Positions 1 to 64,000 of a stretch of 64,000 bases of DNA are shown piece after piece; the first letter of the stretch is position 1; each line of letters starts with the position of its first letter. Where the stretch lies: assembly GCA_020091685.1 (NCBI GenBank), contig CM034599.1:40007945-40071944 (forward strand), written 5' to 3'. The position numbers and the translations under genes were made by a program. The stretch comes from Lutjanus erythropterus. Lineage: Eukaryota; Chordata; Actinopteri; Lutjaniformes; Lutjanidae. The notes beneath the pieces were generated by a model. The model was not told the origin of the DNA, did no database searches, and was given only the letters and a program-made list of their open reading frames with translations.

Positions 1-1154
1 GTATATTTCTTAACCTTTTAATGTCATCACCCTGTAAAAAGCAATGGATTTTTGTTCTGATTTTTTTTTTTTTGTTGTTGTTTGTTTGTTTGTTTGTTTT
101 TCTGTTTTATTTTCTATTTTCAATTTCTTTGAGGCACTAATTTCCATTTAGACAGTCCTCTATCAAACGGTCCCAATGTTGTTTCATGGTAAAAGTATCA
201 AAATACATTTACAAATACCAAAAATATTCAAAAGAGTCAAGTAAAAAATAAAATAAATCAGACTTACTCATCTGTGTGAATCAGCTTAGCTTCACTACCT
301 TTACCATAAAATTACAACTGAACCATATAGAGCATGTTTTTAAGCAGTAAAAAGAAAAATAATAATAATAATTTATGAAAAATTTCAGCCTGCATATGAT
401 TGAATAACAATGAAGGTATCATATTCATGATAAATTTATGATCAGATCAGATCAATTTTTTTTTTAATTTCATTGCAAATAGTTCATTTTAGCTTAGCTT
501 CACTACCCATATAACCCATTTTGTAGTACATGTTAGACAGTAAAAACATAACCATACTTATGCAATTATTTCACACAAAAATCAATGATCAGAAGGTTTT
601 TTTTTTAAATCTCATAGCAAATATCAATATTACTTACATTAGGTTAGCTTTACCTTTACCATAAAATGACAAACCGTTTGGTGCTTTTAGAAGATTATTT
701 GACTTTTTTTGTTATATCAAGTTACACATTTCTGTGCAGTAAGACTCCTGAAATTATAATATAGCAGAAGAAATATGCTTACCTTTGAAAATTACATCAA
801 ACACATTATGTCAGATTATGTTTCTAACTTGTTAGGAGGCAAACTAAAAGTCATGCTTTTATCTCATCTAAAGACACAGCAACATCTATTTTTTTATTAT
901 AATTTTTTAGGAGAACACACCTGAACTGAGTGTTAGAGATGATTCAGTCAGGTTGAAGTAAGATCAACACTTGTAATAATATATAGTGACTCCAAATTGT
1001 AAATACACTTTTTCTTTTTCGAACAAGTTTTTATTTTATTTTTCACAACATGATGGATGCAGGAAACATAACAATAATATTCATTGTTCTAAAAAATAAA
1101 CACATTAGATTCTTTATCCACTGAATCTGAACTGTGTAAATGTGTGTTTTCCAG
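1..1154 (+). other. intron of adgrd2 (upstream flank), AT-rich
   Basis: No exon is supported here. The stretch is AT-rich, with a T/TTTG run at about 61-105. A block containing AGCTT-CACTACC and then CCATA recurs in degraded form near 283, 489 and 641. Each block is followed about 150 bases later by a TGATCAG ... T-run ... GCAAATA segment, so this looks like an old local tandem duplication. Confidence 0.6.
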
Positions 1155-1289
1155 AACTGGAGGTGCAGCAGCAGAGGCTGCAGGATGGATCCAGAGGATC
1201 CAGTTTCTGTGGGCCTGACACAGAGACACACACCAACCTGGACTGTATCTCAGTCCCACATCACAAGATACAGGATCTCCATAACAACG
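1155..1289 (+). CDS. adgrd2: adgrd2 exon a (extracellular, before GPS)
   Basis: The acceptor is TTTTCCAG ending at 1154 and the donor is ACG|GTAGGA at 1290. The exon is 135 nt, starting with two bases and ending with one base of split codons. It encodes an extracellular stretch beginning ELEVQQQRLQDGS, with two cysteines. I recognise no domain; from its position it belongs to the region before or at the start of the GAIN domain. Its ending phase joins the next exon to form a Gly codon. Confidence 0.75.
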
Positions 1290-4200
1290 GTAGGAAAATG
1301 CTGCTACACTTGCATTTACAGCAATCACTTATTCAGACTTATCTGTCACAACGCTGAGTGTTTGCAGAGAGAAGACACATTTTATTAACCTAAGTCTTGC
1401 GATGCACTAACGGCAGACTTGTGAATGTGTAGCATGTATTCACCTACTTACACTCTCAAGGTCTTGCAGTGAAGTGCAGATGGAGGCGCATTGTTGGCTT
1501 TTGCAACAACTATTCATGCTGAACAATGAGCGATCCTAAATGAACTACATTTCTCTCAGTACTGTTTTATTTGGCTGTCTGATGCGAGCTGAAGCCTCGT
1601 CTTGCTGTCGTGTTGAATGTGCAGGCTTCCACAAGCTCACGTTGGTCAACACGTGGTACGGCTCCCTGCGGCCGCTTTTCACTCCAGAGGAGAACATCAC
1701 CATGGTTCCTACCGTCACTGACGGCAGCCAGAGGTAACACACGAGCACAAGTGCTGCTGGGGGAAGAAAAAGGCTTTTTTCAAAACCACACCTGTCATAG
1801 TCTAGCACAGTGATACTCAACCTGCGGCCCCTGGTCTAAATCTGGCCCCTGTTAGGCTGTCGGGTGGCATTCCAAACATTTTTTTCGCAGTGAAAATAAA
1901 TTGAGATCTTTATACATTAGTAAATGTTCAATAATATCCCTTGGTTGTTAGATGGTAAGTTGCATATTAGCCTATAGTGTGTACCTGCGGTTCCAGACCC
2001 ACATGGCCCTTTCCAGTGGCTCCCTGTGGCTGTGACAAAAAAAAAATCCCTCTCGTGGTATGCAGAGGAAGGTTAGAAATACTTTTAAAAAATTGAATGT
2101 GAAATAAATTTTACCTATGAAATAAAAGGCTAAATTATGTGATTAAAAATTGAAATTATGAGATAATAAATCAAAATTATGAGATTGCAGAACAAGACAG
2201 GAGTATGTGGAAGACTTTGTCTTTAAATACTGTAGTACCTATTCTCAAACTGTGGTACTTGTACCACTGGTTGTATACAAGCTCCCTCTAGTGGTACACA
2301 GAGGAAGGTTAGAAATGTTCTTTTAAAAATTGAAAAAAAAATTTGAAAACACAATACTATCAAAATACTACATATTTTTGAATGAAAATGCATAAAATAT
2401 GAGATCAAGGTCAAAGTCACGATCACACATGTAGCGTACATCCATGATTACCAGCAGTCATGAGCTACACTGTGATGGCAAGATTATAAGTGGAAGGAAA
2501 AGGAAGAGTCTGAGAATTCTACAATTATGGATCCAAACAGTAATTATTGCAAAGAAAAGTGCAGATCAGGTGGAGAATATTTTGAGCAGGGTTGAAAATG
2601 AAGTGGACGACAATGCTAGTTGCTACCGTGGAAGCTGTGGATGCCAAATCCCACCAAAAAGTCTCAGAAGAAAATAGAAAATAATGTAATACTTGTGGTT
2701 CCACACCGATTTTTTTTTCTCCTTTTTGTCAAAAAATGCCTCATTTGGTAGTAAAGATTGCAGACTCCTGGCCTCCTCACACCGAAAGAGCTTAAATATT
2801 CTCTTCATTCTGTCCCTGGTAGGAGTAGGTTATATTTTATATTAATAAATCCAACATTTGAGTGATTGCATGATGGAAGAGGTTCCAGGTATGGTTAATG
2901 TTATTAGAGCCAGACAGATATATCGGTCCACCGATATTATTGGCCCAATATTGACCCAGCACAGCCATATCAGTGTATATCATACTGGTGTGTATGCTGT
3001 CTGATATAAATAGAAAATAATGCAGATTCCTCTTGTTTTAATGCATGTTTTTTTATTTATCGTTATTTAGAATTATTAAAAGTATCAGTGGAAGTTTGCT
3101 GTTCAGTGCTCTGATGTCATTTTGGATTAAAATTATATAGATAAACAATATTGGCTAATATATCAATATCAGAATTTTTTAAAATCGGCATTGGACATTC
3201 CAAATTTTGTGTTGGTCAGGCACTAAATATTATACAAACTCTTTCAGTTATAAGTAAAGCATTTATTACTAAAATGCAGTTACTGCTATTAAATGCAGAA
3301 AAATGCTTGTACCAATTTAATTTAGTTAAGAAGTCAGTTAATTTGAAAACAATTAAAGATGAGTTATAGATCTTTTATTTTATTTATTTATTTATTTTTC
3401 ATTTTATAACTATTATAAATGTTATTAATGTTCCTTTATTAGTTGGTGCCTAGCCTCCTGTCATTTTGCAAAAATGGCCCCCAGGCAAAGCAAGTTGAGT
3501 ATCCCTGTAGCATGTTCAGATATTGTGCTGCTGTCTGCAAAAGACTTTGAAGGCTACTGGATAAATACATATTTTTCTCTGACGAGTGGATTTATCTGCC
3601 AAAATAATGATCACACCTACACTTTTGTCCCCACATTCTGTTGTTGTCTAGAATCGGGCACTGCAACTTACAGAGCTGACTTTAATCCACCCACCTCACC
3701 TGCTGTCATCACCGATAAATACACATGTAAATTTAGCACAGGCATTGTACAATATGACCCCACACAAACTGCAACAGAAACTCTTTCAACTGTTCCAGTT
3801 TCAAAAATATGTCACTTAAATCATAACAAAAGTCTTAAGAAATCCAACTGGAAGAAAATATTGAATACTGAAATCAGTGATGGCATAACTTTCCATTGCT
3901 GCCCGTGTTAAAAACCTGATTTGTGAATGTCTCCTTGTCTGATGTCCACACAAAGGCTTCAGTGCTGTTCTACAACCTGGTTGTAACGAAAGCCACCTTT
4001 GGCTTTATTTGTGAAAAATGTTGATCAAAGCTCCAGATGACGTCCTCACATGTCTTGTTTTGTCCACGACTCAAAAATATTCAGTTTATTGTCAGAGAGG
4101 AGTAAAGAAGATATTCATATTTAAGAAGCTGGAATCAGAAAGTTTGGATGTTTTTTAAAATTAAAAAATGACTCAGAAGTATTCATCGAGTATCAAAATA

Positions 4201-7200
4201 GGTACAAATTAATTTAATAGTCAATTAATATTTTTTTTTCCTCTCAAAATGAAGGCATTTTTGATTGAATCATAATAAGATGATTTTCAAAACTTTCCCT
4301 TCATTTGGTTCCTTAAAGGGATAGTTCACCCTGAAATGAAGATTCAGTCATTATCTCCTCACCCTCATGCTGATTGAAGGTCAGGTTCAGTTTTTTAGTC
4401 CACAAAACACTGCTGGAGTTTCACAGGAAAACAGTGTTGCAGAATCTCCCAAACAATGGAAGTGAATGATGACCAGAATAAAAACAGAAAATGCTTCCAT
4501 ACTGCTCGTCTGGTGTAATCCAAGTCTCCTAATTCACTTTTGGGTGAGCTATCCCTTTAAGATGTTTTCCTCTCATTCAGACCATAGTGATGACACAAAA
4601 TCTGTTTAGTGTGTTCACATTGTATTTTGTGTGAGGTTGACTCACACTTTTGGCTAAAATGCCTGGACTACTAGTGAAACTGATGACATGGTTCCATTTC
4701 ATTTAGTTCTGCCAGAAAGTAATGCTAATGTGCTAACAGTTAATGTGCCGTCTGGTGGCATTTTTACAGATTTAAAGGACCAGTGTGTAGGATTTAGTGC
4801 CATCTAGCGGTGAGCTTGCAGATTGCAAACACCTCACCCATCTCACGCTCCCCTTCAATGTGTGTAGGAGAACCTATGGTGGCCACAAAATGCCACATTT
4901 GGAGCCAGTGTTTGGTTTGTGCATTCTGGGATACAGTTGAAACAAAGTGGTGCACTATGGTGGCCTCCATCAGACAGGACCATTGTTTTTTTTGTTTTTT
5001 TTGTTTTTTTTTATTTAAAGGAGAAGTGTGTGATTTCCAGTGGCATCTAGCGTTCAAACCTTAGATTGCAACTAAGAGGATTTACCCCGACACTGCCCCT
5101 CTCTCACCAAGAGTACGGTGGCCTTCAGCGGACAAAATGGCGAGCGAAAGCTATCTCACAACAAACTACAATTATGTGTGTAGGATGAATTACCTGTCCA
5201 GCAGAAAACAGGCAACCTCGGCGTCACTGTGAAAACGTTTGTCCTCCATCAGCGATTTCCATCATGTGAACGCTATGCCGATGTTGATTCGTGTTTTTGC
5301 CATTTCCTGTCATGCTTGCGTTGACTTTCTTTGCGTCTCCGCTTCTTGGATGACGGGGATTCACTGTCTGCTGCTTTTTGTTCTGGTACAGTGTATGTAT
5401 GATCCTCCATTTATCAAAACTGTGCCAGTCAAGGTTCACAACGCTAAATGGTCTGTCAGCAATCACCCGCGTCTATCCTCCCCGTCTACTTCCGTGTTTA
5501 CGCTGCAGCGTCTACGTAAGATCGCCATGGGCTTCCCAAGACTCACTGTTAGTGCAGTTTGTCCGCTCTGCGCTGCCATAGATGGTGCAGGATGATGATC
5601 TCCGTAAGTTGACCCATTCGTATGTAACTATAAGTGTCTATTTCTAAAGTAATGGGAAAATATAGATTATGAGTTTACGTTGATTGATAATAATAAATAA
5701 CATACTTATACATAATATATCTCATTTATGTACATAAATTCCTGTAATTATTACACACTGGTCCTTTAAATAAGGGTATAAACTAAATGACACAGGCTCA
5801 AAGTTAAGTGATTTTAGAATTTAAATATTGCTTATGTTAATATTTGTATTATTATTTTTTTTTTCTGAGCATGATGGGTGGTGAATTCAGTTTTCTTGGC
5901 CTTTTTTGTAGTCTCAAAAAAGTTAGCCTGTTGGGTATGAACGGTATGTCTGCCCACTTCAACTACAACCCTGATTAGGATAGGTTAGGATGCTGTAAAA
6001 CCTAAATAGAAATAGAATGCACTGATTTGCAAATGATCTTTAACCTATATTCATTTTCATACACTACAAAAACTACTCACTTTGGCTCAATTCTCAAAGA
6101 GAATTACTATTTTCAAACATGAAGTTCAAATCTCTGAACAGTTAGTTTGTTTGAATTTCTTGTTCATTCAAGAAGATTGCACATGTTTTGGCACACGTGT
6201 AAAAGAGTAAATACAACTGCAGTTTGCACAATAACCACACACATGGCTCCCAGTTCAAAACTGATGAGTTGATTCTCAAAGTCCTCACAACTCCTGAACT
6301 TCTGTCATTTTAGCTATCACACGCAAAATGATCCATTCAGTCAGACAGACATGTTTATTCCATAAATATCTATGACACTAAACTATTGTGATGTCTGCTA
6401 AACTGGTAAATAAGCTGCCAGGTGGCAGTAATGAACAAGGAATAGATCAAAGGTGAATTTTCTGTCAGTGTTGTAAAACATAAAATGAGAACAGAACATG
6501 ACTTCATTATGAAAAAATGGTGTAAAGCAGTGATTTGTACTGGCATGCACCCCATTCAGAGGCAAATACCCCCCCCCCCCCAATTCTTATCAATCATTAA
6601 CAATCATTGGGTGATTAACAACAGATCAAAATGTTCCAGTTGGAATTTTAGTGAAATCAACAACAAACTCTCATTTATTTCCCCAACATACATCATATTA
6701 TTTCAGCTTTGTTTCACTCTATATTTCTCCCCATACCATTCATGCCCTCCTCCCACTGTTCCCAGTTTGGGAACCACTGGCGTACAGGATGCCACCGGGA
6801 AGTAGCCCAGTCCCATTTCAGTGTAAAAAAATAACATGCTATCAGTGCATAGACTTGTGAACTCATAGATACCTGATAGTAGATGCATTTTCTGATTCTG
6901 GTACTGTACCAGTACTGCAACAACCCCAGTTATGACGTATGAATTTGTGCATGTATCCAGATATTTGGGCACCGTCCTGGGCTCGTCTGTCATATCCTCT
7001 ACAGTGCTGGGAGACGACCAGCCGCTCAGCACAGCAGTCCGCTTCCAGCTCCAGCACAGAGTTCAGGTCAGCAAAATCTCCCAAAACTACCCTCTTTAAA
7101 ATTCATTTTGTTCCTTAATTAAATATTCATTCTATGTTTCTTACAGAATCCCTCTGGCACTGTGTATGACCCAGTGTGTGCCTTCTGGGATTTTGATCTT

Positions 7201-7573
7201 ACGTAAGTACCACTAACATGTGGGCAACTTGGAATATGTAATATCAGTTATCTAACCTGCATCATTAAAAAAATCATAAATGCTGAAAAGATTGCATAAT
7301 ATTTTCATTCCAGGCATTCTTCTGTGTCTGTAGATGTGTAAGTATGTGGTGTTTGTGTCTAACTAGTCCAGAGGCTGGTGGGTGGTGGAATACCAAAGGC
7401 TGTGAGGTGGTGTCCAAACAATATGGATACACTGTGTGCTACTGCAACCACACCACCAACTTTGCATTGCTGCTGCAGGTTTATGAAGCCCAGGTAACAT
7501 TCCTGTCTCCAATTATCACTGTGTTGTTTGTTTAGACTTTCATCTACAATATGTGCTGCTATTTACAGCTCAC

Positions 7574-7641
<68 letters not shown>

Positions 7642-7984
7642 CACGTGTGTATCAGAGGAGCCCAGAAAACGAGAAAGCTCTACAGGTGCTGACGTTCATC
7701 GGCTGTGGAGTGTCTCTGTGTGGCCTCCTCTTCACCTTCATCCTCTTCATCGCTGTGGGGTGAGTCACAAACGTCACGGAGTGCACTCTGTAAAGCGCAC
7801 AGGGTGAAAAGCATTTCATAAAACCCAGCCAGATACACATCGATAAATGGAAAAAACAGAACATTGTGCTCTGTAGATATGTCAACAGCACCATAGTGAA
7901 GCATTTCTGAAAAATCCTGAGAACTGCTGTGAGATCCTCACTCAGATATTTGATGCTGTGTGTGTTTGCATGCATGGATCTGTA

Positions 7985-8044
<60 letters not shown>

Positions 8045-11000
8045 TGTGCAGTGTCCCTAAATCAGACCGTACCACTGTCCATAAGAACCTGATTGTTGCT
8101 CTGGGCGTCGCTGAGCTGCTGTTGATGTGCAGTGACTGGGCGTCTGCCAATGAGGTGAGACTCCACATCTGACATTAGTATGAGATTTTCACAGTACGAC
8201 AACTGTGAGTTTCACAATTACACAATGATTATTATTATCATCAGTCACGGTGACCCTTAAAGGAAAAATATGTGATATATTTACTGTAATAAATCATAGC
8301 AAACATGTTAATTTGAAATTCTCTCTTCACTTGACATGAACATTACAGCTGTGGTGTGCCCCTTTGAAATTTCCCTTCTGAACCAGAATAACTGTTTTGT
8401 ATGTCTGTTTCACATTTATTAGAATTCAGATTGATGCAGATTTTTTTGCCAAATGAGTAAGTCTCTGTTTATGAGTTGTGAGTAATCATTAATAAGTCTT
8501 GTAGAAGGCGTAGATGTTTATAACTGTTAAATTGATCAAAATGTTAATTGAGTTTGGTAAGCAGTAGAGTGTGATATTTCATCATACTGGGCTTTTGTTT
8601 TCAGGATAACAGGCTGAACTTTACATTGACAGACAACTGACAGCAGTTGATCAACTTACAGTGGAGGACTCATCACTTGTTATTGTCAGCTCACAATGTA
8701 GTGTGTATCCTGCAGAGCTCCTGCGGCACTCCTGCAGCATGGGGCAACCATAGATCGTATATTAAACAGGATTATAGCCTATTTACTACAGAATCTATGG
8801 CTGCAACTCACTATTTTGACTGTAGTACTCACTTTTACATACTGAGTGGCCACATACTGCTCATAGAAAACTGAAAAAAAACAGATCTATAGCACTTATT
8901 TCACAAAATATTGTGAACCTTGATATAAACTCACTCATAGTAAGAAGCCGTTTGAGAAAATAGTCTTTTTGGGTTTACTCAAGGTACTGTATCACTGTAT
9001 GGGTCCAATTTCATGGACTCATCCCTTGCCCACACCAAACCTAAAAACAAGAACCAACCTGTTACCTGCAATTATCTCAAAGTCAAATGTGCACTCGCCT
9101 GGAATCGTGAATAAGAGCCCCACAACACGACCCACACCCGTGATTTAACACACGTACAGACGTTTACTTGTTACTTGTCACTCATGCGTATTCTCGGCTG
9201 GCACTGTGCCTGTGCTCTTGCAGTTGTTGATGTGTGTCCATGGTGACACCGAGCCTCACTTGCAGCTATCAAAAGCTAATGCTTTCTGATACTTTCTACA
9301 AACAGCAAGTCACTGACAACATTATTCTAACGTTATTCAACATTATTTTAGTGCACCCTTCAAGCACACTCCCAAATGTCCGACTCTGACAATTTATTAT
9401 ACACAATTTGGTGTCCTCCACTGGCTGTTTTTGCCTTTATGTCACTGATATTAGACAGCAGCTATCCCCCAACAATAAGATACATTCCATTGTTTGGCAG
9501 GATGTGGTGTCGATGGTCGTGCCTGCGGGCTGATTATACTTGATATTACTTTTTTTAGCAGATGTAAATGTTAAAAATACTACACAATCATTTTTATGAT
9601 TTTTATGATTTCTCCATGGAAAAAAACATATTATTATATTGTGAATGCTTTATTTTTTACTTTTTGCAGATCACCTGTGACCCAAGGACTGTAGGGTTTT
9701 TAAGACTCTAATTTCAGCATGTTATGTAATCCTAATTGAGTGGCTTTCCTCTATCACCACCTTCAAGTCAGGACAGGTTATTTAGAATTTCCTCTCAACA
9801 GATGGTGCAGACACAGACAATCTCGTGAGGACAAATCGGGATGTACTGGACTGCGAGATGCTCTGGCTGATGGCCTGACAGGGCAGGGCTTGATTTAGGT
9901 TGTTTTCAACATGGCAAACAAAAAATAGGCAATAAAATAAAAGAATACTGATTCATATTTGATCAGCACTGCCTAGTTTGACAGTTTGATCAAATTTATG
10001 TGAATCTTGGGCATTCAGGCACAGCCACTGGTCCAGATGAGAGTATCTGCAGGTGCACAGTACTACAGGACATGCCTACCACATAACACACCCTGGAAAC
10101 AGTCACAGTTTGGTACCAGGTTTTGGCACCATGCTTGGTTAGGTTTAGGAGAAGATTTTGGTTTGGACCAGCTCACAAACCAACTTTGTTGTTGTATATT
10201 TTGAATCTTACAGGCAGCGTGCTTCGCGGTGACAGCACTGCTGCACCTCTTCTTCATGGCCTCCTTCTCCTGGATGCTGGTGGAGGGGCTGCTGCTCTGG
10301 AGCAAAGTCGTGTCTGTCAACATCAGCGAGGACCGCAGGATGAAGCTCTACTACATCATTGGCTGGGGTAAAGTCTCATCTCCCTTCAGTTGCTTCTGTC
10401 AAGTTGGAGTTTGATGTATGATGTGATTATGTGTAGATCTGGATCCATTTCTTGTTTTTCCACCATGATACATCCCAAAACGAGCTCGCTTGATCAGTTA
10501 AATCTGTCATTATCATAATATCTGTCATTATCATAATATATGAGGTACCTTATTGCGCTTTATAGGATAGCCACCATGTTGAATAAAAGGAAACTTTTTT
10601 CATGTCATCTCGACTTTAAAACAGAATCATGATCTTGATATCTCAAACTAATTAAGCTTCAATGTTTAACATCAGCTTTTCTTTCACACAAATTTACCAA
10701 ATTTGCTTTAATGTAAAATGTATTCATCTTCATCTTCTTTCTTAGACAACTATACCCAGTGTTGGGCAGTAGCGGCGTTACAAGTAGCGGCATTACTAGT
10801 TTAACTACATTTCTCAGTAACTTGGTCGTAATGTCGCTGTTTTCTATATAAAATAGCTTGTCAGCAGTTAAGCTACTTCAGTGATCAAATAACGCAGTAG
10901 CGCCCACAGAAGCTACATTTCCCCAGGCATTTCTAAACCTTAAATGCATCCCTTCCATGTGACGTCACGTACCTGTCCTCCTACTGATGCCCGCCATAGA

Positions 11001-14000
11001 CTGGATATAAAAAGATGCCCGCAAATTGTCTGATGCAGCGGGGCGAGATGGAAAGTGCACAGCAGACAGTGGTAGTTGGGGATGGACGTGTACATCTCAT
11101 GAATCTCCATCATAATGACTTGAAAATCACTGTGTGACACCTAGACTACTTTGTGATCAAAAGGGGGTGAGAGGGCCTGTCCAACGCTGCTTGCAACCTT
11201 AATTAGCTTTACATCTGTTTCAGAGGCCTGTTACAGACAGACTGGGTTGACTGTGTCTTTATGCAACGTCACATTTTACATCCAGACACAGAATGCATGT
11301 ATTTACATCACACACTAACACTAATACACTAACTTGCCTTTCTTACTCTTTGTGCATGATTTAGATGAAAACAACACATAGCACATGCACACAGAAGAGG
11401 ACTTTTTAGTAGAACTCAGAACAAAAAAAGAGTAAAAAGTGTTTCTGCCTCTAAAGTGCTGCAGCACAATTTGCCTGAAGGACAGAGCAATAATCTCACC
11501 AAGTGTTCACATTTACACTTGATGTGTGTTTAGTCATCCCTGATGACTTCTCTTGTGAAGTGCACTGAGAGAGGAATTTACTTCAGCTTGGTTCAGCTGC
11601 TGGAGGAGCGGGACATGTTGCTGCCCTCACACTGATGATAGGGAGAGTTCATGCAGGGACACACACACACAAACACACAGGTGCGAGGGCACAGACTGAC
11701 AGGCAGGCAGCTTCATGTGGCTGCAGTGCCTCAATAATACCTCTATTTCATTCCCTCTGAGGAATGAAATAAGCAAAAAAGAAATGCTGATTTAGTACTT
11801 TTTATTTCATTTTAAATTTTCTGTCATATTTTGACTGATAAGCTTTTAGTTCAGTTTGTCAGTTTCAGGGTTTCACAGCATCCTGGCTTACTTACTACTA
11901 CATAAACCATATTTTCGAACAGTTCTAGGTCACAATTAAATTAAATCCGAGTGCATCAATATTAAAGGGATAGTTTGGATTATCTGAAGTGGGGTTTTAT
12001 CCATGGTCACTGTATTATCTACAGTATATGGTGGTCAACACCAGTTCAGAGAAGCAGCAGGAGTACCAGTGTATGGAGCTAAGAAATGTACTGCTGTGGA
12101 CAGGATCAGCACCAAAATGTATTTCAGACACAAAGAAATCTATATCACTTGAAATGTACACTGTATTTTGAATTTCTCCACCACTTTACCTTGCTGTCAG
12201 ACAGCTGTTTAAGAAGTCAAATATCACTACAGGAATTGCTGGTCTACCGCTGTCTCGACTGAGTTAGTTTGTGTGTGTTATTGCGTGACTTCAGGGAATC
12301 CAAACTAACCCTTCAAGACACAGAAGTCACACAATAACACAAACTTACAGATCGAGGTTGTGGTAGACCAGCAACTCCTGTGTTCTGTGAGGTAAAATTA
12401 CTGATTTTGCCAAAGGGGTCTGGTTTCTTGGAGAGAGTAATATTTGGATTATAAAACAGTGGTTTCCCGTTAAAATTTAAGTGATACAGGTTTTTTAAGC
12501 TGTGAAATATATTTAGCTGCTATATAGCTATATATGATTTTATTTGTAATGGTTTTTATTTTGTTATGTTAAGCATAGTGTTCGCAGTCAAAGAACTCCA
12601 GACTAAAATTCAGTGATGCAAAAGTAGAGTTAAACCACATATATAAAGAATAGATATTAATAGCACTTCTGTTACTGAAAAAGTCTCCATCTCTATTAGA
12701 GGCCACAGATTTTGCTAAAAAAGAAGTAAACTGTGGTAGAATGTGTTGTATTTCATTTCAATACATGTTGATTTAAAAAAGTACTGAGTTTAAAAAAGTG
12801 AAAAACTTTCCTACTTAGTGAATAGTATGATATTTCTAAATAAGTCTATGAAATTGTTCAATACAGGTGTTCATTTACTATATTAATGTTCCATTGCAGT
12901 ATCCTTCATTCATTATCCATTACTACTTATCCTTGAAGGGTCACAGGGTGGCTAGAGCGTATCTCAGCTAACAGTCACCGGTTCATCTCAGGGCTGACAC
13001 ATAGAGACACCACTTAACTTATTAACCTTCATGTCTTTGGACACTGTGGGAGGAAGTCAGATTGGGGGATTTGAACATTGTAGTATCATAAATGTACAAT
13101 TGCAGTGCCACTGTATATACATTGCGACCATGCTGTATAAGTCTATTGTGGACATGTGCGACATGTTGTGGATGTTAATACCCCCAAAGGACGAACCTGA
13201 TGTGCTGATGCCATGACCTTTTCTGTAGCATTACCACGAGCCCACAGTTTGCACTTGCACACACAAAACATTAAAATCTAAGAGGCTGTTCCCATGATCA
13301 GTCAGAGGCAGCGGGGTCACGGGGCCCCAATCCAAGATTATCATTTGCTTGCTTGTCTTTCTAAAACTTTTTTTAAAAAAATTGTTAGGAGCTGCTTTTT
13401 CTTTCACTGCTGTTTCTTTCAATTCTGGCTTCTCAAACTTACTTTTGTGTTTGTATATTGCTTGTTTCTCACTTGCTGCCTTGACATTTCTACCTTTTCT
13501 GTTTATTTTCGCTCTCAGTAGTATTGTGCATGTGCAACTTAATTTAGAAACGTGACATAGATGTATGAGTCAGTAAATTATATGCTTTTGTATGTAAAAC
13601 TGATTTTGTGTTATTGTAATGTTTTTTAGTTGGTGTCTTGTGTCTTGACTGAATAAACACTATAAACACCTTGGACGTTCAGTGAAGGGGAGTAGGTGAA
13701 AACACGTGGAACTGACAGCACAAAGTCAGGACTGACGGTAGTCATTTCTAAATGATAATGGCAAGTCATATGAATATAAGGGCCCGCTTCTGTGTGGTAC
13801 ATTCTTGGAGGCTTGTGCGCTCTGGCTCCGGTCGGTCGTGGGCCCCAATGCAGCTGCATTACCTGCATGTATGGTAGTTCCACTGCTGATCAGAGCATCC
13901 AGATTAAGACGCAGCTGTAGCAGTGTGACTGGAATTGCATTTCAAACAACACAATTGCATTTCATGTCTTTTTTTGCTGTCCTGACTTTTTCCTTATCAA

Positions 14001-15143
14001 TGTGGATACAACATAGATATGCCAAAGAACAGATCTGGGCTGTCACAGACTTGGTATTTCACCTGGATGGGCATACAGGATGTAGCAGCGTATGCTTCAG
14101 CAAGCTCATGGATGAGTTTTGCAAGCATCTCAGCCCATGTTCCGAGTACACGAAAATAGTTGGACTGAGTGGGGAAGTGTAGGGTAATTTTATTTCCAAA
14201 GTTTGGAAAATCAGACTGCATAACACATGCATACAGTATGAGATCAGTTTATTTGATTTTTGCAAGCCTTGTAAACCTGTCTGGGCAAGATACTGCACTA
14301 ATATCAGAATACAGGCTCTTGTTTTTGTACATAATTTAGTGCATTATGTCTATATATATTTGCACTAATCAGTTATATTCTCCAGTATGACAATATGATG
14401 GTCTATTTTAAAATTCATCTACAGTCAGGTTAAACTCATTTGAAAATTTAAAGTGCAAGAAGCCAAAATCTAAGTGCATCTTCATAAACTGATGATAAAA
14501 AAAAAATTAAAAAAAAGAAGAAGAATCTCTGCTTGAAGTTTGGAGATGGACATGAGGTCTCCTTTGGGTTTCAGCCTGTAGGGGCTGCTAGTGTGACTGT
14601 AGACTTTTAGACTTGTTGATGATTTATCTATGTTAATTTATGTCGACACTTAGACAAACATTATGTGATATGATGTTATGCTGTACTGCAGCCTTAACCC
14701 AGTTTTATTTTTGTTTTGTTTTTTAAAGTAACATCCTGCAGCTGCTACTGTCCATGTTCCCAGATCCATCTGTGAGTGTGTGTTATGGCACATAATGAGC
14801 TGAGGACAGTGTGTGAATAAGCACCACAAACACTCAACGCTCAGGTGTTCCTCTCAGCTCTTCATGCAGACGTGCTGCATGTCCTCCTGTCAGACTAAAT
14901 AGACTCAGAGAACGCAGCAGACTAAATAGTCTGTTCTGCTGTTCCATAAATATGTCTTTATTTTATTACATTTTCTTGTATTGAATTGTTTTTCAGGACT
15001 TCCTGTTCTAATCGTTGGTGTAACACTGGCCGTATCAGTGGATGAGTACAAGGCAGACGATCACTGCTGGCTCAATGTGAAGACTGACACCATCTGGGCC
15101 TTTGTGGGACCTGTTATATTTGTCTTGGCGGTATGTAATCATG

Positions 15144-15184
<41 letters not shown>

Positions 15185-18100
15185 GCCTTCTGTATATCCC
15201 TACATTTCTTCCTTACTTTAAAGTACCCTGTGCAGCTTCTGATTACTAGTGAGGCAATGTTTTCATTTTGTTCATTTGCGTCTAGCACAAGCCTGCAGTC
15301 CTCATTCCTAAGTCATCAAATTCTGATGTTCTGTCAGGGGTGGACGTAAACTACTCACAGATACTCAAATTACTGTAATTAAGTAGTTTTTTGGGGTATT
15401 TATACTGCCATAAGTCTGTACTTTCACTCATAAGTATTGATTACACTATGTAATCTACTTAGTTACTTTTAAAATCAGGTGATCTGATCACAAACAGGCC
15501 AATGGAACAATGGGATGCACACGGAAAACAAAACGCTGCCATAGCACAAGTTTGGTGTAGGGATGTTAATGATAAATTGTTAATTATTAAATGCAGTTAG
15601 ACATTTAACCAATTAAAAATGTATTCATGGATATATAGTAGAGCTGAACTAATCAATTGTTTAATTCTGCAACTATTTTGACAATTGATTAAACGTTTTC
15701 AGTAATTTTTTAATTAAAAGTGTCCAAATTCTCTGATTTCAGCTTCTTAAACATGGATATTTTCTGGTCTGTTTACTCCTCTGACATTTTTTTTTGTGTT
15801 TTGGACAAAAGAGGACACTTAAGGACGTCATCTTGGGCTTTGGACAACAGCGATCAAAATTTTTTTGACATTTTTCAGACTGAAAGACAGATAGATGAAT
15901 AATTGATTAATTTAGAAAATAATCGACAGATTAATCCATGATTACAATGATTAGTTGCTGAAAATTTTTGAAAATGAGAAAAAAAAAACTGTTTTGTATC
16001 TCATCAGTTATCACTGATTAATCGATTGTTTGCATTTTTAAATATCGGTTCAGGAAAATTTACAAAGTTTGCAACCCGTGGACAGACTGTGAGCACTGAG
16101 CAGAACACAGACAGAATTTGGAGTAATTTAGTCAGAAGAATTGGAGAAACATAACTCCTATCAATAATATATTGAACATCAATGGTTAAAAAGTAACTAA
16201 TACTCTGAGTAGTTTTTAGAATTAATACTTTGTACCTGTCCTTGAGTATTTTTCTAACACCAGTACTTTTACTTGTAATTGAGTAATATTTTAGTAATGT
16301 AACAATACTTGTACTTGATCATAGATTTGAGGTACTCTGTATACCACTGCGTTCTGTCTCATACAGACACCCTGTAGCAGCTCTGTGAGATACACCAGAC
16401 TGTCAAGTTACTTTAACCCATCTGTGTCAGGTGACATCATCCAAAGAGTGAAAAAGTCAACATGATAAGATAAGATAAACTTTACTGATCCCACATTGGG
16501 GAAATTCACATGTTACAACAACTCAACAAAGTACAGATAGAAAAGATCAGGTAAAAAATAGAAATATAAAAGAACAAAAATATAAAAAATATCGATTCTA
16601 AATCTGAAAAGACTATACAATATATGAAGGAGGTTGACAGGATAGAAACAAACAAACACAGGACTTTCACCCAGGAGACTGGAGTTTATGTCCTATGAAA
16701 AACATTAAAAACCAAAACATTATCAAGTTTTAATGTAGGCAACGTTAGTTCATATTCGCCATCTTTTTTTTTTTTTTTTTTTTTTTAAGTTCCTGCAGAT
16801 GGCACAGTTGATCAAGGCAGCATGTTCTTGTGTTGCTAGCATCATTACTAGCAAACAAATTTCTACCTGCCTCAGATCTTTCAAGCTAATTGTACTGTAA
16901 ATATTTTACTTTCTATACGTGCAGTGTGAGGACTCAGGTCATGGCTTGGCCATCAGACTGCAGTGCAGTTTAGTAGGAGGACTAAATGCAAAAGCTAAAC
17001 AGAAGCTGGATTTATATAACTCCACAGGGCACCTTTGGAAAGACACAAAGGATAAGTGACATAATTGTTGAATAACCTCAAACAACACAGAGGATCATGG
17101 TTAGCCTCCAGATGAATACTGAGCTTCTGCATTTCCCTTCTATGTTTTCTGCATGTTGTATTTTTTCCCTTCCAGAATGACAGTTTCTGCTTTGTCCTGT
17201 CTGCATTTTTAGGTCTTGTTAATTTTTGACACACGGCTTGACAGACACCCCAAATTCAGTCTCTGTAAAATGGTTACATTTAGACACCAAAACTACTTGG
17301 CTAGCTGTATATTAAAACTCCAGTCTCCTGGGTGAAAGTCCTGTGTTTGTTTGACCCATCTATCCTACCCAGAATCTAGATTATAAATCTATATTTTTTA
17401 TATTTTCATTCTGACAGAAGATCAGTATTGGACCACTTGGAGAATGAGAACACGCTTGCTTGTGCTGGATGTAAATTAACAAAACAAAGGGGACTTTGCT
17501 TCACTAGTGTTCAGCGCATAAGTCATGAGCTTTGTCTTTACACTGCAGATGTACTCATACAGTCAGAGTTGGAATTAAATGACAACTTTTGTTTTTTTAT
17601 TAATTCAAATTTTTTGGTGCATTACAGCTTTACACATCAAATGAGACATTCCCTCTGCACAGATAAAAATAAAAACATAATGGCTACAGAATAAAAGACA
17701 TCCATACAAGGCAGGGCACAGCACTAGAAAAAAGAAAATAAATAAGTAAAAATACAAAAATAGGCAGAGGAAGACAAAACAGCAATCATATTTCAAGGGT
17801 TTCACTGTAATATAATTCCAAACTGGCTGGATGAACCATTCTTTAATTTCTGCAGTTTGGTTTATTTAAAATACCTGAGTATTGTTCAGCTGTAATGACC
17901 ACAGCCATAACAACTGAGAATTCCTGTCTTGACATGTTGTGTAGTTGTTATCTGTCTCCTGAAAACACTGACCTTTCTAAAATCATATGGTGTACATCTG
18001 ACTGTAAAAAGGCTTCCTGGCAGCGCGTCATACAGCAGCTATGTGGGTGATCCAATCCTGTCCTAACCCATCAGCAAAATGCAGTGAAGAAGAGAACTGT

Positions 18101-21100
18101 TAGAACAATGCAAGTTGATAAATATTCAAAAAAGTGCCATTACAAATGTTTAAGGATGAAGGAAATGCATTTAACATTTTTGCCAGGCTTCAAGGACACA
18201 CGCAATGTAATTTAGTAGAACGACTATATGCAAAAGCTAAACAAAAGTTGGATTGATATGATAAGTGATGTAATTGTTGAATTATCTCAAAAATCCCAAA
18301 CAACACAGAGGATCATTGTAAGCCTCTAAGATGAATATTGAGCTTCTGTATTTCCCTTCTATATTTTTTGCATGTTGTATTTTTTTCCCTTTCAGGCCAG
18401 GAGCAGTGAAAACTGAAATAATGCACATCAGCTGAGTGCTGTTACTGTGCTGTGAAATCGTGCAGCCTGGAGGAGGAGGGCAAGCTTTCCCTCCTCTACA
18501 TGTGAGCTTGAGGCCAAGTGGATTCTGCAGAGGCACATCTCATGTTAGCTGGAGGCCATGTTGATGCTGTTGTCCTCTGCCTGCAGGTCAATGCAGTAGT
18601 GCTGTGTCGGGTTGTCATGGTGACCGTTTCCAGCGCTCGCCGGCGCGCTAAGATGCTCAGTCCAAGCTCGGCATCAAAGATGCAGACCTTTGACCTCACC
18701 TGGTGAGATACAATGGCTCCTCAAGCTCTCTCTGTCACTCTCTCTCTCTCCTCCTGCTTTTTGTGCTCGTTCTTTCATCACTCTGTTTCTCTCGTGCGCC
18801 CACTCGCTCTCACACTCTCTCTCTCACGCACACGTTTCCTTTTTGGTCGAGCCAGCCGTAGTCAATAGAGGCAGTGTGAGAGAGTTTAGGCTCGGGAGGG
18901 TGCTGTGGGAGCTGTAAGGCCTTATCAGCTTAACACCTGGTCCCAACACAACCCAATGTGTGTGTGTGTGTGAGAGAGAGAGCTGCACCTTGAGTTTTGT
19001 CTTTACTTAAAACTACATTCTGCCAAAAATTCTGTTATTTAACAAAAGCTGCTGTGTTTCAGCTTCCGTCCAGCAGTGTTCAATTCTTCTGTATGTTCAG
19101 TGTCTAAATAACGAAGGTGAATTTAGGACAGCACCTTTAACGTTTGTGCCATTCACTGAACAAACCTAATTACAGAGGACTGTCTGAAGGCCTTTTTGTA
19201 GCATGTGTACATCCCTCAGTTTTGTTCTGGGGCCTTGACAACACAATTTCAAACTGAGCACAGAAGCCATCGCTAGTTCAGTTAAAGGGCGAGTCTGAAG
19301 ATGTTTTCCTAACTGTCAACAAATCCTGTAAAATGATTCACACCAACAATCTGTATATGTTATTCAAGAAAGCACAAATAATCTGATGGAAACTATTTTT
19401 CATTTTTCAATGCAAAGTTGCTCCTTATTATTTGGAAAAAGTCAGCTCAATGATTACCTCGGCATAATTATCATAACAATTAATGCAAAGGCAACCAATC
19501 CCCATGAATTCTGCATGACCTTGCAATTTTGTCCAATCGCCGCAACTTTTCCACAAAATTGACCAATCATTGTAGCTTCCCCTGATTTCCACCAATGACG
19601 CCCTACACAAATGTTATGTTTTTTATTTTGTCATGGGTACTGAAAAGTTTTTTTTAATGATGTTCATCAATGTTCTGAGAACTTTTATATTTCATAATTT
19701 TGTGCTTGTTAAGTTGGCTGAGGTTGAGCTCCACAAAGATTCTGCTTCTTTGTGGAATATCCACCGGTGCACTTCTACATTTAAAGTACAAAGAAAGCAT
19801 ATTTTGTCATAATTGTTGTAATCCTGAGCATGAGCCATTTGAGAAGGTTACCTGGAACACTCAGAACAAAGTGTGGTTTTATTCTCACTGGAACATGTTG
19901 CCTTTGATTTTTAGTAACTTATTCAAACAATGCAATTTTGACTCATGTCTGCAATCTCTTTGCAAAAAAATGCAGAAAAACATTTAAAAGACAAGTGTGC
20001 ATCTAGTGGTGGAATAAAATTGCAGTTAACTTGCCTGACAACCATGTAGGAGAATCTACGGTGGCCTTGAAACTCACAAAAAAATGTGAAAGACCATATC
20101 TAGATCCAGTGTTTGGTTTGTCCTCTCTGGGCTATTTCATGGACCCCCTCCCTCTGTAGATATTAAGGGCTCATTCTCTGGTAACAAAACCACAATGATT
20201 CTTACTTTCAGGTGATTATACAGGAATGTAAAAAATTTTATGAACATTATATCCATTTCAGCAAATAGATCCTCTTCAGTGTCACACACTTAACCTTTAA
20301 TGCACCAAGATGATCCCCTTTGTACAGATTTGCAAAACTTTTTTTTAATTTCAGTTCCTGAGTTTCTGTGTCCCCCAGTTAAAGGAGAGGTGGTGGTGGG
20401 TTGCTGTTCATAAGACTCGTTTAGCTAAAAATAACTGTAAATTCTTATACTGTAAATCCTCACTGTAAAATTTTTGCTGCTAATATTCTGTATAATCCAA
20501 TCCGCCACGTATGTATACATATATATACAAACCCAATCTTCGATCAGTATGAGGATGAGTAAATAAAGACTGAATTTTCATTTTTGGGTGAACTATCCCT
20601 TTAATGGTAGTGGTGGAAAGTATTTTTATTCAAGTACTGTTCTTAAGTACAATATTACGGTATGCTACTTTACTGGAGTATTTCCAGTTTGTGCTGCTTT
20701 ATACTTCACCACTGGTTCATGCTGAAAAAGGAGCGTGTCACCCAGTGCAGCAGTTCACTGCTGTGTTTTTTACTCGTTTTTGGACAACAATGGAACTCTA
20801 TGGCACTGAGGAGGAAGATATACCAGGCTTTGGATCAGTTTGGGTCTTTTTGTGGGATTTGTTGACAATAAGGAATATGTAGAATCTCACCAGGCTTTTA
20901 AAAAGAGCCAGCTTTAAGAGACATTTTTGTTTTGTTATTACAAAATTCTTATTTCCTATTATAGCCAGTTTGCATACATAATGTGTGATTGCCAGTCAGA
21001 GGCTGAATGCCATTTCCCTTTTCATTGTGTTGGATCTGTTGACGTTGCTATTGGTTACAGGATGATAGTACAAACATTTCTAGTAAACCTGCTGCAGCAT

Positions 21101-24100
21101 ACTTATGTATGCAAGAATCATTTCCTGCAGTAAAACCACAGGTGCTCGCTGTGGTGCTGCTGAATGATTTCTGATAAACCACACATAAATATTTCTGGCA
21201 AAATGTGCAATTGAAAGGGTCATTAAATATGTCACACAGTAGCAATCATAGTCCTTGCTTTTATCTTTTTTTAGAGCTACTTTCTGCCAGATAAATAGTC
21301 CAAATGACAACAATTGACAGCCAGGTCCATGAAGTCTAGAGAGTAATGGAAACAATGAGAGTATTGAGGCCAAGCATAAGGAGACAAAATGAGAGGAAGG
21401 AGTGTTTTTAATCTTGCATTTCGAGAATAAAATTGAAATGGTATTAAATTTTATCTTCAACATTTTGACTCATTTTTTTTTTATTCTCAACATTTTGACT
21501 TTATCCTCGACATTACCACGTCATTCTCTACATGCCATCTTCATTTTTCAACACACACACTTAATGCTCAACATTTACACTTCAGTCTTGGCATCTCGAC
21601 TTCATTCTCAACATCCCCATTTTGACTTTATTCTCAAATTTCCAATTCATTCTCAACATCTCAACGTCATTCTTAACATTTCATCTTCATTCTCGACATT
21701 CCCCCTTCATCCTTATATCCCCATTTCATTCTCAACTTTTCATCTTCATTTGCAACATTTACAGCTCATACTCAACATTTAGAATTCATTTTCGACATTT
21801 CAGCATCATTATTAACATTTATTTTCATTCTTAACGTTTCAACTTTATTCTCGACATTTTGACTTTAATCTCAAAATGCAGAACAAAAAAACTGTTTTTC
21901 CCTCTGATTTATTTTTTCTTTTGCCTGGCACTAAAACTGAAAGTTTGACTTCATCCTCTGCATTTCAACTTTATTCTCCACCTTTTGACTTTATTTTTGA
22001 CATTTCCACTTCATTCTCAACATTTTGACTTTATTCTCAAAACCTCCAAGTAATTTTTCCTCTGCCTGACACTAATACTGAGAGTTCTCGACATTTTGAC
22101 TTTATTCTTGACGTTTCAATTTTAATTTAATTTAATTTAAATTTAATTTTAAATACAAAATTAAAAAATAAAAATCTTCCTTCTCTCATTTCTCATGCCT
22201 GGCCCAAATACTCTTTCATAGGGGAAGGATGCTGATTCTTGATTTTATGAATGTAATTTTTCAATTCTGTGCCCACCACATATAAAACTCCATTCACCTC
22301 CACTGTATTCAGGCAGATGCAGAAATCTCAGAGGCAGACACTCAAAACCTGGACAAATAAAACCAAAACTATGTGTGATAAAAACTAGTTGAGATAAATG
22401 AGAAAATATGTTCTTTGTAATTTAGGTGAGCCCTCTCTTTAATGTACTGAATCACTTCAGTGATTTGCTGAATCACTCTGACAGTGCATTATGACAGTGC
22501 AGGATCACGCCATCTAAATCTTCCTCATACTGTTGAGTGTGAGGATTACACATAAATGGATCTATGTGCAGTGTGTATTAGTGAAATCTCTCTTTCAGTA
22601 TTTTGAGCACTAATGTGCTTTTTCAGAGATATACACAGGTGAGTACACTAGAATTAGCAGGTACTACTAATATGTCTAATGGCTGAGGAGAGACAATTTC
22701 ACATTCAAATAAAAAGGCCTTCAACCCAACATGCAGCAGCTCTCTTCCATCCACATTTTCTTTTCTCACGTTTGTCTTAGCCTGATGGAAATGCTACGGC
22801 GCCATTCCCCCTCTCGCTGGCTCCCTTCATTCCCTCACAAACACACTGAGAGTGCATGTGTGTGCCAGCTCTAGAGCGTTACATGAATTCAGGAGAGTAG
22901 AGGGAAAGCGACTTTCAAAAATAAAAGGGAAGAGAGGGAAGTGGGTGCTGGCTTTGTCCTTGTAGACACAGTGTAGTCTGAAAACTCAATCTTTCTACCC
23001 AGGTGCAGCAGTGTGACAACAATAGTGGTTTGAACAAAGGCAACCTTTTCCGCCTTGCCCCATGAAATGGTTATTGGCCGTATAAGCACCAGGATCATTG
23101 AAAGGATGATTGCAAAGGAACAGGAGCATGACTGTGGGAGGCGGTAAAATCTATAGCTGTGCAGAGATGTTTGATGAGGATTCAAGGAGGAAATATTTTA
23201 GAAGAAAACGCTGCTGGCTGCTTCAGTCAATACTCATGTTTTCTAAAATGCTCAACAAAGAGAAAGTATACAAAGTACTGAGGAATCAAAGTGTGCCACA
23301 ACACAATGAGAAGTTTTGTTTCAGTGTCTGTGAGACATCTGTATTGGAGAGTATAGAGATATGTGCACATATGATTCATGTATGTGCATTTTGTGTATGT
23401 TTGCAGGGCTGTGACGCGCCCAGTTCTCATCCTGCTGCCAGTGCTCGGTCTCACCTGGCTGTGTGGAGTGCTGGTCCATCTGTCTGTAGTAGTTGCCTAC
23501 ATCTTCATCGCTCTCAACTCCTTCCAGGTAAACAAAAGTCCATAATGTCTGCAAAAGTGTAATTGTATAAGGTACTTACTCATGGAAACTGGCACACCCC
23601 CAGTTTGAAGAAGCAGCAGGAGTACAAGTCTAGGAAACTAAGAATGTACAGCTGTCACTTTCCCTCACTATCAGACAGACTTTTCTCCACTCTCTCCAAA
23701 GTAATCAGACTCCTCTGGCAAAAAGAACATGGCAGTTCCTGTCAACTGCTACCTTGATTAGTTAATCGGTTTGTATTATTTCTGATGTTTGTGTTGTAAC
23801 ATGTTAGGTCAGTTTCAACAAGTTTGCACAGTAACACAGACAAATTAACAAGTTGAGGCAGCGGCAGACAAGAAACTCCTGTGTTCTGTGATGCAGTCTG
23901 GTGGCTTTGGAGTGATATTTGGTGATACATATATACATATATATATATATATGTGTGTGGATGTGTGTGGGTGTGTGTGTGTGTGTGTGTATAATATATA
24001 TAAAATATACAATACATACAATACAAATATTTAATTAATGAGACTTCATTAATAGTGAAGTAGGGAAGACCAGGGATGGTCATAACACTTTTTGTACCAG

Positions 24101-27100
24101 GACCTATAACTCACTTTTTATTTTTATACTAATTTCCAGCCTTTTCCCATGGATATGATTCTTTTTTGTGATGGTTCTAGATGGAAATTTGTTATTATTA
24201 ATGTTAAAATAACATGTTTATAATCATAAAATACATTTAACTGTTTCTCACTCTGGGTAATTCTAGATGAATCTAAAAATCAGATCACTGATGGTTGTTA
24301 TCCTACAGAAAAATACTGCAATACAGTTTACTACACACAGTGGAATCCATATTGATTAATATATAAATACATTTAAAAAAAAATCTGTTTTGGTGTAATT
24401 TCATATTTTAAAAGAAAAATAGAATAAATGCACTAATCTCTTAGTCTGGTCTTTATCATGAAAGATAATAGAATCAAAGGTGAAAATGACCGCTTGTGGC
24501 CATTCCAGTAGTTATCGAATTCTGGCACTTGTAGTAACTGATATTTTTGGGGGTATCTAAAATACATTTTGCTGCTGATCTTGTCCACAGAAGTACACTG
24601 CTTAGCTTCCTACATCAGTACTGCTTCTCCATACCGGTGCTGACCACCATCTACTGTTGTTAATACACTGACTATGGTAGCACCTCATGCAACCACACAT
24701 CAAATAATCAGAAATATTCCTTCGATTATTTTCATATCTTTTTCTCATGCTTTTACTATCTGGATGAGGGTGTAATATTCAGGGTTATAAAAACAGGTTA
24801 TAAATATTCTAACCAATACTTGAATTATAATCATACAATATCAAGTTTTCAACATGGTACTAGTCTTTTCCTTTCTAACACACCAGCTGTTCATTTTGAT
24901 CATGAGCTTGTAAAGATTAGTAACTTGCAAACTTAAAAAAAAGAAATGGTATTATCATTACAGTCTCAACATCCTGTAAACCAGTCATTCCCAAACACTG
25001 GGTCGGGACCCACAGGTGGGTCACAGGAGATTTTTTTGAGGGTCTCCAAATAAATAAAAGACTGTGGAGGAAATTCTGCAAATTTAAGATTTATATCTGC
25101 AGTCCACCTTTCATAAACAATTTATATTGTTATACTAATGAGAAGAAAAAACAAGAGCCTGTTAATTCTGTCTAAATGCACTTATGTTGTCTCATTTATG
25201 AAGAAGGCTAAAATATCTTAAGTTGTTTTCTTGATAAGAGGAAATAAAAACAGTAAAATAGCTTGTTAACTCAGCCTAAATTAATTTATTCCTTGTATGT
25301 TTTCAACGTCAAGATAATATAAGGTGATCTGACAATGGCAGTAAAAAGGTCAGGAACATCCATTTATGCACAAATGAACTCTTACCAGAATTTATTGATT
25401 TGATTGATTTATGTGATTTGGGTTGTGATGGTTGGCAAAAAAATTGGTCCCCAGGAAAAAAAGGTTTTGGAAACACTGCTCTAAACTGCAAGTGCAATTG
25501 TCACAACTGTTTCATGGGACATAATAACTCTATTGAATGTGTGAAAAAGGTAGTAACTCGCCCAAAACATCTCATTCATGCTTCAAAACCAAGTTATTGT
25601 GTCTGTAAATTGTCCAATACCACCAAAATGAAAACTTGTTCTGTCATCATGTGAGCTGTACTCCTCAAAATGTTTAGATGTTTTTCACCATAACAGTCGA
25701 CCCTGGAAATGTTTCTTACAATATGAATCTCTGTTGTTGACACTGACTGCTCACAGTATTGTCCTATACAAGCATGTCAGTTTTGTCTTCTGAATGTGAC
25801 TCTATTGTGTATCACACTGAGCTTTTCTCAAGTTTATTGGGAAAAATCCATACAGTGCAGTTCTGTAGTACACAGTAAGATATGCACACATGCACAGTAC
25901 ATTTATTTTTGCATAAATGTGGTAAATGTACTGTAGACAGAAAATGAACCCTTGGTCTCTCGTGTAAAGTCTTACACAGAGAACAGCCTCAAAATGAAAC
26001 CATGTGACTCCTGCTTCGTTACTGTCACCTGGCAGCTCATTTACCAGTTTAGCAGACCTCACAAAAATGTTGTCATAAATATTCATGGAATATACATGCC
26101 TGTTTGACAGATTTTGATATTTGAATTGATCATTTTGGATGTGATGGCTCAAACAATGAAACAATGTTTGGTAGTTGTGAAGAGTTTGACAGTTTCACTG
26201 AAAATCAACTCATCTTTGTCAATTGTGTTTAGTCTTTTTCACACACATTCATTCAATTTGCTTGAATGAATGGGAAATTCTAATCTGTTATTTTCATTTG
26301 AGAATTGAACCCTTCGCTAAGCCCCACCTCCAAAGAGTAGCTGTCCAATCATAGCTTAGCAACCATAACTAGAGATTGAAGGTGTGCAGGAGGCTCTGAG
26401 AAGAGCAATACTTTCATGAGTCTGGACAGTGGCATCCAGACTCATGAAACCACAGGAGCACACGTGTGGCGAATGGATTAAACTCTGTCTTCATCTGCTT
26501 CAACATAAGCTACAAATATTAGCATGTCTGGCTAACTAACACTAGCTTACTAGCTGCAGTAACTTTACCTCCAGACAAACTTGTTAGATACCACTGCATC
26601 TGCATTTGTTCTGTGCGGGTTTGAGGAGGCGCTTCCTTTTCCCGTGTTAATGAGTGTATTTCTGTCATCTGTCATGTAGATATACCTGCTGTATTTCATC
26701 ATCCAACCAATGTTTGCTGAGATGTAAGCTAGCTTTAGCCCAGTCTTTTAGCATTATCATGCAGGCAGCTTTTAGATAACTTTACATAAACACTTTCACA
26801 GGGTTCTTGTTTTAAAAGGTGTCAGATGGAAACATTAAAACATCAGCTGGAGACTTCAGTTGACTCAAGTTGAGTTAGCATTAGCTTTTGGTAATTACAT
26901 TATTACTACAGCCCTAGAATTTCAGAACTTTGTTTTATGTCAACTTTTTACAACTTTTCATGAGTTAATGACTAGGCCTTAAATAGTCAATAAAGCAAAG
27001 TGTTATTCTATAATGAAATGCTAATTTAGGCGAAAAATCATTCCAATATCAAAAATAATGCATGTGTAATGCCTGTTGTTAGTGTTTTTTTAGCCCAGTG

Positions 27101-27434
27101 TGTTTTAAGTGACACCGTGTGCTGTCTGAGTGAGAATTGTCAGCAGTGTTTCAGTCAAACAAGCTTGTTTTGAACATGAAATGCCTCCATACTGCTCATC
27201 TGGTGTAATCCAAGTCTCTTAAACATGCCAAGTTGCCAAAAACATGTTTATTATGTTTGAAAACTGGTCGCCAACCCTAATGACTGAATATATGAACATA
27301 TGAACATAATTAATAGAAAATATCATAATAAATCATGTCAACTCATCAGTGCTGTGCATGTCTATATGGAGCTTTTTGTACACACATAATGTCTTTATCT
27401 ACTCATCTGCAGTTATAACTGTGCATTCACCGTA

Positions 27435-27485
<51 letters not shown>

Positions 27486-27626
27486 AGAAGGCAGTCAGGC
27501 CTTTGAACGACAGGTCAGACCACATCTACCTCCAGCTCTCCTCCCTGATAACGCAGCAGTTACTTCCTCTCTCAGACTCTCTTCCACACACTGTCCCTGT
27601 TTTTCTTACCCTTTATCTATTCTTTA

Positions 27627-27685
<59 letters not shown>

Positions 27686-30600
27686 CCTGGTCTTTTCATA
27701 CCCCTCTCACCCCACCATGCTATCCCCCCCGGTCTTTAATTATTAGAATGAGCTAGCCTCTGGGTGACCCCCAGAGAGCTGCTAGTTAATTTAGATTTAC
27801 TGCCAGTGTCCAAGTGAGGGCAGATAACACTACAGTAGGAGTTCTTCCTCATGGAGGTAGGAGGAGGAGGATTTCACAATAACAACCTTAACTGTACACT
27901 TAAGTCATTAACATAAAGCTAAAGAACCAGTGTGTAGGACTTAGTGGTATCTAGTTGTGAGGTTGTAGATTTCAAACAATTGAATACTGTTTGCCTAACC
28001 CTCCCCTTCCAAGCTGTAGAAAACTACTGTGGCCCTGAAACTTACAAAACATGTGAAAGACTGTATCTATAGCCACTGTTTGGTTTGTCCTTTCTGGGCT
28101 ACTGTAGAAACACTGTGGTCTCTACAGAAGAGGACCACCTCCCTCTGCAGATGAGGATTCATTCACGAAAACACAATGATTCTTTTTGCAGGTGATGCAG
28201 CTTCAGCAAAGGGAGAATTTAAAAAGTTTTTTTCCCAGAAAAACACACAACCCTCGATCAGCAGCCACTATTACATCACATGAAGCACAGGAAGTTTGTC
28301 TGTAGCCTAGAGAGCATTTATAAATAAGGAAAAACTGAAAACTCTTAGATGAACGTGTCCTTCAATAATACAGCCCATATCTGACTGTGATTATGCTTAC
28401 TGCGATTACAAGCGTAATCAGCCAATCATAATCAGAACACCGTGTCTACGTTGGCTTGCATCACTGCCTTAATCATATATGGGCAGATATCTGCTCCAAA
28501 ACAGCAGCCTCAGCAGGCCTGATCACTGTGATCTCTGTCTTCTCAAGCATGAACTGAGGGCTCCTGACAACAGCAGCAAGAACCAATCAGCTTCTCTCCT
28601 CTTCTACCCAATCAGCTACTACCCTCTTAGTTTTTCACATCCTCATTGTATATGCTGTAATCTATGTGTGCCTTTATATTCAGCGTGTGAATTTTTAGAT
28701 CAGTTTGATCAGAGTGTATAAACTACTTCATCATTTGTTTTTCTGATGAGAGGCTGATCTTAGTTCTGGGATATATGGCTTTAAAAAAGAATCTTAATTC
28801 TGTACCACCATATACAATATATATCTCGATATACACATTTTCTCTAAAATAACATACTGTAAATTCTCAAATAGTGCAGACATATGATGACCTTAGAGAA
28901 TATGATGCATTGCTGTACATTAATCCACATAACATGAGTGCAGCAGTAATATAAATCCAAAATCATCAAATATAAAGGAAAAAACACTGACAGGAAACAT
29001 TTTTCTATAATACTTAGGTACTTTTGCCTTAGTTAAGTTTAGAAGTGGAGTATGTTCAGCATCTTTTGCTTACATTAGCTTTTCATGGAGCTGCTGTGAA
29101 GAATTCAGGAATAATCAGGGATTTTTTATTTCTTTTCTGTGGCAGCACAACACCCAGCCTTTCAGTAATGTGATCTGAGCTGATCTACACACTTTATGGG
29201 TGACTAAGATAAAGTAACTGCCCCTCAGCAGAGACCAGTAAAAACACTGAAAACTGCAATATGACGATGTGGTGATCCGCCATATCCCTCATTAATTCAT
29301 TCTTGAATATAACAAATATAATTGAAATATAATATTGCCAGCATAACGTCATTGATTATGTAAATGTCTTGAAGGGATCAGTCAAAATCTGATGTTAATC
29401 GAGTGCTACGTTGATGACATATTTTTGTAAGCCAACCTCGAAGTTAGCATCGCTCTGTTTCCTTGAATTTTGGATTAGTGCAGAAAATAAGCTCTGTGGT
29501 AAACAAACCTTTGTTCAGCAAAATAAAGAAACAGCACTTTTAGGATTTTTGAAGCGTAAGAAATAGAAAGTTAGGTTACCCACACCACAGTTACATGACT
29601 TCACATAACCACCTCGTGTTCAGCGTGATTACACTTTTAATACATGTAAAAGCTTCATTTTATGTCATTAAACAAAACCTGACAATCTCTTCAGCTTGTG
29701 TTAACCACAGACCTTATTTCCAGCACCCATTCAAAAAACCCATAGAATACTGGGTTTTCGGACTGATTCCTGCAGCAGTCAATCACTGTTCTGTAAAGGT
29801 CACTGTCAAGGTTCATACAGTGAAATTGTTTAGACTAAAACCTCCTGGTAACTCCACTATCAGAGCTGTCAAAAATATTATTTCAGATGTTTAATCCTGT
29901 TTCCTCTGAAGGGTTTTCTCTGTCCTGTCAAGTTAATAACTACACTTTTTAATTTCTAGAGGACTAGAAGGGCACTCAGAAAGCACAGATCTCTGCCACA
30001 GCCAAATGCCCTCTTGCAATGCAAAGGAAAGTGAAAAACAATTTGTCCAAAATTTAACGGTTCTTCCTTGGCCCATGCTCCACCTCTCCACCAAGTTTCA
30101 TGAAAATTAGGCTGGTAGTTTTTCTGCTGACGTCACAGAAAACATAACCTGGAGGTAATAATACAACAGACAATAATGCAATCATCTGGACAGCTTGTGC
30201 CAACTTAAAAAGTAACTTATCCTACAGAGACCATTAGAGATGTGGTGCAGGTCTGGAGTTAGACCGTTAAACTGTTGTTCACCATTTCTGTGTTCAGGAT
30301 TTTTTTGGCGGACCTGAAACATGGCTCAGTGACATGCTGGAGCTATAACAACGCCACCTTACCCCAGAGTGACAAACTGAGAGCACACATTTGTAGTTAC
30401 TTTACACAATCTTCAATACAAATGTCAACTAAAGGTGTCCATATACTCTAACATAAGTGCTGGTCAGATGGTCGAACAGCCTCTGAACCCCAAGACAACT
30501 AACTTTCTGTAACTTTCTGTCTTTTTGAAATTTGCTAAACAACTATTCCTGTCACTTTTTATTCTTACAACAGAGTGCAACACTATGAATGCCTTCTATA

Positions 30601-33600
30601 GAGACTTTCTGAAAATGTGCACTGTGTACATCATTTTAAAAGGTCATTGTGTCTCTTTCCTTCTGCCTGCTGATGAGAATATATTTTTTTGTAGCATCCC
30701 AACTTCTTCAGTGCATCACTTGACATACAGGAGGTTAAACACCCCCCTTTAATGAAAGTCACATTTTTATCCTTGGTAATACGTCATTGTGGTGTTTGTT
30801 ATGTTTTACAAGACACATCAACATCGAAATATGCCGTAAGTAATAAGCAGCTTTGAAACTTCAGTGAACAAGAGCAGTCTGAAAAAAAAAACGGATGCAG
30901 TCAGGCTGGATATAAGATGTCATAAACCTAAGGAACTAATCCTGTTAATCAAGAAGGTGGCGCTATACATATCATTTGCAGTGATGCACAGCCATAAACA
31001 TAAAACATATCTGGAGGTGGACAAACTGCAATCTTAGAGAAAACACTTTAACCAGATCGAATTTCTGGTAACCCAATTTGGATTCAGTTCAGTCACACAC
31101 TGCTAAATCCAACTGAAGCTCGTGCCAAAAGGGAGTAAAAACCCACACAGATGGAGAGCATGAAAAGGTATTTTGCAATACATGTTTCACTCTTTGTTGG
31201 TTAATAAGAAGAAAGCAGTTTGAGTTGGACAGAGATGACAGAATGGAGCACTAAATGGACTTGATGAAGATATTGTCAATAAAAGCTGTCTGAATGGAGT
31301 TTATTTTTCTCCACTTTCCACCTTTCACAGGCTCTTCCTAATGTGTCTGTCTCCTCTCTACAGGGCCTGTATATCTTCTTTGTGTATGCTGTTTACAACA
31401 GTGAGGTAAGGAGGCATTCAGTCCATTGTCAGTACGTCTGCCTGTCACCACTGAATCTGCAGAATCTCAGAATGTATCTTTGTATGGTATGTGAGGCTGC
31501 CAGCCTTTTGGACAAACCAGTGGGTGTAAACACTGCTTCTCATTTAGGTGAGGAATGCCATAAAGAGGATCAAAGAAAAGAGGAAGGCCTTATCTTTCAC
31601 GGTTAGTGAGTAAAAAGCACACAGCAATGATCGGCTCCCTCAGTACGCTACACAAAATAAAATGTTTATTTTACTGGATCTCTGACTTTGCTTTTGTGTG
31701 GGCAGTTTTTAGTATAGTAGTACACATATTAGATTTTGTTTTTATAAAATCATCGCTGTGCATCATTTCTGATTGGTTTGTGGTGTATTTTCAGAACTGT
31801 TCCCAGCCAACCAGCTTCCTGCCCTCCCAGAGGGCTCCAATCACCTCCTGGGGCCGCAGTCCTCCGACCCCCTCCAGCCCTGAGACCAGTGAAACCTCTG
31901 GACCCCCCAGCTCCACCTCCACGTCCCTGGTCATCAAGAACGGTAGGCTGCATAACCTCGGGCTGGTGTGTGTGTGTGTGTGTGTGTGCTGTATGTGACA
32001 TGGTCTTTACACAAATATACAGTTGAAGTTACACTTCTTAAAGGGACAGGCCATTTATCTGTGGATGGATAAATGGCCTGTAGCTGCAGAGTTTTGGAGA
32101 TATCAGCTGTGAAGATGTCTGTCTTCTCTACAGTGTAATGGAGCTAGATGGCACTCGGCTTGTGGAGCTTAAAGCACCAAAAAATATATATTTGAAAAAT
32201 TCAAAACCCACATCTCTTTTCAAAGATCATGACCCAGTTACTCAAGATCATCCACAGATCTCTTTGTGAGCAAAGAAAATAAAGTAGTTCCAGTAGATTG
32301 TACTGCAGAAAAACTACAGCTTGAGATCTGTGCCTGAACCCAGCGGGACCTGACTGGACCTGACTGGACAAGACAGGGTCCCTGCATATATTGTCCCTGT
32401 CACTGAAAACTCCTACTGGTTGGTACATAGAGAGAAGCGCGTTAAGAAAAATGTATAATATTTCCTCACACACAGACCACCCTTTTGCAGGATAAATACA
32501 CACTCGCAGTTCCAAAAATATCTTCTCTTCAACCATTTCCAGGTATCAAGGTCATTTATTTATCATTGTACAATACAGGTTGCACAGTGAAATAGAAGTT
32601 GTAGTTCCTTCATGTTACACACACACAGAGATCATATATATATAGATAATTAATAGAGCTGGATAAAATATAAATTAAAACAACATATATAGTTAGTTAT
32701 TTATATACATACACACATATATATGTATAGATGAATCTTGTGAAGTACCAGAAGTTAACAAGCTGCCATTGCTGCAGTGGCATCTTCCCTGTCTCACTAG
32801 TAACAGCAGACACAGTGTTTAGAGGGGAACCGCAAGAAGAACATTTTGACTGAAACCATGGAATATCTTCTGAGAGTCTCGCAAATTTGAGGTTTCCCTT
32901 CTAGTTCCAACCAGCAGACACCAAGACAGACGGACACAACGTGTCACCGCAGCAATGGTGGCGCCGCAAGATGACATAAAACACAAAGCGGTTGCTGGAT
33001 TCGTCTATACACCCAGAAAATAATCTATAGTGCATTTATTTGAATTAGCGTCAGGCTGAATGTAAACAGCAGTGACAAAATGGTGATAATATGGTCGTCT
33101 GGGAAACATTATCCATCGGCGGTGGCTGAGTTTGAGCGTGGAGCCTCAGTGTCATCCATGTGAACACAGAGTCCTCCTCCTCTCCTCCTGCTGTGGTCTT
33201 GTGTTCTGTCAGCTTGGAACATGGCCCAACTAACTGAGGTGTTTGGTGTGGCTGGTGGTTGGAACTGATCGATTGGTCTGTGATCGGTCTGCTGCCCGTA
33301 ATCCAAACCTTCCAGCACCTATGAGTCTTTTTCTGTCACAGGTGTTAAGTGTTTCAGCAATTCAGCTGAAACAAAATATTGCAAAATCTGGCGAAGCTCC
33401 TGGCTGCAGCATCTGCAGCATAGTTCAGCAGAAAACGCTTTCTTCAGAGCCCCATCACTTTCCTGACATTCACAACGTGCAAAACAGTCGGGGGATCAGA
33501 TCTTAATTAGCTGCACTTTATGCAAATCAGATAAACTGCAGCTGGGCTCATTTATAGCTGTCGTCTTAGTAAATACCTCTCTAAATTGAATTTGTGACAG

Positions 33601-36600
33601 GCTTAGTAAATATCCTCCTATTGTCTAGTTTGCACCCTCATTCTGGATTCCATTGTGTCCATACTCATTCTTGAGAACTGGAACAAAACTGTGTTTTGAG
33701 AGGTTTTTTAATTTTTACTTCAATTATGCTGGAAAGTATATTTTAACAGATCAAACTCTTGGCTATTAAACCTTGTAACCTTGTAGAGTTGACAAAATGT
33801 TGAATTTTTGTTTCATTTCACAGCATAGTCATAGTGAGAAGCCATTTTATTTTTTTAAAAAGTGTCTCAGAGTTCTCTTAGTGCTAATAATCAAAATACA
33901 CATTTTTCAATCATAATTCTTATTTAGCTAGAGGCTAAGGGCTACAGAGTTTTGTAAAAATCTTACAGAGTTGAGTTGACACAACTTTGAAGGGCCAACA
34001 TTTTCATTAAAAATCAATTTTAAAATAATGTTTATTATAATAGCACATTTCTATACCTATGTTATCAGTGGGTATTGTTAGTTTTAGTTTTTGAAAGCTT
34101 TTAACACATTTCTAAATTGTTTGAAGTTGTGAATTCTAGTCTGGGACAAAGGCGCTTTCTGACCCAAAGCTTAGCAGCGCTTAGAAATTAAAAAAATATT
34201 CATTTCTTTATTTCTTAAATTACATATGCTACATAAATTTAAATTAGAATTAGTGTTGGTATAATACCATATAAGGCTGTGCTTCCTGTCCCATATGTCA
34301 GGAAGTGTTCATTTATGGATGCAGCATCAAAGAGTAAAAAGAGAAACTCTACAAGTTTGGAGTTTGACATTCTGCTTTCAGAGATCCATGAAGGAAAATC
34401 TGTCATTTTAACAACCTCAGCAGTGGAATTTCACTTCATTTCATTCATTAGGATTCCCATTAGCTGCAGCCGTAGCAACAGCTATTCTTCCTGGGGTCCA
34501 CTCCAAACACAACACTATATACATTACAGTACATACACACAAAAACAAAAAAGACAAAACAAACAAACAAACAAACAAACAAAAACCAACCCCCTCCACC
34601 ACAACAACAACATCAATAGAAACAACACAAAACAGGACCACACACACAGATACAGGATACCAGTGGGTCATATATAAATTAATTTGGCCAATTATATTCA
34701 AAGTCAATAGCTCAGGTCATCAGTGGGCTAACAGGAAAGCCTCCAGATGCTCAAAAACTCTATAAAAAAGGTTTTATAGCGCTTCCATTATTCTACAGCA
34801 TTATTTCATTATAGTGACACACAACAAAAATATCCTTTAACATGTCTGTTTGTCAACTAAAAAATCAGTAGGTGAGGAGAGCTGTTTTCAAGTGATCTTC
34901 ACTGTTCTCCTGGATGATACACTCCTGCAGAGAGTTCCATGTAACCACTGCTCTGTACATTACACTGTTCTTCAACATACTAGTCTTGATTTTGGCTAAT
35001 GTAAATCTGGTGTGATAATCATGTACATCTGAGCTCAGGTGTAATTGTTTACATAATACCCCTGGTGATTTTGTAGCTAAAATATTTCTGATAAAGTTGA
35101 GTAAAGACAAAGTAAATGTACCATCTATCTTTAGCCAAGATAAACAGTTATGCATTGTGTTTACACTGGTTCTGTCTGAATTATTATTTGGGTTATGGAA
35201 GTATGGGACCAAACCACACAGCAGTAGTCCAGTTGTCTCCTTATAACTGAAAGACCTTCCCCCATCTTACTCACTGCTTTATCAATATGCATTCACCAAG
35301 ATAATTTGTTGTCTAATGTTACCCCTAAAAGTTTGGTCTCCTGAACTTGTTTAACATCTTCAACATCTTTTGTATATATTTTAATGCATTCTGTAGAATC
35401 ATTAGCATACATGGCGACTTTTAATTTTTCCAAACATTAATGGTAAATCATTTGTTAAAAAAAATAATAATAATAAATAAATAAATAAAAAAAATATAGC
35501 ATAATGGACCCAGACAGCTTCCTTGAGGAACTCCACAACTATTTGATTTGATATCAGAAAAACTTCCATTAAAGAAAAACGTCTGTTTTCTATCATTTTC
35601 TAACCATAAATACTGCAGTCGGACCATAGAATGTCCCTTTTTATATGCATGTTGGAAATCTGTATTCAAGTCATTGAATGAAAAATAGCATTGTATTTTT
35701 TCATAAACTATTCTTTCCATGATCTTACTCAAAGCAGGTAACAGGCTAATTAGATGGCAATTAGGGCCAGAAAATGGCACACTTACATTTTTGGACAATG
35801 GAATGATCTTCAATTTTCCAAGCTTGGGGATAAATAAATTTTTCCACGCTCAAATTAACACAATCAAGTGTGCTGTTATTTTTTGATTAATTTTCCATTC
35901 AAATTATCAACCCCAAATGGTTTGTCTTTACATCCAGTTCACAACTTCTCCACATAACTTACAGTAAGTTTGGTAAATTCAAACCGACAATTTTTGTCTC
36001 TCATAATTTTATCTTTTATCAAGTCATATGATTGCCCATTTTCGGTTTGGTCCATTGCATTCCTTAATTTATTTACTTTGCAATTAAAATAATGTTTCAA
36101 ATAATTAGCAATATCAACTTTCAAAGTTTCCAGAAATTATGGAGTGGATTTGGATCTTCTACCCATGATATCATTAACAGTATTCCACAGTTTTTTATTA
36201 TCATGTTTTATATTATTAATCACATCTTTGTAATACACCTTTTTATTCCTTTTATTTAACCTAGTTACATAATTTCTTCATTTGCAGTAAATTTGTCAGT
36301 CTGAAATGTAGCCAGACTTCTTTGCTACTTACTTTGCTTGATCTCTGTGTGTCATACAATCCCAGAATTCCTCACCAATCCAGGGGATCTAACATTTCTA
36401 ATAGTTCTCTTTTTCACAGGTGCATGTTTATCAATTATTGTCACAAATAGGTCACTAAAAGTTTTGAGTGCTTCATCTGGATCCTCTTTTATCAACACAC
36501 TCTCACGATCGCCACTAAGTTATGATCACTATAAACTTTTGGTATCGATATAGCTTTAGAACACAGTTCCACTGAGTTAGAACAGATATGATCTATACAG

Positions 36601-38192
36601 GTAGATGTTCTAGGTTCATCACTTTTTATACGCACTCGAGTTAGCTTAGTTTCTACTTGTGTTAGACCACATGCAATTGTTACAGTGAGAAGCTTTTTCT
36701 TAAGTGGACAATCCAGTGAGTTCCAGTCAATATTCAGGTCCCCAAGGAAGAATATTTCATTGTCATGATCACACACCGAGTCCAACATGTCACACAATTT
36801 ATTGAGATAAATTTGCACTGGGTGACCTGTAACCACATCCTATCAGTAGGGGCGACAGATGAGGCACATGAACTGATAGTCACCCCACCCCCATATACAT
36901 TTCTATCCCCTCTATCATATCCATCTATATTCAATGCAGAATCTTCAACTATGGGATCAAGATGAGTCTCTGATATTATTAAAACATATTTAATATCTAT
37001 TAACAGCAAGCATATGTTAATATGAGCTACCTTTAACCCTTTCCTGGGTAATAAACCTTTTCTTTTGTAAAAAAAAAAAAAAAAAAAAAGGGTGAGTGCT
37101 GTTAATGCCGTCTTACCTGAGGGTCAGATTGTCACTGAAATATAGAAGAAACGTCTCAATATGAAAATGGCTTCAAAGGAAAAAATAATGTTTTGCCACA
37201 GCAAAGTGATCGATGACTGCAGGGGGAGGAGGGGGTCAGGGGAAGTTTCCATCACAGAGACAGAGGACAGAATAAGTGAGGATGTTCCAGTGGACGGAGA
37301 CTTTATGAACCTGCATGTGAACATATACAGCCAATACACCTGACAGCTTTATGTGTCATTTTACAATTATATTGTGATTTGAAATGCAGTCAAACAGGAT
37401 CATGTCAACATAATTATGAAGTGTAATTTATTTTTCAAACTCAAAAGGACTTCACAGTGATGAAATAAAAACTTTTGTTTAGATACCAGCAGACCGACTG
37501 TTACGACTGCTAAGGTCTGGACCTTGTATCTTCATTTTTGAAAGAAAATTGAAAATACAAGAAAATTGGTGATTGCCACAAGTTCTCTTAAATCCCTCTT
37601 ATGCACCACTTAAGAATAAATCTGTCTCAATAAATGAGACTGTCTTCTGCACCTTCACTGCACTTTGTGACTGAAATAAGTCAATGATGAGTGACAGGAC
37701 ATCAGATTGCAGATGATGCCGTTTCACCTCATGTCGTGTCTCGGTTTATCTCATCAGTGGCAATCCGTCCCGGAGACACAAGGACGTGACTAAATGACAA
37801 TTCTTTAGAAACAAAAGTGCAAATAAAGGGGCTTTGCATATAGAACATAAAGAACCTAAATGTTTTATACTGACTGAATTCTCCAAATATTCTATTGTCA
37901 TGTTCATATTGCTGCATCTTTGTTCCTCTGTGTATTTCATAAAGCTCTCTTTGTGTTGTGCTTTGTGTTGCTTGTACGTTTTGGCCTTGCAAACAAATGT
38001 GTTGGTCCTGAAAGAGCAATGCAAACTTTAAATACAAACGGGTGTGTTGTTGTTGTCTTTCAGAGAGCTTCAGAAAGGAGAGCTTTGTGAGTTTCTCTTT
38101 AAAATCTGCATCAGGAAACCAAGTAAGTAACATACATGTATGAATTATCACTGCACTGTTGTGTATCACACTGTTTAAATCTGACTGGGTAA

Positions 38193-38259
<67 letters not shown>

Positions 38260-38381
38260 CCTCTCTAATGAAACAGGTGGTGCAGCTGACCGGGTTCAAA
38301 CCATCAGGTACAACCCTGACATCACTTCATAATGTTCTTGAATCATTTGATTATCTACAGACTATATGTGACACTTCATAA
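1155..38381 (+). CDS. adgrd2: adhesion GPCR D2 (GPR144-like), 16 C-terminal exons, 5' part outside window
   Basis: Cell-surface adhesion G-protein-coupled receptor. Exons: 1155-1289, 1625-1733, 6961-7066, 7147-7202, 7367-7493, 7656-7759, 8052-8154, 10214-10367, 14997-15130, 18587-18702, 23407-23527, 31364-31405, 31548-31601, 31795-31942, 38064-38122 and 38277-38381. All phases join, giving about 557 residues. In that numbering the GPS is near 118-172, TM1 189-212, TM2 225-245, TM3 250-275, TM4 292-313, TM5 329-355, TM6 384-406 and TM7 410-434, followed by a Ser/Pro-rich tail. Family marks are the four-Cys GPS, FSWMLVEGLLLW in TM3, DDHCW in extracellular loop 2, LLPVLGLTWLCG in TM6 and LNSFQGLYIFF in TM7. 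The choice of ADGRD2 over ADGRD1 rests on tail-to-tail placement with an NR5A gene, as in mammals. N-terminal exons are missing only because the window starts inside the gene. The family is certain; the subtype is very likely. Confidence 0.88.
1290..1624 (+). other. intron, nothing else seen
   Basis: A 335-base intron that ends in TGTGCAG. I see no repeat or RNA gene in it. Confidence 0.6.
1625..1733 (+). CDS. adgrd2: adgrd2 exon b (GAIN domain)
   Basis: The acceptor is GTGCAG at 1624 and the donor GAG|GTAACA at 1734. It encodes FHKLTLVNTWYGSLRPLF followed by an Asn-Ile-Thr N-glycosylation sequon. The last two bases (AG) join the A of the next exon to give Arg. The beta-rich, non-helical composition fits GAIN subdomain B. 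Confidence 0.82.
1808..3507. mobile_element. hAT-like composite DNA element in intron, nested repeats inside
   Basis: The left end is CAGTGATACTCAACCTGC and the reverse complement of the right end is CAGGGATACTCAACTTGC, matching at 16 of 18 bases. The flanks share a 5-bp direct repeat, TAGCA. No transposase frame is seen. Inside, at 2240-2340, lies a CTCAAACTGTGGTACTTGTACC repeat whose partner may be the similar text near 2030-2090. A GAGCC...CCGATATTATTGG repeat also lies inside at 2909-3200. Confidence 0.65.
2909..3200. repeat. dispersed repeat with GATATAT/CCGATATTAT motif, copy 1
   Basis: The text GAGCCAGACAGATATATCGG and the following TATTGACCCAGCACAGC match a second copy at 63278-63500 in the same order and orientation. 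The family is a non-coding fish repeat. This copy is nested in the 1808-3507 element. Confidence 0.6.
3508..4312. other. intron, unique-looking
   Basis: An intronic stretch. It contains most of a 145-codon open frame (3474-3911) that starts inside the end of a transposon and resembles no family I know. No other feature is seen. Confidence 0.4.
4313..4560. mobile_element. MITE, TTAAAGGGATAGTTCACCC family, full copy
   Basis: The ends are TTAAAGGGATAGTTCACCC on the left and GGGTGAGCTATCCCTTTAA on the right, giving nearly perfect terminal inverted repeats around about 250 bases with no reading frame. The body (CACAAAACACTGCTGGAGTT and onward) recurs at 38521-39070 and 61994-62310, with fragments at 20530-20603 and 27170-27240. 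Confidence 0.8.
4771..5770. mobile_element. MITE, AAAGGACCAGTGTGTAGGATT family, with nested second copy
   Basis: The left end is TTTAAAGGACCAGTGTGTAG and the right end is ACACACTGGTCCTTTAAA, a clear inverted repeat about 1 kb apart. A second start of the same family (ATTTAAAGGAGAAGTGTGTG, then GGCATCTAGCG) lies inside at about 5013-5053, so the 1-kb unit is a nested or fused pair. Related copies are at 19984-20300, 27921-28366 and 48624-48868. Confidence 0.75.
5771..6527. other. intron, nothing recognised
   Basis: AT-rich intronic sequence. I see no exon, inverted repeat or known repeat in it. Confidence 0.4.
6528..6779. mobile_element. hAT-like MITE
   Basis: It starts CAGTGATTTGTACTGG and ends CCAGTTTGGGAACCACTG, so both ends read CAGTG inward. 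The flanking 8-mers GTGTAAAG and GCGTACAG agree at 6 of 8 positions, as expected of an old hAT target-site duplication. A 13-base C run lies at about 6569-6581. Confidence 0.6.
6961..7066 (+). CDS. adgrd2: adgrd2 exon c (GAIN subdomain B)
   Basis: The acceptor is TGTATCCAG at 6960 and the donor CAG|GTCAGC at 7067. It encodes YLGTVLGSSVISSTVLGDDQ and then PLSTAVRFQLQHRVQ, the beta-strand pattern that precedes the GPS in adhesion receptors. It ends in phase 0. Confidence 0.9.
7147..7202 (+). CDS. adgrd2: adgrd2 exon d (start of GPS)
   Basis: The acceptor is TTCTTACAG and the donor AC|GTAAGT. The exon is 56 nt and encodes NPSGTVYDPVCAFWDFDL. It carries the first GPS cysteine and the CxFWDF motif. 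Introns on both sides are short (80 and 164 bases). Confidence 0.92.
7367..7493 (+). CDS. adgrd2: adgrd2 exon e (GPS cleavage site and tethered agonist)
   Basis: The acceptor is TCTAACTAG at 7366 and the donor CAG|GTAACA at 7494. It encodes the rest of the GPS: GGWWNTKGCEVV, then VCYCNHTTNFALLLQVY. The Trp pair and three cysteines fit two GPS disulfides. Autoproteolysis would fall between Thr and Thr in H-T|T, freeing a tethered agonist beginning TNFALLLQVY. The usual residue before the cut is Leu. The Thr here makes Asn-His-Thr a glycosylation sequon. Confidence 0.93.
7575..7638 (+). repeat. (GT)n microsatellite at exon f acceptor
   Basis: About 30 GT units fill most of the 162-base intron 7494-7655. 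They end 17 bases before the AG at 7655, in the place where the polypyrimidine tract should be. Confidence 0.95.
7656..7759 (+). CDS. adgrd2: adgrd2 exon f (TM1)
   Basis: The acceptor is GTGTATCAG at 7655 and the donor GG|GTGAGT at 7760. It encodes the juxtamembrane RSPENEKALQ and the whole of TM1 (VLTFIGCGVSLCGLLFTFIL and FIAV). The final Gly codon is split across the next intron. Confidence 0.93.
7985..8042 (+). repeat. (GT)n microsatellite at exon g acceptor
   Basis: About 27 GT units lie in the 292-base intron 7760-8051. They end roughly 9 bases before the acceptor AG at 8050-8051. Confidence 0.95.
8052..8154 (+). CDS. adgrd2: adgrd2 exon g (intracellular loop 1 and TM2)
   Basis: The acceptor is TCTGTGCAG and the donor GAG|GTGAGA at 8155. 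It encodes VPKSDRTTVHKNLIVALG followed by VAELLLMCSDW. The H-K-N-L pattern at the start of TM2 is typical of family B2 receptors. It ends in phase 0. Confidence 0.93.
8155..10213 (+). other. intron, nothing recognised
   Basis: A 2.06-kb intron without a clear transposon end or conserved-looking block. Only scattered AT-rich text is seen. Confidence 0.5.
10214..10367 (+). CDS. adgrd2: adgrd2 exon h (TM3, loop 2, start of TM4)
   Basis: The acceptor is ATCTTACAG at 10213 and the donor GGG|GTAAAG at 10368. It encodes AACFAVTALLHLFFMASFSW and then MLVEGLLLWSKVVSVN. The Cys near the TM3 start pairs with the loop-2 Cys of the next exon. WMLVEG is the family's TM3 signature. LYYIIGWG opens TM4. Confidence 0.94.
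10757..11189. mobile_element. hAT-like non-autonomous element
   Basis: It starts CAGTGTTGGGCAGTAGC and ends with the complement of CAGCGTTGGACAG, a terminal inverted repeat of about 13 bases. The left part (GCGGCGTTACAAGTAGCGGC) is typical fish transposon sequence. There is no intact frame. Confidence 0.55.
11190..11961 (+). other. intron, nothing recognised
   Basis: No exon or transposon end. A short CA-rich run lies at about 11656-11680. Confidence 0.4.
11962..12480. mobile_element. foldback MITE, GAAGCAGCAGGAGTAC family, copy 1
   Basis: It begins TTAAAGGGATAGTTTGGATT and runs into AGAAGCAGCAGGAGTACCAG. The interior folds back: GCTGGTCTACCGCTG near 12238 is matched in reverse by TGGTAGACCAGCAACTCC near 12361. 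The same family occurs at 23560-24740 and 50150-50950. Confidence 0.7.
12903..13067. repeat. common teleost dispersed repeat
   Basis: The text CTTATCCTTGAAGGGTCACA, then CAGGGCTGACACATAGAGAC and CTTTGGACACTGTGGGAGGA matches a well-known fish interspersed repeat, here with internal deletions. Confidence 0.65.
13068..14996 (+). other. intron, nothing recognised
   Basis: Long intronic stretch. Several short open frames are present but none has codon structure or splice signals that join the receptor. A purine-rich AAAAAAG run lies near 14500. Confidence 0.45.
14997..15130 (+). CDS. adgrd2: adgrd2 exon i (TM4, loop 2, TM5 start)
   Basis: The acceptor is GTTTTTCAG at 14996 and the donor GCG|GTATGT at 15131. 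It encodes LPVLIVGVTLAVSVDEYKA, then DDHCWLNVKTDTIWAFVGP. The Cys of DDHCW is the conserved loop-2 partner of the TM3 Cys. It ends in phase 0. Confidence 0.94.
15146..15181 (+). repeat. (GT)n microsatellite after exon i donor
   Basis: About 18 GT units begin 16 bases downstream of the 5' splice site at 15131. Confidence 0.95.
15337..16352. mobile_element. fish repeat of TACT-rich type with a nested element
   Basis: The left end (CAGGGGTGGACGTAAACTAC, then ACTGTAATTAAGTAG) and the right end (TACTTTTACTTGTAATTGAG, then GGTACTCTGTATACCACTG) belong to a widespread fish repeat with TAAGTA/TACTT runs. It is split by the 15636-15962 insertion. Confidence 0.6.
15636..15962. repeat. GCAACTA/TTAGTTGC inverted-repeat element, copy 1 (nested)
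   Basis: The left side reads GAGCTGAACTAATCAATTG and the right side ATTACAATGATTAGTTGCTG, an imperfect inverted repeat around a CTTAAGG-containing core. Sister copies are at 62812-63186 and 63590-63908. Confidence 0.6.
16470..16560. repeat. LINE/SINE 3'-tail-like repeat
   Basis: GATAAGATAAGATAAACTTT followed by ACTGATCCCACATTGGGGAA is the standard end of a very common fish retroposon. Only the tail is present. Confidence 0.6.
16655..17365. repeat. inverted-repeat element with 50-base arms
   Basis: ACAGGACTTTCACCCAGGAG near 16660 is matched in reverse by CTCCTGGGTGAAAGTCCTGT near 17324. The arms flank about 600 bases, which include one half of the 16969/18210 duplication and a T run near 16770. 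Confidence 0.7.
16969..17178. repeat. local duplication, left copy
   Basis: It matches 18210-18396 along its length, including GCAAAAGCTAAACA, AACAACACAGAGGATCAT and GCATTTCCCTTCTAT, with scattered substitutions. The right end of both copies reads CCCTT(C/T)CAG. Confidence 0.75.
18210..18396. repeat. local duplication, right copy
   Basis: Direct copy of 16969-17178, about 1.2 kb downstream in the same intron, lacking the inverted arms of the left element. The copy is too diverged to be recent. Confidence 0.75.
18587..18702 (+). CDS. adgrd2: adgrd2 exon j (TM5 end, intracellular loop 3)
   Basis: The acceptor is CTGCCTGCAG at 18586 and the donor TG|GTGAGA at 18703. It encodes VNAVVLCRVVMVTV, the end of TM5, then a basic third loop (SSARRRAKMLSPSSASKMQ). 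The split Trp codon is completed by the first base of the next exon. Confidence 0.92.
18703..19983 (+). other. intron, CT-rich start, otherwise nothing
   Basis: CT-rich tracts lie at about 18728-18835 and a short (GT)n/(GA)n at 18958-18982. No other feature is recognised up to 19983. Confidence 0.5.
19984..20300. mobile_element. MITE, AAAGGACCAGTGTGTAGGATT family, copy 2
   Basis: It starts TAAAAGACAAGTGTGCATCTAG and ends TCACACACTTAACCTTTAA. The body CTACGGTGGCC, then CCAGTGTTTGGTTTGTCC, is shared with the copy at 27921-28366. Confidence 0.65.
20530..20720. repeat. MITE fragment followed by a TACTT-rich repeat fragment
   Basis: 20530-20603 ends in TTTTTGGGTGAACTATCCCT, the right end of the 4313-4560 family. 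Next to it, 20607-20720 reads GTGGTGGAAAGTA, then TTCAAGTACTGTTCTTAAGT, a common fish repeat related to that at 15337. Confidence 0.6.
21440..22130. repeat. minisatellite, unit like TTCATTCTCAACATTTYGAC
   Basis: About 30 degenerate units of roughly 18-22 bases built on ATTCTCAACATTT and TTGACTTTATTCTC. The array is interrupted near 21880-21950 by unrelated bases. Long open frames across it are a by-product of the repeat. Confidence 0.85.
22131..23406 (+). other. intron, nothing firm
   Basis: No transposon ends are seen. A higher-complexity patch at 22735-22870 could be regulatory, but nothing in the sequence proves it. Confidence 0.4.
23407..23527 (+). CDS. adgrd2: adgrd2 exon k (TM6, loop 3, TM7 start)
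   Basis: The acceptor is TATGTTTGCAG at 23406 and the donor CAG|GTAAAC at 23528. It encodes AVTRPVLILLPVLGLTWLCG, then VLVHLSVVVAYIFIALNSFQ. LLPxLGxTWxxG and LNSFQ are near-invariant in adhesion receptors. It ends in phase 0. Confidence 0.95.
23560..24740. mobile_element. foldback MITE, GAAGCAGCAGGAGTAC family, copy 2 (interrupted)
   Basis: The left arm holds CCCAGTTTGAAGAAGCAGCA, then GGAGTACAAGTCTAGGAAAC. The right arm holds TAGCTTCCTACATCAGTACT and ACCACCATCTACTGT, its inverted counterpart. The arms are separated by an (AT)/(GT)n tract at 23930-24005 and about 450 bases of AT-rich sequence. Confidence 0.65.
24982..25478. mobile_element. hAT-like MITE
   Basis: The left end is CAGTCATTCCCAAACACTGG and the complement of the right end is CAGTGTTTCCAAAACC. 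The 8-base flanks CTGTAAAC and CTCTAAAC match at 7 of 8 positions, as expected of a hAT target-site duplication. The start GGGTCGGGACCC is typical of fish copies. Confidence 0.75.
25479..27435 (+). other. intron, little recognised
   Basis: Apart from a fragment of the 4313-4560 MITE body at about 27170-27240 (CCTCCATACTGCTCATCTGG), I see only unique AT-rich sequence. Confidence 0.45.
27436..27692 (+). repeat. (GT)n and (CT)n microsatellites
   Basis: (GT) units run from 27436 to 27482 and (CT) units from about 27631 to 27692, with about 150 unique bases between them. Both are in UG/CU sense for the adgrd2 transcript. Confidence 0.95.
27921..28366. mobile_element. MITE, AAAGGACCAGTGTGTAGGATT family, copy 3
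   Basis: It starts AAAGAACCAGTGTGTAGGAC, then GTATCTAGTTGTGAGG, and ends near GAACGTGTCCTTCAA. The middle GTTTGGTTTGTCCTTTCTGG is shared with copy 2. Confidence 0.7.
28367..31363 (+). other. intron, one dispersed repeat at about 29950-30180
   Basis: 29950-30180 contains CTCCACCAAGTTTCATGAAA, then GGCTGGTAGTTTTTCTG, a common fish repeat. At 28378-28500 GCCCATATCTGACTGTGATT is loosely mirrored by AATCATATATGGGCAGATA, possibly a small inverted-repeat element. The rest shows nothing. Confidence 0.45.
31364..31405 (+). CDS. adgrd2: adgrd2 exon l (TM7 end), 42 nt
   Basis: The acceptor is CCTCTCTACAG and the donor GAG|GTAAGG. It encodes exactly GLYIFFVYAVYNSE, the second half of TM7. Both ends are phase 0, so skipping this exon would keep the frame but shorten TM7. 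Confidence 0.93.
31548..31601 (+). CDS. adgrd2: adgrd2 exon m (helix 8), 54 nt
   Basis: The acceptor is CATTTAG at 31547 and the donor ACG|GTTAGT at 31602. It encodes VRNAIKRIKEKRKALSFT, a strongly basic amphipathic stretch directly after TM7. Both ends are phase 0. Confidence 0.9.
31795..31942 (+). CDS. adgrd2: adgrd2 exon n (Ser/Pro/Thr-rich tail)
   Basis: The acceptor is GTATTTTCAG at 31794 and the donor AACG|GTAGGC at 31943. It encodes a cytoplasmic tail segment rich in Ser, Pro and Thr (RSPPTPSSPETSETSGPP). Such tails are phosphorylation targets. GC content is much higher than in the flanking introns. Confidence 0.88.
31967..31988 (+). repeat. short (GT)n after exon n donor
   Basis: About 11 GT units begin 24 bases downstream of the 5' splice site. 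Confidence 0.9.
32038..32330. repeat. dispersed repeat, GCAGAGTTTTGGAGATAT family, copy 1
   Basis: The body GCAGAGTTTTGGAGATATCAG, then CAAAAAATATATATTTGAAA and TCATGACCCAGTTACTCAAG, recurs at 61005-61250 in the same order. It begins AAGGGACAGGCCATTTATC like a short inverted-repeat element. Confidence 0.65.
32331..34433 (+). other. intron, AT microsatellite and a possible conserved patch
   Basis: 32540-32720 holds CATTTATTTATCATTGTACA followed by AT/AC-rich runs and looks like a retroposon tail. 33480-33660 is free of repeats and contains TTAATTAGCTG and an ATGCAAAT octamer. Confidence 0.4.
34434..37070 (-). mobile_element. broken non-LTR retrotransposon (LINE, Jockey/L2/CR1-like)
   Basis: Read on the minus strand, pieces appear in the right order. 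An APE-type endonuclease lies at about 37040-36495 (ISETHLDPIVED, then FLGDLNIDWNSLD and SDHNLVAIVR). A reverse transcriptase follows at about 35813-35300 (LLPALSKIMERIVYEKI, then CGVPQGSCLGPL). A C-terminal domain lies at 35212-34865 (TRFTLAKIKTSMLKNSV). The 3' end (GGGAATCCTAATGAATG) is at about 34434-34460. The catalytic YADD region reads YAND and is out of frame. An AAT/AAAT run interrupts the transcriptase near 35455-35490. The endonuclease N-terminus is deleted. It is therefore a dead copy, in antisense inside an adgrd2 intron. Confidence 0.85.
34556..34583. repeat. (AAAC)n simple repeat in the LINE 3' region
   Basis: About seven CAAA units near the 3' end of the LINE; on the LINE strand this reads (TTTG)n. 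Confidence 0.85.
37071..38063 (+). other. intron remainder
   Basis: A run of about 23 A residues ends near 37089. The rest shows no clear element. The pyrimidine-rich TTGTTGTTGTCTTTCAG at the right end is the acceptor of exon o. Confidence 0.5.
38064..38122 (+). CDS. adgrd2: adgrd2 exon o (cytoplasmic tail)
   Basis: The acceptor is GTCTTTCAG at 38063 and the donor CAA|GTAAGT at 38123, a consensus donor. It encodes SFRKESFVSFSLKSASGNQ after a split Glu codon. The exon is small and tail-like, and its frame joins both neighbours. Confidence 0.82.
38196..38257 (+). repeat. (GT)n microsatellite at last-exon acceptor
   Basis: About 31 GT units in the 154-base intron 38123-38276. They end about 19 bases before the acceptor AG at 38275-38276. 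Confidence 0.95.
38277..38381 (+). CDS. adgrd2: adgrd2 last exon (C-terminus), end uncertain
   Basis: The acceptor is AATGAAACAG at 38276. It encodes VVQLTGFKPSG and, if read through, about 23 more residues to a TAA at 38379-38381. A possible donor G|GTACAA at 38308 would instead end the exon at 38307 and place the stop in a further short exon. I could not find such an exon by eye. The conserved-looking part is VVQLTGFKPSG; the read-through residues look less tail-like. Confidence 0.6.
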   Translation: MVQLTGFKPSGTTLTSLHNVLESFDYLQTICDTS

Positions 38382-38520
38382 AAATACCTACATATTCTCA
38401 TATGATGATTTAGTTGAACTTGAACTATTCACTCAGCCTAAGCTAAACAAATGTTCAACAACTTACATACAAATATTCACCAAACAAGTAGTAAAACATT
38501 TTATTATTCTTTGTTGCAAG

Positions 38521-39070
38521 AATAGTTCACCCCAAGATGAAAATTCAGTCATTATCTACTCACCTTCATGCTGATTGAAGGTCAGGTTTAGTTTTTTAGT
38601 CCACAAAACACTGCTGGAGTTTCACAGGAAAACAGTGTTGCAGAATCTCCCAAACAATGGAAGTGAATGGTGACCAGTTTTCAAATGTAAAAAAACAACA
38701 GAATTAAAACATAAAATGCCTCCATACTGCTAGTCTGGTGTAATCCAAGTCTCCTAAATCCCCAGTATGTCAAGCTGACTAAAAAAATATTATTTATACC
38801 ATGTTTTTAGCTTGAATCTGTAGATCCTTAGCTTGGAGTCACATTCACATGCACACTGTCTGAACCGGGTGTGTATAGTGTGACAGTGTGCAAACAGCAT
38901 GTTGGGACTTTAGGAGACTTAGGTTATGCCAGACAAGCAGTATTGACGTATTTAATAGTTTCTTTCCATTTGTTTTTTAATTTTGAAAACTGGTCACCAT
39001 TCACTTCCCTTGTGTGGGAGATTCTGCAACACTTCCTGTGAAACTCCAGCAGTGTTTTGCAAACTAACAA
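38521..39070. mobile_element. MITE, TTAAAGGGATAGTTCACCC family, foldback copy
   Basis: The left half carries AATAGTTCACCCCAAGATGA, then CACAAAACACTGCTGGAGTT. The right half (38985-39065) is its reverse complement, TGGTCACCATTCACTTCC ... ACTCCAGCAGTGTTTTG. The copy is thus a long hairpin only 140 bases beyond the adgrd2 stop. Confidence 0.75.
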
Positions 39071-39439
39071 AATTTGGATGTAATCCCTAACATGATTAGT
39101 CACTGTTAAAAAAAAAATAAGAATAATAATTAAAGACACATTTCCCTGGCAACAGCACCCTATGTCATCCATCACCATCATCGTCATCATCATCCAGAGG
39201 CCATCCAAATTCTGTGCATAAAAGAATTTCTGGCTTGGCGATGTGTGCATTCTTGTCAGTGATGGTTGCCAGAGCAGCCCCTTTCAGGTGCAGGAGAAAT
39301 GCATTCTCTGTAGGGGATAGTACCTAAAGAGGGTTGGTCTGTTGTTCAGGAACTTGTACGCTCTCAGTTTGCCCAGATCAGAATCCTCAAAGTGACTGTT
39401 AATGGACTGCATTTGTGTAACATTTTTATAGTCTAGACA

Positions 39440-39605
39440 TCAAAGTGCTTTTACGCTACATGTCAACATTCAACCATTCACATTCAGGGTTCAGTATCTT
39501 GTCTTAACCCAAGGACACTTTGACATGTAGACTGGAGGACCTGGGTATTGAGCCACTGACTTTCTTATTAGTGAACAACCTGCTCTCCCCACTGATCAAC
39601 CCTGT
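39440..39605. repeat. common teleost dispersed repeat
   Basis: CATTCACATTCAGGGTTCAG, then CCAAGGACACTTTGACATGT and GAGCCACTGACTTTCTTATT, match a widespread fish interspersed repeat. Confidence 0.65.
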
Positions 39606-39651
39606 GGTCTAGAGTCACCCAGTGACCCATAAAAACATGCAAAAATACATT

Positions 39652-39723
39652 CAGTGTTTCCTCTACATTCATTTAGGAGTGGCGGCCCACCACTACTAAA
39701 TCCTAGCCGCCACTCCTTCAAAT

Positions 39724-39754
<31 letters not shown>

Positions 39755-40329
39755 TTGTTGACGCAAATACACCACCACCGCATCTCTCCACCTTCAAAAC
39801 AGACTCCTGTCGGGTACTTGCGAGCACTAAGGTAAACTGCAGATAACTATCTTGCTCAGTATGGAAATATACTTGCGCATGCTCATTTGCATGATGCTAG
39901 CGTTGTTTGGGGGGCGCGGTCGTCAAGCACGTCAAGCACCTAGGCGACAGGGCAGAGTCAGAGGAGCGAATTCCCAAATTACAAGTAAACAATAAAGCAG
40001 CGAATTACCGGCCGGAGAAGAGGTAGACATAAGTTATTAGCTTGAGATAACTCGACATAGATTTTACAAGTTAAACAGACGTTCACAATATGTTGATGAC
40101 CAGCTAACGTTACGTAACTTATCGGTAGTTTAAGTTAATTTGGCCCGGTGCCAACTCAGTGTCGCTAACGTGAGTAAACTAATTGATAGTATTAGGCTAA
40201 CGTTAATATCTACACGCCATTATGTAACAACTGACTGCATTTTTCAGATGAGTTTATTGAAATATTTCTCTAAGAAGAGAAACGGAACGCCTGCCCCTGC
40301 TGCTGAAAAAAATCCTAGAGGAAACACTG
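39652..40329. mobile_element. short hAT-type transposon derivative with 5-bp target duplication
   Basis: It starts CAGTGTTTCCTCTAC and ends CTAGAGGAAACACTG, terminal inverted repeats matching at 14 of 15 bases. The flanks share ACATT. Near the left end is a hairpin, AGTGGCGGCC ... GCCGCCACT, followed by a T run of about 25 bases. A short frame from 40248 (MSLLKYFSKKRNGTPAPA) resembles the N-terminus of hAT proteins, but no transposase follows. It is a non-autonomous copy of 678 bases. Confidence 0.75.
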
Positions 40330-40681
40330 ACATTTATATGATTTCATGGGTGTGGGCACAGAGAACGTCACTGTTTGATTTGACCATGATGAAGGGTTTC
40401 TTGCAGCTGAAACTGATGACTTAAAGGGAAAAGTAGCCAGCAGATGATACCAAACTGTGGACAACACATCGTCAATGGCGGATACTGGCAAAAAGTCGGA
40501 TAATTGGGAGGATTTTGGTGAGCTCAGAGACTGTGAGAATAGCGTCATTAATGACTTTGCTGCTTGTGCAATATTTTAGAGTTTTAGCTTTTCATAGCTG
40601 CTAGCAAGGCTCGTCGTCACTATGGAAACACATCAACAGCTGCAGGAGCTGTGCTAGTTGAAAACACGTGAGTGACAAGTG
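40330..40681. other. intergenic, nothing recognised
   Basis: Short stretch between two transposons. I see no frame or repeat that I can name. Confidence 0.4.
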
Positions 40682-41784
40682 TACACCAATCAGGCATAAC
40701 ATTATGAACACCTGCCTAATATTGTGTTGGACCCCTTTTGCTGCCAAAACAGCCCTGACCCGTTGAGTCATGGACTCCACTAGACCCCTGAAGGTGTGCT
40801 GTGGTATCTGGCACCAAGATGTTAGCAGCAGATCCTTTAAGTCCTGTAAGTTGCGAGGTGGGGCCTCCATGGATCAGACTTGTTTGTCCAGCACATCCCA
40901 CAGATGCTTGATTGTCGTCGTTGTCATTGTTGTGCTCCTCAAATCATTCCCGAACCAGTTTTGCTTTGTGGCACGGTGCATTATCCTGCTGAAAGAGGCC
41001 ACAGCCATCAGGGAATACTGTTTCCATGAAAGAGTGTACATGGTCTGCAACAATGCTTAGGTAGGTGATACGTGTCAAAGTAACATCCACATGGATGGCA
41101 GGACCCAAGGTTTCCCAGCAGAACATTGCCCAAAGCATCACACTGCCTCTGCCAGCTTGCCTTCTTCCCATAGTGCATAGTGTCCTGATGCCATGTGTTC
41201 CCCAGGTAAGTGACACACAAGCACCTGGCCATACACGTGATGTAAAAGAAAACATGATTCATCAGACCAGGCCTCCTTCTTCCATTGCTCCATGGTCCAG
41301 TTCTGATGCTCACGTGTCCATTGTTGGTGCTTTCTGTGGTGCACAGGGGTCAGCATGGACACCCTGACTGGTCTGCAGCTATGCAGCCCCATACACAACA
41401 AACTGTGATGCACTGTGTATTTCTGACACCTTTCTATCAGAACCAGCATTAACTTCTTCAGTTTAAGCAACAGTAGCTCGTCTGTTGGATCAGACCACAC
41501 AGGCCAGCCTTCACTCCCCACGTGCATCAATGAGTCTTGGCCGCCCATGACCCTGTCACTGGTTCACCACTGTTCCTTCCTTGGACCACTTTTGATAGAT
41601 ACTGATACATGCAGTGGACTGTGGTGGTGCCCATTTTTCCTGCTTCTAACACATCAACCTTGAGGACAAAATGTTCACTTTTTGCCTACTATATCCCACC
41701 CACTAATAGGCGCCATGACGAAGAGATAATCAGTGTTATTCACTTCACCTGTCAGTGCTCATAATGTTATGCCTGATCAGTGTA
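40682..41784 (-). mobile_element. Tc1-like transposon, inactive
   Basis: The ends TACACCAATCAGGCATAACA and (complement of right) TACACTGATCAGGCATAACA are terminal inverted repeats bounded by TA. On the minus strand the transposase pieces follow in order: QQWTREHQNWTMEQWKK, WSDESCFLLHHV, GSVMLWAMFCWETLGPA, LFQQDNAPCHKAK and LQDLKDLLLTSWCQIPQHTF. The first two Asp motifs (SDES, DNAPCHK) are visible. The stretch that should carry the PDLNPIE motif, around 40900-40940, is shortened. Frame changes split the protein into at least three parts. Confidence 0.9.
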
Positions 41785-42185
41785 TGTGTGTGCAGGTTGG
41801 GTCGCTGGGTTTATATTCACGGTTCCAGGTGGGTGCAGATTTGACTTGGAGACAATTGTGGGTAATTGGTCGGTTCTGGATCTCAGTTTTGCAGGTGTGG
41901 ACAGGGCAAGGTTTGCAAAGCCAGACCATTAAGGACTCTGCTGTGATCAGCTGTGGTTATTTACACAGCCATGGTGAGGCCTTATGTCCGTTTGTGTCAC
42001 CTTATATATTCAGGCTCATGCTGCTGTTGAACCCTGTTGTCTTCTTGCTAGTGACATGTGGGTAACTAGTGATATCTGTACCTCTCAGACTGTACGAAGG
42101 ACACAGCATGATGCTGTGAAGGTCCCTGTGTCACAACCATTTCATGGATATTCAGGTATACCTATCTGGCTGTTCTCATTCACAG
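41785..42185. other. intergenic, nothing recognised
   Basis: No feature I can support. Base composition is less AT-rich than in the surroundings. Confidence 0.4.
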
Positions 42186-42189
42186 CTCT

Positions 42190-42400
42190 GGTAGGTCATA
42201 GAGGTGGGTTGCACCACAGTAGTGCAGGCACATGGTAATGGTGTTGGTGTCATTGGCATGTCTTCTTTCTGCACACCATAGAGGGTGTGAAGTATAATCC
42301 TAGTATCAGCCTCTTGCTGTGTGGATTCCAGAGCACAAACATCCAAAATGAACCCATCTGTGAGCACCACGCTTTTCATCTCTTCTTTGAATCCACCACT
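42190..42400 (-). pseudogene. fragment of an uncharacterised (probably mobile-element) protein
   Basis: The minus-strand frame reads VVLTDGFILDVCALESTQQE, then ADTRIILHTLYGVQ. The QEADTRIxLH motif is one I associate with large multi-copy, uncharacterised fish proteins that behave like transposon passengers. It has no start, stop or flanking exons and is a relic. The family assignment is from memory and weak. Confidence 0.4.
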
Positions 42401-42729
42401 CAGGTAGAGACGAGCTGTACTACTTGCTGAGATACAAGCTTTATTTTACTGTTTATTGTACTGTTTAGAGTTGTGTTAAGTTACCTTTGATAAAAACTTT
42501 TAATGAACAAAAGAACAGGGAGACTTTTATTATGAAGAGTCTGTCAAAAACTACTTGTTTATCCACCATTTTATAGACACTTGACTTGTCTTCAGTTACA
42601 AGACACCAATCAATTGGTGGGCAGCAACATCTCTGATTGTCTAGTACCACGTCTACTGTTCATTAACAGGACTATAGGGGATGGATTTAGTAGTTTGGTA
42701 GTAGAACCACACCAGAGTTTGCTTGGAAG

Positions 42730-43502
42730 TAGGGCTGTGACGGTATAGATTTTTTCTTACCACAGTTACAAAGTGACATATTATTGCAGGCTGGCAGTAT
42801 TATTGGACTTTATTGACACATACTGTCATTTGTGTGGTGTAGCTCCTTTCAGGAATAGGACAATGTCTGAGTGTGTGCAGTTTGGAAGTGAGGGAGAGTG
42901 AGCAGCAGGCGAATGAAGATACTGCTCACAGTGGAGCAGAGTCTTGAACATAACACTATGTTGTCAGTAAATGTGCAGTTCAGGTTACAGTGTGTCAGTT
43001 GATAAACGCTGCAGCTTCTCAAAACCAAGAAAAGTCTTGTCTGTTGTCTCCCAACTGCTGAATCAGTGACACCCTGAAGTAAGCTTAGCAGGAAAGGCTA
43101 ACGGTAAGCAGCTTTCAGAAGCTTTGCAATCCAGGCTTGACGTGCTACATCTTCTTGGAGACGTGGTAAAATAAATCCATGATAAGTCCGACACTGAATG
43201 TCCTCCGTAGTTTTTTTAATCCATTTTTCTAATTTGAAAATTGTTGTTGTTGTTGTTCGCATGGTGTTAGCTGCCCATAGGCAATCCCAAGATGCCTTGG
43301 GTTGAGTCTGTCGACCAATCAGAGGTTGTGTTCCTGACTTGTGTGTGACAGTGCTGATCCATAGATGTATTAATAGATCAATGCAGTGATCTCAACAAGA
43401 ATTTCAAAATAAAATTTGCAGTGATGGCGGTAATGAGCTCCACCCCGTGGTAGGCATCACATGACCATGGTATTGCTGTAATACGGTTATTGTCACAGCC
43501 GT
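42730..43502. mobile_element. MITE with GGCTGTGACGGTA ends
   Basis: The left end is TAGGGCTGTGACGGTATAG and the right end is ATACGGTTATTGTCACAGCC. Both read GGCTGTGAC inward. The right part ACCCCGTGGTAGGCATCACA, then CATGGTATTGCTGTAATACG, is typical of fish copies. No protein frame is present. Confidence 0.7.
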
Positions 43503-44550
43503 CATTTTCTGGGATTTTTTCCTTTTACAGCAACAAAGGAGAGATGATAGGAAATGAGGGTGAGAGAGCGATGCCGGATTTGAGCCGGTCACTTTGTGGT
43601 TCACAGTCAGCTGAGAACAGGTCTGTCCCTGCTTTTCAAGCTTTCAATCAAAGACACAGGGCTAAGGTTATCAGTATGACTTGGGATTAGTCAGAAAGGA
43701 ATCAGCCGTCAAATTAAATCTCAATAATTCACATGCTTTGAGTACTCTGATGACTTTTCATTGAAGCCACTGATTTTCAAGTGTGGATCATGACCCCTGG
43801 GCCCGGGTCGTATGGTGGCTGCTCCATACTGTCGTAAGCGTCTGACCCCGTGGTGAAGACAGACTGTACTGATAGAGCTCTGATGGCAAATAAACCTTCA
43901 TTACATTTATTCACACTTTCTGAAATAGCTTTGGTCAATGCCATCACCTATACATGTCAGAAAATGACAGGGTATTGTTGACGTCCCAGCATCCACCTGT
44001 GTCCTCTGTATTAAGCTCTACTAGATGTCTCTTTGTCTGGTTTTAAATTACAAGACATGGGGAATATTTTGAAGCAGCCTTGACAACAAAAAGATGTATT
44101 TGCATTTATTCTCAGTTAAATTCCTCATTTGAGTTGTCTGAATGAACTGACTCATATTTCTGTCAGTTTATATTAATATTGTTACTATTAGCAGAAGAGT
44201 TCTTGACCTGTGCTTTAGTGGAGGAATGATGGTCTGAATACTGAGTATGTATATGTTTGTTCTTAATTTCCACTTATACATAAAATGCAAAATAGTTGTA
44301 ATTTTTCTGTCATGAAAATCTTTTTTAAAGGCACTGAGTATTTGCAGAGTGCATCATCTGATAATGACTTCAATATTAGCTTTTTAAAACCCTTATTAAT
44401 CTAGGATAGATGTGAGTGAGGGGTGCATGGGTCAGAGCACAACCACAGGAGATGTACGGTGAAACACAAGACACTGTGTATTCCGTCCTTAACAAGATGT
44501 ATTTCATCCATCATTGAGAAGTGGGACAAATCATGTCCCACCTAATCCTA
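43503..44550. other. intergenic, nothing recognised
   Basis: No exon, inverted repeat or known repeat seen. Confidence 0.4.

Positions 44551-44553
<3 letters not shown>

Positions 44554-44605
<52 letters not shown>
44554..44605. repeat. (TA)n microsatellite
   Basis: About 26 TA units without interruption. Confidence 0.95.
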
Positions 44606-44610
<5 letters not shown>

Positions 44611-44654
44611 ATAATGTTGAAAACACAAGGTGATGCCAGTAGGATGACATCAGA

Positions 44655-44852
44655 TTTCATTCCATATATTCAAGGTTCATTCCATATATTCAAAATTTCA
44701 TTCCAGAAATTCAAACTTTCATTCCATATATTCAAGGTTCATTCAATATATTCAGAGTTTAATTCCATATATTCGAGGTTCATTCAATATATTCAGAGTT
44801 TCATTCCATATATTCGAGGTTCATTCAATATATTCAGAGTTTCATTCCATAT
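44655..44852. repeat. minisatellite, TTCATTCCATATATTCAAGG unit
   Basis: Ten units of 20-21 bases. From about 44735 on they form a 41-base higher-order unit that alternates ATTCGAGGTTCATTCAATAT with ATTCAGAGTTTCATTCCATA. The array is open in one frame but is not coding. Confidence 0.9.
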
Positions 44853-45174
44853 ATTCAAAAAAGGCAGGAATACTGCTCAAGTACTGGTAAACCTTTTATT
44901 TTTAGACAAATTAATTGAATAATATTGCTATCAGATGTGTCTCTCAACTCTGTAGCTCTTCTAAATCAAAGCTAAATAAGAAATATGGTTTAGAAATGTG
45001 TATTTTGATTAGCATTAAGAGAACTCTGGGACACTTTAAAAATAAAATGGCTGCTCACTATGACGACGCTGTGAAATGAAGAAATGTAACATTTTGTCAG
45101 CTCTGTAAGATGTCAACTCTGTCAGATTTTTACAAAAACTTGATTTAATTAGGCATGAAAAGGGTTAGCTATAC

Positions 45175-45602
45175 CCTAAGGACCCCTGTCAGAGGACGTG
45201 CTAACGTTGCCGCTGCTGCTGGGTTGAGATTCACTCCGGAGCGGATCGAAAACGCGACATTCATTCAAAGTTATCACATGCTGTGTGTGCAAATGTTTCT
45301 ACATATTGGTAGTATTTCCTTCCTTTGATGAAATATCCACTTTGCAAGTATTGCAAGTTGCCCTGTTGTCATCCTTTCTCGTGAAATGTAACCAAACTTT
45401 CAAGCGTTTGTGCCGCTTGGGCGCCATATTTCCTGCTGGCTGCACTGGTGAATGATGTCGCCACACAACGTGCGTGGTGACGTCATTCACGCCCACTGGA
45501 ATTGATAAGGGAATCGTTTGCAAAATTGGCAAATGATTCCAAGGAATTGAAACACTGGGAACCAGTTCTCAACAAGAACCGGTTTTTGATTCCTATCCCT
45601 AG
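45175..45602 (-). mobile_element. hAT transposon 5' fragment with BED zinc-finger start
   Basis: On the minus strand it begins TAGGGATAGGAATCAAAAACC at 45602. A frame then starts MAPKRHKRLKVWLHFTRKDD and runs on to NRATCNTCKVDIS, the N-terminus of a BED-finger hAT transposase with its first two Cys ligands. A stop follows soon after (NTTNM*), and the rest of the transposase is missing. Confidence 0.75.
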
Positions 45603-45814
45603 TAAAAATCAAAACCCCCTCAAAATAAGGTTTTGTTCCAGTTCTCAATAATGAGTGATTAATGTTATCATAGATCTTCTCTTTTTCTTTTAAGGGGCAA
45701 CAAATGATGATCTTGTTTGATTTACTCTGTTTATATAATTCAGTTAAATTCACTTGTATGTATACAGCATGAAAACAGAAGTTATCTCTGGGTCTAAACA
45801 ATGCTCTTTATTAT

Positions 45815-46000
45815 ATTATTTTTAGAGACCTAATACTTCCCACCAAGAGCAAGCACTAAGGCAACAGTGGTGAGGAAAAACTTTCTTTTAACAGGTAGAA
45901 ACCTTGAGTGGAACCAGACTCAATGGGGGGCAGCCATCCTCCATGACTGGTTTGATAATTGAAGTTGGAGGGAGATGCAGGTTCTGGAATATTCCCCCCA
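45815..46000. repeat. common teleost dispersed repeat
   Basis: CCACCAAGAGCAAGCACTAA, then TTTAACAGGTAGAAACCTTG and AGTGGAACCAGACTCAATGG, match a repeat found in many fish genomes, probably a LINE tail. Confidence 0.65.
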
Positions 46001-47260
46001 CTTTTTCACCCACTTTGAATTTGAAAACACTGCACCATAGTTGCTAAGATAACTGAACATGTTTGAACGAAGCTGACTTGGAGCTATGTAGTTAAACCAA
46101 AGATAGTCTGGCTAAACTAGCCAAACCAATGGTATTTCCCGCTTTCTTGGGGCAATGCATGATGGCATTCATAGCTGACCTCTGGCTTTTCTTCAGTGAA
46201 CCTGAATTTTTTTAATGCAGTTGCTCATCCACATGTTGAAAACTTGAACCCTTTAAGCTGCACACATACTGTATGATTTGAGCCTGTTTCTGATCTGATA
46301 ATGCTACTACACAAGACCTTCATATCGTGCTGATTTTGGAGGCCACATAGTTACAAAGTATACCATCAAAATTAAAATAGAGGCACCAGTAATAAATTAA
46401 GACAGTTTCATAATCAGTTAAAAATCCCTTGTAGTAGCTTTAAATTGACTTTATTTGCAAATTTATTTTTTAGATTTAAAAAAAATTAAGTCCTTTCAAG
46501 GTCTTGCTTGATCTTCATAATAATATGATCTTAAAAAATTCATTACTTTTTTTTTTTTTGGTATATCAAGCAGGAGATTTTTATCAGTATGAGGAAGATT
46601 CACAAAGAGGTGACCGGAGGAGAAAGAGCAAAGGGTTTTTTATTTTTCCTAGATTGTCTCCATTTACCTGCACAGTGCACAGCATTAGCACTGTGTGAAA
46701 ACTGCCCCTGTGTCTTTTGTTGATTTGAATGTGCAGGCGGACACAACAGATGGTCCCATATTTCCAGAGGGTTAAGTCACTGTCAGTGGCTCTAAATTGC
46801 CTGGCAGTAGGGAGAAGGAAGTTTGTAATAGATTCATTAAATGTTTAGCCGTCTGTGAAGAACGCCTGATGGATGGTGTTTGAGTGCTGCTGGGTGTTCA
46901 TTGTTGACCGGCGAGACAAAGGAGAAGTTCATTCCCTTAATCAGGAATGGACAGTGCTCTCTATTCATGCCGTCAGCCATTAACCACTCCAACACCTGCT
47001 CTCTCTCACTCTGGCTTTCACTTCCCTCCTTTCTTCTCTCCTCTTTTGTACACAAACACACTTGCACTCCTGTAATGCAAAAACATTAAACGTCAGATTG
47101 AGTTGGGAGTCGTAGCTAATGCCTCTCACTTTATTTCACCGCAGGTTGTTGAACTGCAAATGGAGTGGATCCTGATACTCAATTACAAGAAACACAGTGA
47201 AAGAAGGGCAGACTGGACACACTCACACACATCCCACCTGAAGAAGTGCATGGCCACTGT

Positions 47261-47262
<2 letters not shown>
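46001..47262. other. intergenic, one non-repeat patch
   Basis: 46730-47060 is repeat-free and of higher complexity (around TTCCCTTAATCAGGAATGGA) and might be a conserved non-coding element. The rest shows nothing. Confidence 0.35.

Positions 47263-47321
<59 letters not shown>
47263..47321. repeat. (CA)n microsatellite
   Basis: About 29 CA units. Confidence 0.95.
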
Positions 47322-47322
<1 letters not shown>

Positions 47323-48623
47323 TCACTCTCTGCTGTTTGTGGAAGAAGTATGACGGAAGAATTAAGAAGTGAGCTCCACCTTCTCTCACTCTGTCACTGT
47401 TGTGTTCTCAGATCAGATCAGTGTTCCCTACTCCTTTTTCAGTACAGCACATGTTCTAGCACATGCTCTTTACAGCCAACAATCTACTGGCCATATGTAT
47501 CTGGCAGCCATGTTGGAGGTCCTCAGCTTTAGAACAGATAATGACTTTTTGATCATGGGATTCACAGTTTTAGCTTATGTCCACACATCATATCTAAGAA
47601 AGTTCAACATAGTCTTATGGCAGTTTGTGAAATAGGTACAAAATTTAATCCATTAGATTTGTGTACATGGACACAAATTTTCTTCTTCTTTTTTTTTTTT
47701 TTGCTCATGGCAGCATCACACTCGCACAATGACAGCATTCGTGACACACTTAATTGGTCTGTCTATAGTAGCCAAACTTTCTGTGCAATATGTAGTCTAG
47801 TAATGAAGTTGTCTAGTGGCAGTAAATGTACAGTTTACCCACATAAACACTGCAGAAAAAGTCAGAGTCTCTGTATTTTGCTTATTCGGCTAATATGTGA
47901 AGTAATGGGAGAGTCTGTGGGATTCAACCAGAGCAGAGTGAGCTGATCTCTGCGCTGCCAAGATTACAAAATGTGGATCAAGTATGTTTTCAATGGGCAC
48001 TAGCCACTATTTTATTATTTGTGTGATTATTTCACAAACTGTTGTGATACTTTGTTGAAAAGTAGCATCTTTGTTGAAACAATATCCTATTTATCCCTTG
48101 TTTCCTGGTACCAGTGTGAGGAGATAAATTGACCCTGTCAAGGCACAAATGAGTGTATTAATGTTGGAAGCTAAAGCTAAAACCACAACAGCACACTGCA
48201 AACTTTAAAGGATGACTTCACCCAAATGAGAAGTGTCTTTACAAAGCAGATGTTTTTGTTTTTTTATTTTTTGTAATGGTCCTATAATCACAAAATATGT
48301 AAAACAGTTTGACAATGTCTTGGTTAGTCCACAGACCTTACTGTGAACAGTTTATTAGGAATCTGTACAATAAACTGAAGATACTTCATGAAAACTGTAG
48401 ACAGTTGTTTCTCTGAATAATTCTGCATAATCAGGACATTGTATCTCAAGAGAGACGTGGCTGTTATTGTTCTCAGCACCTCCATTGTACAGGAATAAAG
48501 ACAGAACTCACAACAGCAGGTTTCTGAACTACTGTATGCATGGCTAGATTAATGTGGTTTTGCAATATTGGCGAACTAACCCTTAAATTTGTTAACTAGT
48601 GATATTTTTCTTTTTGCATTTTC
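47322..48623. other. intergenic, nothing firm
   Basis: A T run lies at 47685-47702. Parts of 48205-48420 loosely resemble the 32038/61005 repeat. No gene is seen. Confidence 0.35.
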
Positions 48624-48868
48624 TTAAAGGACCAGAGTGTAGGATTTAGTGGCATCTAGCTTGCATTGCAAACACCTCATCTCACTCTCCCCTTCCTCCC
48701 CATAGACATGAAACTCCTGGACCTGCTCCTCCTGTAGATATAAGGGACTCATTCTAAGATAACAACAAACACAACAATTCTTATTTTTAGATGGTTATTG
48801 GATATTATATTCCACTTCTGCCATAATCTGCCAATAAATCCTCATAAATCCACACCCTGAACCTTTAA
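48624..48868. mobile_element. MITE, AAAGGACCAGTGTGTAGGATT family, copy 4
   Basis: It starts TTAAAGGACCAGAGTGTAGG, then ATTTAGTGGCATCTAGC, and ends CACACCCTGAACCTTTAA. Confidence 0.75.
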
Positions 48869-49176
48869 GATATTACTGACTGACAGCAACCATCAGGAAG
48901 AACTGTATTGTCTAACTCTCTTTACCAAAGACATTCAGACAAACATTCTCCTTCTCTACTGAACCTCCATTATGGTGCCTACTTGTTGTTGCAACAGTTG
49001 CCATCCCTTTAATTTCCATTATATAACATGCTTAGAATGATCTGCTCAGCCCATACGTGTGACTAATATTGACACTGGGCTTCATTCTTACTCTTTTTTC
49101 CACGTTTCATTTAAATATTCAATATCAAGCTCACCAGAAAGAACAAACATCTATGGCCCTAACATGGCAATCTGTA

Positions 49177-49491
49177 GGTAACATTTTATATTATGGTGCC
49201 TGTAATAAGTGTTAGTTAATAGGTAATAAGGCCCTTATAAGATGCTTGTTAACATGAATAGTCATTAACATGACTACACTTGTGTTAATTATAACATAAT
49301 GAACATGTATATTGTTAGATTATGACAATAAGACAAATGTCTCATTATCTGACAATAAATATGTTTATTATAACATTATTAACACTTCTATAATCTTATT
49401 AACATACATTAATGTTAATTAGCATCTTACAAGGTCCTTATTACCTCTTAACTAACTTTTTTTTGTAAGCACCTTAATATAAAGTGTTATC
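49177..49491. mobile_element. MITE with GTAACATTTTATATTATGGTGC ends
   Basis: The left end GGTAACATTTTATATTATGG is inverted at the right end, GCACCTTAATATAAAGTGTTAT. The interior is also largely self-complementary (TTAATAGGTAATAAGGCCCT versus AAGGTCCTTATTACCTCTTA), so the whole element can fold into one hairpin. Confidence 0.8.
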
Positions 49492-50149
49492 ATATTTTGT
49501 GGTTCATGACATTATACATTACCAAACATGTTCAGCATGGACCACCAAGTTTATTAATACCTGCTGTTGTAAATAGATGATTACTTAAAACATTAATTAA
49601 GACTGGAGCGTTACAGCTCAACAGACGTGGAGCTGTCAAACACCAGCAGTCAGCAGGATGATGCTGTTAGAGTTATTCTGAAGACTTGACAAACAGGAGG
49701 CACATGTTCTGTCGCCTTCTGTTCACTGACTAATGACTCTAATCGCTCTTAAAACTATCTACTATCAAACGGCTGTTGGCTTCAGACACTGCAGAGTTGT
49801 TTTATTTTTCCTTTGTTCTGTAAACAGCAGCCATTTTAACTCTCCCCTGTCTTTCCTACAGCTCAAACTGTTGCAACATACTGAATGTCTGTAGACACAC
49901 CACGGCTCTGCGTGACTCTGCTAGGCTTGTAAATACCCTGAGCTGTCAGGAATCATTGTTGCTGCTGCAAATATTCACAGATCTTGATGTTAGCATCTGT
50001 CCTCCAAAGGTCTGCTACAGTCTGAAACTGTTCTCTCTGCTGTGTCGTTAGACATCATGGTGTATTGTTCAACATGTTCTACATTTAGACATTTTTGTAG
50101 ATGGATCAATTTCCCTCTGAAGACTTTTGTTCCACCGTGAAATCCTTAA
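49492..50149. other. intergenic, nothing recognised
   Basis: Repeat-free stretch of ordinary complexity. No exon is supported. Confidence 0.4.
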
Positions 50150-50950
50150 AGTTCAGAGGTACTTATCCATAGTCAGTGTAATACCTTCAGTAGATGGCGG
50201 TCGTACTGGCCCCAGTTTGGAGAAGCAGCAGGAGTACTGATGTAGGAAGCTAAGTAATGTACTGCTGTGGACAGGATCAGCAGCAAAACGTATTTTAAAT
50301 CTAAAAAATCAGTATCAGTTTAAGTGTACACTATATTTAGAACATTTACCACTTTATCTTGATGTAAGACAACCATTCCCAGTGAGAAACTACTGTTATT
50401 TAAGCCAAATATCACACTCTCCAAACCAACCAAACTCCTTTGGCAAAAACAGTAATATTAGCTTGTAGAACACAGGATTTGATTTGTCTACCGCTGCCTC
50501 AATCTGTTAGTTTGTTTGTGCCATTGTGTGACTTTGGTGTTTTAAAAGGACCATTCAGATTCATCAAAGTCACACAATAACACAACAAACCAACCAATTT
50601 AGGCAGCAGTAGACCAGCAACTCCTGTGTTCTGCAAGGTAAAATTACAGTTTTTGCCAAAGGAGTCTGGTGGCGTTGGAGAGAGTGATATTTGCCTTAAA
50701 TAACAGGGGTTTCCTGTTGGAAAAGGCTGTCTGACAGCAAGGAAAGTGCTGAAAATATTCTACATATAGCATACATTTTAACTGGTATCAATTTTAAAAT
50801 ACATAACAGTACCTTGTTTAGCTTCCTACACCAGTACTCCTGCTGCTTTTCCAAATTGGAGACATGTCAACCACCATCTACTGAGGTAATAAACTGACTG
50901 TGGATAAGTACCTCATACAACCACACTTTAAATAATCTTAACTATCCTTT
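50150..50950. mobile_element. large foldback element, GAAGCAGCAGGAGTAC family, best copy
   Basis: The left arm TACTTATCCATAGTCAGTG, then CCAGTTTGGAGAAGCAGCAG, is inverted in the right arm TTAGCTTCCTACACCAGTAC, then ACTGTGGATAAGTACCTCA. The central part is also mirrored: AAACTCCTTTGGCAAAAACAG versus GTTTTTGCCAAAGGAGTCTG. The arms span essentially the whole 800 bases. Confidence 0.8.
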
Positions 50951-52749
50951 TCAAATCAAAACATATTGTATGTATATATCTCAAAATATGAGAATAAAAT
51001 TACAAATATTACAGAAAGATCAGTGTCTATTTTTGAGACATTGAATGACGACTCTCTAAAACTGATGTTTAATGTTTGAGAATAGAACTGATGTGAATGA
51101 TGTTTTGTTATAAGTCAGACAAGGCTAATTAACAGCCACACCATGACTGCTGTATCAAATCTTGTATATATGAGCTCTGTATGTAACCGATGATGCTATG
51201 CAATAATAGCCGACACACGTGGAGCTTTACTTCACGGAATTTTTATTGGTTTGATGCTATTACAATAAAATATATTTAAAGAAAACAAAAATGTTTTGGT
51301 CACTTTCACTTTTGGGAGAAAAACACTTCAGTTTAAGACGGGACGGACTGTCAACTCACAGAAAATCAAAAGTGAACTCTGAGCAAAAATCAAAGGCAAT
51401 ATCAAGAGAATCAATTCCACAACAGTAGCGATTTGACCTCAACATAAAGCAGAGAACTTTTTCGGTGTTGAAATGTATCTTCATCTTGCAGTAGATATTT
51501 ACTTCACAACATAAATATACTGTACAGAGTAAGAACACACAGCTGTCTCAACAGGAAAACCAAGGTGTGTGTGTGTGTATGTGTGTTTTCAGGCAGACAT
51601 TAAGTTAAGGCAGGTGGAGTGATTGTCTACGACACCTTGAAATGGCGGACGCTGACACGTCAATGGACGAACGAAGAATGATTTAAATGTCCACAGTGAG
51701 AAAGTTGAGCTGCACAATATTACAAACACTGTTTGACTGTGTCTTTGTTCTTCAGCTGGTCCTGTGACGGTGACAGTGAGGATCAGTTACATTGTCATCA
51801 TCGCTGAGAGTCATGTGCCTTTAAAAAGGGTGTGTCGCACAAATACATTAGTGTCACTTCTCAACACAGTAAGTGCCACAGATAAAACACTGACTGCTAC
51901 AAACGCACAGACCAGTGATTTAGAGCCATAGCTGAGGTTTCTTACACTGTGTGTGGGACTGCAGTGTTGTCTGATGAGATGTTTTGTTTAAAATGTATAC
52001 AATATGTCATTATTCCTATCAGTGGAGAGTTTTAGTAAGTCATAATGGCGAGAGACTTATTAGTTTATTAAATTGCTTATAGGGGACACAAATTGTACAA
52101 ATCTTACTGTCTCTAGACAGGTCCCAGAACTCAGCATCACAGCGAGTATCTCTCGGTTCAGATGATGTAAAAAGGCCTTGTATTGTACTCACTGGTTTGA
52201 GAAACAATCAATCAATCAGAGCTCTAGGTGGGTTTAAGACTAGACACATCACATCACATAGCCAGCTAGCTACCAGCCCCAGTCATGAAAAAGAAAAATG
52301 TGCATAAAAATAATAATAAGTGTGGATAACACTGAAGCAAAAGTGCAGGTTGTTGTTGTAAACCGGTGTATAGAAACTTAAAGGGTAATTTCGGTATTTT
52401 TCAACCTGGACGTTATTTTCACATACTTTTGTGTCTGAGTGAATAATGGGGACAACAGTGTTGGACATTGGTCTAGTATTTAGTGAGAGCGCTGCAGCAG
52501 GCAGCAAAATTATACCACATCATAATCCTCCAGGCAACTGCAAACTGTCAAAGTACATCCACTAAAAGTGCATGTTTTTGCCACTGACCGGCTCACATTG
52601 TTATTCTAAGGCTGGGGATATACTTTTAACCATGTGTTTGCACTTGCGTACGTGTAGCTTTAATTTCTTTAACTTTAAAGGACATGAACAACCGCCATTC
52701 CAAACCAATGTAGGATATGCAAAGCAGCCATGCTGCATATGTGAATGCA

Positions 52750-53245
52750 TACACTGTAAAAACAAAAAAGTCGAGAAAACTCAAAATTTCAATGCAGCTT
52801 ACAGCAATAGAGTTTTGAGCCCAACTCAAACTCTTAAGTTTTGAAAAAGAAGATAACTGACTTTTCTTGTTTAGATATGAATATGATATATGAATGTTTG
52901 AGTTTTAGAAGCCACCCAAAAATTGTCAAAAACTTATTGAGTAAACTTATTGAAGTGAAAAAGTGAATAATGGCTGATTTTCAGATTTTCAATTAAAGAC
53001 ATTTAATTTTCAGGCATCCAAGTAATAACAAAAAAGTTTCACAGGTCACTGTGACCTATTCTAATACACTTTTTTTGGGTCTGTAAAACTCAGATCAAAG
53101 TTTATTGAAAGAAGAAAAATAAATAATCTCAGCTAAAAAATGTAAGTCAGAATTTTTTTAAATCAGTTCATTACAAAAGAATTTGAGTTGAGTTTGCATT
53201 AAGTAAAAAAATCTGAGTTGTCTCATCTTTTTTTTGTACAGTGTA
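52750..53245. mobile_element. MITE with TACACTGTAAAAA ends
   Basis: It starts TACACTGTAAAAACAAAAAA and ends TTTTTTTTGTACAGTGTA, inverted ends typical of a very common fish MITE. The interior repeats AACTCAAA/TTTGAGTT motifs and has no gene. Confidence 0.8.
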
Positions 53246-55111
53246 GTTAAAAGTCATTGTGTCTTCAGGCCTAAGTGTCTGACAGCAGTGCGAGCGCACA
53301 ACTGTTGTGTTCACTGTTGCTGGTTCACATGTACACCAACATGGGTTCAGTGGATTTTAACACTGAGTATGAGCTTTCCTCTAACTTCTGGAGACACTTA
53401 ATGACCGGTCATTAGAAAAGTTTCATATACTGGGCAGGAATGACCCCACGTCATCATGCACTTGCTGTCCTGCTGGTGTAGATATTTACTAGAGCTCCAA
53501 ATGTGTAAGAATCCGAAGCTAAAAAGAATTCCTAACAAATGCACTATTTCCTCCTTTTGAATAACATTTGCTAAAACCTACAGTGACCAGCTGTTTGAGT
53601 AATTTTCTGAGTCATTTTTTAAAAATCAAACTATATGTTGTGAGCTGTTTTTGAAGATTTACATGTTCTGTGGGAACCAGTGGGCTTCCAGATTAGAGCC
53701 ATCGTTATTGTTGGTTTTGGTCTTGTCATGGGATTTATATATATAAAAAAAAGCATTGACATTATTTATAAGGAAATTGTGATCATTCAGATTATGTGTA
53801 CTAAAAACCAGCTTCAGTATTATGAGTATTAGCCTTCTCACACTCAGATCAGCCAATCCCTTGTCCACATGCACCACAGTGTGTTGAAAAGTGACACAAA
53901 TGTGAGTATGAGCATGATGCCTTGATTTCTTTTGGGTCCACTGTTTCTCAAGGCATTGACTCATAAATAATAAAAAATTGATGAAGAAACTTGAAACCAA
54001 ATGGTGCCAGATGCATCTTTCCCCTCCGTGTGTCGTCTCTGCAAACACTTACAGATGCCTCCTCTAAACTGACTTTGTCTTTCATGTCTCACTTACCATT
54101 TACACATTCATGTGTCTTTGTTCCCTCCTCTTTCTGCATTGCTGTGTGCAGTTTTTCTCTCTTTCTCATTCTCTGTTTTATCTGTCTCCCTTTCATTTTG
54201 TTTTCTCTGTAGGGTTTGGTGAATAAGTGTTTTTTTAACATGTCTGGCTTTGATATATCAATATATTAACATCTAAATAGATTAAAACAAAACTATATTG
54301 AACCCCATAGAGCTTTAATATTTGGGTTTTTGTCAGAGTGAGTGCAGAGATACGAGCAGTGCTAGTTTACACTGATGAGACCACAGTGAGTCAGGTTATC
54401 CTGAAGTCTGTCTTCATCTAAAAAAAAAAAAGGTATAATAATAATAATCTAGGAACAGTGTTGGTAACCTTGGAATCATAAAGTTGCATCTGACATTTGG
54501 ATCAAATTTTTAATACTAAAATTTTTAAAAAGAGGCTACAAAATCAGCCGTTAAAAAGTGCACATTAGCTCACCCAGCAAGCATTCAGCAGATGTTACCA
54601 CACAAAATAGTCCCATACAACATCAGACGACCCAGCACCAGATCTCACAATATCAAACTGTCATGCGACACAACATAACTTCATAAGTGTTGAGCCATGG
54701 TGCAGGCTGGAGTCTAAATGTTTGCTGGGCAGCTCTGTGGGACATAGAAAATCTTGTGGGTGATGCTGGATTCATGTGGTATTTGGTCAAAGGATACAAT
54801 GTAACTCTAATTTTAGATTTTTGCAAACAGGGTAGAAAATCCAGTTTATAAAGATCATATTATGTAATGTAGCTCTGCAGGATATGAAAACATGAACATT
54901 CAAAATGGTAAATCTACCTTGAATACAGATGGAGCTTTATAATTCCAAACTGGAAAGAACATTTTCTCCTCTCAAACTCAAAGAAAAACCCTCACAAAGA
55001 TCCCAATATGAACCTGTCTGTCTTCGTTTCATTTTTTCATCTCACTCACACTCTCCCTCCCACACACACACAGTCTCACCTAGAGAAACAACACATGACA
55101 GTGGCGCGTCC
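53246..55111. other. region downstream of nr5a1 stop, nothing else recognised
   Basis: No transposon ends are seen. A CT-rich patch lies at 54050-54210 and a short CACACA run at 55060-55070. Confidence 0.35.
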
Positions 55112-55365
55112 TCACACGCACGCTCGCTTGGCGTGCAGCATCTCAATGAGCAGGTTGTTGCAGGGCACCTCTCCACTCAGGTGCATGTAGCACAGGTAGT
55201 CCTCGGCCTGCGTGCTGAGGGAGCGCAGCTCCGGCAGCCGCACCATCAGCTGGCTGAACTTCTCCTGGAACTGTGGGTAGGTGGACAGGGTGTACTCCAG
55301 CAGGGCCCCGTTCACCTGCTCCTGGACGCCCTCCACGAACGCCTGGTCCTCCAGCAGCTTCACAT
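55112..55365 (-). CDS. nr5a1: nr5a1 last coding exon (helices 9-12, AF-2)
   Basis: The acceptor on the minus strand is GTGTGTATGTAG, just upstream of 55365, and the stop is TGA at 55114-55112. It encodes [19 protein letters not shown], then [49 protein letters not shown] and [15 protein letters not shown]. The AF-2 helix LLIEML is intact. In DYLCYMH the first Tyr matches human SF-1 Tyr436, but the position of Lys440 is Met (codon ATG). The protein ends two residues (CV) beyond the usual HAKRA ending. Confidence 0.93.
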
Positions 55366-58300
55366 CTACATACACACACAGAGCATGGATTATGAATCAG
55401 GCTGTAGATGTAGTCATGTATAAACCTCTTGTCCATCACTAAAAGTAAAGTCAGAATTTCCAAATTTATCAAATATGTCTGAATTCAGGAGAAATAAGAA
55501 TAAAATGATGCACAAACACCTGAATATTTCTATTTGATGTAATGAGTGTGAACATCATATAGTTACAATGAAGAGTCAAACTGGTTACAGGTATATGATA
55601 TAGCCAGAAAGATGGTGAATTAGATATATTTTTAATTCAGCGGAGATAAAAGGGTTAACTGGATTTTCAGAGGTTAATGATTCACATTGTAGAGAACATA
55701 AAGGAGTATCAATGATGCATCATTTTATCTTGTTTTATAGATCTAAACTGTACAGAAATGTATAGCTGCCATACTGGAAAAACACAAAATCGATCAGTAT
55801 CATGTTATAATGTTCATACTTTATGGGTAGAAAAAGATGTTTCTCACAAAATAAGACATTTTCATATCATTCTGACACACAAACTACATACAAGTTAGAA
55901 CATTATGACAGGAAATGCTTTATTTTATAACAAGATAAATAATATATTGTTATAATAATCAAGTTCCTTCTTATAACATGATTCATGTCTATGTTGTAAT
56001 ATCGTGCTATAACCTGAAAATATCTTGTTATAATGTGAAAAATATCTTGTTATGACAATAAACTTTTCACACTATAATGCTGATCTGTTTTTCTTTTTCT
56101 GGATTGAAATCATGCTTTCAGTCAACCTGCTCTCATGCATTTTTTTATATTTCCATAAAAAATTAAGTTCTTTCTATTTGAAAATATATTGAAAAAATAG
56201 ACGATTTTTAGGTGTAGGTGATGTAGAAATCTGCTGTTTTCTCTCCTGCTGTTCACTGCAGTGTATATTCAGCTGTCATTTACAAGACAACCCAACAAAA
56301 TTAACAATAATTTGGGAGTTTTAATAAAAGGGTGTGCTTTACTGAGAAACACTAAAAAAGTTAAGCTTTCTAATCATCTAAATGAAAATATTAGCATAAC
56401 AAGAAACACAAAACCATTCCCATTTGGAGCATCACAAAATAATCTTATCATGCCTTTGACTTACTGAGTTTTCAGCTGCATCTCACAGTCTTCATCACTA
56501 AGTTTTATACTTAGCTCACGTTTTAACAACAATGTAAATGCAAATTCATCCTTGACACAAAATCTTAGTGTGGAGTCCATACAAATGTTCAAAACTGTCA
56601 AAATAACAATGAAAACTTAATGTTCACTTCACACAAATACTCATCTCTTGTGACATTGACAAATGTTTTTGCCAACAAGTTTTGATTTTTTTAGTTACTT
56701 TTGCTAAAATCTATAAAGCTGAATTAGTTCAAGACCAATTAACACAACATACATACTGCAATTACCATATATTTTGATAGTTTGATAGTAGTAACAAATA
56801 ATTTATATTCAATTAACATGACAAAAGCACATAATTACAATTATTATTACAGTTGCAGTGTTATGCTCTGCATAAATAAATACAAAAATATTTTGCTCAC
56901 TTAACATAAAACTGCAGCAGTTGTGTTTTCACCAACTTGATATTTACTTGTACACACAATTTAATAAAATTTGATAGGATTTTAAGTTTTTTTTTTGTTA
57001 AACCAGCTCAACATTCTTGCATATTAAAGGTTTGGGTGCATGCTGTAAAATATTAAGCTAACAGCAGTTAACTGAGTCATCCCCACGACATCTCCAAACT
57101 TCACATGGTGGTGAGGTTTGTGAGATGCTGTTGAAAGGAAAATGGTGAGTAAGTGGACCCCAACTTGAAAACATTTTCTAGAATATTCCTGTTTTGCTTT
57201 GCAGATTCTTTTAAATGTTTGTTAAATTTGCACATTTTGATAGAAACTAGGTAAGTTTTTGGTCTGTATGGGTTTTTGAAGCTTTATTCAGGTAATATTT
57301 TTGCACTCAAGCTTCCAATCGCCAATATTCAGGATAAAATTTGACCATCTTCATGAGAAATTCCTTCATTTTTTTTTCTACTATGTTAGTGTTTAAACGT
57401 TATATAAGTGAATATTGAAGTTCCATATGCCACAACAAAGAAATACAGCGGCTTGAATGCTGCATACAACCCATTCATTTATGGCATAAATGCTAGCTAC
57501 TACATTTTATATTTATGCTGTATCTATACTTATGTATGAAATAAGGTGAGTGTGGGTGGCTGTGTGCATGTTTGTGTGTAAGAGACAATAGCCAAGCCCT
57601 TCGGTGGACCGGCATTCAGTATCAGCTGAGCCCATCTTGGAGAATCCATTCACACAGTAATTAAATGTTTTGAATCAATGTTCTGAATCATCTTTTCAAA
57701 CTGCTTAAGGGCAATTAAATTACCCCCGACAAACCTGACTCTGAAGATGAGGCAGAGCACGAGCGCGAGCAAAGAAGCCACAGGCAAACACAGCAAATAT
57801 TTTCTGCCTACGACAAGAGCTCTCACCATTCAAAAGCTCTTTGTTCCCCGCTCCGCCAGCGCTAAACAGCAAACACTTCTGGGAATCTGGGCAAGCCACA
57901 TCTATGCTCTCTCCATCTGTACAAGCCACTACATGAATGTCGGTCCTGCCATCGAATGATAGACCCATCCATTACGCTTCTTTTGAATGCCATTAGTGGA
58001 CAATGGAGGAGGATGTCTTTGTTAATATTGGCTTTTGTCAACCCTAGAAATTTAATTAAGTGAATTTATCGGAGGGAAAAAGGCCAGTTTGGAAAACGCT
58101 TGTAACCTTACAGATAAATAGGTACTGCAGATAATTTGCAATTGTGACATTTTTTTCATTAAAATGTCAGTGTTGCTATTTAAATTCCGCCAAAGGACAG
58201 CATCAGTATGGCCCTGCAGCCCCACGAAGCTGATTGATTTTCACATCCAAACCTGTTATTCTACTGACAACACAATCTACAGGCTACAAATGGAAGCTCA

Positions 58301-61300
58301 GGTCTTTCAAAACACATTTAACTGCAGATAGTTCAATCAAGGATGAATCTGTCTTACATAAACTATAATGTTTAAAGGAAGAGACCTCATACTGTAGGCC
58401 TGTGTGAAATATTAATATGATTTTCCTTGTTTGAACTGTTTTACACTGACAAACCTCAACAGGTCAGATATAAGCTGTGCTGACATCATCTCTGTTCATA
58501 AAATCTAGTTTTTACCTGAAGATGATCACAGGCAACAGCTATAAGTCATTATTAGCTTTTTGGGGGGTGTAATATTTGATGTGGCTATTTACATATTAGG
58601 AGCATTATTTATTTATAATAATTAGTACAAAATACTCATATCCTAGCATGGAAGAGACAAGTACCCTTGTCCATACGCAGCAATGCTATTTGTACTTGGG
58701 GTAAAATATATATATAAGTATAACATACTAGCATGGCCAGGTATCTGTAACCAACGATGCTATTTGCACAGGGGGTGAAATATCCAGTGTGGCTATTTAG
58801 ACTCAGGAGTATTAGTTATTTCTAATCATTAGCTCAAAATACTTATAGACTAGCATAGCAGAGACAAGCACATATGTGACAGTTCCCAACAGTGCTATTT
58901 GCATTTGGGGTGTAAATAACCAATGTGGCTATTTACGCTTGGTTGGTGGAGACAAATCATAATCTTTTCCTAAACCTAACTAAGTACATTTGTTGCCTAC
59001 ACTGAACCAAACTTCAGCTGAAAACTTAAAAACAAAATTAAAGAAAAAAGAAAAAATGAGAAGGAAAAACAAAAATCACACCAGACTCAAATCCTAGTCT
59101 CCAATGTGAGAGAGCTGTATTTGACTCATTGTCGCTCTTTATAGCTAAACCAGGAGGCTGGGAATAAATAGGTGAATAGCTGCCCGGTGACTATTCTCAC
59201 TAGAGTCCAAATAGATCTTCTGCATACACATCACGAATGAAGCACAAACATGAGGGTGACTCACTTGGGTTGAACAGCAGGAGGAATTTCAGACAGGCGA
59301 TCTCTCTGCGGTCCACCTGCAGCGCCCGCAGCCTCGCCGCCAGCTCCTGACCTCTCTGGACCAGACCAGACAGAGTGGCCTCGGCTTGGGACAGGATGAA
59401 CGACAGCTCCACCTGAAAACACATACAGGCTGCTGTTAATTTTCCAAGTCCCTTACATTCATGAGACTTTTAAAAATTCAAACCTTAAACTTCTCACCTG
59501 TATTTCTGATTTCTGTGGAACTTTATCACTCAGTATCAGGAGGATGGATGTCTCTCACTTATTCAAAACTAAGGTTACATCATTTTGAAAACTCTTCATA
59601 TTCATATTGTTATATGGTAGCTAAGAAAAATACAGTTGTTTCATAAGAAGTCCTGTAATCCTTCTGCTGTATACCAATGTCAAGTAGGCATTTATACCTG
59701 TTCTGTATTTTAGACACAGAACAACAGAAAACCCCAGTGTACGTAGCATTTCATTTCCACTGTACCCAGCAGTACATGTGGTGAATTAAATTAGTTTACA
59801 CAAACAAATAATGATTTTATAAAACTGTATTTTATATGATGTTCATCAGTCTATATTATTATTGTTATTAATATTTTACAGAAGGGCTGGACGTTACAAA
59901 ATTATTATATTGATATAGTGATATGAGACTAGATATCGTCTTAGATTTTGTTAGATCATGATATGACATAAGTGTTGTCTTTTCCTGGTTTTAAAGGCTG
60001 CATAACAGTAAAATGATGTAATTTATTACTTTTTTTTGTTACTTACCAGACTGTACTAGCTGTTCTATTATTTGCCTTTACCCACTTAATCATTATATCC
60101 ACATTACTGATGATTATTTATCAAAAATCTCTTTGTGTTAATAATCTGTGAAAGCACCAATGCCTACAATATTGCTGCAGTTTCAATACAGGTATTTGGT
60201 CAAATATATTGTGATATTTTCTTTTGTCCAAATCACCCAGCCCCTACGTTTGCACCATTTCAGAATGTATGGCGTGTCATTTTATGGAAAATATATCAGA
60301 ATAGCCCAAATGTATTGAGATATTATTTATAAGCCATATACCCCAGCCCTATTTACAGTATGTGAACAGTTCTCATAAGTTCAGTTATAATGTGCTTTAG
60401 GGCTTCATATTCCCAAAATTAAGTTAGACCAGCTGACATAGTTTGAGCTTAAGGCAGTTGTCCATTGCAGTCTAACCTTGGTATATATAATGTTGCTCTA
60501 AATGTGTTCATTATGGCATCAGAAAAAACTCTGATCTATCTTTCGATTTAGCACTATATTAAAACATACATTATATAATTAAATAACTGTCTCCAGAAAT
60601 GAATTTATCTCATTCAGACCATTTAACCAGCTTGAGGAAGGCCGTTCCAGCTGTACACGGATATGCTAATACAGTGGTTTATCATGTAGCATATGAATAC
60701 AGTCTCATGGCAATTGGTCATGAATCTATGAATCTATTACATTGATCTACATGTATTTGTGTCATTTTCCTTTTTTTTTGTGACACAACTTTCAATCTTA
60801 AGTATTATCCATCACCATTCTCATTCCACTGTTACGTGAGAAAAATAAAGATGCAACATCCTGTTACACTTTCAGAATAAAAGTCTTTAGTAGGTTTAGC
60901 CACCAATACTACTTGTTTAGTTTTCAAAAAAGATTATGGTTATGGTATCAAAACTACATATTTTTCCCCTGGCCTATCTCTAACTAGATTATTTTGGTGT
61001 GAGTTGCAGAGTTTTGGAGATATTGGCCCTAGAGATATCTGCCTTCTCTCCAGTATAATAGGACTGAATGACACTCTGCTTGTGGTGCTCAAAGAACCAA
61101 AAAATACATTTGAAAAATTAAAAACCAGTGTCTCTTTACAAAAATCATGACCTGGTTACTCAAAATAATCTACAGACCTTGTTGTATGCAGTTTCATGTT
61201 GGAACTACTTTCTTTTTGCAGTAGACTCTACTGTATCTAATTTAAAACATGCATTTTTTATTTTGGTGTCAACTCTCCCTTTAAAACAATCATACTGGGC

Positions 61301-62510
61301 TGGCATATGACACATCAGTTATTGTTAGTCCACCTCTCACATGCTCATGAACAACAAAAGTACGAAAAGCCAAACATTTGATTGTGTGCACATATTAATA
61401 CAAATCAATTCTTCATTTTAAGCGTTTTGATGCATTCCAGAGGTCCGTCCACTGAATAGGTGTAGTAGTAACCGTGCCTTTGTTGAGCTCTTAACCCTAC
61501 AAAAATTTCACTTTCATCTGTTTCAGAGGCTGATAAAACACACAGTTCTGGGGAAACATTATATACTGTCCAGTTTTTGACATGAAAATAACCAAATTTG
61601 GAGATATTTTGAGTTTTAGTACAAAATATGGACTATCAGTGGCTTCAGTCTAAAGATTTTAGCATTGCTCTCCACCTTCATGCCTTACGATACTGAAGTG
61701 TATTGCTGCCACGCCACAAAAAGAAATCCAGTTTTCACATTTTTACAACATACAAATGTTAGAACGTGATAGCTTATATTGTTATAATGATGACAATGAT
61801 GTTAAAAAGATATGTCATCAACTTTTAATGTGAAGTTTCAAGTTTTAACAGGATAAATAGTATATTTAAAAAGTTGAAAAGTTAAAAAGTTTCTTGTTAT
61901 ATAATAAGTTTGCTTATCATCATGATATGAAAATACCTTGCTATAGCAATAAATTTTTCACCGATAACTTTTTCTTTTTTTAAAGCTGATCCATTAAAGG
62001 AATAGTTCACCCCAAAATGAAAATTCAGTCATTATCTATTCACCCTCATACCGATTGAAGGTTGGGTTTAGTTTTTTAGTCCACAAAACACTGCTGGAGT
62101 TTCACAGGAAAACAGTGTTGCAGACAAACAATGGAAGTGAATGGTGACCAGTTTTCAAATGTAAAAAAACAACAGAATAAAAACATAAAAGGCCTCCATA
62201 CTGCTCATCTGGTGTAATCCAAGTCTCCTAAAGACCCAACACACCAAATTGACTAAACGAAAATGTTATTTACGCCATGTTTTTAGCTTGAATCTTCACT
62301 GAATCTTCACATTTTGAATTAAGTGCAGTGCAGGTAAATGAAGCAGACTGTGCATGGGACTGATAGGAAGTTTTGTGAGGGAGCTGTTACCTCCTGGCCG
62401 GTCACCAGCAGGATACTGTCTTCCTGTCCATGTTGCACTTGTCTGAAAATGTGATCCAGGACCAGAAGTTCAGACCAGCAGTTATGGAGCAGCTTCATTT
62501 GATCTCCCAC
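55112..62510 (-). CDS. nr5a1: NR5A nuclear receptor (SF-1/Ad4BP type), ligand-binding-domain exons; 5' part outside window
   Basis: Orphan nuclear receptor of the FTZ-F1 group; in vertebrates NR5A1 controls steroid-hormone synthesis and gonad, adrenal and hypothalamic development. Three exons (62510-62391, 59412-59265, 55365-55112) encode the last about 173 residues of the ligand-binding domain with continuous frame. Motifs are [42 protein letters not shown] and the AF-2 core [11 protein letters not shown]. Exon borders agree with those of mammalian NR5A1 as I remember them. Several residues ([18 protein letters not shown]) are more like NR5A2, as expected of an ancestral state. The name NR5A1 rests on being tail to tail with adgrd2. 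Alternatives are a teleost duplicate (nr5a1a/nr5a1b) or nr5a5. Two pocket residues are altered (see the exon entries). Confidence 0.85.
55740..56085. repeat. TTATAAC/TGAAAATATCTTG degenerate repeat, copy 1
   Basis: Short units such as CTTGTTATAATGTGAAAAAT recur several times. The same family, with CAATAAACTTTTCAC at its end, is at 61670-61975. Confidence 0.6.
57590..58300. promoter_or_regulatory. candidate enhancer in last nr5a1 intron
   Basis: About 700 bases without microsatellites or transposon ends, of higher GC and complexity than the intron around them. They include TTTAATTAAGTGAATTTATC (homeodomain-type TAATTA core), CTTTGTTAATATTGG (Sox/Fox-like) and CTGATTGATTTTCAC (TGATTGAT, Pbx/Hox-like). 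In mouse the ventromedial-hypothalamus and gonadotrope enhancers of Nr5a1 lie in this same intron (intron 6). Conservation itself could not be measured here. Confidence 0.4.
58560..58960. repeat. degenerate long-unit tandem repeat
   Basis: GTAATATTTGATGTGGCTAT (58569), GTGAAATATCCAGTGTGGCT (58775) and GTAAATAACCAATGTGGCTA (58912) head similar units. Each unit also carries GCAATGCTATTTG/ACGATGCTATTTG and ACTAGCATGG/ACTAGCATAG. Unit lengths vary from about 130 to 205 bases. Confidence 0.7.
59265..59412 (-). CDS. nr5a1: nr5a1 ligand-binding-domain exon (helices 6-8)
   Basis: The acceptor is TGTTTTCAG above 59412 and the donor A|GTGAGT below 59265. The exon is 148 nt. It encodes [20 protein letters not shown], then [20 protein letters not shown] and LKFLLLFNP. 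Alignment without gaps to SF-1 puts the Glu of QAEATL at the place of Gly341 (codon GAG). The ending phase (one base) joins the last exon to make Asn. Confidence 0.93.
59883..60352. mobile_element. MITE with AGGGCTGG ends
   Basis: It starts AAGGGCTGGACGTTAC, then GAGACTAGATATCGTCTTAG, and ends TATACCCCAGCCCT. The body is the GATATCG-type sequence typical of a common fish MITE. Confidence 0.65.
61005..61250. repeat. dispersed repeat, GCAGAGTTTTGGAGATAT family, copy 2
   Basis: Same order of motifs as 32038-32330: GCAGAGTTTTGGAGATATTG, CAAAAAATACATTTGAAAAA, TCATGACCTGGTTACTCAAA. Confidence 0.65.
61670..61975. repeat. TTATAAC-type degenerate repeat, copy 2
   Basis: It contains ATGATATGAAAATACCTTGC and CAATAAATTTTTCACC, parallel to 55980-56075. 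Confidence 0.5.
61994..62310. mobile_element. MITE, TTAAAGGGATAGTTCACCC family, copy beside nr5a1 exon
   Basis: It begins TTAAAGGAATAGTTCACCCC and keeps the CACAAAACACTGCTGGAGTT and CTCATCTGGTGTAATCCAAG blocks. The right inverted end is lost. It lies 80 bases from the exon at 62391. Confidence 0.75.
62391..62510 (-). CDS. nr5a1: nr5a1 ligand-binding-domain exon (helices 4-5), 120 nt
   Basis: The acceptor above 62510 is TGTGTTTCCTGGAG and the donor below 62391 is GAG|GTAACA. It encodes [20 protein letters not shown], then [20 protein letters not shown]. This is the NR5A helix 4/5 signature with the WSELLVLDH core. Both ends are phase 0. The acceptor is an unusual GGAG preceded by UG-rich sequence, but the start at VGDQM matches the family's exon border. 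Confidence 0.92.
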
Positions 62511-62811
62511 CTCCAGGAAACACACACAAATACACACAGACACACACACACAGAGACAGAAGCAGTCAATAAAGAGAGAAAACAAAAGGACATGATCTTC
62601 AGTCTGTGGTTCACTGTGTTCATACTGCAGCTTTTTTGAAAATCCTGATCAATATTCTTTGAAACTTGCAAATACTCCTTATTATTATTTGCTTACTGTC
62701 TCCCACAGCCTCTATGTTCACATTGGATGGAAGAAATCAATATCCTCTTTACAAAGTATTTTTCAATTGTATTTTCATTTTGTATTGCTGAGTTTATTAT
62801 GGTCTATGGAC

Positions 62812-63186
62812 ACTAGATCTGCAACGATTAGTTGATTAATTCATCAGCCCATCAAAAGAAAATCAGTTGCCAACTATTTTGAAAATAGATTAATGATTTC
62901 TGTCATCTTTCAAGTAATAATGTTAAACATTTGCTGCTTACAGCTTCTTAAATGGGAGGATTTGCTGCTCTCTTTTTCATTCATGACAGTAAATAAAGAG
63001 TCTTTGGGTCTTTGGACTGTTGGTTGGACAAAAGAAGCAATCTGACTACGTCAATTTGGGCTCTAAAAAATTGTGATGAGCATTTTCGTAATCTTTTGTC
63101 ATTTTATGTATAAAATGATTAAATGATTAATCATGAAAGTAATCAGCAGATCGATAATGAAAGTAATTATTAGTTGCAAACCTAAT
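62812..63186. repeat. GCAACTA/TTAGTTGC inverted-repeat element, copy 2
   Basis: The left side is CTGCAACGATTAGTTGATTA and the right side AATGAAAGTAATTATTAGTTGC. The core TTTGCTGCTTACAGCTTCTT is shared with 63660-63690. Confidence 0.7.
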
Positions 63187-63277
63187 GGAAACATTTTGCA
63201 CAGGTGAGTTCCTCCAATGTGTAAACTCACTCAGTCATATTTGATTCTGATTTAAATGAATAAAAAATTACCATCTA

Positions 63278-63500
63278 CTAGAGCCTGATCAATATATTGG
63301 TCAATTGAAATTCTTGGCCTGATATTGACCTATCACAGCTGTATGGGTCTATATCAGTATCGACATAAATGCTGTCCGCTATGTGGCTATTTGTGTTTTT
63401 TTCATTTACAGTTGTTTATAATTATTAAAATTGAAAGTTGTGAAAGTTTGCTGTTTCAATGTCCTGATATAATTTTTGACAATAGTTTATTGTTAAAGTG
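63278..63500. repeat. dispersed repeat with GATATAT/CCGATATTAT motif, copy 2
   Basis: GAGCCTGATCAATATATTGG, then TATTGACCTATCACAGCTGT, parallels 2909-3200. Confidence 0.6.
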
Positions 63501-63589
63501 TATAAAGTCCTGCCATTACATCAAGAGTTTGATTACCACATTTTAGGGATCATTGCAAAATAATGTGTTTATTCTATATTCTGTATATT

Positions 63590-63908
63590 CTGTATCAAAA
63601 GAAAATCTGTTGCCAGCTATTTTGATAATCATTGAATCATTTCAGTCATAATAAGTAATAATGTCAAACATTTGCTGCTTCCAGCTTCTGAAATACAAGA
63701 ATTTGCTGCTTTTCTTTGTCATTTCTGTCAGTAAAGAGTAAGAGTCTTTGGGGTTTGGATTGTTGATTGGACAAAAGAAGCAATTTGAAGCATTTTTCAC
63801 ACTTTTTAAAATTTATTTACTTTACTTTATATGAAAAATAGTTAATTAACTAGTCGTGAAAGCATCTGGCAGCTCAATCTTGAAAATAACCATTACTTGC
63901 AGCCCTGA
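63590..63908. repeat. GCAACTA/TTAGTTGC inverted-repeat element, copy 3
   Basis: It shares GAAAATCTGTTGCCAGCTAT and TTGGACAAAAGAAGCAAT with copy 2, and ends CATTACTTGCAGCCCTGATG. It lies in direct orientation to copy 2. Confidence 0.65.
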
Positions 63909-64000
63909 TGGAAGCATTTCACATGGATGAATTCCTCCAATGTGTAAACTCACTTTGCTATTATATTTCATTCTGAGTTAAATGAATAAAAAAATACTAT

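Follow-up and report, generated by a model that had tools for sequence, protein, structure and literature searches.

The 64-kb stretch of DNA analysed here (the window) carries on its minus strand the last three exons of an NR5A nuclear receptor gene. These exons (62391-62510, 59265-59412 and 55112-55365) were spliced in frame to three further exons that lie upstream, outside the window. The splice sites are GT donors and AG acceptors, and translation of the joined exons gave a protein of 473 amino acids followed by one stop. Downstream of the receptor gene, and convergent with it, lies a gene for a 7TM receptor, the joined piece of which matched Pfam 7tm_2 with an E value of 2.7e-34. The features are the following:

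8068..8154, plus strand: secretin/adhesion-type 7TM receptor exon, in convergent orientation to nr5a1 (joined piece matches Pfam 7tm_2)
10211..10369, plus strand: 7TM receptor exon (joined piece matches Pfam 7tm_2)
14996..15133, plus strand: 7TM receptor exon (joined piece matches Pfam 7tm_2)
55112..55365, minus strand: nr5a1 exon 6, with the C-terminal part of the ligand-binding domain (LBD), AF-2 and the stop; the protein ends in HAKRACV (tblastn, splicing and frame)
55184..55186, minus strand: ATG, Met at the position of human SF-1 Lys440 / LRH-1 Lys520 (alignment and codon reading)
55196..55198, minus strand: TAC, the conserved Tyr436, four codons ahead of the ATG for Met (alignment; position counted)
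59265..59412, minus strand: nr5a1 exon 5, LBD stretch with SQAEATL (tblastn, splicing and frame)
59380..59382, minus strand: GAG, Glu at the position of human SF-1 Gly341 / LRH-1 Gly421 (alignment and codon reading)
62391..62510, minus strand: nr5a1 exon 4, part of the LBD ([40 protein letters not shown]) (tblastn with human LRH-1/SF-1; splice sites and frame)

Identity and intactness of the receptor gene

The LBD was recognized by Pfam PF00104 (nuclear receptor LBD; E 1.4e-21; 77.4 bits, cut-off 23.5). In the joined protein the NR5A DNA-binding domain (DBD) includes CESCKGFFKR and [30 protein letters not shown], which we take to be the P-box and the FTZ-F1 box, and it is 88% and 81% identical to two segments of the human SF-1 DBD. 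The AF-2 had been predicted to be intact, and LLIEMLHAK is indeed present. The 473-residue open frame and the canonical splices rule out a pseudogene.

NR6A1-type exons were found about 52 kb upstream (C9:40141118-40153845) on the same, minus strand; their DBD is 97% identical to that of human NR6A1. Human NR5A1 also adjoins NR6A1, and by this neighbour the gene is best filed as nr5a1 (SF-1), intact, in a teleost-like genome. This agrees with the original prediction of an NR5A receptor of the SF-1 type. A paralogue misassignment (nr5a2 or nr5a5/ff1c) was considered because human LRH-1 outranked SF-1 both in phmmer with the LBD alone (236 bits versus 192-197) and in LBD identity over 131 ungapped columns (64.1% versus 50.4%). 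It was rejected, since NR6A1 flanks the gene and the clear nr5a2 of this genome, 92.4% identical to human LRH-1, lies on C7; the NR5A gene on C19 is, as a guess, nr5a5/ff1c. In an unrooted LBD tree of seven rows the window gene and a duplicate on C18 grouped at 97/96, and the grouping with human SF-1 reached just 64/50.

Residues at the mouth of the lipid pocket

In published work, the phospholipid head group is contacted in human SF-1 by Gly341, Tyr436 and Lys440 (PMC10407255, PMC8178125), in agreement with the original prediction. The MAFFT alignment of the window protein with human SF-1 is ungapped across SF-1 residues 330-461, so the assignment of Glu to 341, Tyr to 436 and Met to 440 is independent of gap placement; an alignment artefact is ruled out, and the substitutions stand where they had been predicted, with Tyr436 kept. 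Among the seven aligned sequences, column 341 is Gly in five and Glu in two (the window protein and mouse LRH-1), column 436 is Tyr in all, and column 440 is Lys in five, Arg in the C19 protein and Met in the window protein. One of the three residues of the human-type mouth is therefore retained. As for the closed mouth of the rodent LRH-1 type, the Glu at the Gly site is present and its Lys partner is absent. These readings refer to one assembly of one species. The named deep-pocket residues and Arg255 of loop 2-3 are all kept (E237, R255, M268, T272, H310 and R313).

The earlier statement that two of the three head-group contacts are lost holds insofar as both residues are changed, but it is overstated, because the Gly341 contact is made by the main chain (PMC10407255): Glu adds a charged side chain and need not remove the contact. 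The mouse precedent is as the earlier statement had it: the Gly site is occupied by Glu in mouse LRH-1 and the Lys is kept. The salt bridge at its mouth is reported to reduce phospholipid binding greatly (PMC4965143; see also PMC6180039).

Human SF-1, human LRH-1 and the C7 and C18 proteins all agree at 75 columns, a set limited to the C-terminal part of the LBD since the C7 sequence is partial. The window protein departs at 9 of them, and the presence of at least two of the three mouth residues among these 9 has p = 0.036 (post hoc, uncorrected). When C7 was left out, the protein departed at 11 of 102 columns, with p = 0.030 for the mouth (likewise post hoc and uncorrected). With C19 added there were seven departures in 63 columns, and of the mouth columns only 341 was among them, because C19 has Arg at 440 and this column is then no longer invariant.

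Other NR5A genes in the genome

Three further NR5A genes were found in the genome, with Gly/Tyr/Lys, Gly/Tyr/Lys and Gly/Tyr/Arg at positions 341/436/440; the mouth change occurs only in the window nr5a1 among the four. Between this gene and the C18 duplicate dN was 0.23 and dS 1.12 (dN/dS about 0.20), and judged by its sequence the window gene is under constraint. Unique residues numbered 12 versus 26, 15 versus 40 and 15 versus 26 in the window copy and the C18 duplicate with three outgroups (chi-square 5.2, 11.4 and 3.0, the last below 3.84, the 5% level). A pattern scan with the last exon gave 11 pattern stretches in viral contigs and 203 in bacterial and archaeal contigs, none of them confirmed as a relative, which was the expected outcome. 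Among the matches listed in full-text searches on fish NR5A lipid contacts, none treats columns 341/436/440 in fish by its title or abstract.

Interpretation of the altered mouth

Our tentative preference, which we hold at somewhat less than an even chance, is that the window gene encodes an active SF-1 with weakened head-group coordination that is mostly ligand-independent. The acyl chains would still be buried in the conserved cavity, and the phosphate would be held more weakly, by Tyr436 and the main chain of residue 341 only, beside a like charge. Signalling from the mouth to AF-2 would thereby be blunted, leaving a mostly ligand-independent active receptor; the effect may be comparable to that in rodent LRH-1, but without the Glu-Lys salt bridge. 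The mouth residues themselves, the 473-residue frame, the neighbours, the grouping with C18, the constraint and the retained pocket residues point this way, as do the mouse LRH-1 Glu with its salt bridge (PMC4965143, PMC6180039), the decreased efficacy of synthetic agonists in the K440A mutant of human SF-1 and the lowered basal activity of Y436F (PMC10407255). On the other side, Glu may leave the main-chain contact of position 341 in place, and K440A raised the affinity for the synthetic agonists, for one of them not significantly (PMC10407255). The mouse precedent is only partial, because its effect is ascribed to a salt bridge that Met cannot form. The enrichment at the mouth is post hoc at p of about 0.03-0.04, and with C19 it amounts to one mouth residue in seven changes.

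Near-neutral drift is a real possibility, though we would sooner expect it to be wrong. In that case Glu341 would face the solvent, and the main chain at 341, Tyr436 and the basic residues of loop 2-3 would hold the phosphate, with binding about as in human SF-1. The main-chain nature of the Gly341 contact is consistent with this, as is the suggestion from the synthetic-agonist assays that Lys440 is possibly dispensable for ligand binding (PMC10407255); Arg255 is kept, the enrichment at the mouth is weak, and the C19 paralogue carries Lys440Arg. The diminished phospholipid binding of mouse LRH-1 argues against drift, though it acts through the Lys salt bridge, and so does the efficacy loss in K440A.

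A shift of ligand, by which the acidic, Lys-free mouth would prefer lipids whose head is cationic or neutral, e.g. sphingosine, over anionic phospholipids, seems unlikely. The mouth has one basic side chain less and one acidic more, and in human adrenal cells sphingosine is described as an SF-1-bound antagonist that gives way to phosphatidic acid upon cAMP stimulation (PMC9020094), but loss of ligand regulation, or no effect at all, would be equally plausible results of these substitutions. That the GAG and/or ATG codon reflects an error in the assembly or a rare allele is very improbable: there is a single assembly and the codons are one base from Gly and Lys codons, respectively, but two independent errors in separate exons of a clean 473-residue frame would hardly be expected.

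A broader proposal, which we consider improbable, is that the fish SF-1 copies split the lipid site after duplication, so that one became an SF-1 that is ligand-free or takes cationic lipids and the other a divergent sensor. The copy beside NR6A1 would have retained the deep-pocket and loop residues (M268, H310, R255) while its head-group mouth was lost (G341E, K440M); the C18 duplicate would have kept the mouth and changed R255E, M268I and H310I. On this proposal the unpaired Glu would add another way of loosening phospholipid control in NR5A receptors to the salt bridge of rodents and the filled pocket of FTZ-F1 in insects. Literature on this was absent among the matches listed.

The extent of phospholipid regulation of NR5A receptors is still argued. 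An animal that has both an SF-1 with a broken triad and a duplicate with an intact one would offer a natural experiment on whether the head-group contact matters in vivo, and its weight would be greater if both changes were old and common to fishes. In tilapia, the differentiation of Leydig cells and the development of the testis require Sf1 (PMC13313686).

Comparison with known systems

The window gene resembles human SF-1 in domain plan, DBD, AF-2, Tyr436, the named deep-pocket residues and the NR6A1 neighbour, and differs from it at the mouth, where Glu replaces Gly341 and Met replaces Lys440. It shares with mouse LRH-1 the Glu at the Gly site and the conserved Tyr, whereas mouse has Lys and a salt bridge at the mouth in place of Met. 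The C18 duplicate, by its grouping a co-orthologue of nr5a1, has kept Gly/Tyr/Lys, but has Glu255, Ile268 and Ile310 of its own where the window gene has Arg, Met and His. Drosophila FTZ-F1 (NR5A3), said to be activated also without ligand (PMC8022936), offers the likeness of an NR5A receptor with ligand-free activation.

Results

Gene structure and neighbouring genes

Three exons of the NR5A gene were placed in the window by splice sites and frame:

62391-62510, minus strand, NR5A exon 4
59265-59412, minus strand, NR5A exon 5
55112-55365, minus strand, NR5A exon 6

The gene's exons 1-3 are located beyond the window, further upstream. The joined exons, with GT donors, AG acceptors and a single terminal stop, give a protein of 473 residues with an intact DBD, a ligand-binding domain (LBD) matching PF00104 (Pfam, E 1.4e-21) and the AF-2 motif LLIEMLHAK. 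The protein terminus (window 55112-55123) reads HAKRACV; human LRH-1 and the nr5a2 copy of the same genome end two residues earlier, in HAKRA.

About 52 kb upstream, NR6A1-type exons (DBD 97%) were found on the same strand, at C9:40141118-40153845 of the contig that carries the window. On the other side of the gene a receptor is transcribed towards it:

8068-23542, plus strand, secretin/adhesion-type 7TM receptor exons (Pfam 7tm_2, with 23375-23542 scoring under the Pfam cut-off)

Since this convergent arrangement, together with NR6A1 upstream, matches the human gene order ADGRD2-NR5A1-NR6A1, the gene was filed as nr5a1. A 7TM relative (64%) is located at C7:22470180, approx. 97 kb from nr5a2 and in the same orientation. 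Thus the 7TM neighbour alone cannot separate nr5a1 from nr5a2, while NR6A1 does; the same relative near nr5a2 suggests that the receptor-NR5A neighbourhood predates the NR5A1/NR5A2 split.

Repeats and mobile-element remnants were also present in the window:

35451-37123, minus strand, retroelement-like endonuclease and reverse transcriptase fragments (Pfam scores below cut-off)
40944-41563, minus strand, Tc-type transposase-like remnant (HTH_Tnp_Tc3_2 below the Pfam cut-off at 41138-41563; no Pfam family matched at 40944-41258)
44650-44859, minisatellite array of 41/62-base units
21483-21874, minisatellite array of 20-base units

NR5A paralogues

Both the genome (937.6 Mb, 444 contigs) and its set of NR5A genes resemble those of teleosts. 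When the whole genome was searched using the window LBD, 19 matches were obtained, counts in large families being lower bounds. Eleven of these showed at most 40% identity; the remaining eight were exons belonging to four NR5A loci:

C9:40007945-40071944, the window
C18:1.74 Mb, the duplicate (region C18:1731000-1740999)
C7:22.57 Mb, nr5a2, 92.4% identity to human LRH-1 over 131 columns
C19:11.83 Mb, the fourth gene, perhaps ff1c/nr5a5

Zebrafish and ricefield eel are likewise described as having four NR5A genes, of which two are nr5a1 (PMC1298332, PMC11759146), and nr5a5 is reported as accelerated in surgeonfishes that eat plankton and in their allies (PMC13385881). In a 7-row tree the window gene and its C18 duplicate grouped together (97/96) and were joined to human SF-1 with weak support (64/50). 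The window LBD is closer to human LRH-1 (64.1% identity, 236 bits) than to human SF-1 (50.4%, 192-197 bits).

Comparison with the duplicate over 168 LBD codons (NG86) gave dN 0.23 and dS 1.12. Unique residues in the window copy and in the duplicate numbered 12 v 26 with C7 as outgroup (chi-square 5.2), 15 v 40 with human LRH-1 (chi-square 11.4) and 15 v 26 with C19 (chi-square 3.0, not significant at 5%). Because it has fewer unique residues, the window copy is more likely to be evolving the more slowly of the two than to be decaying. Retained in it are E237, R255, M268, T272, H310 and R313 (human SF-1 numbering); H310 is a pocket residue. The duplicate shows the reverse pattern, with the mouth triad kept and Glu at 255, Ile at 268 and Ile at 310. 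The human SF-1 residues E237, M268, T272 and R313 are named in PMC10407255, R255 in PMC8178125.

The three mouth residues

The original prediction had placed Glu at Gly341 and Met at Lys440 of human SF-1, with Tyr436 kept, and the alignment, gap-free over SF-1 residues 330 to 461, bore this out. Its statement that mouse LRH-1 has a Glu at the 341 column also proved correct, its Lys being retained; reference protein letters were compared with PDB chains. Among seven sequences, column 341 is G in five and E in two (window, mouse LRH-1), column 436 is Y in all, and column 440 is K in five and M in the window, the C19 gene having Arg there. The window states come from one assembly of one species.

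Human SF-1, human LRH-1, C7 and C18 agree at 75 columns, and the window protein differs from them at 9 (321, 341, 368, 380, 407, 420, 421, 438 and 440); the C7 sequence used here is partial and lacks the first LBD exon. For two or all three mouth residues to fall among these nine changes, p = 0.036 (post hoc); without C7 the figures are 11 of 102 columns and p = 0.030 (post hoc). When C19 is included, column 440 is no longer invariant, and 7 of 63 columns differ, one of them a mouth residue. For comparison, human SF-1, human LRH-1, C7 and the window agree at 82 columns; the duplicate differs at 16 of these, and no mouth residue is among the 16. Judged from these alignments, the clustering at the mouth is suggestive rather than strong, and it was assessed post hoc.

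Discussion

Every step from these residues to lipid binding is one that we infer. Our tentative preference is for an active SF-1 whose pocket would still accept lipid tails, while the head-group grip at the mouth and the signalling from the mouth to AF-2 would be weakened. In human SF-1, Y436, K440 and the G341 main chain coordinate the phosphate; K440A raises the affinity for synthetic agonists (not significantly for 6N-10CA) and lowers their efficacy, and Y436F lowers basal activity (PMC10407255). Since the 341 contact is a main-chain one and synthetic ligands may not need K440, a near-neutral change at the mouth follows close behind as a serious second possibility. A shift to cationic or neutral lipids seems unlikely, the case for it consisting of charge logic and the sphingosine binding described for human SF-1 (PMC9020094).

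The mouth triad is described as conserved (PMC8178125). Judged by title or abstract, none of the papers among the matches listed treats columns 341, 436 and 440 in fish; other papers may do so. NR5A receptors can act without ligand as well (PMC8022936), and human LRH-1 is described as more ligand-dependent than mouse LRH-1 (PMC6180039). In mouse LRH-1 a salt bridge at the mouth is reported to reduce phospholipid binding greatly (PMC4965143). The window protein resembles mouse LRH-1 in the Glu at the 341 column; however, mouse LRH-1 retains the Lys, whereas the window protein has Met.
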